Shown one piece after another: positions 1-49,502 of a stretch of DNA of 49,502 nt. Made by a program: the position numbers and the translations under genes. The notes under the pieces are model-generated. The model searched no databases. It saw nothing but the letters and a program-made list of their open reading frames with translations, and was not told where the DNA came from. Positions within the stretch are counted from its first letter, which is position 1. Every line of letters starts with the position of its first letter. Source of the stretch: Blastococcus sp. (lineage in GTDB: Bacteria; Actinomycetota; Actinomycetes; Mycobacteriales; Geodermatophilaceae). The stretch lies in assembly GCA_025965715.1 (NCBI GenBank), contig JAOPWJ010000234.1:1-49502 (forward strand), in the 5' to 3' direction.

Positions 1-456
1 TGCCGAGGCGAGGCCGCACGGCAGAGGGCTCTGGCATCGGGGGCGGCGGCCGCCGTGGCGTTCACCGACGACGTCGACCGGCTGGCCGGGGAGCTGGCCG
101 AGGCGCTGGGCGGCGACGCCGACGTCGTGCTCGATCCGGTCTTCGGCCCCGCCGCGACCGCCGCCGGACGGGTGCTCGCCGAGGGCGGACGGCTGGTCAA
201 CCTCGGTGGTGCCGCCGGTGACACCGCGACATTCTCGTCGGCACTGCTGCGCAGCCGTTCCGCGTCGGTCCTCGGTTACACGAACAACGCCCTGACCCCC
301 GCGCAGAAGAGCGACGCGCTCACCGCCGTCCTGCGGCACGCTGCCGCGGGCCGGATCGTCGTGGCCTCCGAGACGCTCGGGCTTCCCGAGGCGGAGCAGG
401 CCTGGCGCCGGCAGGCGGCCGGCACCGGCGGCGTCCGCCTCGTCCTCACCCCCTGA
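1..456 (+). CDS. Zinc-binding/quinone-type MDR oxidoreductase, C-terminal part
   Basis: The reading frame is open from the first base, so the gene enters from outside the window; only about 151 codons remain. The visible part is the end of a nucleotide-binding domain followed by the last strands of the catalytic fold: a stretch DVVLDPVFGPA, then GGRLVNLGGAAG, then the closing region. This order is typical of the medium-chain dehydrogenase/reductase superfamily (NADPH:quinone reductase or zinc-type dehydrogenase), which moves hydride between NAD(P)H and an alcohol, aldehyde or quinone in the cytoplasm. The catalytic N-terminal half is missing, so zinc binding and substrate cannot be judged. 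It ends 23 bases before the dioxygenase gene in the same direction, so the two are probably co-transcribed and may share an aromatic-degradation role (inference). Confidence 0.8.
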   Translation, partial: CRGEAARQRALASGAAAAVAFTDDVDRLAGELAEALGGDADVVLDPVFGPAATAAGRVLAEGGRLVNLGGAAGDTATFSSALLRSRSASVLGYTNNALTPAQKSDALTAVLRHAAAGRIVVASETLGLPEAEQAWRRQAAGTGGVRLVLTP

Positions 457-479
457 TCGCACCCGCACTGGAGGAGACC

Positions 480-1343
480 GTGCAGCTCGTCACCGAGGAG
501 AACATCACCGATCTCGCCGCGGAGCGGTGGGCCAGCGCCGGCGATCCCCGGCTGGCCCAGCTGATGACGGCCTTCGTGCGGCATCTGCACGCCTTCGCCC
601 AGGAGGTGCGGCTCACCGAGACCGAGTGGATGGCCGCCGTCCAGTGGTTGACCCGCGCCGGTTCGATCAGCAACGAGAAGCGCGAGGAGCTCATCCTCGC
701 CTCCGACGTCCTCGGGCTCTCGATGCTCGTCGTCCAGATGAACCACCGGCTCGACCCCCGGGCGACCCCGGCGACGGTCCTCGGACCCTTCCACATCGAG
801 GGCTCGCCGGAGCTCGGCTACGGCGGGGACATGTCCGACGGCGTCCCCGGCACGCCGCTCCTCGTGCACGGCAGGGTGCGGAATCTGGCCGGCAACCCGG
901 TGGCCGGCGCGGTGCTGGACGTCTGGCAGGCCGACACCGACGGCGCCTACGAGTCGCAGGTGCCCGACATCGACGAGGCGCGGTTGCGGGCGAAGTACAC
1001 GACGCGCGAGGACGGCGGTTACTGCCTGCGCACCATCGCGCCGAAGGGTTACACCATCCCGATGGACGGCCCGGTGGGTGAGCTCATCGGCCGCACCGCG
1101 ATCAGCCACTTCCGCCCGGCCCACGTGCACTTCCTCATCGACGTGGCCGGATACGAGCCGTTGATCACGCATCTGTTCCAGGAGGGCGCCGACTACCTGG
1201 ACAGCGACGTCGTGTTCGGTACCAAGCAAGAGCTCGTGGTGCCGTTCGAGCCGCGCGAGCCGGGAGCGACGCCCGACGGCGGCAGCCTCGATCGGCCCTG
1301 GTTGGAGGCGCGCTACGACTTCGTCCTGCAGCCCCGCGGCTAG
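480..1343 (+). CDS. Intradiol ring-cleavage dioxygenase (hydroxyquinol/catechol 1,2-dioxygenase type)
   Basis: A 287-residue non-haem iron(III) enzyme that would cut a catechol-type ring between its two hydroxyl groups to give a muconate or maleylacetate product. The four expected iron ligands are present with family spacing: Tyr157 (DGAYES), Tyr191 (KGYTIP), His215 and His217 (RPAHVHF). Residues 1-95 form the helical dimerisation region and 100-280 the beta-sandwich catalytic domain. The length fits hydroxyquinol 1,2-dioxygenases (about 290) and catechol dioxygenases (about 300); the exact ring substrate is not decided by the sequence. The GTG start is chosen because GAGGAG lies just upstream. 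The stop overlaps the stop region of the convergent lutC by four bases. A hydroxyquinol role would need a maleylacetate reductase, and none is visible here. Confidence 0.88.
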   Translation: MQLVTEENITDLAAERWASAGDPRLAQLMTAFVRHLHAFAQEVRLTETEWMAAVQWLTRAGSISNEKREELILASDVLGLSMLVVQMNHRLDPRATPATVLGPFHIEGSPELGYGGDMSDGVPGTPLLVHGRVRNLAGNPVAGAVLDVWQADTDGAYESQVPDIDEARLRAKYTTREDGGYCLRTIAPKGYTIPMDGPVGELIGRTAISHFRPAHVHFLIDVAGYEPLITHLFQEGADYLDSDVVFGTKQELVVPFEPREPGATPDGGSLDRPWLEARYDFVLQPRG

Positions 1344-1963
1344 TGGACCAGGACGACGATCAGCGTCCGGGGACCGTGCACGCCCTCGACCCGTTGCAGC
1401 TCGATGTCGCTGGTGGCCGACGGACCACTGATCATCGTCAGCGGCGCGGTCGGGTCGACCCGGGCGAGGCCCTCGGGCACGCCGCCCACCACCTGATCCG
1501 CCTCGACCACGCACACCAGGCAGTCGGGCAGCAGCGACAGGGCGCGCCGGCCGCAGAGGGGCGAGCCGTCGAGCACCAGGGTGCCCGTCTCGGCGATGGC
1601 CACGGACACCCCGGTCACCGTGGCGGCATAGTCGGCCAGGGCGACGGCGGGTCGCCCGTCGTCCTCGACCGAGCCGTCCGGCCGCCAGTCCGCCGGCAGG
1701 CCCGGGGCGAGGACGACGTCGGCGGGGGAGTGCTCGCCCATCGCCGTCCCCAGGGCAGCGCGGACGGTGGGCGCCACCTCGGACGGCGAGCAGCGCAGCA
1801 CCGTTGCCTTGTAGTCCTCGAGCCGGTCGGTGAGGACGTCGAGGAGCTGGGCGTGGGTCCGCTCGTCGGTGGTGCGGTAGTCGCGCACGATCTCCGGCAC
1901 GACCGCGCGGTCCTCGCCGAGCGCCGTCCGGATGCGCGCCAGCACCTCCTCGCGTGCGCTCAC
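1340..1963 (-). CDS. lutC: Lactate utilization protein C (LutC/YkgG family)
   Basis: A 207-residue member of the LUD domain family, the third part of the LutABC complex that oxidises L-lactate to pyruvate and feeds electrons to the respiratory chain. The family signature is visible as SVAIAETGTLVLDG near the middle and a C-terminal segment ending in GPRTLIVVLVH, both typical of LutC. There are no cysteine cluster motifs, as expected for this subunit. The GTG start at 1963 shares GTGA with the lutB stop, so translation is probably coupled. The reading frame remains open far upstream, but that part lies inside lutB and has no independent support. It is the last gene of the operon. Confidence 0.88.
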   Translation of the reverse strand: MSAREEVLARIRTALGEDRAVVPEIVRDYRTTDERTHAQLLDVLTDRLEDYKATVLRCSPSEVAPTVRAALGTAMGEHSPADVVLAPGLPADWRPDGSVEDDGRPAVALADYAATVTGVSVAIAETGTLVLDGSPLCGRRALSLLPDCLVCVVEADQVVGGVPEGLARVDPTAPLTMISGPSATSDIELQRVEGVHGPRTLIVVLVH

Positions 1964-3420
1964 GACCCGTGCTCCCGGGCCCAGGCCTGCGTGAAGGTCT
2001 CCTTCGGCGGCGTCGGGAGGTCGCGGGTGCGGGTCCACTTCGACGCGGGCGGCGGCAGAACCGCGGGCAGCGTCGGCCTCCCCCGGGCGAGGAAGCGGCC
2101 GAGCCCCGCCGCGCGCTGGGCCAGCCGCCAGAGCCGGGGGTTGGACATGGCCGTCGACAGCGCCCGGAAAGCGACCGCCTCGGGCGTCGTCCGGCTCTGC
2201 GCCTCGACGTGCTCGCCGCGCAGGTGCACCAGGATCGACGGGATGTCGATCGCCACCGGGCAGACGTCGTAGCAGGCACCGCACAGCGACGAGGCGTAGG
2301 GGAGCGAGGCGTTGTCCTCCACCCCGGTCAGCTGCGGCGACAGGACAGCGCCGATCGGCCCGGGGTAGACCGAGCCGTAGGCGTGCCCGCCCGCGCGCTC
2401 GTAGACGGGGCACACGTTGAGGCACGCCGAGCAGCGGATGCAGTGCAGCGCCGATCGGCCCGCGTCGTCGGCGAGCACCGCCGTCCGGCCGTTGTCGACG
2501 AGCACCAGGTGGAACTCCTGCGGGCCGTCGCCGGGCGTCACCCCCGTCCACAGTGACGTGTAGGGGTTCATCCGCTCGCCGGTGGAGGAGCGGGGGAGCA
2601 GTTGCAGGAACACCTCGAGGTCGCGGAACGTGGGCACCACCTTCTCGATGCCCATGACCGTGATCAGCGTCTGCGGCAGCGTCAGGCACATCCGCCCGTT
2701 GCCCTCGCTCTCGACGACCGACAGCGTGCCGGTCTCCGCGACGGCGAAGTTGACGCCGCTGATCGCGACGCGGGCACGGAGGAAGCGCTCGCGCAGGTGC
2801 GCCCGCGCCGCCATTGCCAGCTTGCGCGGCTCGTCGGTGAGGCCGGGGTCCACGCCGGGCATGGTGCGCAGGAAGATCTCGCGGATCTCCGCGCGGTTCT
2901 TGTGGATCGCCGGCACGAGGATGTGGCTGGGCTTGTCCTCCCCGAGCTGCACGATGAGCTCGGCGAGGTCGGTCTCGTGCGCGGCGATGCCGGCTGCCTC
3001 GAGGGCCTCGTTGAGCCCGATCTCCTGGGTGGCCATCGACTTGACCTTGACCACCTCGTCGGCGCCCGTCGCCTGCACGAGCCGGGTGACGATCTCGTTG
3101 GCCTCGTTGGCATCGCGCGCCCAGTGCACCGTGCCGCCGCGCGCGGTGACCTGCTCCTCCAGCGCGACCAGGTGGTCGTCCAGGCGCGCCATGGTGGCCG
3201 CCTTGATCGCCCGGCCGGCTTCCCGGAGCTCCGCCCAGTCGGGCACCTCACCGACGACCGCGGCGCGCTTGCCGCGGATGGTGGCGGTGGCGTGGCCGAG
3301 ATTGGCCCGCAGCTGCCCGTCGCGCAGGGAGTCGCGGGCCGCGTCCGGGAACGAGCGGTCGCCGCGCAGGTGCCCCACGCCGCGGGGCGCCGTCGGCAGG
3401 CCGAGGAACACGCCGGTCAT
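1960..3420 (-). CDS. lutB: Lactate utilization iron-sulfur protein B (LutB)
   Basis: A 486-residue subunit combining an N-terminal LUD domain with a C-terminal ferredoxin-like region. Cys327, Cys330, Cys333 and Cys337 (HCIRCSACLNVCP) form one 4Fe-4S motif; Cys380, Cys383 and Cys387 (LCGACYDVCP) form the second. The LUD signature FAVAETGTLSVVES lies before them. In the LutABC complex this subunit is thought to pass electrons from lactate to the quinone pool at the cytoplasmic face of the membrane. The ATG start shares ATGA with the stop of lutA and the stop shares GTGA with lutC, so the three genes form one tightly coupled operon. Length and domain order match family members. No anomaly is seen. 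Confidence 0.92.
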   Translation of the reverse strand: MTGVFLGLPTAPRGVGHLRGDRSFPDAARDSLRDGQLRANLGHATATIRGKRAAVVGEVPDWAELREAGRAIKAATMARLDDHLVALEEQVTARGGTVHWARDANEANEIVTRLVQATGADEVVKVKSMATQEIGLNEALEAAGIAAHETDLAELIVQLGEDKPSHILVPAIHKNRAEIREIFLRTMPGVDPGLTDEPRKLAMAARAHLRERFLRARVAISGVNFAVAETGTLSVVESEGNGRMCLTLPQTLITVMGIEKVVPTFRDLEVFLQLLPRSSTGERMNPYTSLWTGVTPGDGPQEFHLVLVDNGRTAVLADDAGRSALHCIRCSACLNVCPVYERAGGHAYGSVYPGPIGAVLSPQLTGVEDNASLPYASSLCGACYDVCPVAIDIPSILVHLRGEHVEAQSRTTPEAVAFRALSTAMSNPRLWRLAQRAAGLGRFLARGRPTLPAVLPPPASKWTRTRDLPTPPKETFTQAWAREHGS

Positions 3421-4190
3421 GCGGACACCGCCGGGCGGGTGGACTGGTCGGGGGACACGGCTTCCTCGGTGGAGGCGAGAATCTCGGCGAGGTGCACGGT
3501 GCGGGTGCCCGACCGCAGCCGGGAGAGCCCGCCGCCGATGTGCATCAGGCACGAGGCGTCGCCGGCGGTGCACACCTCGGCGTGCGTGGACAGCACGTTG
3601 GCCATCTTGTCGGTCAGCATCGCGGTCGACGTCTCGGCGTTCTTGACCGCGAACGTGCCGCCGAACCCGCAGCACTGGTCGGCGGCGGGCAGCTCGACGA
3701 GGTCGAGCCCGCGCACCGCACGCAGCAACTGGAGTGGCCGGTCGCCCACCCGGAGGAGACGCAGCGAGTGGCAGGTCGGGTGGTAGGTGACGCGGTGCGG
3801 GTAGTAGGCGCCGACGTCGGTGACATCCAGGACGTCGACCAGGAACTGCGACAGCTCGTACGTGCGCCCGGCCAGCGCGGCGGCCTCGTCGGCCAGCCCG
3901 TGCTCGCCGGCCCGGCGCGCGACGGCCGCCTGCTGGTGGTGGATCGAGGCCACGCAGGATCCGGACGGCGCGACGATCGCCTCGGCACCGGCGAATGCCC
4001 GCACGTGGTTGGCCACGATCGGCACGGCCTCGCGCCGGTAGCCCGTGTTGACGTGCATCTGCCCGCAGCAGCTCTGCCCAGGGGGGACGACGACCTCGTG
4101 CCCCAGCCGTTCCAGGAGAGCCGCGGTGGCGCGGGCGACCTGCGGCACCATGGTGTCCACCAGGCAGGTGGCGAACAGAGCGACCTTCAC
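3417..4190 (-). CDS. lutA: Lactate utilization (Fe-S) oxidoreductase A (LutA)
   Basis: A 257-residue protein with two cysteine-rich CCG domains: SCCGQ at residues 40-44 and QCCGFGGTF at 172-180, with extra cysteines at 9, 79 and 140. This doubled pattern is the LutA/GlpC-type signature for binding an iron-sulfur centre. It is the first gene of lutABC and would act with LutB and LutC in L-lactate oxidation. The GTG start at 4190 is chosen because AGGGG lies just upstream and because the protein then begins MKVALFATC, the usual family start. The start overlaps the stop of a decayed LacI-type reading frame (4187-4345), so the operon once followed a regulator gene directly. Confidence 0.92.
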   Translation of the reverse strand: MKVALFATCLVDTMVPQVARATAALLERLGHEVVVPPGQSCCGQMHVNTGYRREAVPIVANHVRAFAGAEAIVAPSGSCVASIHHQQAAVARRAGEHGLADEAAALAGRTYELSQFLVDVLDVTDVGAYYPHRVTYHPTCHSLRLLRVGDRPLQLLRAVRGLDLVELPAADQCCGFGGTFAVKNAETSTAMLTDKMANVLSTHAEVCTAGDASCLMHIGGGLSRLRSGTRTVHLAEILASTEEAVSPDQSTRPAVSA

Positions 4191-4345
4191 GACGTCCCCT
4201 CGTCCGTGCGACGGACCATGCTCGGCTGCCGGACGACGAGTTGCGGTGGGAACAACCGCTGGTCGTGTCCGGGGTCTTCGCCGCGAGCTTCGTCCAGCGA
4301 CACCTCGGCGGCACGTCGGCGCGCTCCCGGCGCGGCGTGCGCACC
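4187..4345 (-). pseudogene. Remnant of the C-terminus of a LacI-family regulator, frameshifted
   Basis: Reading leftwards on the minus strand, two frames together give a recognisable LacI/PurR-type tail. One frame reads SVRTPRRE and, after an apparent loss of a few bases near 4320, the next frame continues RRAAEVSLDEARGEDPG and then LFPPQLVVRQ before the stop. In intact LacI proteins the pattern is TVRTPRRE, two more residues, RRAAEVLLD, and later LPPQLVVR. Upstream of about 4345 nothing recognisable remains, so the DNA-binding domain and most of the sensor domain are gone. The stop overlaps the lutA start (GTGA), so this was the upstream gene of the lut operon. The match rests on family memory, not on an alignment run. 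Confidence 0.55.
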
Positions 4346-4581
4346 GACCGGGAACGCTGGTGTGCCCCACCCATGCCATCGGGACGAGCCATCGGCCCGC
4401 ATCCTTCCGCAGTCTACGCCGGTGAGGCCGCCGCCCAGTCCACGAGCATGCTGCGCAGGTCGTCGACTTCCGCGTCCGGAAGAACCCGCTGCTGGTTGCG
4501 AGCCGTGCGTCGAGTTCTTCACCCCTGACCCGGGTACCGGGCTGCCGCCACCGAGAACCCAGCCACCGAAGGAGACGACGA
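4191..4581. promoter_or_regulatory. Intergenic region between lutA and the aldo/keto reductase
   Basis: This 391-base divergent gap must hold the promoters for lutABC (minus) and for the aldo/keto reductase (plus). Its left part is the decayed LacI tail. Between about 4414 and 4517 the minus strand has another short open stretch that looks like a protein end ([13 protein letters not shown], then VDWAAASPA and a TAG) with no start codon or ribosome site; it may be a second gene fossil. AAGGAG at 4568-4573 is the ribosome site of the reductase. I could not pick convincing -35/-10 elements. Confidence 0.4.
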
Positions 4582-5439
4582 GTGATCCTCCGCATGCCGT
4601 TCGGCGCCACCGGTCACCACTCGAGCCGCGTCATCTTCGGGGCCGCGGCGCTGGGCAGCGTCTCCAAGGCTGAGGCCGATCTGGCCCTGGATCTGCTCCT
4701 GGAGCACGGCGTCAACCACATCGACGTCGCGGCCGGCTACGGGGACGCCGAGCTCCGGATCGCCAGCTGGCTGCAGCGCAATCCCGGGACGTTCTTCGTC
4801 GCCACGAAGACGGGGGAGCGGAGTTACCGCGGCGCCCGCGAGCAGATCCGCCGGTCGCTCGACCGCCTGGGTGTCGACCGCGTCGACTCGATCCAGCTGC
4901 ACAACCTGGTCGACGTCATCGACTGGGACACCGCGCTGAGCGCCGGCGGCGCCCTCGAGGCGGCGATCGAGGCGCGAGAGGAGGGCCTGGTGCGCTTCAT
5001 CGGCGTCACCGGGCACGGGTTGTCCGTACCGGAGATGCACCGGCGCAGCCTCGACCGCTTCGCCTTCGACTCCGTCCTCGCGCCGTACAACTTCGTCCAG
5101 ATGCAGGATCCGCGCTACGCGGAGACGTTCGAGGGCCTCGCCGACGTCTGCGCGGAGCGCAACGTGGCCCTGCAGACGATCAAGTGCCTGGCCCGGCGCC
5201 GCTGGGACGGGCGGCCGCACACGGCCGCGACCTGGTACGAGCCGCTCCGCGACCAGGCAGACGTCGACCTGGCGGTGCACTGGGTGCTCGGGCGGCCGGA
5301 GGCGTTCCTGCTCACCACAGGGGACGTCGAGCTGCTGCCGCGCCTCCTCGGCGCCGCGGAGCGCTTCGATCAGCGACCGACCGACGAACAGATGACCGAG
5401 CTGGCCTCCCGCGCCCACGCCGAACCGCTCTTCGTGTAG
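4582..5439 (+). CDS. Aldo/keto reductase family oxidoreductase
   Basis: A 285-residue (alpha/beta)8-barrel protein that would reduce an aldehyde or ketone with NAD(P)H in the cytoplasm. The catalytic tetrad is visible: Asp48 and Tyr53 in [10 protein letters not shown], Lys76 in ATKTG and His107 in QLHNL. A GxTGHG-like segment lies near the middle, as in the group of predicted aryl-alcohol dehydrogenase-like reductases. The C-terminal third is short and does not carry a clear NADP-binding signature of the larger members, so cofactor choice is open. The GTG start has AAGGAG eight bases upstream. It stands alone between the lut region and the P-type ATPase; substrate unknown. Confidence 0.85.
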
Positions 5440-5523
5440 GAGTCGCCCGTCGACGTGGCCGCGGTGCGCCCCGACGGCGTGGAACCCGATGCCACCGAGG
5501 TCGACCCGGCGGCGTAGCGTGCC

Positions 5524-5539
5524 TGTGACTGTCGTCACA
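5524..5539. promoter_or_regulatory. CRP/FNR-type operator, perfect TGTGA-N6-TCACA
   Basis: The 16 bases are TGTGACTGTCGTCACA, matching both half-sites of the CRP/GlxR consensus with the right six-base spacer; the full inverted repeat (CTGTGAC and GTCACAG) spans 5523-5540. It ends ten bases before the ATG of the P-type ATPase and touches the AGGGG ribosome site. A cAMP-receptor-type protein bound here would most likely block transcription or translation start (inference). Confidence 0.6.
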
Positions 5540-5549
5540 GGGGATCGCG

Positions 5550-8500
5550 ATGGCTCTGCTCCGCCCGCTGGTGGCCGCGCGCGCCGCGGCCGGTGTGGCC
5601 GCGCGCCTCGCCGTGACCGGTGCCGCCCTGGCCGCCGCCCCCGCGGTGGTGACGGCCGGCCTTCTCGCCGAGCCCACCCGGGCGGTCGCCAGACTGGCCA
5701 GGGCCGCTGTCGACACCACCGCGGTGCTGGCCGGCGGCACACTGCCCCTGGCCAAGGAGGCTGCGGTCACCGGCACCCGCGCCGTCGGCACTCTGCTGAC
5801 CGGGTCGGACCCCATTCCCGACGGGCACGTCCGCCAGCTCGGCACAGTGGTCCGCGGCATGTTCGAGCCGCCCCTGAGCCGGCACACCCGACGGGTCTGG
5901 GCCGATCGCGGGCACGCCCACATCGAGGTGGTCGCGCCGTCGGCGGAGGACGCGCCGGAGCTCCGCGGCGCGCTGCGGCGAGCCCTGCAGCGACTGGACG
6001 GCGTCGAGTGGGCGACGGTCAACGACGTCGTGGGCCGCGTCCTGGTCGGTTTCGACGACCGCCGCGTCTCCGTGGAGGACGTCGTCGGCGTCGTCACCGC
6101 GATCGAGAAGGCCCGCGGTGGCCGGCAGGTCCTCCCCCCGCGACAGGACCACCCGGCCGACCTCGAGCCGCTGCTCGCCGCGACCCTGGCCGCGGCGATC
6201 GACGCCGCGGCGGTCGGCGTCGCCTTCCTCGGCAAGGTGCTGCCCGTTCCCGCGATGACCCGCCATGTGACGCTGATCGTCTCGCTGCTGGACTCCCAGC
6301 AGCGGGTCAGGGACGAGCTGGAGACCCGGATCGGCCCGGTGGGCACCGATCTCCTTCTCACGGGAACCAGCGCACTGCTGCACTCCCTCACCCAGAGCCC
6401 CTCGGTGCCGGCCATCAACGCCACGGCCGCGCTCCAGCAGGCGCTGGAGATCCGGGCCCGGCGCCAGGTGTGGCGGCGCCGCGAACCCGAGCTGTGCCGG
6501 CCAGAGCCCGGGCATGAGACGGCCCGGACACTGGAACCCCCGGGTCCCCGCCCCGGACCGCTCCCACCCGGTCCGATCGAGACCTACCGTGCCCGGCTGG
6601 GGCCCACGACCCTGGGCGGCGCGCTGGCACTTCTGCCGCTGACGCGACGTCCCGGCCGGTCGGCCGACCTGATCAAGGCCCTCACGCCGAAGGCCGCCGT
6701 CCTCGGACGCGAGTCCTTCGCCGCGATGACCGATCTCCTCATGTGCCGTCGTGACGTGCTGCCGATGGACGGCTCCGCCTACCGCCGGCTGGACCGGGTC
6801 GACGTCGTCGTCCTCGACTCGGCCGCCCTTTGCACCGGACGTGCGGTCGTCCTCGACGCGCGGGCCGACGCCGACGGCTGGGACACCGGCGCCGTCTGGA
6901 CGGCGGCCAGCCACCTCCTCGGCCGACGCGGCGCGGACCAACCCGGGGACCAGCCCGCGGAGGCGAAGGGCGGGCGCCTTCGGCTGGGTCCCGCGCGGGA
7001 GTCCGTGGACGCCCCGGGAGGCCAGGTGCGCACCCTCCTGCAGGGCCGCCGCCGGGTCGGTGCGGTGACGGTCGCCGCCGAACTCGACCCGCACGCCGAG
7101 GCACTGGTCACCGCCGTCACGGACGCGGGTCACCGGCTGGTCATGTCCCGGCACGTCGGCACGGCCGAGATCGCCGGTGCCGCCGACGCGGTGCCATCGG
7201 CCGACGAGGGGCTGGTGGAGACGGTGCGCCGGCTCCAGGGCGAAGGCCACGGCGTCCTCGTCGTCTCCGCTGCCGACAGCGCCGCGCTGATGGCCGCCGA
7301 CGTCGGCGTGGCACCGACCCTGACGGGCCGTTCGCCGGCGTGGGGTGCCGACCTCGTGACGCGACCCGGGCTGGTCGACGCCTGCCGGCTCGTGGACGCG
7401 ACCGTCGCCGCGCGGGCGCTGAGCCGGCGCTCGGTGAGCACGGCCGTCACGGGCAACGTCCTCGGCGCCCTGCTGGCGGCCGTGGGCAGCGCACGCTACG
7501 GGCAGCGCAAGGCCACGACCCCCGGCAAGTCGGCGACCACGGTCAGCATGCTGGACGGCGCCTGGTCGGCCGTGCTGCTGTCCCGGCGCCCCGACCCGCC
7601 ATCCTCGGTGCACACGCCGTGGCACGCCTTCGATCCCGGCGACGTGCTGCGGCGGCTGTCCGAGCTGCCCGCCGAAGCCGACGCTCGGCGGCACCCGCTG
7701 GCCGCACCGCTCCGCCGGGTACGGGCGCTGCCCGTGGTGCGCGGCCCGGCCCGGTTCCTTCGGACGGTCGCCGCGGAACTCGCCGACCCCCTGACGCCGA
7801 TCCTCGGCACCGGGGCCGCCGCGACCGCGGTGCTGGGAGAGTCCACCGACGCCGTTCTCGTCGGCAGCGTGACCGTCGGCAACGCCGTGATCAGCGGATT
7901 GCAGCGGCTGCGCGCCGAGACGGCGCTGGAGTCGCTGCTGCTGGAGCAGGACGTCACCGCCCACCGCGAGACCGACGGGGCACCCCAGGACGTCCCCGGA
8001 ACCGCGTTGCGCGTCGGGGACGTGATCGTCGTCCAGGCCGGTGACGTGGTCGCCGCGGACGCCCGGCTGCTGGAGGTCACCGACCTGGAGGTCGACGAGT
8101 CCCACCTCACCGGGGAGTCGCTGGCCGTCGCCAAGTCGGTCGAGGCCACGCCCGGTGCCGACGTCGCGGACCGGACCTGCATGCTCTTCGACGGGACGAC
8201 GGTCGTCGCCGGGCGAGGCCGAGCCGCCGTCGTCGCCGTCGGGTCGGCGACCCAGGCCGGCCGGGCGGCGCGCGCGGCCGGTGGTGCGGCGCCGCCGGCC
8301 GGGGTCCAGGCCAGGCTCGGTGAACTCACCCGCGCTGTCCTGCCGCTCACCCTGGCCGGTGGCGGCGCGGTCACCGCACTGGGCGTCCTCTGGGGCCGGC
8401 CCCTGCGGGAGGCTGTCGGGTCGGGTCTGGCGGTGGCCGTGGCCGCGGTGCCCGAAGGGCTGCCGCTGGTGGCGACGGTCGCCCAGCAGGCGGCGGCCCG

Positions 8501-10154
8501 GCGGCTGTCCCGGCGCGGCGCCGTCGTCCGCAGTGCGCGGGTCCTCGAGGCGCTCGGCCGGGTGGACACCGTCTGCTTCGACAAGACGGGAACACTCACC
8601 GAGAACCGCCTGCGCATGGTCCGTCTCGTCCCGCTCGGGGATGACCCGTTGGCCGAGCCCGAGTTGCTGCGTCTGGCGGCCGCGGCCGTGGCCGAAGGCG
8701 ACGACCGGGCCCACGAGACCGACCGCGCCATGGCCGAGGCGGCTGCCGAGCAGGACGTGGCCCCCGACGGGGACCCGGACGCCTGCCTGCCCTTCGCCGC
8801 CGACCGTGGTTTCTCCGCGGCGCTCACCGGCGCGCGCCTGGTGGTGAAGGGCGCTCCGGAGACCGTCCTGCGCCGGTGCGCCACGGCCGACGACGGCGTG
8901 CGTGAGCGGGTCCAGGAACTCGCCGGCGAAGGACTGCGCGTCCTGGCCGTCGCCGACCGGACCGTGGCCGGCCCGGCGGACGACCTGGACGACGCCGCGC
9001 ACGGTCTGACGCTGCGGGGGCTCGTCGGGCTCGCCGACACCCTCCGCGACTCCTCGGTCGCCGCGATCGAGCAGCTGGGCGCCGCCGGCGTCCGAGTGCT
9101 CGTCGCCACCGGCGACCATCCCGAGACCGCCGTAGCCATCGCCGCCCGAGCGGGCATCCCGGACGCCGACCGCGTGGTGACGGGGGCCCAGCTCGCCCGG
9201 GCCTCGGACAGTGAGCGCGCCGAGCTGGTGCGGACGGCGGCGGTGTTCGCACGGCTCTCCCCGGAGCAGAAGGTCACCCTCGTCACCGCATTGCGCCGGT
9301 CGGGGGCAACGCTGGCGATGACGGGTGACGGGGTCAACGACGCCGCGGCCATCCGGCTCGCCGACGTCGGCGTCGCCGTCGCGGGCGCGGAGTCGCCCGC
9401 GGCGAGCGCCGCCGCCGACCTGGTGCTCACCGACCAGGACCTGACCCGGCTGGTCGACGCGATCGCCGAGGGCCGGGCCATGTGGTCGCGCGTTCGGGAC
9501 GCGGTGTCGGTGCTGGTCGGCGGGAACGCCGGCGAGATCGCGTTCACCGTGCTCGGTACGGCGTTCGGCGGCCGGGCGCCGGTGGGGACCCGTCAACTCC
9601 TGTTGGTCAACCTGCTCACCGACATGTTCCCCGCGCTCGCCGTGGCCGTCGCCACCCCCCGGGCCGCGGCCGTCGAGGGCGGCGACGGCCCGTTCGCCGG
9701 GCATCCGCTGGCGGCGGTGCTGCTCGCCGGACCGCAGCGAGGTTTCACCGATGCGGTCCGGCGCATGGTGGTCGTCCGCGGTGCGGCCACCACCGTCGGC
9801 GCGACCGGCGCGTGGGCGACCGGCCGGCTCACCGGCCCCCGCGGCCGGGCCAGCACGATGGGGCTCGCCGCGCTCATCACCACCCAGCTCGGGCAGACGG
9901 CGTGGTTCGGACGACGCAGTCCCCTGGTCCTGGCAACGGCCGCCGGCTCGCTCGCGGTCCTGTTCGGGATCGTGCAGACGCCCGGCGTCAGCAGGTTCTT
10001 CGGCTGCACTCCGCTCGACCCGCTGTCCTGGCTGACCGTGCTCGCCTGGGCCGCGGCCGGAACGGTCACCGCGGAGGTCGGCCCGGGCTTGATCGAGCGG
10101 TTCCGTCCCGCACCCGCACGCCAGGCGGTCAGTCGCGGGGCAGTTCCCGGCTGA
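5550..10154 (+). CDS. CtpH/CtpI-type cation-transporting P-type ATPase
   Basis: A 1534-residue membrane pump, close in size to mycobacterial CtpH (about 1540) and CtpI (about 1630). The C-terminal half is a complete P-type ATPase: TGES at 854-857 (actuator), PEGLP at 968-972 in the fourth membrane helix, the phosphorylated Asp1011 in CFDKTGTLTEN, and TGDGVND at 1258-1264, followed by several membrane helices. PEGLP is the P2-like (calcium/monovalent-type) form rather than the CPC of heavy-metal pumps; the ion is unknown. Residues about 110-190 resemble a degenerate heavy-metal-associated fold. Residues about 330-690 look like a decayed second ATPase core: RVDVVVLDS at 417-424 parallels RVDTVCFDK but lacks the DKTGT motif. 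AGGGG lies before the ATG. A CRP-like site sits just upstream. The end overlaps the convergent monooxygenase by 26 bases. Confidence 0.9.
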   Translation: MALLRPLVAARAAAGVAARLAVTGAALAAAPAVVTAGLLAEPTRAVARLARAAVDTTAVLAGGTLPLAKEAAVTGTRAVGTLLTGSDPIPDGHVRQLGTVVRGMFEPPLSRHTRRVWADRGHAHIEVVAPSAEDAPELRGALRRALQRLDGVEWATVNDVVGRVLVGFDDRRVSVEDVVGVVTAIEKARGGRQVLPPRQDHPADLEPLLAATLAAAIDAAAVGVAFLGKVLPVPAMTRHVTLIVSLLDSQQRVRDELETRIGPVGTDLLLTGTSALLHSLTQSPSVPAINATAALQQALEIRARRQVWRRREPELCRPEPGHETARTLEPPGPRPGPLPPGPIETYRARLGPTTLGGALALLPLTRRPGRSADLIKALTPKAAVLGRESFAAMTDLLMCRRDVLPMDGSAYRRLDRVDVVVLDSAALCTGRAVVLDARADADGWDTGAVWTAASHLLGRRGADQPGDQPAEAKGGRLRLGPARESVDAPGGQVRTLLQGRRRVGAVTVAAELDPHAEALVTAVTDAGHRLVMSRHVGTAEIAGAADAVPSADEGLVETVRRLQGEGHGVLVVSAADSAALMAADVGVAPTLTGRSPAWGADLVTRPGLVDACRLVDATVAARALSRRSVSTAVTGNVLGALLAAVGSARYGQRKATTPGKSATTVSMLDGAWSAVLLSRRPDPPSSVHTPWHAFDPGDVLRRLSELPAEADARRHPLAAPLRRVRALPVVRGPARFLRTVAAELADPLTPILGTGAAATAVLGESTDAVLVGSVTVGNAVISGLQRLRAETALESLLLEQDVTAHRETDGAPQDVPGTALRVGDVIVVQAGDVVAADARLLEVTDLEVDESHLTGESLAVAKSVEATPGADVADRTCMLFDGTTVVAGRGRAAVVAVGSATQAGRAARAAGGAAPPAGVQARLGELTRAVLPLTLAGGGAVTALGVLWGRPLREAVGSGLAVAVAAVPEGLPLVATVAQQAAARRLSRRGAVVRSARVLEALGRVDTVCFDKTGTLTENRLRMVRLVPLGDDPLAEPELLRLAAAAVAEGDDRAHETDRAMAEAAAEQDVAPDGDPDACLPFAADRGFSAALTGARLVVKGAPETVLRRCATADDGVRERVQELAGEGLRVLAVADRTVAGPADDLDDAAHGLTLRGLVGLADTLRDSSVAAIEQLGAAGVRVLVATGDHPETAVAIAARAGIPDADRVVTGAQLARASDSERAELVRTAAVFARLSPEQKVTLVTALRRSGATLAMTGDGVNDAAAIRLADVGVAVAGAESPAASAAADLVLTDQDLTRLVDAIAEGRAMWSRVRDAVSVLVGGNAGEIAFTVLGTAFGGRAPVGTRQLLLVNLLTDMFPALAVAVATPRAAAVEGGDGPFAGHPLAAVLLAGPQRGFTDAVRRMVVVRGAATTVGATGAWATGRLTGPRGRASTMGLAALITTQLGQTAWFGRRSPLVLATAAGSLAVLFGIVQTPGVSRFFGCTPLDPLSWLTVLAWAAAGTVTAEVGPGLIERFRPAPARQAVSRGAVPG

Positions 10155-11262
10155 TGGCCCGCGCGGCTGCCCCGGCGTCGAGCCGGATCTGCAGCAGCAG
10201 GCCCTTCAGCGGATTGGACAGCCCGACGAAGCGGAGACCGGGCGACCCCGGCGCCGTCGCTGCCCCCCGGACCAGGGGCCGGCCCCGGCCGTCGAGCACC
10301 CCCAGGTGGCCGACCACGTCATCGAGGCCCCGGGTGTACCCGGTCGCGGCGAGGACGACGTCCGGCTGGAGGCGCGTTCCGTCGGCCAGGACGACGTCGC
10401 GCCCCTCGAAGCGGTCGAGGGCGGCGACCGGCTGCACCCGCCCCGCCTTCAGCTGCACGACCAGCCCGACGTCGATGGTCGGCGTGACGCCCGTGGCGCG
10501 CGCCTGCGCCACGACCCCGGCCCTCGGTGCCGGCATGCCGTAGGGGGTGAGGTCCCCGATGAACCGGCGCTGCAGCGCCCGGTTGAGCGGGTCGGCCAGC
10601 CACGCGGGTGAGTAGTCGAGGGAGATGCCCAGCAGCGTGACGGGCACCGGTCCGAGCTGCCGGGGGATGACGTTGGGCGGCGTGCGGATCGCCAGGCGCA
10701 CCGCCCTGGCCCCGCCCGCCGCGAGGTCGGCCGCGATCTCCGCTCCCGTGTTGCCCGCCCCGACGACGAGCACGTCCTTGCCGCGGAAGGGCGCCGGATC
10801 GCGGTATGCGGACGCGTGCAGCACCTGGCCGGCGAAGGACTTCCGGCCCGGCCAGCGGGGCAGCACCGGGTCCTGGTTGAACCCCGACGCCAGCACGACC
10901 TGTCGGAAGCGCAGTTCGTCGTCGTCCGTGACGGCCGCCCATCCGCCGCGGACCAGGTCCAGGCGCCGGACCACCGTGCCGAACCGGGGCTCCACGCCGT
11001 GGTGGGCGGCGTAGTCGCCGAGGTAACGGACCAGGTCGTCGCGGGCCACCCACCGGCCGGCGCTGCGGGGGATCGGCAGACCCGGAAGGGCCGACTGCAC
11101 GCGCGGCGTGTGCAGGTGGAGCCGGTCGTAGCGGGCGCGCCAGGAGTCGCCCACGGCCGATCCGCGGTCCACCACGAGCGGCTGCACGCCTCGCCGTCGC
11201 AGGGACGCCGCCACGGCCAGGCCCGCGGGCCCCGCTCCGACCACCAGCACCTGCTCGTCCAT
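10129..11262 (-). CDS. FAD/NADP-dependent flavin monooxygenase-like protein
   Basis: A 377-residue two-dinucleotide-domain flavoprotein. GAGPAG at residues 9-14 is the FAD site, GAGNTG at 168-173 the NADP site, and FAGQVLHASAY at 143-153 resembles the FxGxxxHxxxY signature of flavin monooxygenases and Baeyer-Villiger enzymes. ATGY near the C-terminus is the second FAD contact. Such proteins insert one oxygen atom into a nitrogen, sulfur or carbonyl centre; some relatives are putative potassium-transport-linked (CzcO-like) flavoproteins, so the substrate is open. The ATG at 11262 is chosen because GGAGGCGG lies directly upstream and the FAD motif then sits at the proper distance from the start. 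The 3' end overlaps the ATPase gene on the other strand. Confidence 0.82.
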   Translation of the reverse strand: MDEQVLVVGAGPAGLAVAASLRRRGVQPLVVDRGSAVGDSWRARYDRLHLHTPRVQSALPGLPIPRSAGRWVARDDLVRYLGDYAAHHGVEPRFGTVVRRLDLVRGGWAAVTDDDELRFRQVVLASGFNQDPVLPRWPGRKSFAGQVLHASAYRDPAPFRGKDVLVVGAGNTGAEIAADLAAGGARAVRLAIRTPPNVIPRQLGPVPVTLLGISLDYSPAWLADPLNRALQRRFIGDLTPYGMPAPRAGVVAQARATGVTPTIDVGLVVQLKAGRVQPVAALDRFEGRDVVLADGTRLQPDVVLAATGYTRGLDDVVGHLGVLDGRGRPLVRGAATAPGSPGLRFVGLSNPLKGLLLQIRLDAGAAARAISRELPRD

Positions 11263-11295
11263 TCCGCCTCCTCGGCCGACCACCATGCCGTGGCG

Positions 11296-11316
11296 GGCCC
11301 CTTCGGGAAAGGGGCC
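11296..11316 (-). terminator. Hairpin downstream of the molybdoenzyme gene
   Basis: GGCCCCTT at 11296-11303 pairs perfectly with AAGGGGCC at 11309-11316 around a five-base loop. It lies 175 bases after the stop of the minus-strand molybdoenzyme gene and 34 bases before the monooxygenase start. There is no T-run, which is common for actinobacterial terminators. It could equally be a leader structure of the monooxygenase gene. Confidence 0.4.
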
Positions 11317-11490
11317 GGTGCAGGTCAGGTCAGCGGCACCGGAGTCCTGCGCCCGAGGGTGCCGAGGAGGGCGCCCCGCGACCGGTCGGGGAGCGCCGAC
11401 CCCCGGCACGGCCCGGACAACAGCGACCACGCCGACAGCGCCGATCCGAGGGGCTGTGGGGGAGCGCGCCCGCCGATGGTGGCCGGGCCA

Positions 11491-13131
11491 TCAGCGGGCG
11501 CTCACCTGGACGGAGTGCCAGCCGCTGGCGCCGTCGGGAAAGGGATCGGCCCGGTCGTCGGTCTGGGTCTCGCCGTCCGTGGTCGTGGCCCGGACGGTGA
11601 CCGTGTGCGGGCCCGCCCGGAAGTGGTGGGGCAGCATCCACTGGCGCCAGAGGTCCGCGCCGACCTGAGGGGACAGCTCGGCCTCGACCCAGTTCTCATC
11701 GTCGACCTTGACCTCGACGCGGTCGATGCCACGGGTCTGCGCCCAGGCGACGCCGCCGATCGCCCGGCGGCCGGCGTCGAAGGCCCGCAGGTGCGCTGGG
11801 GTGTCGATCCGGGAGGCCACCTTGATCGGTCCGTCCTCGGCCCACCCGCGCTGCACCCAGTACGCGTCGAAGGCGTCGTAGGTGGTGGCCTCGATGTCGG
11901 CGAGCCACTTGCACGCCGAGACGTAGCCGTAGAGACCAGGGATCAGCATCCGGACCGGGAAGCCGTGCTCCACCGGCAGCGGTTCGCCGTTCATGCCGAA
12001 CGCGAGCATGGCGTCCTCGACCTCGAGCGCCGACCGCGTCGGCGCACCGATGGTCATGCCGTCGACCGACCGGCAGACGAGCTGATCGCTGCCGGACGCC
12101 ACGCCGTTCTCCCGGAGGAGGGCGCCGAGGGGCACACCCAGCCACCGCGCCGTCCCGGCCAGCCGGCCGCCGATCTCGTTCGAGACGCAGGTGAGGGTGA
12201 TGTCGCGCTCGATCAGGTCGCTGCGGCCCATCAGATCGCGCAGCGTGTACGAACGGGGGAAGTCGAACATGCCGGTCATCGACAGCCGGTAGTCCGCCGG
12301 CCGGACCTGCGGCACGGAGATCGCGGTATCCACGCGGTAGAACTCGCGATTGGTCGTGAACAGCGGCGTGATGCCGTCGACTCTTCGGGACAGGTCGGCG
12401 CCGGCCGGGAGCGCGGCGGCGGGCGAGGCCGGCCGCGGGAGGGCCAGCTGGTCGCGGGCGGCCGCGACGTCGAAGCGGCGCTGCAGCAGCCGTCCGCCAC
12501 CTCCCGCCAGCGCGGCGACGCCGACCGCGACGCCACTGGTCAGGAAGAACCGCCGCCGGTCCAGGGCAGCGCCCTTCCGGTCGCCGGCGCCCAGTGCCTC
12601 CCGGAGCCGGTCGATGCCCGCGCCGTCGCCGGCAGGCCCCGGCGTCGAGGGCGGTTGCGGGCGTGCGGGCGCGAGGGCGAGGGGTGCGATCAGCCGAACC
12701 AGGGCGACGACGCCGGCGGCGGCGCCGATCAGCGAGGGCAGCCCGTCGAGCAGCCCACCGGCGGGCCGCGTGGTGGCGGCCACGAACCCGACGAGCCCGA
12801 AGGCGGCGATCCCGGCGGCCCCCACCCGGCGGCTGCGCAGCGAGAGGAGCCCGACCGCCAGGGAGTACAGGGCGATGACGACGAGCGTGCCCACGACGAG
12901 TGCGATCTTGTCGTTGCGGCCGAACGTCGTGATGGCGAAGTGCTTGACCGACTCCGGGGTGAGGGTGATCGCCGCGTCGCCGACGGCGACCAGGGGGGAG
13001 GACTCCGGGCCGACTCCCGCGGCTCCCAGTTCGGCGATGCCGAGCGCGACGGCGGCCGCGAGGAGGCCGGCCATCGCCGCCAGCAGCCGGCGAAGGCCCG
13101 GGCCCAGCCGGGCGTTCTGGGTCGGCTCCAT
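11491..13131 (-). CDS. Membrane-anchored sulfite-oxidase-family molybdoenzyme
   Basis: A 546-residue protein. Four membrane helices lie at about 15-40, 76-98, 103-121 and 131-153. They are followed by DRRRFFLTSG (191-200), a twin-arginine-like motif in front of a fifth hydrophobic stretch (196-212), so the catalytic part should sit outside the membrane. The oxidoreductase domain has Cys315 in ITLTCVSNEIGG, the ligand to the molybdenum of the pterin cofactor, and the C-terminal 110 residues form the immunoglobulin-like dimerisation domain of the sulfite oxidase family. The reaction could be sulfite oxidation or a sulfoxide reduction like MsrP/YedY; no haem partner is adjacent. The ATG is chosen because GGGAGA lies upstream and the first helix follows; the open frame extends further but without support. 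Confidence 0.85.
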   Translation of the reverse strand: MEPTQNARLGPGLRRLLAAMAGLLAAAVALGIAELGAAGVGPESSPLVAVGDAAITLTPESVKHFAITTFGRNDKIALVVGTLVVIALYSLAVGLLSLRSRRVGAAGIAAFGLVGFVAATTRPAGGLLDGLPSLIGAAAGVVALVRLIAPLALAPARPQPPSTPGPAGDGAGIDRLREALGAGDRKGAALDRRRFFLTSGVAVGVAALAGGGGRLLQRRFDVAAARDQLALPRPASPAAALPAGADLSRRVDGITPLFTTNREFYRVDTAISVPQVRPADYRLSMTGMFDFPRSYTLRDLMGRSDLIERDITLTCVSNEIGGRLAGTARWLGVPLGALLRENGVASGSDQLVCRSVDGMTIGAPTRSALEVEDAMLAFGMNGEPLPVEHGFPVRMLIPGLYGYVSACKWLADIEATTYDAFDAYWVQRGWAEDGPIKVASRIDTPAHLRAFDAGRRAIGGVAWAQTRGIDRVEVKVDDENWVEAELSPQVGADLWRQWMLPHHFRAGPHTVTVRATTTDGETQTDDRADPFPDGASGWHSVQVSAR

Positions 13132-13412
13132 CGCCGTCTCCCGTGTCGCGGTCACATCAGAGCTTCTGCGGAGGCATCCGATCCGGTTGCACCCCAGGGA
13201 AAGATATTCGGGCGCCCGGTCGAACGGGTGCCGTTGAGTTCCCGCCGAGGTCGGCCTCGAGGTGCACCGCGAGCGACTGGCCGACGGGGTCGACCGCGAG
13301 GCGGCAACCGGGCCGAGCGTCCGTCGCGCGCCCTGATCTCCTCGCCGCGGCCGGGCACGCTGGGCAGCGCCCTCCGGGACGTCGCGGGCCGGGTCCGCCC
13401 GAGGCGGCACGC

Positions 13413-15044
13413 TCAGCTGAGCTGAGCGGCCACCAGCGGCTCCAGCTTCAACGACGGGTGCCGCTGCTGCAGCATCCGCAGTGCCCATTTGTCGGTGAAC
13501 ACCGCGAGCAGGTCGCCGTTGTCGCGCTGCAGGACCTCCGCCCCACCGGACGCGGACACGAAGGGGACGCCGGCCTCGTCGGTGCGCAGCGCCAAGCTGT
13601 AGGGCAGCCGCTCGAGCCCGATCGGTGCGTTGAACTCGTGCTCCATGCGGTGGCTGGCGACCTCGAACTGCATGGGCCCGACGACGGCCAGCACCGGCGC
13701 CTGGTCACCGCGCCGGTCGGATCGCAGCACCTGGACGACCCCCTCGGAGTCGAGCTGATCGATGCCCTTGCGGAACTGCTTGTGCTTGTCGGTGTCCTTG
13801 CCGCGGGCGACCGCGAAGTGCTCGGGGGCGAAGGTGGTCAGCGGGGGATAGGTGACCGGCTTCTCCGCGTAGAGCGTGTCGCCGACGCCCAGTGCGTTGG
13901 CGTTGACCAGGCCCACGACGTCACCCGGGTAGGCCAGGTCGATGCTCTCCCGCTCGCGGCCGAAGACGTGCTGGGCGTACTTGGTGGTGAACGGCCGCCC
14001 GGTCCGGCCGTGGGTGACCACCATGCCGCGTTCGAAGACGCCGGTGCAGATGCGGATGTAGGCCAGCCGGTCGCGGTGCGCGGCGTCCATGCCGGACTGG
14101 ATCTTGAACACGAATGCACTGAACGGCTCGTCGACCGGGTGGACGCTCCCGTCGACGTCCGGGCGGCCCGACGGCGGGGGAGCGAGGTCGACCAGCGAGT
14201 CCAGCAGTGCGCCGACGCCGAAGTTGGAGACCGCCGAGGCGAAGAGGACCGGCGTGGTGATGCCCGAGAGGAACATGTCCTGGTCGTGCTCGGCGCCCGT
14301 CTCGGCCAGCAGTTCCGACTCCTCGACCGCCTGCTCCCAGTTCGTGCCCTCCTGCGCGGCAGCGGCGGCTGCCGGCAGCAGCTCCTCGGGGGCGATCGTG
14401 GCGCCGCCGGCCGTCCGGGTGAAGCGCCGGAAGTTGCCGTCCCGGCGGTCGAGCACGCCGCGGAAGTCGCCGGCGATGCCCACCGGCCAGGTCAGGGGTG
14501 TGGGGGTGAGGCCGGTCCGCTCGCTGATCTCGTCCATGAGCTCGAGGGCGTCCTTGCCGGGGCGGTCCCACTTGTTCACGACGGTGACGATCGGGATGCC
14601 ACGGTGCCGGCAGACCGCGAACAGCTTCATCGTCTGGGCCTCGAGGCCCTTGGCGGCGTCGATGAGCATGACCGCGGCGTCGACCGCGGTGAGGACCCGG
14701 TAGGTGTCCTCGGAGAAGTCGGCGTGGCCGGGGGTGTCGAGCAGGTTGATGACCGCGTCGCGGTAGGAGAACTGCAGCGCCGCCGAGGTGATCGAGATGC
14801 CGCGGTCGCGCTCCATCTCCATCCAGTCCGACACCGTGCCGCGTCGTCCGGCCTTGCCGTGGACGGCGCCTGCCTGCCCGATCACGCGGGCGTGCAGGGC
14901 CAGCGCCTCGGTGAGGGTGGACTTGCCGGCGTCGGGGTGGCTGATGACGGCGAAGGTCCGCCGACGCGCAGCCTCGGCTGCCGCCACCGCTTCGGGGGCG
15001 CTGTGTCCCGCCGTGCTCGGCGCGGCCTCGGTGGTGGCCCTCAC
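13413..15044 (-). CDS. prfC: Peptide chain release factor 3
   Basis: A 543-residue translational GTPase that recycles release factors 1 and 2 from the ribosome after peptide release. The G1 loop SHPDAGKST is at 35-43, the G3 motif DTPGHADF and the G4 motif NKWDRP follow in order, and the switch I region WMEMERDRGISITS is the form expected of RF3. The C-terminal RF3-specific domain is complete. I choose the GTG at 15044 because AAGGAG lies nine bases before it; an in-frame ATG at 15086 has no ribosome site and would only add a non-conserved tail. Length agrees with bacterial RF3 (about 525-545). It is a single gene, unlinked to its neighbours. Confidence 0.93.
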   Translation of the reverse strand: MRATTEAAPSTAGHSAPEAVAAAEAARRRTFAVISHPDAGKSTLTEALALHARVIGQAGAVHGKAGRRGTVSDWMEMERDRGISITSAALQFSYRDAVINLLDTPGHADFSEDTYRVLTAVDAAVMLIDAAKGLEAQTMKLFAVCRHRGIPIVTVVNKWDRPGKDALELMDEISERTGLTPTPLTWPVGIAGDFRGVLDRRDGNFRRFTRTAGGATIAPEELLPAAAAAAQEGTNWEQAVEESELLAETGAEHDQDMFLSGITTPVLFASAVSNFGVGALLDSLVDLAPPPSGRPDVDGSVHPVDEPFSAFVFKIQSGMDAAHRDRLAYIRICTGVFERGMVVTHGRTGRPFTTKYAQHVFGRERESIDLAYPGDVVGLVNANALGVGDTLYAEKPVTYPPLTTFAPEHFAVARGKDTDKHKQFRKGIDQLDSEGVVQVLRSDRRGDQAPVLAVVGPMQFEVASHRMEHEFNAPIGLERLPYSLALRTDEAGVPFVSASGGAEVLQRDNGDLLAVFTDKWALRMLQQRHPSLKLEPLVAAQLS

Positions 15045-15449
15045 GTCCTGGTCTCCTTGCTCGGGCGCAGGGGTGGTCCTGCTCATGCGGTGCAGTTCGG
15101 GCGGCGTCGGATCCGCGCGGCCCTGCGGCGTCGGCGTGCCGGCCACGTCAGGCGGCACCCCTGTATCGACGACTGGAACCGCTGCCGGGCGCCTGGTGTT
15201 CCGTCGTCGTCGGGGGGAGTATCGCTCAGTCACTGGGCCGCCGGTGCATCCGCCTCGCCTTCCGCGGTCTCGTCCGGGCGCGGCAGCAGCAGCCGGGAGG
15301 CACCCAGGGCACCAGGCTCAGGGGCACCGTCTCTGGGCATTCGGCCGCCGGAGGGTCTGCGGCTCACGGCAAAGCTGCGGCCCACCTGCCCCACCTTCCC
15401 TCCCCGTCCGGTGGGCCCGGTGGTGGGCCGTGCGCGAGAGGATGCCGCA
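15045..15449. promoter_or_regulatory. Divergent region between prfC and the flavodoxin-like gene
   Basis: This 405-base gap carries the promoters of both genes. Upstream of the flavodoxin-like gene there are three copies of an eight-base word: GGCCCACC at 15379-15386, and GGTGGGCC at 15410-15417 and 15422-15429, so one inverted and one direct pair (12-base period). On the minus strand, 15230-15340 can encode a 36-residue peptide ending in LPRPDETAEGEADAPAAQ with codon-like composition, but there is no ribosome site; I regard it as a possible small gene or fossil only. Confidence 0.35.
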
Positions 15450-15890
15450 ATGCCGCGACTGCTCGTCGTCCACCACACCCCCTCGCCGGCCATGCAGTCG
15501 CTGCTCGACGCGGTACGGGAGGGTGCCGGCCTGGTCGAGGGCGTGGAGCTGGTGACGCGCCCGGCGCTGTCGGCCGGTGCGGCGGACCTGCTGGCGGCCG
15601 ACGGCGTGCTGCTCGGCACGCCGGCCAACATCGGCTACATGTCCGGAGCGCTCAAACACTTCTTCGACACCGTGTACTACCCGTGCCTGCACGCCACCGT
15701 CGGCCTGCCGTACGGCCTCTACGTGCACGGCAACGACGACACCGCCGGCGCGCTGGCCGCGATCGAGCCGATCACCTCGGCGCTCCGGTGGAAGCGGGTG
15801 ACCGCGCCGCTGTCCCTGACCGGCGCGCCGGGCGTGGCCGACCGGGAGGCATGCCGCGAGCTTGCGGCCACCGTGGCGGTCAACCTGTAA
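15450..15890 (+). CDS. Flavodoxin/NADPH-dependent FMN reductase-like protein
   Basis: A 146-residue single-domain protein with a flavodoxin-like alpha/beta fold. The first strand reads LLVVHHTPSPAM, where the phosphate loop of FMN would bind, and LLGTPANIGYMSGALKHFFD at 54-73 is the second FMN-contact region seen in NAD(P)H-dependent FMN reductases and WrbA-like flavodoxins. It is likely a cytoplasmic FMN protein that carries electrons or reduces a quinone; the partner is unknown. The ATG has GAGAGG upstream; another ATG eight bases earlier is out of frame. It is a lone gene, facing the DctA-type gene tail to tail with a 65-base gap. Confidence 0.8.
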   Translation: MPRLLVVHHTPSPAMQSLLDAVREGAGLVEGVELVTRPALSAGAADLLAADGVLLGTPANIGYMSGALKHFFDTVYYPCLHATVGLPYGLYVHGNDDTAGALAAIEPITSALRWKRVTAPLSLTGAPGVADREACRELAATVAVNL

Positions 15891-15955
15891 CCGCCTCGGG
15901 CCCGTCGCCGGGCAACGATCGGCCGCCATGCCTCCGGCAGTCGTCGTGCCGTACG

Positions 15956-17377
15956 TCAGTGCAGGGACCGGCGGGCGAGGTCGCGCTGCTCGGCCTGGGC
16001 GTCACGCCCGCCGGGCCCGGTGTTGGCTCCCGAATCGGGCAGGTCCTCGCCGTGGTCGTCCAGCATGGTGGCCTCGTCGAACGGGCGTTCCCCCGAGAGC
16101 GCGCCGTCCAGCTGCGCGCGGTCGAGATGGTTCGTCCAGGTGGCGACCAGGACCGTGGCGATGGCGTTGCCGGCGAAGTTGGTGACGGCGCGAGCCTCGG
16201 ACATGAAGCGGTCGATGCCGACGATCAGGCCCACGCCGTCGAGCAGTTCCGGTCGGTGAGCGGACAAGCCGCCGGCGAGGGTGGCCAGTCCGGCGCCGCT
16301 CACGCCCGCGGCTCCCTTCGAGGCAACGATCATGAAGACCAGCAGGCTGACCTGCTCGCCGAAGGACAGCGGGTTCCCCAGCGCCTCGGCGATGAACAGC
16401 GAGGCCATCGTCAGGTAGATGGCCGTGCCGTCGAGGTTGAAGGAGTAGCCGGTCGGCACCACGATCCCGGCGACGGACTTGCTGACGCCGGCGTGCTCCA
16501 TCTTGGCGATCAGCCGGGGAAGCGCCGTCTCCGAGGACGACGTCGAGACGATGAGCAGGAACTCCCGCCCCAGGTACTTCAGCAATCTGAGGACATTGAC
16601 CCCGGTGACCACTTTGAGGATCGCGCCGAGGATGCCGAACACGAAGATCGCGCATGTCAGGTAGAACGCCAGCATGATCACGGCGAGGCTCTTCAGCGCG
16701 TCGATCCCCGTCTCGCCCACCACCGCGGCGATCGCACCGAACGCACCGATCGGTGCCAGCCACATGACCATGGCCAGGATGCGGAAGACCAGTTTCTGCA
16801 GATGCCCGATGCCGCGGAGCAGCGGCTCGCCCGCCCGGCCCAGCGACTGGATGGCGAAGCCCACGAGCAGCGCGACCAGCAGCGCCTGCAGCACCGAACC
16901 CGCCGTGAGCGCGGACAGCAACGTGGTCGGGATCAGGCCGACGAGGAAGTCGACGGTGCCGCCGCTCTCCTCGGCCGTGCCGGCGAGGTCCGCGCCCTGG
17001 CCGCGGAGTTCATCGGAGAGCTCGAGGCCGCTGCCGGGGTGGACGATGTTGCCGACGACGAGGCCGATGGCCAGCGCGACCGTCGACATGAGAAGGAAGT
17101 AGCCCAACGCGAGGCCGCCGATCCGGCCGACGCTGGCCGCCTCCCGCAGCGCGCCGATGCCGAGCACGATCGTGCAGAAGATCACAGGGCTGATGAGCAT
17201 CCGGATCAGAGCCACGAAGGCGGTTCCGAGCCACTTCAGGCCGACGGCGAAGTCCGGGAACACGAATCCGACGACGATCCCGAGGATCACGGCCACGATG
17301 ACCGAGATGTAGAGCCAGTGGGTGCGGTCCCGCCGCGCCGGTACCGACGCGTCCGTCGATGCGGTGTCCGATGCCAT
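15956..17377 (-). CDS. Dicarboxylate/amino acid:cation symporter (DctA/GltP family)
   Basis: A 473-residue inner membrane carrier with eight predicted membrane helices and two re-entrant loops, taking up C4-dicarboxylates or acidic amino acids with protons or sodium. The serine-rich re-entrant loop STSSSETALPRLI and the motif SFNLDGTAIYLTM are hallmark substrate and cation sites of the DAACS family. GAAGVSGAG is the second re-entrant loop. Near the end the conserved MSEARAVTNFAGN motif holds the Asn used in cation binding. DctA and GltP are about 430 residues; here the extra length is a charged C-terminal tail. The ATG has AAAGGAG upstream. Whether the cargo is succinate, malate or glutamate cannot be said. 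Divergent from the alcohol dehydrogenase gene. Confidence 0.9.
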   Translation of the reverse strand: MASDTASTDASVPARRDRTHWLYISVIVAVILGIVVGFVFPDFAVGLKWLGTAFVALIRMLISPVIFCTIVLGIGALREAASVGRIGGLALGYFLLMSTVALAIGLVVGNIVHPGSGLELSDELRGQGADLAGTAEESGGTVDFLVGLIPTTLLSALTAGSVLQALLVALLVGFAIQSLGRAGEPLLRGIGHLQKLVFRILAMVMWLAPIGAFGAIAAVVGETGIDALKSLAVIMLAFYLTCAIFVFGILGAILKVVTGVNVLRLLKYLGREFLLIVSTSSSETALPRLIAKMEHAGVSKSVAGIVVPTGYSFNLDGTAIYLTMASLFIAEALGNPLSFGEQVSLLVFMIVASKGAAGVSGAGLATLAGGLSAHRPELLDGVGLIVGIDRFMSEARAVTNFAGNAIATVLVATWTNHLDRAQLDGALSGERPFDEATMLDDHGEDLPDSGANTGPGGRDAQAEQRDLARRSLH

Positions 17378-17489
17378 GACTGCTCCTTTGCGTCAGGTCG
17401 GGGTGGGGTGGGGTGCGGCTCGACGTCGGATCCGGACGGGCGCGTGCAGCGTGCCGTTCGGGCCCGGCCGCGGGGCCTGCCTCCGTCAA

Positions 17490-17506
17490 CGGTGGGTGCC
17501 CCACCG
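17490..17506. promoter_or_regulatory. Palindrome in the dctA-like/alcohol dehydrogenase divergent promoter region
   Basis: CGGTGGG (17490-17496) and CCCACCG (17500-17506) form a perfect seven-base inverted repeat with a three-base spacer in the 277-base divergent region. It may be an operator for either gene. Otherwise the region holds only a GGGGT-rich run at 17400-17420 and no clear promoter boxes. Confidence 0.3.
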
Positions 17507-17654
17507 CGGGGGCGCAACCGGGGGCGCGCTCGGTTCGGCTGGCCGACGGCGGGCGGCTGGCGCAGATTGAGGGAAGGCATGCCGCCCTCAGCCGCGGGGC
17601 GGCGCAGGTCCTGCCGCGGTGGACGCCGCGCGTAGCCGGTTGGCGAGGAGTTCC

Positions 17655-18803
17655 ATGCGAGCCATGGTCTATCGAGGCCCGTACAAGATCCGGGTCGAGG
17701 AGAAGGACATCCCGGCGATCGAGCACCCCAACGACGCGATCATCCGAGTGACGCTCGCCGCCATCTGCGGTTCGGACCTGCACCTGTACCACGGGCTCAT
17801 GCCGGACACCCGCATCGGGCACACCTTCGGGCACGAGTTCATCGGCGTCGTCCACGAGGTGGGGTCCTCCGTCCAGAACTTGTCGGTCGGCGACCGGGTG
17901 ATGGTGCCGTTCAACATCTTCTGCGGCTCCTGCTGGTACTGCGCCCGAGGCCTGTACTCCAACTGCCACAACGTCAACGCCAACGCGACAGCTGTGGGCG
18001 GCATCTACGGCTACTCCCACACCACCGGCGGCTACGACGGTGGCCAGTCGCAGTTCGTCCGGGTGCCCTTCGCCGACGTCGGACCGGTGCCGAGACCCGA
18101 CTGGATGCACGACGAGGACGCCGTGCTGCTCACCGACGCCGCCGCGACCGGCTACTTCGGCGCCCAGCTCGGCGACATCGCCGAGGGTGACACGGTGGTC
18201 GTCCTCGGCGCGGGGCCGGTCGGCCTGATCGCTGCCCAGTCGTCCTGGCTGATGGGCGCGGGCCGGGTGATCGTCATCGACCAGCTGGAGGAACGGCTGG
18301 CCAAGGCGCGCAGCATGGCCTACGCCGAGACCTTCAACTTCACCGAGTACGACGACATCGTCGTCGAGATGAAGAAGCAGACCGATTACCTCGGCGCGGA
18401 CGTCGTCATCGAGGCCGTGGGGGCCGAGGCCGACGGCAGCTTCCTGCAGCACGTCACCGGGACCAAGCTCAAGCTCCAGGGCGGATCGCCGATCGCGCTG
18501 AACTGGGCCATCGACTCCGTGCGCAAGGGCGGAACGATCGGGGTCGTGGGCGCTTACGGGCCGGTGCCGAACGCGGTGAAGTTCGGCGACGCCCTGAACA
18601 AGGGGCTGACCTTGAACATGAACCAGACCCCGGTGAAGCGCCAGTGGCCCCGCATGTTCGAGCACGTGCGCAACGGCCACCTCACCCCACGGGAGATGGT
18701 GACCCACCGGTTCGAGCTGGAGGACATCGCCGAGGCCTACCACGTGTTCTCCGCCAAGCTCGACGGCTGCATCAAGCCGCTCGTCCTGCCGAGCGCGGCC
18801 TGA
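17655..18803 (+). CDS. Zinc-dependent alcohol dehydrogenase (glutathione-independent formaldehyde dehydrogenase-like)
   Basis: A 382-residue medium-chain dehydrogenase. Catalytic zinc ligands are Cys38 (CGSDLH) and His60-Glu61 (GHEF). The structural zinc is held by Cys90, Cys93, Cys96 and Cys104 (CGSCWYCARGLYSNC). The NAD-binding motif GAGPVG lies in the second half, followed by an acidic residue (VIVIDQ) that favours NAD over NADP. The insertion after residue 110 and the overall length resemble the class that includes formaldehyde dismutase and glutathione-independent formaldehyde dehydrogenase; the substrate is uncertain. The ATG at 17655 follows GAGGAG closely; an ATG three codons later is the alternative. 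The next gene starts 13 bases after the stop, so the two form an operon. Confidence 0.87.
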   Translation: MRAMVYRGPYKIRVEEKDIPAIEHPNDAIIRVTLAAICGSDLHLYHGLMPDTRIGHTFGHEFIGVVHEVGSSVQNLSVGDRVMVPFNIFCGSCWYCARGLYSNCHNVNANATAVGGIYGYSHTTGGYDGGQSQFVRVPFADVGPVPRPDWMHDEDAVLLTDAAATGYFGAQLGDIAEGDTVVVLGAGPVGLIAAQSSWLMGAGRVIVIDQLEERLAKARSMAYAETFNFTEYDDIVVEMKKQTDYLGADVVIEAVGAEADGSFLQHVTGTKLKLQGGSPIALNWAIDSVRKGGTIGVVGAYGPVPNAVKFGDALNKGLTLNMNQTPVKRQWPRMFEHVRNGHLTPREMVTHRFELEDIAEAYHVFSAKLDGCIKPLVLPSAA

Positions 18804-18816
18804 GGGAGGGACCGAC

Positions 18817-19428
18817 GTGACCGAGCACCGCGACACCGCTGCCGACGTCCCGAGCGCCTACGTCCGGGACAAGCGCACCGCCCCTCCCACCCGCGAGGAA
18901 CTGCGGGCCCGGATCCCCGGCTGGGGGGTCGACCTGGACCCGGCCGACCGGCCCTCCAACCGCAGGCTGAACTACGCCCCGGACACCACCGGGGCGCACT
19001 GGTACTTCCCCGAGCGGCAGCCGGAGAAGTGGCCGCGCGAGCACTCGATCGAGCACGCCTTCGTCACTCCGGTCTTCGGCACCGCCCAGCCACCGAAGGG
19101 CCTGTCCGGAGCCATCCGGAAGTTCTCCTACGCGACGTACAGCGAGGGACGCCTCGGCCACTGGCTGCTGCTGATGCTCGGCGACCGCGTGGACGCCGTG
19201 GAGGAGCACCTGAAGTCCCTGCTGACCCTTCGTCCGGACAACCCGATCACCCAGACCGGGGTGCGCGGAGAGTTCACCCACGGCGGCCTGAGGTCCCGTT
19301 TCGGCAGCAAGCGCACCGACTGGAGGCACCAACTGCTCGATCCGGTGATCGTGGCCGGGCCCTGGGTCGCCTCGGCCGGGCTGACGTTCAGGCTGGCACG
19401 GAAGGGGCTCCGGGCCCTACGGCGCTGA
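18817..19428 (+). CDS. Hypothetical protein, operon partner of the alcohol dehydrogenase
   Basis: A 203-residue soluble protein that I do not recognise. It begins with a charged, proline-rich stretch, has several tryptophans (PGWGVDLDPADRP, AHWYFPERQPEKW), a central part rich in Gly and Leu (GHWLLLMLGD), and ends in a basic tail (RLARKGLRALRR) preceded by a mildly hydrophobic segment at about 180-195 that might touch the membrane. There are no cysteines and no metal motif. GTG start with GAGGGAGG upstream. It follows the alcohol dehydrogenase by 13 bases and precedes cydA by 33, so it is probably part of the same transcript as one or both. Real coding is supported by spacing, ribosome site and composition; function is unknown. 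Confidence 0.75.
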   Translation: MTEHRDTAADVPSAYVRDKRTAPPTREELRARIPGWGVDLDPADRPSNRRLNYAPDTTGAHWYFPERQPEKWPREHSIEHAFVTPVFGTAQPPKGLSGAIRKFSYATYSEGRLGHWLLLMLGDRVDAVEEHLKSLLTLRPDNPITQTGVRGEFTHGGLRSRFGSKRTDWRHQLLDPVIVAGPWVASAGLTFRLARKGLRALRR

Positions 19429-19461
19429 CGGGCCGTTCGGGCCCGGGGGAGCGAGGTACGC

Positions 19462-20847
19462 GTGGACGCCTGGGACGTGGTCGCCGACGCGGCGGAGAAC
19501 CTGTATCCGGCGCGCATGCAGATGGCCCTGTCGCTGGGCTGGCACATCATCTTCAGCTGCTTCGGGATCGCCTTCCCACTCCTGACCGTCTTCACCGAAT
19601 GGCGGGGGCACCGCCGCGGCGACGCCGTCCTCACGGGCCTGGCGCACACGTGGGCGAAGGCGATGGGCGTGCTCTTCGCCGCCGGGGCCGTCTCCGGAAC
19701 GCTGCTGTCCTTCGAGATGGGCATCCTGTGGCCGGGCCTCATGGACCGGTTCGGCGAGATCTACGGCTTCCCGTTCGTGCTCGAGGGGTTCGCCTTCTTC
19801 ATCGAAGCCATCTTCGTCGGGATCTACCTGTTCGGGTGGAACCGGCTGTCCCCCCGGGCGCACATGCTCAGCGCCCTGCCCATGATCGCCTCCGGGATGG
19901 CCGGGGCCTTCTTCGTCGTCACGGCCAACGCCTGGATGAACAACCCCACGGGATTCCGGCTCGACGGGGACGGCCGGGTGATCGACGCCCGGCCGTGGGC
20001 GGCGATGTTCGGCCCCTCCACGTGGCCGCAGGTGGTGCACATGCTGCTGGGCGCCTACATGGTCGCCGGCTTCACCATCGCGTCGGTCTACGCGGTCGGG
20101 ATGCTGCGCGGCCGCCGGGACCGGCGGCACCACCTGGGGCTGCTGATCCCGCTCACACTGGCCGCCGCGGTGACGCCGGTGCAGATCGTCGTCGGGGACT
20201 GGATCGCCAACACCGTGGCCGAGAACCAGCCCGCGAAGCTCGCCGCCATGGAGGGGCTGTACCGGACGACGGCGGGGGCGCCGCTGACGGTGGGCGGCCT
20301 CTACTACGACGAGGGGCTGCACTACGGGCTGGAGATCCCGAAGGCGCTGTCGCTGCTGATCCACCACGACCCCAACGGTGTGGTCCAGGGCCTGGAGGAG
20401 TTCCCGGCCGACGAGCGCCCGCCGGTCAACGTCGTCCACCTGGCATTCGACACGATGGTCGGACTCGGCAGCGCGCTGCTGCTGCTCGCCGTGGTCCTCG
20501 GCTTCACCTGGTGGCGTCGCCGCCGGATCCCCCGAACGCCGTGGTTCCTGCGCGCCGTCGCCGTGTCGGGGGTGGCGGCGGTCCTCGCGCTGGAGGCGGG
20601 CTGGGTCACGACCGAGGTGGGCCGCCAGCCGTGGATCGTCTACGGGATCATGCGGACCGCCGAGGCGGTCAGCCCGGCGCCCGGGCTCTTCCTCGGCTTC
20701 TACGCCGTGGTGGTGATCTACCTGCTGCTCACCGCGCTCACCGTCTTCGTGCTGCGGCGGATGGCCCGCAGCGGCGACACCCCGGCGCCGCAGGAGGTGG
20801 ACGCCGAACCGCCCGACCGCAGCCCCGGCGAGGTGGCGCTGCGATGA
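19462..20847 (+). CDS. cydA: Cytochrome bd-type quinol oxidase subunit I
   Basis: A 461-residue membrane protein with nine predicted helices that oxidises quinol (menaquinol in actinobacteria) and reduces oxygen to water without pumping protons. His28 in SLGWHIIF corresponds to the distal haem ligand. The acidic residues in LLSFEMG and LEGFAFFIEAIF correspond to those of the haem b595/d pocket and proton path. A histidine in QVVHMLLGAYMVAG is the haem b558 ligand, and the Met of FDTMVGLGS its partner. The Q-loop is short (GLEEFPADERPPV), as in cyanide-insensitive-type oxidases, not the long E. coli form. The GTG start has GGGGGAG upstream. cydB overlaps its stop by ATGA. Typically used at low oxygen or under stress. 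Confidence 0.95.
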   Translation: MDAWDVVADAAENLYPARMQMALSLGWHIIFSCFGIAFPLLTVFTEWRGHRRGDAVLTGLAHTWAKAMGVLFAAGAVSGTLLSFEMGILWPGLMDRFGEIYGFPFVLEGFAFFIEAIFVGIYLFGWNRLSPRAHMLSALPMIASGMAGAFFVVTANAWMNNPTGFRLDGDGRVIDARPWAAMFGPSTWPQVVHMLLGAYMVAGFTIASVYAVGMLRGRRDRRHHLGLLIPLTLAAAVTPVQIVVGDWIANTVAENQPAKLAAMEGLYRTTAGAPLTVGGLYYDEGLHYGLEIPKALSLLIHHDPNGVVQGLEEFPADERPPVNVVHLAFDTMVGLGSALLLLAVVLGFTWWRRRRIPRTPWFLRAVAVSGVAAVLALEAGWVTTEVGRQPWIVYGIMRTAEAVSPAPGLFLGFYAVVVIYLLLTALTVFVLRRMARSGDTPAPQEVDAEPPDRSPGEVALR

Positions 20848-21887
20848 GCCTGGCGGAGGTCGTCCTCAGCATCATGTTCGTCGGCCTCATCGCCTACGGC
20901 CTCTTCGGCGGGGCCGACTTCGGCGCCGGCATCTGGGACCTGCTGGCCGGGGGCACCCGCCACGGTGCGCGTCAGCGGGACCTCATCGAGCGCTCCATCG
21001 CGCCGGTCTGGGAGGCCAACCACGTCTGGCTGATCTTCGTGCTCGTCGTCCTGTGGACGGCGTTCTCGGGCGCGTTCGCCGCTGTGGTCAGCACCCTCTA
21101 CATCCCGCTGACCCTCGCCGCGTTCGGGATGATCGCCCGTGGGGCGGCGTTCGCCTTTCGCAAGAGCATCAGCACGCTGGCCATGCGGCGCTTCCTCGGC
21201 GCCGGCTTCGCCCTGTCGTCGCTGGTCACGCCCTACTTCCTCGGCGCGGTGGTGGGCGGGGTCGCCTCGGGGCGGGTGCCGCCCGGCGTCGCGGCGGGCG
21301 ACGTCGTCACCAGCTGGGTCAATCCGACGTCCGTCCTCGGGGGCGTGCTGGCGGTGCTCGTCTGCGCCTACCTGGCGGCAGTCTTCCTGTGCGCCGACGC
21401 CCGGCGCGACGGGGCGACCGACCTGGCCGAGGAGTTCCGGGCCCGTGCGCTCGGCACCGCAGCGGTGACCGGGGCCGTGGGCATCGCCGGACTGTTCGTC
21501 CTGCGCGCCGATGCACCGCTGCTCTTCGACGGCCTCACCGGGCGGGCGGCGCCGGCGGTGGTGGTCTCCGTCGTCGCGGGGACAGCCGCCATCGTCTACC
21601 TCGCCACCCGGCGGTACGCGCACGCCCGCGTCGCGTCTGCCCTCGCCGTCACCGCGATCCTGGTCGGCTGGGCGCTCGCGCAGTACCCCTACATCCTGGT
21701 CGGAGAGGTCACCATCGAGGAGGCCGCGCGGGGACGGGCGACGCTCGTCGCGATGCTCGTGACCCTCGTCGCCGGGGCGGTGATCCTCCTCCCGGCGCTG
21801 GCCTACCTCTACCTGCTGTTCCAGCGCTCGCCCGAGCCGGGGTCGGGCGCCGTCAGCTCCGACGGCGTCCGGTCGGGCGGCATATGA
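20844..21887 (+). CDS. cydB: Cytochrome bd-type quinol oxidase subunit II
   Basis: A 347-residue integral membrane subunit with about nine helices, partner of CydA. The family signatures YGLFGGADFGAGIWDLL near the N-terminus and PVWEANHVWLIF at about 53-64 are both present; GALAQYP-like text (WALAQYPYILV) near the C-terminus is also typical. The ATG overlaps the cydA stop (ATGA), so synthesis is coupled. The frame is open far upstream through cydA on the same strand, but only this start follows the family. The assembly exporter genes cydDC do not follow here, so they must lie elsewhere if present. Function: stabilises the haem-bearing subunit in the cytoplasmic membrane. Confidence 0.94.
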   Translation: MSLAEVVLSIMFVGLIAYGLFGGADFGAGIWDLLAGGTRHGARQRDLIERSIAPVWEANHVWLIFVLVVLWTAFSGAFAAVVSTLYIPLTLAAFGMIARGAAFAFRKSISTLAMRRFLGAGFALSSLVTPYFLGAVVGGVASGRVPPGVAAGDVVTSWVNPTSVLGGVLAVLVCAYLAAVFLCADARRDGATDLAEEFRARALGTAAVTGAVGIAGLFVLRADAPLLFDGLTGRAAPAVVVSVVAGTAAIVYLATRRYAHARVASALAVTAILVGWALAQYPYILVGEVTIEEAARGRATLVAMLVTLVAGAVILLPALAYLYLLFQRSPEPGSGAVSSDGVRSGGI

Positions 21888-23162
21888 GTGCGCACGGCCC
21901 GCGCTGGGCACAGGCCTGCGGTGACCTCCCCATCCCAGGCCAGCTCCGCGCAGACCCGGCGCCAGCCACCGGTGCCCACGCGCACGATCCTCGCGACCAT
22001 CGGTCTGCTGCTGGCGACGGCGCTGTTGCTCTACATGCTCGTGCACGTCCTCCAGGTGGTGACCTGGCTGGTCATCGGCGCCTTCTTCGCCGTCGCGCTC
22101 GCCCCGGTGGTGGGTTGGGTCGAGCGGAAGGTGTTCGGCGGCCGCCGGCGGTCGCTGGCCACGCTGCTGGTCTTCGTGGTCGCGTTCCTCGTCTTCGCCG
22201 GTATCGTCACCGCCTTCGCCGTCCCCCTCGCCCAGGAGGGCACGAAGGTCGCGGGCCAGCTACCGACCCTGATCGCCGACGCCCGCGCGGGCCGCGGACC
22301 CGTCGGTGATCTGCTGGAGCGCACTCACGCCCTGCAGTGGGTGCAGGACAACCAGGACCGGATCGGGTCGTTCGCCAGCGGCCTGACCAGCCCGGCGGCC
22401 GGCGTCCTCGGCGGCATCGCGACGGGCGTGGCGGGGTTCTTCACCGTCCTGGTGCTGGCCTACCTGATGGTGCTGGAAGGCCCGAAGCTGGTCGACGGCA
22501 CCACCAACCTGTTCGAGCCGGCCATGGGCGCGCGGATCCGCCGGGTCGCCACCGACTGCGCGCGCTCGGTCACGGGCTACCTGTCGGGCAACCTGTTGAT
22601 CAGCGTCATCTGCGGCTCCCTGACCTACGTCGTCCTCAAGGTCTCGGGGGTGCCGTTCGCCGGGCTGATCGCGCTCTTCGTGGGCCTGGCCGACCTCATT
22701 CCGCTGGTCGGCGCCACGATCGGCGGCGTGGTGGCCGTCCTGGCCGGCTTCATCAACTCCGTGCCCGCGGGGATCGCCGTCCTGGTCTTCTTCGTCGTCT
22801 ACCAGCAGCTGGAGAACCACCTGCTGCAGCCGCTGGTCTTCGCCCGCACCGTGAAGGTCAACCCGCTGACGGTGATCGTGGCCATCCTGGTCGGGGTCGA
22901 GCTGGCCGGCATCCTGGGTGCCCTGCTGGCGATCCCGGTGGCCAGCATCATCCAGGTGATCCTGCGCGACGTCTGGGATCACCGGCGCGGCCGGCCGAAG
23001 GACGAGCCGACGGTCGGTGAGGAGCGGCAGGTGGCACTGCCCGCGGACGAGCGGGACGACGCACCGGCCCGACCAGCGCCCGCGGTGGGCACGCCCGCGG
23101 TGGGCACGACCGGTGCAGGCACCACGGGCGTGGGCGGTGCGGGGACGTCGGCGCGGGACTGA
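21888..23162 (+). CDS. AI-2E family (PerM/TqsA) permease
   Basis: A 424-residue membrane protein of the AI-2E transporter family, with about eight helices: two near the N-terminus, a soluble stretch (about 95-165), and the conserved C-terminal bundle containing VGLADLIPLVGATIGGV and the segment QQLENHLLQPLVFA, both diagnostic. The family includes exporters of autoinducer-2 and sodium/proton antiporter-like or unknown permeases, so the cargo is not known. The last 60 residues are a low-complexity tail with imperfect repeats (PAVGTPAVGTTGAG), reflected in a tandem 15-base DNA repeat at about 23085-23110. The start is uncertain: GTG 21888, just after the cydB stop, or GTG 21921; neither has a strong ribosome site. 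Probably co-transcribed with cydAB. Confidence 0.82.
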   Translation: MRTARAGHRPAVTSPSQASSAQTRRQPPVPTRTILATIGLLLATALLLYMLVHVLQVVTWLVIGAFFAVALAPVVGWVERKVFGGRRRSLATLLVFVVAFLVFAGIVTAFAVPLAQEGTKVAGQLPTLIADARAGRGPVGDLLERTHALQWVQDNQDRIGSFASGLTSPAAGVLGGIATGVAGFFTVLVLAYLMVLEGPKLVDGTTNLFEPAMGARIRRVATDCARSVTGYLSGNLLISVICGSLTYVVLKVSGVPFAGLIALFVGLADLIPLVGATIGGVVAVLAGFINSVPAGIAVLVFFVVYQQLENHLLQPLVFARTVKVNPLTVIVAILVGVELAGILGALLAIPVASIIQVILRDVWDHRRGRPKDEPTVGEERQVALPADERDDAPARPAPAVGTPAVGTTGAGTTGVGGAGTSARD

Positions 23163-23209
23163 GGCTGCTCAGGCGCCGGCGGCTCGGCGGTGGAGGTGGT
23201 GGTGCCCTC

Positions 23210-23225
23210 GGTGGTGGACACCACC
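23210..23225. terminator. Hairpin after the AI-2E family gene
   Basis: GGTGGT (23210-23215) pairs with ACCACC (23220-23225) around a four-base loop, 48 bases after the AI-2E family stop codon and in the 187-base gap before the LtrA gene. There is no T-run. A terminator is plausible but weakly supported. Confidence 0.3.
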
Positions 23226-23349
23226 CGGCGCCCCCGGTGCGGGAGCAGCGGAGAGACCGATCCTGCGAGGGGCGTGAGCGCCCACGACCCGGGTAGGGGC
23301 CGACGGCCGCCGGACGGGGCGGCGGTCGAGCACCGGCGTGGGGGGCAGT

Positions 23350-24552
23350 GTGTCGGACGGGACGTTCAGCCGGCTGCTGAGGTCGTTGCGGGGCGCCGTG
23401 CGCCCGCCGGAGCTGACCACCGGTGACGATCGCTCCGCCTCGCGGCTGGAGCTCTTCTTCGACCTCGCGTTCGTGCTGGTCGTGGCCCAGCTGGCCACCG
23501 TCCTGCGGAACGACGTCAGCGTCCACGGCGGGCTGGTCTTCGCCGGGATGTTCGCGACGGTGTGGTGGTCGTGGGTCAGCTCCACGCTGTACGCCAACCG
23601 GTTCGACCACGACGATCTGGTGTACCGGCTCTACAAGCTGGCCAGCATGGCTGCCGTCATCGGGCTGGCCGCCTCGGCGACCGCGGCGACCGGGGAGCGG
23701 TTCGCGGCGTTCGTCGGCTGCCAACTGGTGCTGCGCGGAACGTTGCTGCTGCAGTACCACCGGGCCTACCGGCACCTCCCCGCAGCGCGCCCGGTGGCGC
23801 GGCTGTACATGGCCGGCGCCGGTGCCGGCGCGCTGCTGTGGGGCGCCTCGCTGCTGGCGCCGCGGCCGGCCGCCTTCGCACTGTGGGCGGCCGCGGTCCT
23901 CACCGAGGCGCTCGTGCCCCTGCTGGCGACACGGGGCTCGGCCGACGTCCCGCTGCACGAGGAGCACCTGCCCGAGCGGTTCGCCCTCTTCGTGATCCTC
24001 GTCCTGGGCGAGTCGGTGGCGGGGGTGGCGAACGGGCTGCGCGACGCCGGCTGGACCTCCTCGGCGATCCCGGTGGCGGTGCTGTGCTTCGTTCTCGCGG
24101 CCGCCTTGTGGTGGAGCTACTTCGACCTGGCCGGCGCCCGCGCCAAGCGGCTGCTCAGCGAGGCCGGCGTGGACCGGAGCGACCACTCCCACGACGTGTA
24201 CGTGTTCGGGCAGCTGCCCCTCACGCTGGGGCTGGCGCTGATCGGGGCGGGGATCGAGCTGGCGGTGGTGGAGAGCGGGCAGGGCGAGGTGCCTGGGGGC
24301 ACCCGCCTCCTGCTCGCGGGCGGGGTGGCCCTGTATCTCGTGTCGGTGACCGTCATCGACACCGGAATGGCGGGCCGGGCGCGTACCGGCTGGTGGTGGC
24401 CGCTCACCGCGGCCGTGGTCGCGTTGCTCGACGCCGCACTCGAACTGCCGGCCGTGGTCGTGGTGGGCGCCCTGGCGGTGCTGTTCGTCGCCGTGGTGGT
24501 GGCCGGGTTCGTCGAGCGGTCGTCGGGCCGACTGGCCGTCGACCCGGTCTGA
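23350..24552 (+). CDS. Low temperature requirement protein A (LtrA) family membrane protein
   Basis: A 400-residue polytopic membrane protein with about ten to twelve helices. The LtrA signature is clear: SASRLELFFDLAFVLVV at the first helix and, in the middle, HLPERFALFVILVLGESV, where conserved Glu and Arg/His residues face each other. The biochemical role of LtrA is unknown; the family name comes from a Listeria mutant with poor growth in the cold. I place the start at GTG 23350, preceded by a GGGGGG run; GTG 23338 in the same frame is possible but lacks a ribosome site. It ends 28 bases before the direct-repeat box upstream of the M4 protease gene, so the two are probably separate units. 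Confidence 0.85.
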   Translation: MSDGTFSRLLRSLRGAVRPPELTTGDDRSASRLELFFDLAFVLVVAQLATVLRNDVSVHGGLVFAGMFATVWWSWVSSTLYANRFDHDDLVYRLYKLASMAAVIGLAASATAATGERFAAFVGCQLVLRGTLLLQYHRAYRHLPAARPVARLYMAGAGAGALLWGASLLAPRPAAFALWAAAVLTEALVPLLATRGSADVPLHEEHLPERFALFVILVLGESVAGVANGLRDAGWTSSAIPVAVLCFVLAAALWWSYFDLAGARAKRLLSEAGVDRSDHSHDVYVFGQLPLTLGLALIGAGIELAVVESGQGEVPGGTRLLLAGGVALYLVSVTVIDTGMAGRARTGWWWPLTAAVVALLDAALELPAVVVVGALAVLFVAVVVAGFVERSSGRLAVDPV

Positions 24553-24579
24553 GCGGTCCCGGGCACCTGCGACGCCGCG

Positions 24580-24597
24580 GTGACGCCCCGGTGACGG
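24580..24597 (+). promoter_or_regulatory. Direct-repeat box GTGAC-N6-GTGAC upstream of the M4 protease gene
   Basis: The box reads GTGACGCCCCGGTGACGG: two GTGAC words with an 11-base period, ending 50 bases before the ATG of the M4 protease gene. An 18-base box identical at 16 positions sits at exactly the same distance from the peptidoglycan-binding gene at 26340. Direct repeats with an 11-base period are the usual target shape of OmpR/PhoB-type response regulators (for example MtrA, PhoP or GlnR); which regulator acts here is unknown. Confidence 0.5.
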
Positions 24598-24647
24598 TGG
24601 AGGCGCGAGCATCGGAGGGCTTTCCGCCGTCCGGACCGAGGGGTGTC

Positions 24648-25826
24648 ATGACCGCCAGCCGTGCCCTGAACTGCATCGTCCCGCCGCACATCCTCGCCAA
24701 GCTGCTGGAGAGCAGCGACACCGCGATCCGCGACGCGGCGATGAGGACCCTCCTCACCACCATGCGACTCCGGGGCGAGCGCGAGGTCCGGACCACCCTG
24801 CTGGGCCGTTCGGCGCCCGCGCAGGGACGGCGCACCGTGCTCGACTGCAGGCACAGCACGGTGCTGCCCTCGGCGGTGATCGCCCGCACCGAGGACGGCC
24901 CCGAGTCCGGCGACATCTCGGTCAACCGCGCGTTCGACGGATTCGGCGCGACTCGCCAGTTCTATCTCGACGTCATGGGCCGCAACTCCATCGACGGCAG
25001 GGGCATGCGCCTGGACGGGTACGTGCACCGGGGCGTCGACTACAACAACGCCTTCTGGGACGGCCAGGAGATGGTCTTCGGGGACGGCGACGGCGTCATC
25101 TTCACCGACTTCACCGGCTCGCTCGACGTGATCGGTCACGAGCTGACCCACGGGGTGACCGAGCACACCGCCGGTCTGGAATACCACAACCAGTCGGGGG
25201 CCCTGAACGAGTCGATGTCCGACGTCATGGGGTCGCTGGTCAAGCAGTGGTCCCTCCAGCAGACCGCCGACCAGGCCGACTGGCTGATCGGCCCGGAGGT
25301 GTTCACGCCCGGCGTCGAGGCGGACGCGCTGCGGTCGATGAAGGCACCCGGCACCGCCTACGACAACGAGACGTTCGGCAAGGACCCGCAGCCGGACCAC
25401 ATGGACCGCTACGTCGCGCTGCCGGACACCGACGAGGGCGACAACGGAGGCGTGCACATCAACTCGGGCATCCCGAACCACGCCTTCTACCTCACCGCTG
25501 TCGCAATCGGGGGACATGCCTGGGAGGCCGCGGGGCACGTGTGGTACGAGTCGCTGCGGGCGTCGACGTCGACGACGGAGTTCCAGGAGTTCGCCGAGAC
25601 GACTGCGAGCAAGGCGGCGCAGCGCTACGGGACCGGCAGCGCCGAGCAGAAGGCCGTGCGGGAGGCGTGGGAACAGGTCGGCATCACGACGGCCAGCGGG
25701 TCCCGCGGCGGAGGACGGCCGCCGTCGGGCGCCATACCCACCCCCCGGGACGAGTTCGTCCGCCACTTCGACGAGCTCGCCGCCCAGGTCGACCGACTTC
25801 GTTCCGAGCTGCACCTGCCGGCCTGA
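24648..25826 (+). CDS. Protealysin-like M4 (thermolysin family) metalloprotease
   Basis: A 392-residue zinc endopeptidase. Zinc ligands are His164, His168 (GHELTHGVTEH) and Glu188 (GALNESMSD), with Glu165 as catalytic base; the 20-residue step from His168 to Glu188 is as in thermolysin. GGVHINSGIPNHAFY carries the transition-state histidine equivalent to thermolysin His231. The start is protealysin-like: no signal peptide and a short N-terminal propeptide beginning ALNCIVPPHILAKLL, the PPH-type element that blocks the active site until removed. About 50 residues at the C-terminus (after 340) are extra and may form a coiled tail (DELAAQVDRLRSEL). ATG with GAGGGG upstream. It is followed 40 bases later by an emfourin-like inhibitor gene, the known arrangement for protealysin-like proteases. 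Confidence 0.92.
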   Translation: MTASRALNCIVPPHILAKLLESSDTAIRDAAMRTLLTTMRLRGEREVRTTLLGRSAPAQGRRTVLDCRHSTVLPSAVIARTEDGPESGDISVNRAFDGFGATRQFYLDVMGRNSIDGRGMRLDGYVHRGVDYNNAFWDGQEMVFGDGDGVIFTDFTGSLDVIGHELTHGVTEHTAGLEYHNQSGALNESMSDVMGSLVKQWSLQQTADQADWLIGPEVFTPGVEADALRSMKAPGTAYDNETFGKDPQPDHMDRYVALPDTDEGDNGGVHINSGIPNHAFYLTAVAIGGHAWEAAGHVWYESLRASTSTTEFQEFAETTASKAAQRYGTGSAEQKAVREAWEQVGITTASGSRGGGRPPSGAIPTPRDEFVRHFDELAAQVDRLRSELHLPA

Positions 25827-25866
25827 CAACCTGGCGATCCGGCTCGCGGCAGGGTAGATCCACTGC

Positions 25867-26178
25867 ATGAGGGTCACCCTGGCAGTGCACGGCGGCTTCG
25901 CGGGTGGGCTCCGGCTCGGGCGCCCACCCGTCGAGGTCGACCTGTCGGCACTGACCGACCACGACGTCCTGGCGCTGACCGGGCTGTTGTCCGCGGCGAA
26001 GGAGGATCCACCGCCGGCGGAGCCGTCCCGCGCCGTCCCCGACCAGCAGAGCTACACCGTCACGGTCGACGACGGGCAGACGCAGCAGGTCCTGCGACGG
26101 ACGGACACGACCATGTCGCAGGCCTTCGCCGACCTGGTCGACCGGCTGCAGCGGCTCGGCGGCGTCTCCGGCGATTGA
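25867..26178 (+). CDS. Emfourin-like inhibitor of the M4 protease
   Basis: A 103-residue protein that follows the protease gene by 40 bases in the same direction. The pattern matches emfourin, the protealysin inhibitor of Serratia and its actinobacterial relatives: a first strand with a GGF motif (VHGGFAGGLRLG), a middle part with an acidic LTDHDVLALTGLL helix, then a Tyr-rich strand (DQQSYTVTVDDG), and a C-terminal helix ending FADLVDRLQRLG. In those systems the inhibitor binds the mature enzyme tightly and keeps it silent inside the cell. No signal peptide is present, so both partners are probably made in the cytoplasm. Assignment rests on neighbourhood plus motif memory; a homology search was not possible. 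The ribosome site before the ATG is weak (AGGGTAGA), which fits coupling to the protease transcript. Confidence 0.75.
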   Translation: MRVTLAVHGGFAGGLRLGRPPVEVDLSALTDHDVLALTGLLSAAKEDPPPAEPSRAVPDQQSYTVTVDDGQTQQVLRRTDTTMSQAFADLVDRLQRLGGVSGD

Positions 26179-26271
26179 CCGGTCACGCCGAGGGCAGCCG
26201 GGAGGTCGCCACGATGGGCACGCCGGCCGGTGGGCCACCTGCCCTCGGACGGCGCCTGGCGGACGGGCGGT

Positions 26272-26289
26272 GTGACGCTCCCGTGACGG
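26272..26289 (+). promoter_or_regulatory. Direct-repeat box GTGAC-N6-GTGAC upstream of the peptidoglycan-binding gene
   Basis: GTGACGCTCCCGTGACGG, 16 of 18 positions the same as the box at 24580, again with exactly 50 bases between its end and the ATG. The conserved position suggests that one regulator controls both the protease operon and this gene. Confidence 0.5.
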
Positions 26290-26339
26290 CCGCCCTGCGA
26301 CCGTGGGGGCATCCATCCGCGTCGATGAGGGGAGCCGGC

Positions 26340-26831
26340 ATGACCGACCACCTGGTGGAAGACGTCGTAGCCGAGTCGATCAGCCCGTGGCCGTTGGTCA
26401 GGAAGGGCTACGCACAGACCCATCCCGTACGCACGCTGCAGTACCTGCTCCGCGCCCGGAACCATCCGGTTCCCGTCGACGGGGTCTTCGGGGCCGTGAC
26501 GGACACCGCCGTCCGCGCCTTCCAGAAGGACAAGAGCCTGACGGCCGACGGCGTCGTCGGCCCGAAGACCTGGACAGCACTCGTGGTCCAGGTCACCAAG
26601 GGCAGTTCGGGGGACGCCGTTCGCGGTGTGCAGGAGGAATTCCAGTACCGCAATCTGTCCGGTGACCCGAGCCTGGGCCTGCAGGTCGACGGGATCTTCG
26701 GGACGAAGACCTACGAGGCGGTCCGGGGCTTCCAGTACGCGCTGTCCCAGAACCATCCGGAGGTGGTCGCGGACGGCATCGTCGGACCCATCACCTGGCG
26801 GGCGCTGGTCAGCGGCATGCTTTCTTTCTGA
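26340..26831 (+). CDS. Protein with two peptidoglycan-binding domains
   Basis: A 163-residue protein made almost entirely of two PG_binding_1 repeats. The first spans about 22-82 (VRTLQYLLRARNHPVPVDGVFG, here in two parts: VRTLQYLL and DGVFGAVTDTAVRAFQ, then DGVVGPKTWTAL). The second, about 86-160, has DGIFGTKTYEAVRGFQ and DGIVGPITWRALV. These three-helix modules bind cell-wall peptidoglycan. There is no catalytic domain and no recognisable signal peptide, so export by a normal route is not evident. ATG at 26340 is chosen because GAGGGGA lies upstream; an ATG five codons earlier overlaps that site. It shares the GTGAC box with the protease operon and may guide the protease or another enzyme to the wall (inference). 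Confidence 0.85.
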   Translation: MTDHLVEDVVAESISPWPLVRKGYAQTHPVRTLQYLLRARNHPVPVDGVFGAVTDTAVRAFQKDKSLTADGVVGPKTWTALVVQVTKGSSGDAVRGVQEEFQYRNLSGDPSLGLQVDGIFGTKTYEAVRGFQYALSQNHPEVVADGIVGPITWRALVSGMLSF

Positions 26832-26854
26832 CCGCACGCACCTAGGCCCCTCGG

Positions 26855-26880
26855 GCGGGAGTTCCCACCGGGGCTCCCGC
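26855..26880 (+). terminator. Hairpin after the peptidoglycan-binding gene
   Basis: GCGGGAG (26855-26861) pairs with CTCCCGC (26874-26880) with a 12-base loop, 23 bases after the stop codon. It lacks a T-run but is in the right place to end the peptidoglycan-binding transcript. Confidence 0.4.
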
Positions 26881-26929
26881 GCCGGGCGGAGGCACGGTCC
26901 GCTGTCCTGAACGGTCCCGAGGGAGAGCC

Positions 26930-27112
26930 GTGGAGACACGCTACGAGTGCTGGGGTCCGGACAAGGAGGACCTGACCGCACGGCTGCGGAAGCACTACGA
27001 CGACGGCGACATCCCGATCTTCTTCGGGACCGGAGGCCCGCCGAGCTGGAAGTTCAGGCTCACGTGCCTCCAGGGGCACGAGAACGTCTTCGACGGCACC
27101 GACCGGCCGTGA
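26930..27112 (+). CDS. Small hypothetical protein (60 residues)
   Basis: GTG start with a strong GAGGGAGA ribosome site four bases upstream. The product is a 60-residue acidic/aromatic protein: ETRYECWGPDKEDLTARLRK, then PIFFGTGGPPSWKF and RLTCLQGHENVF. Two cysteines (7 and 46) and a His at 49 are not enough for a zinc ribbon by themselves. I do not recognise the family. Its stop shares GTGA with the next gene, so the two are translationally coupled, which supports that this short gene is real and works with the membrane protein. Confidence 0.65.
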   Translation: METRYECWGPDKEDLTARLRKHYDDGDIPIFFGTGGPPSWKFRLTCLQGHENVFDGTDRP

Positions 27113-27921
27113 GCGCCGCCGACCACTCCGGCACCGACCCCACGGGGGACCGCGAGGACGATCCGTCGAAGCGTGCACCCGCCGCGGAGGTGCACACCGG
27201 TCGGCCGCCCACGCCCGACGAGCGGTACTGGGCGGCCGCGGGCGAGGAGCTGACCCCGCTCAAGAGTCTGGAGCGGATCGACAGCAAGGCCGGTTTCGTG
27301 TTCGGCAACGTCACGCTCGTCGGCACGATCCTGACCGGCTTCGGACTGGCGACCGGCACGTCGGGACGGTTCGCCGATCATCCGGGGCCGGCGTCGACCG
27401 CCCTGGCGCTGATCGTCGTAGCGGTTCTTCTCGCGCTGGCCGCCAACCTGCCCTCGTTCCGGCGGCGGATCGATCCTGCCGACATCGTTCAGGTCGAGCG
27501 CTTCTACCGCACGAACATCGGCATTCGCGGCTGGCTGACGCGGGTGGCGCTGCTGTGCTTCACCGGGGCGTTGCTCCTTGCCGCGTGGTTGGTGTCGCAG
27601 GTGGCCAGCGCTGCCCCCGAGACGTCGCTGGCGCTCCAATGGCGCGACGACGGGGAGGGGGCGCGGAACGTGGTCGGGCGGGTCGTCGCCACGGACTTGC
27701 CGCCGGCGGCGGAGATGGAGACGGTCCTGGTGTCGCAGGTGTCCGACGACGAGGAGGAGCAGGTGCTCGCCGAGGACCACTCGGATGCCGACGGCACCGG
27801 ATCGGTCACGGTGACCGTCGAGGTGGGCGCGGCGCCGGCCGACACCGTGCTGCGACTCGAGGTCGTGGTGACGCGCGGTGGCGAGCGGGTCGCGGCCGAC
27901 TCGATGGAGCTCACGCCCTGA
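27109..27921 (+). CDS. Three-helix membrane protein with an outer domain, unknown function
   Basis: A 270-residue protein. Residues 1-45 are disordered and charged. LKSLERIDSKAGFVFGN precedes the first membrane helix (about 62-84); the others lie at 96-116 and 141-167, with a basic loop (RRRIDPADIVQVERFYR) between the second and third. From 172 to the end there is a beta-rich, acidic region (DDEEEQVL, GSVTVTVEVG) that resembles an immunoglobulin-like fold and should lie outside the cell if the N-terminus is inside. The layout, with an ERIDSKAG-type segment just before a helix pair, is loosely like small membrane effectors of the Pycsar type, but I see no nucleotide cyclase nearby, so that link is only a thought. 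GTG start overlaps the preceding stop. Faces the TPR gene tail to tail. Confidence 0.72.
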   Translation: MSAADHSGTDPTGDREDDPSKRAPAAEVHTGRPPTPDERYWAAAGEELTPLKSLERIDSKAGFVFGNVTLVGTILTGFGLATGTSGRFADHPGPASTALALIVVAVLLALAANLPSFRRRIDPADIVQVERFYRTNIGIRGWLTRVALLCFTGALLLAAWLVSQVASAAPETSLALQWRDDGEGARNVVGRVVATDLPPAAEMETVLVSQVSDDEEEQVLAEDHSDADGTGSVTVTVEVGAAPADTVLRLEVVVTRGGERVAADSMELTP

Positions 27922-27966
27922 TCGGCAGCCCACGCCCTGATCGGCAGCTCACGCCCTGATCGCGAG
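27910..27966. repeat. Three tandem copies of a 19-base unit between convergent genes
   Basis: The unit CTCACGCCCTGATCGGCAG occurs at 27910-27928, 27929-27947 (one change) and 27948-27966 (three changes at its end). The first copy contains the stop of the membrane protein gene, the third the stop of the TPR gene on the other strand. It looks like a local duplication. It forms no hairpin. Confidence 0.85.
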
Positions 27967-30963
27967 TTCGGCGACCGACGAGGCGGCGTCCTCGCCGGGC
28001 TCCGAGGGGTCCGGGCGGCGCAACGCCGTCTCGACCATCTCCCGGCACTCGTCGGCGACGCCACTGCTCAGACCGCCCACGCGGCGGGCGTCGTCCATGT
28101 CGACCAGCGCCACGCGGAGCAGCCCCCGGCGCCTGAGCGGATTCTTCCGGTCGGCCCGGTGGATGCCCCGCCGGTAGCCCTCGACCGCGGAGTCGTGGAC
28201 GCCCTGGCAGAGCTCGGCCAGGGCGAGGTCGAAGTAGGTGTCGACCGCCCCGCCGCTGAGCCGCAGCGACCGTCGGTACCTGCGGGCCGCCTCCTCGAAC
28301 TGCCTGAGCCCGTAGTGACACCAGCCCGCCGTCGCGACCTCGTCGGGGTCCTGACCGTTGACGTCGATGCCCTGCAGCGCCAGGACGAACTGCTCCCGGG
28401 CCTCCTCGGCCTCACCGGACTTCCAGAGGACCGTCGCCAGCTCCTTGCGGTAGAGCGGCTCGTCCGGCGCGAGTCCGACCGCGATGCGCATCGCGCCGAG
28501 GGCCTCGGGCAGCGTGTCCAGGCCCTGGTTCTCCAGGGCCCAGGCCAGCCAGACGTGGGCCTCGGCGTCGGTGCGGTCCAGCCCAGCCGCCGTTCGCAGC
28601 ACGGCCGAAGCCGTCTCGAAAGCGCCGACCAGGCACAGGACCCTTCCCCGTCCCACCAGGGCAGCGGCGTTCTGTGGATGGGCGTCGACCGCCCGGCGGG
28701 ACGTCTCCAGCGCCGACCCGTAGTCCTCCAGCTCCAGGTTGGCGCGGACGACGTCGCTCATCAACGTCGCGTCGTCGGGGGCGACCTCCAGCGCCCGGCG
28801 GAAGACCGCCAGCGCGTCGGTGGGCCGCTCGGCGGTCAGCAGTGTGTAGCCGAGCAGCCGGTGGGTCAGCCGGTCCCCTGGCGAGCCGACGAGGGCGGCC
28901 TCGAACTCGGCATAGGCCTCGTCGAACCGCCCCAGCTGCCGCATGACGTCCCCGAGTCCACGGTGCGCCTCGGCGCTCGTCGGCTCGAGGGCGAGGGCGG
29001 CCCGGAACGCCTTCTCCGCGTCCACGAACCGGTGATGGGTGTTGTGCAGGTCGCCGAGCAGGGTCAGGGCCGGCCCGTTCTCCGGTTGCTCCTTGACCGC
29101 GCGGCGCAGGGCCGTCGCGGCCGCCTTGTCGCGGCCCAGCGCCGACAGCACGTGCCCCTTGACCGTCAGCGCCTTGGCGTTCCGGCTGTCGTGGTGCAGC
29201 GCCTTCCGGGCGAAGGCCAGCGCCCCGTCCAGGTCACCGGCCTGCCGCAGGTCTTCGGCGATACGGGTGTAGAGCTCCGGACTGGGACAGAGCTCGACCG
29301 CCTTCCGGAGGGCCGCGACGGCGGCGTCGATCCGCCCTTGCGCCTCGTGCACGGAGGCGATCCTCATCAGGACCTCGGCCCGCTCGAGGTCGGGCAGGCC
29401 GGTCTCCTCCGTGCTCCCGCCGGCGGGGGTGTCCAGAGCCGCGGTATCGAGAGCTGCCTGGAAGGCCTCGAGCGCGTCGTCGAGCCGGCCGAGCCGGACG
29501 TAGACCCGACCGAGGGCTGCCGACGCGCGCGGGAACCCGCCTGCCAGGCGCACCGCCTCCCGGAGCTCCTTGGCGGCGCGGCTGAGGCGACGCTGGTCGT
29601 TGAGGGTGCGTCCGAGGATCCACCGGGAGCGGGCGTCGGAGGGATCGATCTCCACGGCTCGCCGGAGCGCGCCGACCGCCCCGTCGAGGTTGCCGCTGCG
29701 CCGCTGCGCCTCGCCGAGCGAGGCCCACGGCCGGACCGCGTCCCGGTCCAGAGCGACCGACCTCCGCAGGTCGTCGATGGCCAGGTCGAACTGTCGCCGC
29801 TCCATGCGGACCTCACCGCGCACCGCCAGTGCCTTGGCGTGGCCCGCGTTCCGCTCGATGGCCGCGTCCAGCGCCCGGAGCGCGTCATCGGTCGCACCGG
29901 TGTGGTGCAGGCTCTCCCCGAGAGCGGCGTAGAGGTCGGCCGACGGGCTTCCCAGCCGCGTCTGGGCCTCCCGCAGCTCGGCCACGGCCTTGTCGTGCAA
30001 CCCCAGGGCCTGCCACGCCAGGCCCCTGGCCTCGGCCGCCTCGGCGGACCGCACGGCGGCGGGGCCGGTACCCGGCAGTTCCTCCAGCGCCTCCTGCGGG
30101 CGCCCGGCGGAGATCAGGGCCCGCGCCTTCTGGACGTGGAGGCGCGCGTCCTCGCCGCCCTGCTCGATCGCCGCGTCCAGTTCCGCCGCCGCCTCGTCCG
30201 GGCGTCCCACGCTCACCAGAGCCACCGCCCGGAGGCTCGCGGCCTCCGGCTGGTTCGCCGTGTCGCCGCCCGCGCTGTCCAGCAGGTCCAACGCCTCCTG
30301 GTAGCGATGAGCGGCCACGAGCGACTCGACCGCCGTTCTCACGGCGTCCGGCGCGTCGGCGGACCGAGACTCGCGGAGGACCTCCGCCAGGGCGACGGCC
30401 GGGTCCGGCGCCTTCGGGAACCGTGCGACGAGCGCGCGCAGACGCTTCTCGGCGTCCTCCTTGCGCCCCGCCTCGCGCAGCCAGGCAGCCAGGCGCAGCG
30501 TCGGACCTGGTTCCCCGGGATCCAGCCGTACCACCGCCGCCTGGGCCTGGACGGCGCGATCGAGCTGGCCCGCACCGTGCAGCGCGCTGGCGAACGCGGC
30601 CCACTCCTCCTGCGCCATGGTCGGCGACTCCTCGAACACGCGGATCGCCGTGTCGAACTCCTGCCGCGCACGTTCCTCGTCGCCGCGGGCGGCCGCGACC
30701 TGCCCCAGCAGGCTCGACCCCACAGCGGTGAGGCTGCGGCCGGTGTCGCCGGCCTGCCGGCCGACGATCCGTAGCGCCGCCGCGGCGCTGTTGAGCAGGT
30801 CGGCGGCCTCGGCTGCCCGCCCCTCCTCGAACAGGGCGCCGCCCCGGTGGATCATCTCGCGGGCCACGGTGATCATGACGTCCTCGACGAAGGCGCGGGC
30901 GCCGCGGGCGATCGAGGCCAGTCCCGGGAAGAAGCTCCCGGGCAGGAGCGGTCCGGATATCAC
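27949..30963 (-). CDS. Large tetratricopeptide-repeat protein (1004 residues)
   Basis: After a short hydrophobic start (SGPLLPGSFFPGLASIARG) the whole protein is built of 34-residue TPR-type helix pairs, more than twenty of them, for example ALRRAVEIDPSDARSRWILG and AFRAALALEPTSAEAHRGLG. No catalytic domain is visible; it should be a long superhelical scaffold for protein contacts in the cytoplasm, or at the membrane if the N-terminal stretch is an anchor. The GTG start has AAGG/GGAG text upstream. It follows the pseudo-zincin gene by 22 bases and, with the zincin-like gene before that, forms a three-gene unit. Conserved TPR positions (Gly8, Ala20, Pro32) recur throughout. Partner and function are unknown; the arrangement suggests it holds the protease pair or its substrates. 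Confidence 0.88.
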   Translation of the reverse strand: MISGPLLPGSFFPGLASIARGARAFVEDVMITVAREMIHRGGALFEEGRAAEAADLLNSAAAALRIVGRQAGDTGRSLTAVGSSLLGQVAAARGDEERARQEFDTAIRVFEESPTMAQEEWAAFASALHGAGQLDRAVQAQAAVVRLDPGEPGPTLRLAAWLREAGRKEDAEKRLRALVARFPKAPDPAVALAEVLRESRSADAPDAVRTAVESLVAAHRYQEALDLLDSAGGDTANQPEAASLRAVALVSVGRPDEAAAELDAAIEQGGEDARLHVQKARALISAGRPQEALEELPGTGPAAVRSAEAAEARGLAWQALGLHDKAVAELREAQTRLGSPSADLYAALGESLHHTGATDDALRALDAAIERNAGHAKALAVRGEVRMERRQFDLAIDDLRRSVALDRDAVRPWASLGEAQRRSGNLDGAVGALRRAVEIDPSDARSRWILGRTLNDQRRLSRAAKELREAVRLAGGFPRASAALGRVYVRLGRLDDALEAFQAALDTAALDTPAGGSTEETGLPDLERAEVLMRIASVHEAQGRIDAAVAALRKAVELCPSPELYTRIAEDLRQAGDLDGALAFARKALHHDSRNAKALTVKGHVLSALGRDKAAATALRRAVKEQPENGPALTLLGDLHNTHHRFVDAEKAFRAALALEPTSAEAHRGLGDVMRQLGRFDEAYAEFEAALVGSPGDRLTHRLLGYTLLTAERPTDALAVFRRALEVAPDDATLMSDVVRANLELEDYGSALETSRRAVDAHPQNAAALVGRGRVLCLVGAFETASAVLRTAAGLDRTDAEAHVWLAWALENQGLDTLPEALGAMRIAVGLAPDEPLYRKELATVLWKSGEAEEAREQFVLALQGIDVNGQDPDEVATAGWCHYGLRQFEEAARRYRRSLRLSGGAVDTYFDLALAELCQGVHDSAVEGYRRGIHRADRKNPLRRRGLLRVALVDMDDARRVGGLSSGVADECREMVETALRRPDPSEPGEDAASSVAELAIRA

Positions 30964-30985
30964 GCTGGCCTGCCTTCTCCGTGGG

Positions 30986-32518
30986 TCATGGCCGGATGGC
31001 GTCGCTGGGTGGGGTGTGGGACGTGGATTCCCCGCCTCGTGTCGGCGGCTTCAGCCGGGGCCAGATGTGGTCGCGTACCTGCCGGGCGATATCGGGCGCG
31101 GAGTCCGGGCGCTGCAATCGGCGGTACCAGGCCGCATTGAGCACCTGCACCATCGTCACCGCCTCGAGGTCGGGGTCGGCCCCTTCGGCCGGCGGGTCGG
31201 GGAAGAACCCGACAGCTCGCCGCTTGGCGTCGGCGAAAGCGTTGTCGTCGAAGCGGATGTGCGTCTGGTTGCGGAGCTCGATCACCTCGAGCGCCTGCAC
31301 GAGGCTGCTCACCACGGGTTCCACCAGCCGCCGCTCGCCTTCCGACACGGCCGGGGGCGCCAGGTGGGCAACGGCGTCGTTCCAGGACAGCTGGAGCTTG
31401 TCGATGGTGTCGGTGAGATTGCCCTGCAACTTCGGCGCCATGTGCCGCAGGGTCCCGACAACCACTTCTGCCCGGACCAGGTCCCACGCCTGGTCCTCCG
31501 CACGGCCGACAGACAGGGGATCGAGCTTGAGCAGGAGGCAGGCGCACGCGTAGGCGGGACCCATCACGTACGTCGCGAACGCGTCGGCGAGATAGGTCCT
31601 GATCCGCGCTTCGCGCGCGCGCCGAGCGGTCTCGGCGGCGCCGGCGTCCGGGCCGAGCTGCTTGGGTACCGCGGAAGGCGCGGCGGCCAGCCGTTCGGCC
31701 AGCGCCTGCAGCTCGGCGTCCTTCTCGACGAGGATGCGACCGAACTCGTGGGCGAACAGCGGCAGCGCCCAGATCGTCCACTCCGGAAAGCCCAGGCGGA
31801 TGATGCTGGGGATCGTCGACGGTTCCGTCCGGGCGGGGATCGCGAACATGTACGGCAGGTCCACGACGGTCGTCCAGTAGTCGCTGAGCCAGTCCGCCAT
31901 CGCGCAGAAGTGCTCGTCCATGCCCATGCCGCGCAGGCTCAGTCCCGCCGCCACGTCGACGTACTGCTGGAACAGGCTCAGCTGATCCGGCCCGCCCACC
32001 AGTTCCCGGTACTTCGCCCAGGCCGGGGCGGCGGCGTCCCCGTCGACGGCTGCGGGCGCGGCCGCCTCGTCCGTTCCCAGTGCGGTGCGCAGCTGGATCG
32101 TCTGGGTGAGCAGGTTCAGTGCCGGTCCGGCGTTGAAGATCGTCTTGACGTGCTCCCGGTTGAGGAGGGCATCGGTCTCCCGGATGTCGGCGACCAGCTT
32201 CCGGGTCTCCTGCTGCGCCTCCTGGAGGGTCTGCTCGAGGTTCGTGAGGCTCCTGGCCGCCGTGGCCAGATGCTCGGAGAGGCCGTAGTCGCTGAAGAGG
32301 TCTGCGATGTCCGGGTAGTCGTTGAGTCGCGAGATCGCGTCCACGGCGGACTTGGCACGTCGCAGGTTGAGCGTCGCGTTCGCCCCCGGGGCCACCAGCA
32401 GGGAGTTCAGCCGGCGGATGGAGTCGCTCCTCGCCCCGACCACGTTGACCAGCTGACGGACGTCGCGAAGGTTGCGTTCCAGTGCCTCGATACGGATGCG
32501 CAGGAACAGGTCACCCAT
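30986..32518 (-). CDS. Zincin-like paralogue with lost zinc ligands (pseudoprotease)
   Basis: A 510-residue protein related to its upstream neighbour (32511-33689). Shared blocks are FPEWTIWALPLFAHEFGR (here) against FPEFSVWALPMLGHEAGH, LADAFATYVMGPAYACACLLL against IADFFGVWSLGPAYACSAVLL, and LNAAWYRRL against VNAAWIARL. The zincin motif here is HEFGR at 257-261, so the second His is Arg261, and the residue equivalent to the third ligand Glu208 of the paralogue is Thr308. Zinc catalysis is therefore unlikely. It has an extra N-terminal region (1-165) with heptad-like helices (LEQTLQEAQQETRKLVADI). The start ATG overlaps the end of the paralogue by eight bases, indicating coupled synthesis, and the TPR gene follows after 22 bases. 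A regulatory or substrate-holding role is inferred. I do not know a named family. Confidence 0.75.
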   Translation of the reverse strand: MGDLFLRIRIEALERNLRDVRQLVNVVGARSDSIRRLNSLLVAPGANATLNLRRAKSAVDAISRLNDYPDIADLFSDYGLSEHLATAARSLTNLEQTLQEAQQETRKLVADIRETDALLNREHVKTIFNAGPALNLLTQTIQLRTALGTDEAAAPAAVDGDAAAPAWAKYRELVGGPDQLSLFQQYVDVAAGLSLRGMGMDEHFCAMADWLSDYWTTVVDLPYMFAIPARTEPSTIPSIIRLGFPEWTIWALPLFAHEFGRILVEKDAELQALAERLAAAPSAVPKQLGPDAGAAETARRAREARIRTYLADAFATYVMGPAYACACLLLKLDPLSVGRAEDQAWDLVRAEVVVGTLRHMAPKLQGNLTDTIDKLQLSWNDAVAHLAPPAVSEGERRLVEPVVSSLVQALEVIELRNQTHIRFDDNAFADAKRRAVGFFPDPPAEGADPDLEAVTMVQVLNAAWYRRLQRPDSAPDIARQVRDHIWPRLKPPTRGGESTSHTPPSDAIRP

Positions 32519-33689
32519 CAGTCGCCTCTTCCGTGTCGGGGGGTGCCACGGCCGTTCGGCACGCGGCCATGGCCAGGGCTTCCAGCCGGCGGACGGTCGT
32601 CTCGTCGTCCCAGTGGCGCAGCCGGGCGATCCACGCGGCGTTCACGATCTCCCGCAGCGAGTAGGACGCCGCGATCTCCGACGGTGTCCGCGCCCGCTGC
32701 TCCAGGAGTCCGGCGAGCTCCTGGACCGCCGTCCGCGAGGTGAAGGCGGCCCGTGGGAAGAGGCGGGCGGCGAGCCTGGCCAGATCGGCGACGAGATCGT
32801 CCAGCGGCGCCGTCTCGTCGGCCTCTGGTGCGTGGAGACCGAACGGTGTCACCAGCTCCGCCCAGAGCCGGCGGAGTGCCGTGACGACGTCGGCGTAGCC
32901 ACCGTCGAGGCAGGTGAGCGTCTCGAGGATGAGGTGGGTGCGCTCCAGCTCGGGGGGATGGTGGGCGACGATCCGGTCGGCGGAGCCGGGGGAGAACCGG
33001 AGCAGCACGGCCGAACAGGCGTAGGCCGGTCCCAGGCTCCAGACACCGAAGAAGTCGGCGATGAACTCGCGGTTCAGCCGGTCGCCGAGGCCCTGGGTGG
33101 TCTCCCCTGTGCGGGCCGCGCCGGCGAGCAGAGCCAGGGGGAAGGTGAACGCCCGCGCGTCCTGGCGGAGCGTGCGCAGCTCCTGGGTGGCCACGTGCCC
33201 CGCTTCGTGGCCGAGCATCGGGAGAGCCCAGACGGAGAACTCGGGAAATCTCGTCCACACGGTCCGCGTGAGCGGGCTGAACGCGTCGCCGACGGCCAGC
33301 GTGACGGTGGGCCAGGAGACCTGTGGCGGCATGGCGGCGGCCAGCTCCCCGAGCACCGCGCCGGCCACCGCGCCGTAGTCGTCGTCCAGCCGCTGCTGCT
33401 GGACGTAGAGCGCACCGAGGTAGGCGAGGCTGTCGCGCAGCGAGTGCTCGATGTCGGTGCGGACGCCCTGCAGGCGTCCCCATCCCGAGCGGAGGTCCCC
33501 ATTCCTCGCCACGTCCCGCGCGATCGCGTCCAGATCCAGCGCACGCAGCCGCAGATCGTCGGCGAAGGAGTCCAGCGCGGCCGTCGGCCCGCCGCCGGTC
33601 ACGGCAGGACTGGTGAGAATCTCCTCGGCACAGCGGAGGTCGTCGCGCGCAAGGAGCAGCCGCGCGTCGAGGACCGATCTCGCGTCCAT
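32511..33689 (-). CDS. Putative zincin metalloprotease (HEAGH, Glu ligand 43 residues later)
   Basis: A 392-residue protein with HEAGH at 161-165 and a candidate third ligand Glu208 in LNREFIADFF, an arrangement like gluzincins such as M48 or M78. The surrounding helices (ALPMLGHEAGHVATQEL and FFGVWSLGPAYACSAVLL) are hydrophobic but there is no signal peptide; it may be soluble or lie against the membrane. Residues 1-140 are helical and differ from known proteases; 240-380 form a helical C-terminal part ending with VNAAWIARLRHW. ATG with GGGGG upstream. It is the first gene of the unit with the pseudo-zincin (eight-base overlap) and the TPR protein. I cannot name the family. The catalytic assignment is inferred from the motif, and the second, degenerate copy next door supports a common ancestor. 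Confidence 0.7.
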   Translation of the reverse strand: MDARSVLDARLLLARDDLRCAEEILTSPAVTGGGPTAALDSFADDLRLRALDLDAIARDVARNGDLRSGWGRLQGVRTDIEHSLRDSLAYLGALYVQQQRLDDDYGAVAGAVLGELAAAMPPQVSWPTVTLAVGDAFSPLTRTVWTRFPEFSVWALPMLGHEAGHVATQELRTLRQDARAFTFPLALLAGAARTGETTQGLGDRLNREFIADFFGVWSLGPAYACSAVLLRFSPGSADRIVAHHPPELERTHLILETLTCLDGGYADVVTALRRLWAELVTPFGLHAPEADETAPLDDLVADLARLAARLFPRAAFTSRTAVQELAGLLEQRARTPSEIAASYSLREIVNAAWIARLRHWDDETTVRRLEALAMAACRTAVAPPDTEEATDG

Positions 33690-33767
33690 GGTTCCCCCTG
33701 CGGCGAGGATCGCGCCCGAGTCTTTCGCCGGAGAGCGCGGCTGGCTAGGGGTCTGGGCCTGACGTCT

Positions 33768-33799
33768 GCCGTATCCGAGACACGCAGGTCCGATACGGC
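33768..33799. promoter_or_regulatory. Inverted repeat between the zincin unit and the aldehyde dehydrogenase gene
   Basis: GCCGTATC (33768-33775) and GATACGGC (33792-33799) are perfect inverted copies with a 16-base spacer, in the 127-base gap before the zincin-like gene and 18 bases after the aldehyde dehydrogenase stop. No T-run follows on the minus strand. It is either a terminator of the dehydrogenase transcript or an operator of the zincin unit. Confidence 0.45.
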
Positions 33800-33816
33800 G
33801 GGGCCCGAGGGGCGGG

Positions 33817-35259
33817 TCAGGCCTCCAGGTTGGTCATCACGTGCTTGATGCGGGTGTAGTCCTCGAGGCCGTACATCGACAGGTCCTTGCCGTGGCCGGA
33901 GTGCCCGAACCCGCCGTGCGGCATCTCGGCCACCAGCGGGATGTGCGTGTTGATCCACACGCAGCCGAAGTCCAGCCGCCGGGCCATCCGCATGGCGCGG
34001 CCGTGATCCTTCGTCCAGACGCTGGAGGCCAGTCCGTACTCGACGCCGTTGGCCCAGCGGACCGCCTCGTCCTCGTCGGTGAACCGCTGCACCGAGATGA
34101 CCGGCCCGAACACCTCGTTCTGCACGAGCTCGTCGTCCTGCCGCAGGCCGGACACGACGGTGGCCTCGTGGAACCACCCGGCGGCCAGGTCGCCGCCGGC
34201 ACGGGCGCCGCCGGCCAGCACGCTGGCGTGGTCGGGCAGCCGGGACAGGAACCCTTCGACGCGGGCCAGCTGCGTGGCGTTGTTCACCGGCCCGAACAGG
34301 GCGTCGGGGTCGTCGGGCATGCCGGGGCGGGCCGCCGTGCGCGCCTGCTCGGCGAGCGCGGCCACGAAGTCGTCGTGCACCCGCGGTCCGGCCAGCACCC
34401 GGGTCGCCGCCGTGCAGTCCTGCCCCGCGTTGAAGAAGCCGGCCACTGCGATGCCCTCGGCCGCGCCGGCGACGTCCGCGTCGTCGAAGACGACGACGGG
34501 CGCCTTGCCGCCGAGCTCGAGGTGGGTGCGCTTGAGGTCGTGAGCCGCGGCGCCGGCGACCTCCATGCCGGCGCGCACCGAGCCGGTGATGGACACCAGC
34601 TGGGGGATCGGGTGCGCCACCAGCGCCCGGCCGGTGTCGCGGTCGCCGCAGACGACGTTCATCACGCCGGGCGGGAGGAACTGCTGCATCAGCTCGGCCA
34701 TGAGCACGGTGGTCATGGGCGTGGTGTCCGAAGGCTTGAGGACGACGCAGTTGCCGGCCGCGATCGCCGGCGCCCACTTCCAGACCGCCATCATCATCGG
34801 GTAGTTCCACGGCGTCACCTGTGCGACGACCCCGATCGGCTCCCGTCGGATCATCGACGTCATGCCGACCATGTACTCACCCGCGGACCGGCCTTCGAGC
34901 ACCCGGGCCGCGCCGGCGAAGAACCGGATCTGGTCGACCATCGGGGGCAGCTCTTCGGTGGCGGTGAGGCCGAGCGGCTTGCCGGTGTTCTCCGACTCGA
35001 CCCGCACGAACTCCTCCGCACGGGCCTCGATGGCGTCGGCGATCCGCAGCAGCGCCCGCTGCCGCTCGGAAGGGGTCGTGTCGCGCCAGGTCTCGAAGGC
35101 CCGCGCCGCCGCGGCGAACGCTGCATCGACGTCCTCCGGTCCGGACAGGGGCGCAGTCGCGTAGACCCGACCCGTCGCCGGGTTGACCACGTCGGTGGTC
35201 CGTCCCGAGCGCGCGGCCACGCTCTGGCCGTCGATGACGTTGAGCACGGATCGGGTCAC
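33817..35259 (-). CDS. Gamma-aminobutyraldehyde-type aldehyde dehydrogenase
   Basis: A 480-residue NAD-dependent aldehyde dehydrogenase. Cys282 in [11 protein letters not shown] is the nucleophile and Glu248 in LELGGKAP the general base; [20 protein letters not shown] and [12 protein letters not shown] are the usual cofactor and structural motifs. Together with the neighbouring polyamine genes it is most likely 4-aminobutanal dehydrogenase, which turns 4-aminobutanal to GABA in putrescine breakdown; betaine aldehyde dehydrogenases have similar sequences, so substrate is inferred from context. GTG start with GGGAGGAC-like ribosome site upstream. It lies 18 bases after the Lrp/AsnC regulator and is co-transcribed with it. 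Cytoplasmic; length normal for the family. Confidence 0.87.
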
Positions 35260-35277
35260 GCGGTCCTCCGGGAGGAG

Positions 35278-35769
35278 CTAGTTGGTGCCGTAGTTGTAGG
35301 TCTGCTTGTGCACCCGCAGGCAGATCGACGTCTCTGTCTCGCGGACGCCCTCGACGGTGCGGATCCGGTCGTTGATGACGCTGAGCAGGTGCTCGTTGTC
35401 CCGGCAGACGATCTCCAGCTGCAGGTCGTAGCGGCCGGAGGTGAGGACGCAGTAGTCGACTTCGTCGATCTCGCTGATCGTCTCGGCGGCGCGACGCGAG
35501 TCGCCGGCGACCGTGACCCCCACCGAGGCCATCACCCCGAAGCCCAGGGTGATCGGGTCCGCGACCGCGACGATCTGCAGGGCGCCGGAGTCGACGAGTG
35601 CCTTCACCCGCTGCCGGACGGCGGCCTCCGACAGGCCGACGGCGTCGCCGATCGCGGTGTAGGAGCGGCGGCCGTCCTCCTGCAGCTGGCGCAGGATCGC
35701 CTTGCCGACGTCGTCGAGCAGGTGTGCCGGCGCGCCCGACGCGCGAGGGCCGTTGCGAGGGCGGGCCAT
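35278..35769 (-). CDS. Lrp/AsnC family transcriptional regulator
   Basis: A 163-residue regulator. Residues 17-75 form the helix-turn-helix domain (LDDVGKAILRQLQEDGRRS, then IGDAVGLSEAAVRQRVKAL), and the rest is the RAM ligand-binding domain with the expected DYCVLTSGRYDLQLEI strand. Lrp/AsnC proteins bind DNA as dimers to octamers and respond to amino acids or related amines; here the position between the FAD oxidase and the aldehyde dehydrogenase suggests control of the polyamine genes. ATG start with GGAGGAGA just upstream. A perfect hairpin lies at 35792-35811 in its leader. The aldehyde dehydrogenase gene follows after 18 bases. No odd feature in the protein. Confidence 0.9.
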   Translation of the reverse strand: MARPRNGPRASGAPAHLLDDVGKAILRQLQEDGRRSYTAIGDAVGLSEAAVRQRVKALVDSGALQIVAVADPITLGFGVMASVGVTVAGDSRRAAETISEIDEVDYCVLTSGRYDLQLEIVCRDNEHLLSVINDRIRTVEGVRETETSICLRVHKQTYNYGTN

Positions 35770-35791
35770 GGTCTCCTCCAGGGGACGGGAA

Positions 35792-35811
35792 GGGGCTGGA
35801 GAGGCAGCCCC
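35792..35811 (-). promoter_or_regulatory. Leader hairpin of the Lrp/AsnC gene
   Basis: GGGGCTG (35792-35798) and CAGCCCC (35805-35811) form a perfect seven-base stem with a six-base loop, 22 bases before the regulator's ATG. Being so close to the start it can hardly be a terminator with a promoter behind it; it may be an operator or a translation-affecting hairpin. It lies in the 176-base gap 35770-35945. Confidence 0.35.
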
Positions 35812-35945
35812 AGGGGCCGCGTCGCGGGCCGAAGAGTCTCACACCGGACGAGGGCGCAACCACCCGCTCCGCACGGTTCCCGTCGTGAGGGGCCAGTGGC
35901 GGTGAGGATTCCGTCCCCCGGCGACACGGAGAGGGCGGGGATCCG

Positions 35946-37358
35946 TCACCGTCCCGCCACCCTGTCGGCCGTTCGGGCCAGCCGGCTGGTGTGCGCCAGG
36001 CCGCGGGCCTCGCGTCGGTCGGCCTCGCGGTAGAGGGCGTAGAGGGCGTGCACGCCCAGCCAGCGCAGCGGTTCGGGCTCCCACCGCCGCACCCGGCGGC
36101 CGGTCCACGGCAGCCGGGTGAGCTCGGTGTCCCGTCCGAGTACCAGGTCCCGCAGGGTCTGCCCGGCAAGGTTCGTCGTCGTGAGCCCACTGCCCACGTA
36201 GCCGCCGGCCCAGCCCAGCCCCGTGCGCTGGTCGACGTGCACGGTCGGCGACCAGTCGCGCGGCACGCCCAGCACTCCGCACCAGGCGTGGTCGATCGGA
36301 ACCTCCGCCGTCGCGGGGAAGAAGTCGTGCAGCAGCCGGACCAGTGCCCGCACCGTCGCCGGCTGCGTCCGCCCGTGCACGTCGTGCCGCGAGGCGTACC
36401 GGTAGGGAATGCCGCGGCCGCCCAACGCGACGCGGCCGTCGGCGGTCCGCTGGGCGTAGACGTAGGCGTGCGCCAGGTCGCCCACCAGTTCTGCGCCGCG
36501 CCACCGGAGCTCCGCGCGCACCGACTCCGGCAGCGGCGCGGTGACCACCATCGCCGAGTTCATCGGCAGCCACGTCCGCCGCTCGCCGGGCAGTTCCGCG
36601 GTGAAGCCCTCGAGGCAGCGGAGCACCCATTGCGCCCGCACCGTGCCGCGGTCGGTGACCGCCGCGCCGGGGTGCACGGAGGTCACCTCCGTCTGCTCGA
36701 CGAGGCGGACGCCGAGCCGCTCGGCCGCCGCCGCGATCCCCTGCACCAGCTTGGCCGGCTGGACGCGGGCCGCTCCGGCGACGTGCAGCCCACCCAGGGC
36801 ACCGTGCACCGCGACCCTCGCGATGGTCTCCTCGGCGCTCAGCTCCGTCACGGTCGCGCCCCACCGCCGCTCGTCGGCGGCCAGCGCCCGCAGCCGGTCC
36901 AGCTGCGGCCGGCTCCGGGCCACGTGCAGGATCCCGTCCTGCGCGACATCCGCGTCGATGCCCTCACGCCGCAGGACCGCCAGCACCTCCTCGACCGACG
37001 CCCGCATCCGGGTGTGCAGGGCGCGGACGCCGTCCTCCCCGGCGGCGCCGAGGTAGGTGCGCGAGGGCGTCGCGACCTCCGCGGACAGCCATCCGCCGTT
37101 GCGGCCCGACGCGCCGTAGCCGCAGAACTCCCGCTCGAGCACCACCACGTCGAGGTCGGGACGCGCCCGCTTGAGGTAGTACGCCGTCCAGAGGCCGGTG
37201 AGGCCGCCGCCGACGATGCACACGTCGGCATCGAGGTCGCCGGGCAGGGGAGCGCGCGGCGTCGGCAGGCCGGCCTGCCGGTACCAGAAGGAGACGCCGC
37301 CGTTGGGCACTCCCTCGGCCGTGCCTGCGGCGTAGCGCCCCGCCGACACCGCCGTCAC
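35946..37358 (-). CDS. PuuB-like FAD-dependent amine/gamma-glutamylputrescine oxidase
   Basis: A 470-residue DAO-family flavoprotein. The FAD site is CIVGGGLTGLWTAYYL at about 48-63, with VVVLERE following, and GASGRNGGWLS is the motif seen in PuuB and related oxidases. VGSGLTTTNLAGQTL near the C-terminus closes the FAD site. Such enzymes oxidise a primary or secondary amine to the imine, giving an aldehyde, ammonia and peroxide. In the Puu pathway the substrate is gamma-glutamylputrescine, but no PuuA or PuuD is nearby, so free polyamines or an amino acid may be used instead. GTG start at 37358 overlaps the upstream permease stop (GTGA), so this gene belongs to the transporter operon. Confidence 0.82.
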   Translation of the reverse strand: MTAVSAGRYAAGTAEGVPNGGVSFWYRQAGLPTPRAPLPGDLDADVCIVGGGLTGLWTAYYLKRARPDLDVVVLEREFCGYGASGRNGGWLSAEVATPSRTYLGAAGEDGVRALHTRMRASVEEVLAVLRREGIDADVAQDGILHVARSRPQLDRLRALAADERRWGATVTELSAEETIARVAVHGALGGLHVAGAARVQPAKLVQGIAAAAERLGVRLVEQTEVTSVHPGAAVTDRGTVRAQWVLRCLEGFTAELPGERRTWLPMNSAMVVTAPLPESVRAELRWRGAELVGDLAHAYVYAQRTADGRVALGGRGIPYRYASRHDVHGRTQPATVRALVRLLHDFFPATAEVPIDHAWCGVLGVPRDWSPTVHVDQRTGLGWAGGYVGSGLTTTNLAGQTLRDLVLGRDTELTRLPWTGRRVRRWEPEPLRWLGVHALYALYREADRREARGLAHTSRLARTADRVAGR

Positions 37359-38155
37359 CGGCGTGCCGCCCGAACCCTCCGCCACACCTCGGCGCCGCCG
37401 ACGCAGCCGAGGGCGAGGATGAACATCGCCGCGCCGACGACGTTCACCTCCGGCGGCACCCCGCGCTGGGCCGCTCCCCAGACGAACATCGGGAAGGTGA
37501 TCGTGGTGCCGGAATTGAAGTTCGTGATGATGAAGTCGTCGAAGGAGAGAGCGAAGGCCAGCAGCGCGCCGGAGAGGATGCCCGGCGCGGCCAGCGGCAG
37601 GGTGATCCGCCGGAAGGTCTGCCACTCGTCGGCGTAGAGGTCCATCGCGGCTTCCTCCAGGCGGCTGTCGAAGCCGGCGAGGCGTGCCTTCACCGTCACC
37701 ACGACGAAGCTGACCGTGAAGAGGATGTGGGCGATGACGATCGTCGCGAACCCGGTGGCCACGCCGACGTTGACGAAGAGCGTGAGCAGCGAGGCGCCCA
37801 TCACCACCTCGGGCGTGGCCATCGGCAGGAACACCAGCAGGCTCGTCGAGGCTCGTCCGCGGAACTGGTGACGCGCCAGCGCGAAGGCCAGCAGGGTGCC
37901 GAGGATGGTGGCCGCCACCGTCGCGATGGCGCCCACCTGCAGGCTGGTCGACACCGACTCGCACATGCCGGGCACCCGGCACGGGTGGCGCCAGGCGTCG
38001 AGCGTGAAGCCCTGCCACGAGAAGTTGAACCGGCCGGCGGCGTCGTTGAAGGAGAAGGCCACGACCACGGCGACGGGCAGGAACAGGTAGAGCAGCACGA
38101 GGACCCCGACGGCCATCACGGCGTGCCGGCGCACGGCGTGCACCGCGCGGTTCAC
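37355..38155 (-). CDS. potC: Polyamine ABC transporter permease (PotC type)
   Basis: A 266-residue inner membrane protein with six predicted helices. The EAA-type loop EEAAMDLYADEWQTFRRITLP, here cited as EEAAMDLYA with ITLPLAAPG, contacts the ATPase. It pairs with the PotB-type permease to form the channel for spermidine or putrescine uptake. A periplasmic loop near the N-terminus carries two Cys (HPCRVPGMCE), unusual for PotC and possibly disulfide-linked. Both ends overlap neighbours by GTGA. Gene name given by operon context. Confidence 0.85.
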   Translation of the reverse strand: MNRAVHAVRRHAVMAVGVLVLLYLFLPVAVVVAFSFNDAAGRFNFSWQGFTLDAWRHPCRVPGMCESVSTSLQVGAIATVAATILGTLLAFALARHQFRGRASTSLLVFLPMATPEVVMGASLLTLFVNVGVATGFATIVIAHILFTVSFVVVTVKARLAGFDSRLEEAAMDLYADEWQTFRRITLPLAAPGILSGALLAFALSFDDFIITNFNSGTTITFPMFVWGAAQRGVPPEVNVVGAAMFILALGCVGGAEVWRRVRAARR

Positions 38156-39054
38156 AGCAGCTCCCGCGCGCCGACGCGGCGGACGTAGGCCAGCACCAGC
38201 ACGAGGACGGCGGCCATGACGGTGATCGAGAGCGCGGCGGCCGCCGGGTAGTCGAGCACGGTGAGGAAACGGCTCTCGATGACGTTGCCGATCATCTGCG
38301 AGGTGGGCGTGCCCAGGAACTGCACGTTGACGTAGTCGCCGGCAGCCGGGATGAAGGTGAGCAGGGTGCCGGCCACGACACCGGGCAGCGAGAGCGGCCA
38401 GGTCACGGTGCGGAAGGCGGTCATCGGCGTCGCGTGCAGGTCACTGGCCGCCTCCAGGAGCAGCGGGTCCATCTTCTCGAGGCTCGCGTAGAGCGGCAGG
38501 ACCATGAAGGGGAGGAAGTTGTAGGTCAGGCCCAGCACGACGGCGGCGGGCGTGGCGAGCAGCCGCCCGGTGTCCGACACCAGCCCGACGGCCTGCAGGG
38601 TGCCCACGACCCAGCCGTCGTCGGCGAGCACGATCTTCCAGGCCAGGGTGCGGAGCAGGAAGCTCGTGAAGAAGGGCGCGACGACCAGCACCAGCATGAC
38701 GTTGCGCCAGCGCTGCGCCTTGAAGGCGATCGCGTAGGCCAGCGGGTAGCCGATCAGCAGCGCGAGCACCGTGGCGCTGCCGGCGTAGCAGAAGGACCGG
38801 AGCAACTGGCGGCCGTACGTCGTCCAGACGCCGCCGTAGGTGGACCAGCTGAAGGTGAGCGCGTAGCCCTCCTCGAGGGAGCCGGTCTGCAGGGACGTCG
38901 ACACGAGCGTGAACAGGGGGACGACGAAGAACACGGCGAGCCACAGCAGGCCCGGGAGGAGCAGGAGATAGGGGACGCGGCGACGGTCCGGCGGAACCGG
39001 CGGCTGGTCGGCCGGCGGGGTCGCGGTGACCGGCGCGGTGCGGACCGCGGTCAC
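38152..39054 (-). CDS. potB: Polyamine ABC transporter permease (PotB type)
   Basis: A 300-residue permease with six helices after a proline-rich cytoplasmic N-terminus (TPPADQPPVPPDRRR). The conserved loop LLEAASDLHATPMTAFRTV is the EAA motif that docks onto the ATPase. PLFTLVSTSLQTG and IPAAGDYVNVQFLG are typical of PotB/PotH proteins, including the AGDYV text seen in this family. GTG start at 39054 overlaps the stop of potA (GTGA), so the start is well fixed; the frame is open further upstream only because of base composition. It works with PotC as the membrane pair of the importer. Confidence 0.88.
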   Translation of the reverse strand: MTAVRTAPVTATPPADQPPVPPDRRRVPYLLLLPGLLWLAVFFVVPLFTLVSTSLQTGSLEEGYALTFSWSTYGGVWTTYGRQLLRSFCYAGSATVLALLIGYPLAYAIAFKAQRWRNVMLVLVVAPFFTSFLLRTLAWKIVLADDGWVVGTLQAVGLVSDTGRLLATPAAVVLGLTYNFLPFMVLPLYASLEKMDPLLLEAASDLHATPMTAFRTVTWPLSLPGVVAGTLLTFIPAAGDYVNVQFLGTPTSQMIGNVIESRFLTVLDYPAAAALSITVMAAVLVLVLAYVRRVGARELL

Positions 39055-40256
39055 GAGCCGAGGGGGGCCATGGTCGGGGGCACGGCCGGGCGCGGGAGCG
39101 GCTGCTCGGCCGCTTCCTCCGCCACCACGGAAGCGGGGGCCAGGGGGAAGGTGTGCTCGGGGCGCCACGCCACGACGACGGTGTCCCCGCGCAGCACGGG
39201 CGCCTCGCCGCCGGCGTTCTGGCTGAAGACCCCGAGGTCCTCGCCCCATGCGGTGCGGACGACGTACTGCGTGGACAGGCCGGTGAACGACACGTCGGTG
39301 ACCGTGCCGGGGATGGCGTTGCGCAGCGCCGGATCGCGGACGGCGGAATCGGCGGGCAGGGCGGCGTCCCAGGGAAGGGCGCGAGCCTTCTCCGGCCGCA
39401 CGCCCAGCGATGCCGGTGAGCCGGGGGGGCCGAGCCGTCCGGGCACGAGCAGGCGCACGCCGTGCACCTCGACGAGCGTCTCGTCGCCCTGGGTGGCGAC
39501 CACCGAGCCGTCGAGGCAGTTGGACTGGCCGAGGAAGTTGGCGACGTAGCGACTGGCCGGCCGTTCGTAGAGCTCCCGAGGCGAGCCGAGCTGTTCGACC
39601 AGGCCGGCGTTCATCACCGCGATCGTGTCGGCCATCGTCATGGCCTCCTCCTGGTCGTGCGTGACGTGCACGAACGTGCTGCCGACGCTCGTCTGGATGC
39701 GCTTGAGCTCCAGCTGCATCTGCCGGCGCAGCTTGAGGTCCAGCGCCCCCAGGGGCTCGTCGAGCAGCAGGACCTCCGGCTCGTTGATCAGCGCCCGCGC
39801 CACGGCGACCCGCTGTTGCTGGCCGCCCGACAGCTGGCCCGGCCGGCGGCGCCCGAACCCCGCGAGCTCGACCAGCGCCAGCATCTCGGCGACGACGCCC
39901 TTCACGTCCTTGCGCCCTCGCCGTCGGAGGCCGAAGGCGACGTTCTCCTCGACGGACAGGTGCGGGAACAAGGCGTAGCTCTGGAAGACCGTGTTGACCG
40001 GCCGCTCGTAGGGCCTGCGGCGGGTGATGTCCTCGTCGCCGAGCAGCACCTGCCCGGCGGTCGGGATCTCCAGGCCGGCCACCATGCGCAGCGTCGTCGT
40101 CTTGCCGCAGCCCGACGGGCCGAGCAGGGCGAAGAAGGACCCGGCGGGAATCGTCAGCGACAGGTCGTCCACGGCGACGGCGCTGCCGAACGCCTTCCGG
40201 AGTCCGACCAGGCGCAGGTCGCGCGGGCCGTGCTGCTGCCCGGCCCGCTCAGGCAC
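39051..40256 (-). CDS. potA: Polyamine ABC transporter ATP-binding protein (PotA type)
   Basis: A 401-residue ATPase. Walker A GPSGCGKTT, Q-loop FQSYALFPHL, signature LSGGQQQR, Walker B LLLDEPLGALD and H-loop VTHD are all present in the first 220 residues. The C-terminal part is a TOBE-like domain (VRPEKARALP, VVVAWRPEHTF) as in PotA and other CUT1/polyamine-type importers. The tail after 380 is low-complexity. GTG start overlaps the end of the substrate-binding gene by eight bases. It would drive uptake of putrescine or spermidine at the inner face of the membrane. Confidence 0.92.
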   Translation of the reverse strand: MPERAGQQHGPRDLRLVGLRKAFGSAVAVDDLSLTIPAGSFFALLGPSGCGKTTTLRMVAGLEIPTAGQVLLGDEDITRRRPYERPVNTVFQSYALFPHLSVEENVAFGLRRRGRKDVKGVVAEMLALVELAGFGRRRPGQLSGGQQQRVAVARALINEPEVLLLDEPLGALDLKLRRQMQLELKRIQTSVGSTFVHVTHDQEEAMTMADTIAVMNAGLVEQLGSPRELYERPASRYVANFLGQSNCLDGSVVATQGDETLVEVHGVRLLVPGRLGPPGSPASLGVRPEKARALPWDAALPADSAVRDPALRNAIPGTVTDVSFTGLSTQYVVRTAWGEDLGVFSQNAGGEAPVLRGDTVVVAWRPEHTFPLAPASVVAEEAAEQPLPRPAVPPTMAPLGS

Positions 40257-41445
40257 CGATCACCTTCAGGAACATGTCCTGGTACTCCTTCTCCTCGCCC
40301 TCGTCGAGGACCTTGAAGCTGTGCAGTGTGGCGAGCGTGTCCTCGGTGGGGAAGATGAGCTCGTTGTCGGCGAGCTCGGGCGCGACGTCCTTCATGGCCT
40401 CCTGCGCGCCCCGCACGGGAGTGACGTAGTTGACGTAGGCGGCCACCTCGGCGGCGATCCTCGGGTCGTAGTAGAAGTCGATGAGCTTCTCCGCGCCGGC
40501 CTTGTTGCCGGCTCCTTTGGGCACCATGAGGTTGTCCGACCAGAGCATCCCGCCGTCCCCGGGGACGACGAGCTGCATGTCGGGGTCGTCGGCCTGCAGC
40601 TGCAGCACGTCCCCGGACCAGCCGATGGCGGCGAGGATGTTGCGGCTGGCGAGGTCGGCGGCGTACTCGTTGCCGGTGAACGACCGGACGTAGCCCTGGT
40701 CGACCACCTTCTGCAGCTTGGCGATGGCCTTCTTGTAGTCGGCCATCGTGTGGTCCTCGGGCGACGTGCCGATCGACAGCAGCAGCAGGCCCATCGTGTC
40801 GCGCATCTCGGTGAGCATGGTCAGCCGGCCCTTGAGGTCGGGCTTGAACAGGTCGTCCACCTCGGCGATCTCCCGGCCGAGCGATTTCGGGTTGTACCCG
40901 ATGCCGGCGATGCCGCTCTGCCACGGCAGGGAGTACTGACGGCCCTGGTCGAAGGGCACGTTCTCGTAGGAGGCGAGGAGGTTCTTGGAGTTGGGAATGT
41001 TCGCCCGGTCGAGCGTCTCGACGTAACCCAGCCGGATCATGCGGGCGGCCATCCAGTCGGTGAGGACGACGACGTCGCGGCCGGTGCTGCGGCCGGCCCG
41101 GAGCATCGGCGAGATCTTGCCGAAGAACTCGTCGTTGTCGTTGACGTCCTCGGTGTAGGTCACCTCGATGCCGGTCTTCTTGGTGAAGGCGGTCAGCGTG
41201 GGGTGGGCGGTGTCGTCCCCGTCGGAGGTGTCGAGGTACAGCGGCCAGTTCGACCAGGCGAGCTTCCTCGGATCGCCGTTGCCGGCGGCCGCACCGGTCC
41301 TGCCGGTCCCCTCCGTCCCGCAGGCGGCCAGCAGGGGGCCGGCGGTCAGGACGGCGCCTCCGACGCCCAGGGCCCGCAGGAATCCGCGGCGGCTCAACGA
41401 GCCGTCGAACCGGATGGCGCCTCGCTGGTGCGTCGATCGGGTCAT
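40249..41445 (-). CDS. potD: Polyamine ABC transporter substrate-binding lipoprotein (PotD type)
   Basis: A 398-residue extracellular binding protein. The N-terminus has LSRRGFLRALGVGGAVL, a twin-arginine signal, ending in a lipobox (LLAAC), so it is exported folded and anchored by lipid at the Cys. The mature part is a two-lobed solute-binding fold with PotD/PotF text: KLAWSNWPLYLD at the first strand, DVVVLTDWMAARMI, IGYNPKSLG and SLPWQSGIAGIG. Ligand choice between putrescine and spermidine needs the aromatic and acidic pocket residues, which I cannot place without an alignment. The ATG at 41445 is chosen because GGAG is upstream and the signal then starts correctly; a longer open frame has no support. 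Confidence 0.9.
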   Translation of the reverse strand: MTRSTHQRGAIRFDGSLSRRGFLRALGVGGAVLTAGPLLAACGTEGTGRTGAAAGNGDPRKLAWSNWPLYLDTSDGDDTAHPTLTAFTKKTGIEVTYTEDVNDNDEFFGKISPMLRAGRSTGRDVVVLTDWMAARMIRLGYVETLDRANIPNSKNLLASYENVPFDQGRQYSLPWQSGIAGIGYNPKSLGREIAEVDDLFKPDLKGRLTMLTEMRDTMGLLLLSIGTSPEDHTMADYKKAIAKLQKVVDQGYVRSFTGNEYAADLASRNILAAIGWSGDVLQLQADDPDMQLVVPGDGGMLWSDNLMVPKGAGNKAGAEKLIDFYYDPRIAAEVAAYVNYVTPVRGAQEAMKDVAPELADNELIFPTEDTLATLHSFKVLDEGEEKEYQDMFLKVIGA

Positions 41446-41770
41446 TCGGCGTCTCCGTCTCTGTCGCGAGCCACGGTGGGAGGCCGTGCGGACCGGGGGC
41501 ATCGGCGCGGGCCGGTGTCCGAGGCACTGTGGCAGCCGGTACCGCGGGGAACAAGCGATTCCGTCGAGAAGTCGGGCGGGCGCAACGGAACGAGCGGCGG
41601 CGGGGGAGCGGCCGCGTCGATGCGCCCCGTGCTGACGCCGCCCGGCGCGTCAGCCCAGGACCTCGGGGGGCGGGGTCACGGGCCGGGACCCGGCGCGGAT
41701 CGCGGCGGCGGCCGGCGCCAGGACGCCGGGGCTGCGCAGTTCTCGGCCTCCGTCGGGACGCCGAGCCTCA
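41446..41770. promoter_or_regulatory. Gap between the aminotransferase and potD genes
   Basis: This 325-base gap separates two minus-strand genes. A possible potD promoter lies at 41532-41554 on the minus strand (TTGTTC, 17 bases, CACAGT), only weakly matching the consensus. The word ACGGAATC lies just upstream of it (41557-41564) and also upstream of the aminotransferase promoter. The rest shows no coding signs apart from composition-driven open frames; a hairpin is listed separately. Confidence 0.35.
41631..41654 (-). terminator. Hairpin after the aminotransferase gene
   Basis: GCTGACGC (41631-41638) pairs perfectly with GCGTCAGC (41647-41654) around an eight-base loop, 117 bases after the aminotransferase stop and upstream of the possible potD promoter. 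It supports separate transcription of the two genes. No T-run. Confidence 0.45.
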
Positions 41771-43174
41771 TCAGACCCGCGTCCACGCCTCGGCGAGGAC
41801 CGACCGCAGGACCTGCTCGATCTCGTCGAAGTGTTCCTGTCCGCAGATCAGCGGGGGCGCCACCTGGATCACCGGGTCGCCGCGGTCGTCGGCCCGGCAG
41901 TACAGACCCGCCTCGAACAGCGCCTTCGACAGGAAGCCGCGCAGCAGCCGCTCGGACTCCGCCTGGTCGAAGGTCTCCTTGGTCGCCTTGTCCTTGACCA
42001 TCTCGATGCCGTAGAAGTACCCGTCGCCGCGGACGTCGCCCACGATCGGCAGGTCGGTGAGCTTCTCCAGCGTGGCGCGGAATGCGGCCTCGTTGTCCAG
42101 GACGTTCTGGTTGAGCCCCTCGCGGTCGAAGATGTCCAGGTTGGCCATCGCCACGGCGGAGGACACCGGGTGGCCGCCGAAGGTGTACCCGTGGGCGAAG
42201 CTGGTGGCTCCGCTGAGGAAGGGCTCCATGATCCGATCGCTGGCGATCATCGCGCCGATCGGCGAGTAGCCGCTGGTGAGGCCCTTCGCGCAGGTGATCA
42301 TGTCCGGCACGTAGCCGAACTTGTCGCAGGCGAAGGTCGTGCCGAGACGGCCGAAGGCGCAGATGACCTCGTCGCTGACCAGCAGCACGTCGTGCCGGTC
42401 ACAGATCTCGCGGACCCGCTGGAAGTAGCCGGGGGGCGGCGGGAAGCAGCCGCCGGAGTTCTGCACCGGCTCCAGGAAGACCGCGGCGACGGTGTCGGCG
42501 CCCTCCATGAGTATTGCCTGCTCGATCTGGTCGGCGGCCCACCGGCCGAACGCGGCGAGGTCGTCGCCGTGCTCGGGGGCGCGGTAGAAGTTGGTGTTGG
42601 CCGCCTTGTGCCCGCCCGGCACCAGGGGCTCGAAGAACTTCTTGGCGTCCGGGATGCCGGTGATGGACAAGGCGCCCTGGGTGGTGCCGTGATAGGACAC
42701 CGCCCGGCTGATGACCTTGTGCTTCATCGGCTTGCCCGTCAGCTTGAAGAACATCTTGGCGGCCTTCCACGCCGTCTCGACCGCCTCGCCGCCGCCCGTG
42801 GTGAAGAAGACCCGGTTCAGATCGCCGGGTGCCGCGTGGGCCAGCCGCTCGGCCAGCAGGGCGGCCGGAGGGTGGGCGTAGGACCACAGCGGGAAGAAGG
42901 CGAGCTCCTCGGCCTGCTTGGCGGCGGCCTCGGCGAGCTCGCGGCGACCGTGGCCGGCCTGGACGACGAAGAGCCCGGAGAGGCCGTCGAGGTACCGCTT
43001 GCCGCGGTCGTCCCAGATGTAGGGACCGACCCCCCGGGTGATGACGGGCACGGCGCCGCCGTTCTCGTAGGTCGAGTGCCTCGAGAAGTGCATCCACAGG
43101 TGCCTGCGGGCCGCGTCGGCCACGCGATCGGTGGCCGGGGCCGTCTCGGGCACCTGCTGCGGGGTGGTCGTCAT
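41771..43174 (-). CDS. Class III aminotransferase (putrescine/beta-alanine-pyruvate type)
   Basis: A 467-residue PLP enzyme. Lys297 in CAKGLTSGYSPIGA binds the cofactor; DEVICAFGRLG carries the Asp that holds the pyridine nitrogen, and FTTGGGEAVETAWK and SYHGTTQGALS are the phosphate-binding and ring-stacking regions. These motifs are those of the omega-amino acid:pyruvate and putrescine:pyruvate (SpuC-like) group. In this neighbourhood it would convert putrescine with pyruvate to 4-aminobutanal and alanine. The ATG at 43174 has GGAAG upstream; the frame is open further up but lacks a ribosome site. A promoter-like TTGACT element lies about 100 bases upstream. Cytoplasmic; substrate is inferred from context, and beta-alanine or other omega-amines are alternatives. 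Confidence 0.87.
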   Translation of the reverse strand: MTTTPQQVPETAPATDRVADAARRHLWMHFSRHSTYENGGAVPVITRGVGPYIWDDRGKRYLDGLSGLFVVQAGHGRRELAEAAAKQAEELAFFPLWSYAHPPAALLAERLAHAAPGDLNRVFFTTGGGEAVETAWKAAKMFFKLTGKPMKHKVISRAVSYHGTTQGALSITGIPDAKKFFEPLVPGGHKAANTNFYRAPEHGDDLAAFGRWAADQIEQAILMEGADTVAAVFLEPVQNSGGCFPPPPGYFQRVREICDRHDVLLVSDEVICAFGRLGTTFACDKFGYVPDMITCAKGLTSGYSPIGAMIASDRIMEPFLSGATSFAHGYTFGGHPVSSAVAMANLDIFDREGLNQNVLDNEAAFRATLEKLTDLPIVGDVRGDGYFYGIEMVKDKATKETFDQAESERLLRGFLSKALFEAGLYCRADDRGDPVIQVAPPLICGQEHFDEIEQVLRSVLAEAWTRV

Positions 43175-43253
43175 GCCGGGGCTTCCAGTCTGTCGTGGTG
43201 GCTGGCGCGATGAGCTACCGGTGCACCGACAGCAGGCGTCGGTCCGCGGGCCC

Positions 43254-43282
43254 ATGCAAACCGTCGTCGGTACAGAAGTCAA
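43254..43282 (-). promoter_or_regulatory. Sigma-70-type promoter candidate of the aminotransferase gene
   Basis: On the minus strand TTGACT (43282-43277) is followed after exactly 17 bases by TTGCAT (43259-43254). The first element matches the -35 consensus at five of six positions, the second is a weak -10. This is one of few AT-richer stretches in the window. It would give a leader of about 75 bases before the ATG at 43174. Confidence 0.45.
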
Positions 43283-43406
43283 GAACGGATTCCGTGGTCA
43301 GGCGGCCGGCTGCAGCGCGTCATTCGCGTGTCGGCCACCGAACCCACCGGTCGGCGTCCGCCCGTGCGGTGCGCAGCGGCAGGCCGGGGTTCCGGCGGGT
43401 GCCGTG

Positions 43407-43423
43407 CCGGGCGTCGCGCCCGG
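43407..43423 (-). terminator. Hairpin after the LLM oxidoreductase gene
   Basis: CCGGGCG (43407-43413) pairs with CGCCCGG (43417-43423) around a three-base loop, 180 bases after the LLM oxidoreductase stop. Very GC-rich stem, no T-run; a terminator of the acyl-CoA ligase/LLM transcript is plausible. Confidence 0.35.
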
Positions 43424-43602
43424 GCCGCGGTCGCTGAACGCGCCTCCGGAACCACGCGGCTGGCCGGCGCCGCGGTGATGTGGGCCTGGTCGTGGGGCGG
43501 GCCGACGCCCTCGCACTCGTCGGCTCGTCCCCGGTGGTCTCGTGAGGATCTCGGGCCGGGGCGCGGCGCGCGCCGCGTCGCGGAGCCACGCGATGGGGGC
43601 GG

Positions 43603-44649
43603 TCAGTTCCCCGCAGCCGCGGCGTGCAGGTCGGCGACGATCTGCGCCGCGACGGAGGGGTGCAGCCCGTACGGCGTGTAGAGCGTGAAGCGGTCCACGG
43701 CGCCGCCGAAGCGGGCACTGATCGCCGCACCGACGTGGTCGGGTTCGGCGACCACGGCGAATGTGTCCAGGAGCTCGTCGTCGATCAGTCCGGCCATGTC
43801 GTCCCACCGGCCCTGCCGGGACAGCTGCTGCAGCTCCGGCTGCAGATCCCCCCACCCGTGGTGCTCCAGTACCGGCCGATAGGCCGGGGTGGACCCGTAG
43901 AAGGCGAGTTGCTTGCGGACAGCGGCGGCGGCGCAACGCATCTCGTCGGCGTCGCGCCCCGTCACCACGAGCCCGGGATAGGACACCGTGAACGGGGAGG
44001 TCGCGCGCCCGGCCGCCGCACGGGCGCCGTCCACCACGGGCAGGGTGACGTCGCGCAGGTACCGCTCGCTGGTGAAGCCGTGCACGAGCAGGCCGTCGGC
44101 CACCTCGCCGGCCACCGCCGCCATGCGTGCGCCGACGGCGGCCAGCAGGACCGGCGGGCGCCCGTAGGCGTTGGGGCCCGGGTCGAACATCGGCGTCATC
44201 AGGGTGTGCCGGTAGAACCTCCCGTCGACGTGCAGCGGCTCCCCGGTCGCCCAGCTGTTCCAGATGCGGTCGAGCGCCTGGATGAACTCGCGCATCCGGT
44301 CGGCCGGAGCCGACCAGGGCATGCCGAACCGGCGTTCGATGTGCGGCCGGATCTGCGAGCCGAGCCCCAGGGTGAACCGGCCGGCCGAGAGGGTCTGCAG
44401 GTCGTTGGCCGCCACGGCCACGGTCATCGGGTTGCGGGCGAAGGCCACGGCGATGCCCGTACCGAGGTCCAGCCGGCTGGTGTGCTGGGTGGCGACGGCC
44501 AGCGGCAGGAACGGGTCGTGCTTCATCTCCGTCGTCCACACGCCGTCGAAGCCGGCGGCCTCTGCCGTGCGGACCCGCTGGGCGAGCGAACCGGTACCGC
44601 CGGTCCAGTCGCCGTCGACCGTGCCACCCAGGTCGCCGTCGACCAGCAC
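43603..44649 (-). CDS. LLM-class F420-dependent oxidoreductase
   Basis: A 348-residue luciferase-like TIM-barrel protein. Family text includes RVRTAEAAGFDGVWTTE near the start, LDLGTGIAVAFARNPM, LSAGRFTLGLGSQIRPHIERR and, in the middle, PPVLLAAVGARM, as in the actinobacterial F420-using LLM oxidoreductases. These move hydride between reduced F420 and an organic substrate; the substrate here is unknown. The GTG start at 44649 overlaps the stop of the acyl-CoA ligase gene (TAGTG), so the two are coupled and probably serve the same pathway. F420 use is inferred from the family; FMN cannot be excluded from sequence alone. Confidence 0.85.
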   Translation of the reverse strand: MLVDGDLGGTVDGDWTGGTGSLAQRVRTAEAAGFDGVWTTEMKHDPFLPLAVATQHTSRLDLGTGIAVAFARNPMTVAVAANDLQTLSAGRFTLGLGSQIRPHIERRFGMPWSAPADRMREFIQALDRIWNSWATGEPLHVDGRFYRHTLMTPMFDPGPNAYGRPPVLLAAVGARMAAVAGEVADGLLVHGFTSERYLRDVTLPVVDGARAAAGRATSPFTVSYPGLVVTGRDADEMRCAAAAVRKQLAFYGSTPAYRPVLEHHGWGDLQPELQQLSRQGRWDDMAGLIDDELLDTFAVVAEPDHVGAAISARFGGAVDRFTLYTPYGLHPSVAAQIVADLHAAAAGN

Positions 44650-46343
44650 TACCGCCCGCCGGCCGCTGCCGCCCCGGAGGCGCCGGCGCTGTAGAGGTCG
44701 GCCATCGCCTGGCGGAGCTTGTACTTGAGCACCTTGCCGCCCACGGTCTCGGGCAGGGCGTCGGCGAACAGCACCGCCTTGGGCGTCTCGAAGCCGGCCA
44801 GCCGCGAGCGCGCCCAGTCGAGGAGCTCGGCTTCGGTGACGGTGGCTCCCGGGGTGCGGACGACGACGGCCGTCACCGCCTCGCCCCAGCGCTCGTGCGC
44901 CAGTCCGATGACCGCCGCCTTGGTCACCTCGGGGTGCTCGTGCAGCATCGCCTCGACGCGGATGCTGGAGACGTTCTCGCCGCCGGACTTGATGATGTCC
45001 TTGTAGCGATCGACCATGATCCGCAGCCCGTCCTCGTCGACGACGCAGCTGTCGCCCGAGTGGAACCAGCCGTGGCGGAAGGCCTCCTCGGTCGCCGCGC
45101 GGTCCCGGTAGTAGCCGGCGGTGACGGCGGGGGAGCGGTAGACGGCCTCCCCAGGGACACCGGGCGTGCCGAGCAGGTCGCTGCCGTCGAGGTCCATGAC
45201 CGTGGACGCCAGGAGCGGGTTGGGGATGCCCACGTAGTTGACCGACGACCCGGCGGCCTCGTACTTCGACCGCTCGGCCCGGGGCCAGAACCGGTGGCAG
45301 CTGATCGCCTCCGTCTGCCCGAAGATGCCGACGAGGCCGAAGTCGGGTCCGCAGCGCGACTCGAGGGTGGCGAGGACGCCGGGCTCCACGGCGCCCCAGC
45401 CGTAGACGAGTACCCGCAGGCTGCTCCGGTCGCTGCCCGGCTGGGCCTCCATCGACGCGGCCAGGGCCTTGACCAGCTGGGGGGAGCCGCCCCACATCGA
45501 CGTCACCCGCTCCCGCTCGATCGCGGCCGCCATCTCGTCGGGCACCGGCCGCCGTCCGATCACGAGCCGCCCGCCGGCCAGGAACGCGGGGAGGGACAGG
45601 ATCTGGTCGGCCACGTGGTAGATGACGGGCAGGAACGAGCACTGCACCAGGTCCGCCTCGATCGCGACGCCCCGCGTCAAGGACAGGGCGAAGGAGTAGG
45701 CGGCCATGTGCGCGTACGAGTGCGACAGCATCACGCCCTTCGGCAGCGCCGTCGTCCCGGAGGTGTAGAGGATCTCCCAGATGTCGTCGCCGTGGACGAC
45801 GGTGTCCGGCTCGTCGGCGGAGTGTCCGGTGAGGAAGTCGGGAAAGGCCTTGCTCGTCGCGACCGCGCCGCCGCCGATGCCGATCGTGACGTCGGGCTGC
45901 AGGCCCGCGGCCTCGAACGCGGGCGCCACGGCCGGCCACAGCTCGGCGTCGACGATGCTGAACCTCGGCTCGACCTGGACGAGCAGTTGTTCGATGACAT
46001 CCGGCGCGAGCGCGGGGTTGAGCGGCACGTTGACCATGCCGGCCTTGGCCACGCCCAGCTTGAACACGTAGGCCTCGACGGAGTTCTCGCAGACGAGCAC
46101 GACCCGGTCACCCCGCCGCAGGCCGGCGGCCAGCAGGCCCTGCGCGACCCGGTTGACCACCTCGTTGGCCTGGCGGTAGGTGAGGCGCTCGAACTCGGGG
46201 GTCGCGAACGCCCCGGTCCACGCGGTCAGCGCGACCCGGTCCGGCCGGCTCCAGGTCAGCCGTTCCAGGACGTCGCCGACGCACGTGCGGTCCCAGCGGT
46301 TGTCCGCCCGCCGGTCGTAGAGCTTCTCGACGTCGATGGCCAT
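44649..46343 (-). CDS. AMP-dependent acyl-CoA synthetase/ligase
   Basis: A 564-residue ANL-superfamily enzyme that activates a carboxylic acid with ATP and joins it to CoA. The P-loop YTSGTTALPKG is at 193-203, FGQTEAIS is the A5 motif, HSGDSCVVDEDG and YKDIIKSGGENVSS are A7/A8, and GGKVLKYKLR holds the A10 lysine. The substrate is not given by these motifs. ATG start with AGGAG upstream. First gene of a two-gene unit with the LLM oxidoreductase, and divergent from the acyl-CoA dehydrogenase gene across a 212-base promoter region with a palindromic operator candidate, so the two directions are probably controlled together. It would supply the acyl-CoA for the dehydrogenase and carboxylase. 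Confidence 0.9.
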   Translation of the reverse strand: MAIDVEKLYDRRADNRWDRTCVGDVLERLTWSRPDRVALTAWTGAFATPEFERLTYRQANEVVNRVAQGLLAAGLRRGDRVVLVCENSVEAYVFKLGVAKAGMVNVPLNPALAPDVIEQLLVQVEPRFSIVDAELWPAVAPAFEAAGLQPDVTIGIGGGAVATSKAFPDFLTGHSADEPDTVVHGDDIWEILYTSGTTALPKGVMLSHSYAHMAAYSFALSLTRGVAIEADLVQCSFLPVIYHVADQILSLPAFLAGGRLVIGRRPVPDEMAAAIERERVTSMWGGSPQLVKALAASMEAQPGSDRSSLRVLVYGWGAVEPGVLATLESRCGPDFGLVGIFGQTEAISCHRFWPRAERSKYEAAGSSVNYVGIPNPLLASTVMDLDGSDLLGTPGVPGEAVYRSPAVTAGYYRDRAATEEAFRHGWFHSGDSCVVDEDGLRIMVDRYKDIIKSGGENVSSIRVEAMLHEHPEVTKAAVIGLAHERWGEAVTAVVVRTPGATVTEAELLDWARSRLAGFETPKAVLFADALPETVGGKVLKYKLRQAMADLYSAGASGAAAAGGR

Positions 46344-46420
46344 GGGCGCTCCTGGGTCCTGCGGGGGATTCGGCAACTGCCCGAAGCGTCCGGCAGCTGC
46401 TGCGGGCCTAGTGAATGATG

Positions 46421-46438
46421 GGCCACTAACCGGTGGCC
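46421..46438. promoter_or_regulatory. Palindromic operator candidate in the ligase/dehydrogenase divergent region
   Basis: GGCCAC (46421-46426) and GTGGCC (46433-46438) form a perfect inverted repeat around TAACCG, giving an 18-base site of the size bound by TetR-type dimers. It lies between the acyl-CoA ligase (minus) and acyl-CoA dehydrogenase (plus) genes. A related word TTAGTG also occurs near 46523 closer to the dehydrogenase. No regulator gene is adjacent in the window. Confidence 0.45.
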
Positions 46439-46555
46439 TCGTCAAGCGCTGTTGTGATCCACGCCATGATCGGGTCCTCCGCGGCCTCGACACCGGGCGG
46501 CCAGACGTGTTAGCTGGCAGACGTTAGTGAACCGAGGATCACTCCGGGGGCAGGC

Positions 46556-47722
46556 ATGGATTTCGCCGACACCGCTGAGCTGCTGGCCCTGCGCAAGACC
46601 GTCGCCGACATCACGGCCCGGTTCGGCGGCGCGTACTACGCGCGCAAGGCCGAGGCGCACGAGCCCTGCGACGAGCTCTGGGCCGCGCTGGGCGAGGCCG
46701 GTTTCATCGGGATCAACGTGCCCGAGGAGTACGGGGGCGGCGGCGCCGGCCTGACCGAGCTCGCGGTGGTCTGCGAGGAGACCGCCGCCAACGGCTGCCC
46801 GCTGCTGCTGCTCCTGGTCTCCGCGGCCATCTCCGCCGAGGTTCTCAGCCGCTACGGCAGCGACGAGCAGAAGAGCCGCTGGCTGCCGGGCCTGGCCGCC
46901 GGCACCAGCAAGGTCGTCTTCGCCATCACCGAGCCCGACGCCGGCTCCAACACCCACGAGATGGCCACGACCGCTCGGCGGGACGGCGAGGACTGGGTGC
47001 TCAGCGGCACAAAGTACTACATCTCCGGCGTGGACGAGGCGGACGCGATCCTCGTCGTCGCGCGGACGGGGGAGGACCGCGGCCGCGCCGCGGACACCAA
47101 CAAGGCCCGGCTGTCGCTGTTCGTCGTCCCGGTGGACACCCCGGGCCTGGTGGCCCAGCCGCTGCCGGTGAGCGCCTCGCTGCCGGAACGCCAGTTCACG
47201 CTGCACTTCGACGACGCCCGGGTCGGCGCGGAAGCTCTGGTCGGCTCGGAGGGCGAGGGCTTCACGCAGGTCTTCTTCGGCCTCAACCCGGAGCGGATCA
47301 CCGGTGCCGCCATCGGGGTGGGGATCGCCCGTTACGCCCTCGAGCGGGCCGCCGAGTACGCCCGCACCAGGACGGTGTGGGACCGGCCGATCGGTGCCCA
47401 CCAGGGCGTGGCGCATCCGCTGGCCAAGGCCAAGATCGAGACGGAGCTGGCCGCGCTGATGGTGCGCAAGGCCGCCTGGGCGCACGACTCCGGACTGCCG
47501 GCGGGCGAGGCGAGCAACATGGCGAAGTACGCCGCCGCCGAGGCGTCGCTCGCCGCGGTGGACCAGGCGATCCAGACCCACGGCGGCAACGGCCTGTCCA
47601 CGGAGTACGGACTGGTGCCGCTGTGGGGGCTCGCCCGGCTGCTGCGGATCGCGCCGGTCAACCGCGAGATGATCCTCAACTTCGTCGCCCAGCACAGCCT
47701 GGGCCTGCCCCGCTCGTACTGA
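46556..47722 (+). CDS. Acyl-CoA dehydrogenase
   Basis: A 388-residue FAD enzyme that makes the alpha,beta double bond of an acyl-CoA and passes electrons to electron-transfer flavoprotein. FAITEPDAGSNTHEM and LSGTKYYISG are the flavin-contact signatures, and THGGNGLSTEYG lies near the C-terminus, followed by RIAPVNREMILNFVA. The usual catalytic Glu of short/medium-chain forms sits in a YEG motif, which here reads differently, so the base may come from another helix as in isovaleryl-CoA dehydrogenase (inference). ATG with a GGGGG run upstream. The carboxylase gene follows after 15 bases, which with the ligase suggests a branched-chain or terpenoid acid pathway. Confidence 0.9.
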   Translation: MDFADTAELLALRKTVADITARFGGAYYARKAEAHEPCDELWAALGEAGFIGINVPEEYGGGGAGLTELAVVCEETAANGCPLLLLLVSAAISAEVLSRYGSDEQKSRWLPGLAAGTSKVVFAITEPDAGSNTHEMATTARRDGEDWVLSGTKYYISGVDEADAILVVARTGEDRGRAADTNKARLSLFVVPVDTPGLVAQPLPVSASLPERQFTLHFDDARVGAEALVGSEGEGFTQVFFGLNPERITGAAIGVGIARYALERAAEYARTRTVWDRPIGAHQGVAHPLAKAKIETELAALMVRKAAWAHDSGLPAGEASNMAKYAAAEASLAAVDQAIQTHGGNGLSTEYGLVPLWGLARLLRIAPVNREMILNFVAQHSLGLPRSY

Positions 47723-47737
47723 GCCGGAGAGCTCCTG

Positions 47738-49381
47738 ATGCCCGATACCCACACGCTCGCCCTGGAGCCCCGCATCACCGAGGGCACCGTGCTCCGCTCG
47801 GCCCTCGACACCGCCGGCGACCAGTACCGGGCCAACCGGGCCGCGCAGCTGGCCGTGCTGGCGGACCTGGAACAGCAGGTGGACGCCGTGCGCGCCGGCG
47901 GCGGCCCTCGGTATGCCGAGCGGCACCACTCCCGAGGCCGGTTGCTGGTGCGTGAGCGCCTCGAGCTGCTGCTGGACCGGGACAGCGCCTTCCTCGAGCT
48001 CTCCGCGCTGGCCGCGTGGGGCACCGAGTTCACCGTCGGAGCCAGCGTGCTCACCGGGGTGGGCGTCGTCGCCGGGGTCGAGTGCGTCGTCATCGCGCAC
48101 GACCCGACCGTCCGCGGCGGGGCCATGAATCCCTGGTCACTGAAGAAGATCCTGCGGGCGCTGGAGATCGCCCGGCGCAACAGGCTGCCGGTCATCAACC
48201 TCGTCGAGTCGGGCGGCGCCGACCTGCCCACGCAGTCCGAGCTGTTCGTGCCGGCCGGAAAGATCTTCCACGACCTGACCGAACTCTCGGCCATGGGTGT
48301 TCCGACTCTTGCCCTGGTCTTCGGCAACTCCACGGCCGGGGGCGCCTACGTGCCCGGCATGTGCGACTACTCGGTATTGGTCGACCAGCAGGCCAAGGTG
48401 TTCCTCGGCGGCCCGCCCCTGGTCAAGATGGCCACGGGGGAGGACGCCGACGACGAGGAGCTCGGCGGCGCCCGCATGCACGCCCGCGTCTCCGGCCTGG
48501 CCGACCACTTCGCCGTCGACGAGCGGGACGCGATCCGGCTGGGCCGCCGGATCATGTCGGAGCTGAACTGGCGGAAGCTCGGCCCCGGCCCCTCGCTGCC
48601 GGCCGACGAGCCGCGCTACGACCCGGACGAGCTGCTGGGCATTGCCCCCGCCGACATCCGGGTGCCCTTCGATCCGCGGGAGGTGCTCGCCCGGGTCGTC
48701 GACGGTTCGCGCTTCGGTGAGTACAAGCCGGAGTACGGCACCAGCCTGGTCACCGGCTGGGCGTCGGTGCACGGCTTTCCGGTGGGCGTCCTGGCCAACG
48801 CGCGCGGCGTCCTCTTCAGCGAAGAGGCCAAGAAGGCCAGCGAGTTCATCCAGCTCGCCAACCAGGTGGACACCCCCCTGATCTTCCTGCAGAACACCAC
48901 CGGCTACATGGTGGGCAAGCGCTACGAGCAGGGCGGGATCATCAAGGACGGCGCCAAGATGATCAACGCGGTCACGAACAGCTCCGTCCCGCACCTCACC
49001 ATCAACACCGCGGCGAGCTTCGGGGCCGGCAACTACGGCATGTCCGGTCGGGCCTACGACCCGCGGTTCATGTTCGCCTGGGCGGGGGCGAAGCTGGCCG
49101 TGATGGGGGCGGCGCAGCTCGCCGGGGTCATGTCGATCGTCGGGAAGGCGTCCGCCGCCGCGGCCGGACGGGAGTTCGACGAGGCCGCCGACGAGGCCCG
49201 CCGCCGTGCCGTCGAGGCGCAGATCGAGGCGGAATCACACGCCTTCTTCGTCACCGCCCGGCTCTACGACGACGGGCTCCTGGACCCCCGGGACACCCGC
49301 AGCGCACTGGGCATCGCACTGTCCGCCGCCCATTCGGGCCCGATCGAGGGACGCCGCGGTTTCGGCGTCTTCCGAATGTGA
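47738..49381 (+). CDS. Acyl-CoA carboxylase, carboxyltransferase (beta) subunit
   Basis: A 547-residue carboxyltransferase that moves CO2 from biotin onto an acyl-CoA. Two crotonase-like halves are visible: LVESGGADLPTQ and NSTAGGAYVPGM in the first, and QNTTGYMVGKRYEQ, GAGNYGMSGRAYDPRF and MGAAQLAGVMSIV in the second. The QNTTGYMVGKRYE form is that of methylcrotonyl- and geranyl-CoA carboxylase beta subunits and related actinobacterial enzymes rather than propionyl-CoA forms, but the substrate remains open. ATG with GGAGAG upstream. It is followed by the biotin-carboxylase subunit, 36 bases after the stop, so the two build one complex. Leucine breakdown would also need hydratase and lyase genes, which would lie beyond the window. 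Confidence 0.9.
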   Translation: MPDTHTLALEPRITEGTVLRSALDTAGDQYRANRAAQLAVLADLEQQVDAVRAGGGPRYAERHHSRGRLLVRERLELLLDRDSAFLELSALAAWGTEFTVGASVLTGVGVVAGVECVVIAHDPTVRGGAMNPWSLKKILRALEIARRNRLPVINLVESGGADLPTQSELFVPAGKIFHDLTELSAMGVPTLALVFGNSTAGGAYVPGMCDYSVLVDQQAKVFLGGPPLVKMATGEDADDEELGGARMHARVSGLADHFAVDERDAIRLGRRIMSELNWRKLGPGPSLPADEPRYDPDELLGIAPADIRVPFDPREVLARVVDGSRFGEYKPEYGTSLVTGWASVHGFPVGVLANARGVLFSEEAKKASEFIQLANQVDTPLIFLQNTTGYMVGKRYEQGGIIKDGAKMINAVTNSSVPHLTINTAASFGAGNYGMSGRAYDPRFMFAWAGAKLAVMGAAQLAGVMSIVGKASAAAAGREFDEAADEARRRAVEAQIEAESHAFFVTARLYDDGLLDPRDTRSALGIALSAAHSGPIEGRRGFGVFRM

Positions 49382-49417
49382 AGGCCGGAGCCGAACCATG
49401 ACCACTGTGAGGGCGTG

Positions 49418-49502
49418 ATGATCCGGAAGCTGCTCGTCGCCAACCGCGGTGAGATCGCGCTGCGCATCATGCGCACGGCACGGGCCATGGACATCGCCAC
49501 GG
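49418..49502 (+). CDS. Acyl-CoA carboxylase biotin-carboxylase (alpha) subunit, N-terminus only
   Basis: Only the first 28 codons are inside the window: MIRKLLVANRGEIALRIMR and onward. LLVANRGEIA is the start of the biotin carboxylase domain, which carboxylates biotin with ATP and bicarbonate and hands it to the beta subunit upstream. The start could be GTG 49415 or ATG 49418, with GAGGG upstream. A six-codon frame (ATG 49398 to TGA 49418, reading MTTVRA) has the better ribosome site (GGAG) and ends on this start; either it is a tiny coupled leader or a single-base slip once joined the two. Confidence 0.88.
   Translation, partial: MIRKLLVANRGEIALRIMRTARAMDIAT

Follow-up and report, generated by a model that had tools for sequence, protein, structure and literature searches.

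Pairs of active and inactive proteases are a known regulatory theme in eukaryotes. In E. coli, M48 proteins are picked out by the pattern H-E-x-x-H-x(30,140)-H-P-x(4)-R, and the available part of the BepA literature describes H246 of this protease as a fourth zinc ligand on the active-site plug loop and its TPR cavity as needed for function (PMC7950410). Here we describe a locus in which a predicted zincin protease, a degenerate zincin paralogue (the twin) and a TPR protein are encoded one after the other. The window, a stretch of 49,502 nucleotides, comes from contig C80 of a 3.5-Mb genome that is 80% complete, and consists of 263 contigs. A G+C content of 72.5% would fit an actinobacterium. 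The initial annotation had read from it a zincin gene with HEAGH and a glutamate in REFIADFF, an overlapping paralogue with arginine and threonine at two ligand positions, and a TPR gene 22 bases further on. The translations agree with all of these coordinates and residues (Table 1). Zincin and twin are paralogues by BLASTP, which aligns 143 aa at 31% (E 9e-13), and match each other at E 1.6e-13 when the genome is searched. A Pfam search finds 14 stretches matching PF13432 in the TPR protein. None of the three window proteins has a hydrophobic segment over threshold. The inverted repeat in front of the zincin gene may be an operator or a terminator.

Table 1. Features of the window and of the three further triads. 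Positions are those of the window or of the named locus.
Feature	Position	Strand	Basis
Zincin gene, predicted active M48-like metalloprotease, 392 aa	32511..33689	-	translation; counterparts in L016, L017 and L043
HEAGH at residues 161-165, predicted to supply two zinc ligands and the catalytic Glu	33195..33209	-	sequence
Glu208-x3-Asp212 (in REFIADFF), predicted third zinc ligand, then Asp	33054..33068	-	sequence, alignment
GPAYAC block, residues 220-225, common to zincin and twin	33015..33032	-	alignment
HP-x4-R at residues 244-250, equivalent to the plug motif of M48 active sites	32940..32960	-	motif comparison with BepA H246/P247/R252 (PMC7950410, in part)
Overlap of zincin end and twin start, 8 bases	32511..32518	-	sequence
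Degenerate zincin paralogue (twin), 510 aa, longer N-terminal region	30986..32518	-	translation; paralogy; counterparts in three other loci
HEFGR, twin residues 257-261, second His replaced by Arg261	31736..31750	-	sequence
Thr308 at the position of the third-ligand Glu (RTYLADAF from 307)	31595..31597	-	sequence, alignment
TPR protein of 1004 aa with GTG start; no hydrophobic segment exceeds the threshold	27949..30963	-	translation; PF13432 match; genome-wide best-match test
Inverted repeat, 11-nt arms, 91% complementary, 10-nt spacer	33768..33799		gap between aldehyde dehydrogenase-like gene (by reading) and zincin gene
L016 (MAG titled Chloroflexi), zincin, HELGH	9749-11023
L016, twin, HEFAY	11016-12608
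L016, TPR gene, runs off contig
L017 (MAG titled Bryobacterales), zincin, HEFGH	9980-11143
L017, twin, HAFWH	11257-12759
L017, TPR gene	12756-15179
L043 (genome G778), zincin, HELGH			profile search, 297 genomes of the phylum of the L017 genome
L043, twin, HELGL			same search
L043, TPR protein, 1009 aa			same search

The three genes are a real, conserved unit. Three further loci carry the triad; one of them lies in a Chloroflexi MAG, the other two in the Acidobacteriota group. Hence, the zincin, the dead zincin and the TPR protein occur in the same order at all four loci of the zincin clade. The loci were picked by zincin or twin similarity; the TPR gene was not a selection criterion. The genes are tightly packed. 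The start codon of the L016 twin (ATG at 11016) gives the same 8-base overlap with its zincin as in the window, and the twin and TPR genes overlap by 4 bases in L017 and L043. Such overlaps may allow translational coupling. The initial annotation had proposed that a three-gene order conserved across genera, with the same ligands lost in the twin, would support a functional unit. The order is indeed conserved, and the third-ligand glutamate is gone from all four twins, but the damage to HExxH varies by locus. It had also stated that homologues occurring alone in most genomes would speak against the unit. Within the clade, twin and TPR gene adjoin the zincin at all four loci, whereas other clades of the wider family have zincins without both.

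We then compared the TPR genes genome by genome. In G778, which holds L043, the window TPR protein has 54 matches, and the TPR gene of the operon ranks first among them (1.1e-27; next gene 3.6e-15). In G403, which holds L017, the operon gene is the best of 58 matches, though narrowly (2.2e-14 vs 2.6e-13 for the next gene). In G402, which holds L016, contig C15 carries the best match (1.8e-33) at its end, whereas the zincins are on C96, where the cut TPR gene beside them scores 3.3e-5. The window TPR protein also matches a PrimPol model and two TPR models of PADLOC (best 8e-8), inside its TPR region.

Alignment of the four zincins shows that H161, E162 and H165 are unchanged, and that the third-ligand glutamate is kept in each. 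The window zincin and its twin have the blocks FPE[FW], WALP, GPAYAC and NAAW in common. A further conserved block that the initial annotation does not list, HP-x4-R, distinguishes the window zincin, which has it, from its twin, which lacks it. In the four twins, the third-ligand glutamate is replaced by Thr, Asp, Thr and Val, and HExxH is altered differently at each locus, to HEFGR, HEFAY, HAFWH and HELGL. The HP motif is missing from three of them. The L016 twin retains HP-x4-R and has an aspartate, a possible metal ligand, where the glutamate stood; it is therefore the least certain to be dead. All four twins retain FPEW, W-x-LP, GPAYA and the C-terminal N-x-x-W, as well as the aspartate of E-x3-D, and therefore the fold seems to be selected for something besides catalysis. 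The differing damage with the same outcome suggests, from sequence comparison, that catalysis is dispensable in the twins and the fold is not. These retained blocks (FPEW, W-x-LP, GPAYA and N-x-x-W) would also suit a twin that is not regulatory and has a non-proteolytic function of its own, as a decoy or a second substrate-binding subunit, beside a zincin that may itself be weak or inactive. However, the pairing at all four loci and the overlapping genes at two of them fit a stoichiometric partner at least equally well, and we regard an independent function of the twin as rather improbable.

How the pair arose was addressed with a 22-row tree. In it, the eight triad proteins group together (98/99), and within this group a single branch separates zincins from twins (87/92; recovered in 94% of 200 bootstrap trees). 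Without the five long rows, the triad clade (86/82) and the zincin/twin split (85/88, 86% of bootstraps) persist. A tree that keeps zincin and twin of one locus together could be rejected in the case of L017 (p 0.005) and of L043 (p 0.008), but not in that of the window (p 0.078) or L016 (p 0.074). The branches are long, the branching order differs between zincins and twins, and the place of the window twin shifts between the two trees. A single duplication that preceded the divergence of the lineages would be the simplest reading, which we favour rather than assert.

The family of the zincin was inspected next to its motif. The initial annotation had left room for both proteins belonging to a described family. 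Neither matches a Pfam or NCBIfam model at cut-off or any PADLOC family at E up to 1, and the window zincin has no Pfam match at E up to 1. Among the Pfam families listed at E up to 0.1 for 17 relatives there is no M48. The M4 identity (protealysin/emfourin type) was rejected for zincin and twin, as neither has an M4 match in Pfam. HExxH together with E-x3-D is found in all 18 non-degenerate zincins of the 22 rows and in none of the four twins, and the full signature HExxH...Glu...HP-x4-R in 17 of the 18 non-degenerate relatives and again in no twin (0/4). The sole non-degenerate row without HP-x4-R is L063, with Tyr-Pro instead of HP. The motif order of HtpX and BepA is the same as in the zincins. 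Profile comparison by hhalign with BepA/HtpX/LoiP was not significant: the triad zincins reached 17%, aligned over HExxH, and the pAgo clade described below 0.8%, aligned over HP-x4-R. By motif, the zincin should work like an M48 protease; as a member of that family it is a candidate. HExxH...E-x3-D...G...HP-x4-R is a simple motif with which annotators can look for the remaining members.

Structure prediction was of little help. Folding of the window zincin alone gave a pLDDT of 48.6, and the AlphaFold model made with the 6-row alignment A3 has a pLDDT of 61.3 (pTM 0.54). A Foldseek search of the PDB with this poor model (pLDDT 61.3) gave no match at E up to 0.001, and its top rows are GPCRs and other unrelated, mostly helical chains. 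The window zincin has no sequence match in the PDB. Profile searches of PDB chains (A3, A4, A8 and A9) gave no metallopeptidase among the matches listed, which are designed helical proteins, keratins, thymidine kinase, RXR, a transporter and similar.

In the 17-row set of relatives, each listed Pfam, NCBIfam or PADLOC family is matched by one row only. The best of these matches is that of the L016 zincin to PADLOC capP (E 5.8e-6, 24 bits). It raises a CapP/PprI-type derepressor, in which the zincin would sense ssDNA or stress, cut a repressor and switch on other genes; according to the available part of PMC10904395, ssDNA activates PprI, and the same is described for CapP/CapH. But the other 16 of 17 relatives lack a capP match, as does the window zincin, no CapH-like gene was seen by reading directly beside the trio, and the PprI/CapP descriptions in that part of PMC10904395 include neither a dead twin nor a TPR partner. 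We consider a derepressor of this type improbable.

The triad is rare. With the zincin alone as query, no relative was confirmed in a collection of 84,980 species (by the tool's description), and with the zincin/twin alignment as query the same collection gave two loci, L016 and L017. The twin query matched one of 61 genomes, its own, and none of the 15 same-genus genomes. Within the class, the zincin query matched 5 of 296 genomes. Of three outside class matches whose loci were inspected (L003, L004 and L005), L004 (G098) alone proved to be a relative, and a distant one. L005 was rejected because its match lies, by reading, inside an insertion-sequence ATPase gene, and L003 because it has no zincin frame; L006 and L007 match the same part of the query as L005. 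The zincin part of L004 matched 3 of 345 genomes, profile A3 (6-row alignment) 5/301, 3/297 and 2/336 genomes, and profile A7 3/180 and 5/158. These counts include the query genomes, and only some of the first-look candidates were scored, so that absence from them is not proof. Viral contigs gave no match with alignment profiles A2 and A3, and phages none with the L016 zincin. Plasmids gave no match for the window zincin, the window twin, the L004 zincin part, the L017 twin or the L066 zincin. The whole L004 protein matched 96 plasmid records, the best 30 of which lie in its dCTP deaminase part, and the L016 zincin had one weak plasmid match, which led to the pAgo operons. The distribution bears on a house-keeping role in quality control, in which a BepA-like cytoplasmic protease would clear misfolded or stalled proteins, with the TPR protein recruiting clients, the twin acting like a chaperone and no invader involved. 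Such a role would explain the M48 motif and the TPR partnership that the triad has in common with BepA, but not the patchiness of the triad, seen most clearly with the twin query.

Relatives of the zincin are found in eight pAgo/nuclease operons (L030, L033, L044, L062 and L067-L070). Their zincins belong to the same superfamily as the triad zincins (hhalign 99.3%, E 5e-20). Seven of these operons comprise a PD-(D/E)XK nuclease, an Argonaute-like protein of about 800 aa and a small protein, with the zincin last; in L044 the order differs, and the zincin precedes the nuclease. Seven of the eight have a regulator upstream, an HTH protein or a sigma factor according to annotation or reading; none was seen in L067. 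The L030 Argonaute is PADLOC pAgo_II (E 1e-226), and its counterparts in the other seven operons match it with E values of 5e-14 or better. The seven other nuclease genes match that of L030 at E 5e-16 or better, and the small proteins match partly. Five of the eight operons are on plasmids, of Spirosoma, Emticicia, Runella, Rhizobium and an Aphanizomenonaceae cyanobacterium, and in these five the zincin gene is annotated as hypothetical protein. Ryazansky 2018 and Makarova 2009 contain no word beginning with protease or peptidase (words of the metalloprotease type fall outside this count), and PMC12799240, on nuclease-protease pairs, contains no word beginning with metalloprotease or metallopeptidase. 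As to the surroundings, a protein of L070 is annotated Piwi and its operon lies beside a CBASS phospholipase, and L030 and L069 lie near ThiF/multiubiquitin genes.

By the tree, L031, L032 and L048 also carry zincins of the pAgo clade. L031 (189-2792) and L032 (9321-11177) have a different partner, of 867 and 618 aa, 40% identical over 385 aa and without Pfam match; these partners do not match the Argonautes at E up to 0.01. No Argonaute was seen in L048 by reading. In another group, of the same superfamily (hhalign 98.8%, E 1e-16), a dCTP deaminase-like part is fused to the zincin in L013 and L035 and encoded by the next gene in L034 and L066, as called by Pfam DCD for L013 and L034 and by reading for L035 and L066. 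A small gene lies nearby upstream in L034, L035 and L066, and ThiF-like, JAB-like and ImmA/IrrE-like genes were seen, by reading only, near the zincin/dCTP deaminase pair of L066 (1114-5316). L063-L065 hold more distant zincins on short contigs. The occurrence of sister clades in pAgo operons and beside dCTP deaminase-like genes is a second point against house-keeping quality control. Moreover, the pAgo operons with sister-clade zincins make a defence role directly testable. For the triad itself, such a role is one that we infer.

None of ten genes neighbouring the trio in the window matches a PADLOC model at E up to 0.001. Ten genes close to the other three triads were also compared with PADLOC: eight have no match, and two have generic matches (UvrD-type helicase, AAA-HTH regulator). 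The surroundings speak against a recognisable defence-island setting. That the triads lie among ordinary genes, not recognised defence genes, agrees with quality control as a house-keeping task, which we nevertheless hold to be unlikely in view of the patchiness and the sister clades. Elsewhere in the window, 24552-26178(+) holds an M4 thermolysin-type peptidase gene and an emfourin gene (PF20242), followed by a peptidoglycan-binding protein.

L017 and L043 have a gene in common 18 bases upstream of the zincin. It encodes a predicted membrane protein (30% identical) in which two hydrophobic segments exceed the threshold at L043 and a single one at L017. The gene was rejected as a constant fourth member of the unit, being present in G403 and G778 and absent from G000 and G402; because of this absence, the triads have no common candidate substrate. 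In the window, a convergent gene beyond the TPR gene, 26947-27921(+), encodes a protein with three hydrophobic segments and no Pfam or PADLOC match. It was not counted as a counterpart of the membrane protein, since the alignment is 21%, the hydrophobic segments lie elsewhere and the gene is convergent. No extra co-directional gene was seen after the window trio. At the end of G402 contig C15, a C25/CHAT-like peptidase gene, L052:4284-5726(-), follows the TPR frame after 5 bases. Its product scores 26.8 bits with Pfam C25 (cut-off 23), with no single stretch passing, and 20.4 with CHAT, below the cut-off of 24. The TPR frame is open at the contig end, and it is plausible that C15 carries the rest of the cut L016 TPR gene together with this peptidase-like gene; the ends of C15 and C96 have no exact overlap. 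In conflict systems, the adjacent gene is commonly swapped.

Our working model, in which we have about even confidence, is a regulated-proteolysis complex made of a cytoplasmic, plug-gated M48-like protease and its dead paralogue on a TPR scaffold. The zinc would be held by His161, His165 and Glu208, with Glu162 as the base. His244 of the HP-x4-R loop would be a fourth ligand that blocks the zinc until the loop moves, as in BepA. The twin, which has lost the third ligand and at three of four loci the HP motif as well, would for this reason be a non-catalytic partner that keeps the fold and holds or gates the zincin, presumably as a heterodimer. The TPR protein would do in trans what the TPR domain of BepA does in cis, and bind a signal or substrate as well as the zincin pair. 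When a trigger, from stress or an invader, is sensed, the plug would move and the zincin would cut one or a few target proteins. A possible target is the product of the adjacent gene, namely the predicted membrane protein at two loci and perhaps the C25/CHAT-like peptidase at a third. A bolder extension would make the zincins an undescribed superfamily of cytoplasmic, plug-gated proteases that carry out the proteolysis in several bacterial conflict systems (Argonaute, dCTP deaminase and triad). In the triad, the TPR protein would then be the sensor and the twin the safety catch, and the activated zincin would cut the neighbouring effector (predicted membrane protein or C25/CHAT-like peptidase), starting a proteolytic cascade by which the cell finally stops growing or dies. 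We give this extension a low, though appreciable, probability.

Several known systems resemble the triad in part. BepA is like the zincin in HExxH, the glutamate ligand in E-x3-D, the HP-x4-R plug motif and the TPR partnership (PMC7950410, available part). However, BepA is periplasmic with the TPR in the same chain, whereas the window TPR protein is a separate chain of 1004 aa without membrane segment; the available part of PMC7950410 mentions no dead paralogue as partner, which the triad has, and Pfam M48 is not found in the window proteins. CapP-CapH and PprI(IrrE)-DdrO likewise place an HExxH protease in a regulated switch, and one relative has the weak capP match. These proteases cut a repressor or transcription factor (PMC10904395, available part), none of which was seen by reading beside the trio, and the triad differs from them by its TPR gene and dead twin. 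Craspase (type III-E TPR-CHAT, with Csx30) is likewise a TPR-linked, trigger-gated protease with a dedicated substrate, as far as the available parts of PMC11106740 and PMC9729208 describe it, but it is caspase-like and RNA-guided, whereas the triad has a zincin and no guide system was seen. Rare zincin fusions are described for pPIWI-RE (Burroughs 2013, PMC3702460, available part), and the sister clade of the triads lies in pAgo operons; unlike these systems, the triads have, by reading, no Argonaute or nuclease gene. For conflict systems such as iSTAND2 and the FxSxx peptide systems, inactive zincin-like domains, zincin-like peptidases and TPRs have been described (PMC8195603 and PMC7159879, available parts), a likeness by description only, and no STAND, vWA or MoxR gene was seen by reading beside the trio. 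No bacterial operon with the make-up of the triad was found in the open-licence PMC literature. Judged by sequence, the triad is plausibly a new regulated-proteolysis system, built on a protease family that Pfam, NCBIfam and PADLOC have missed.
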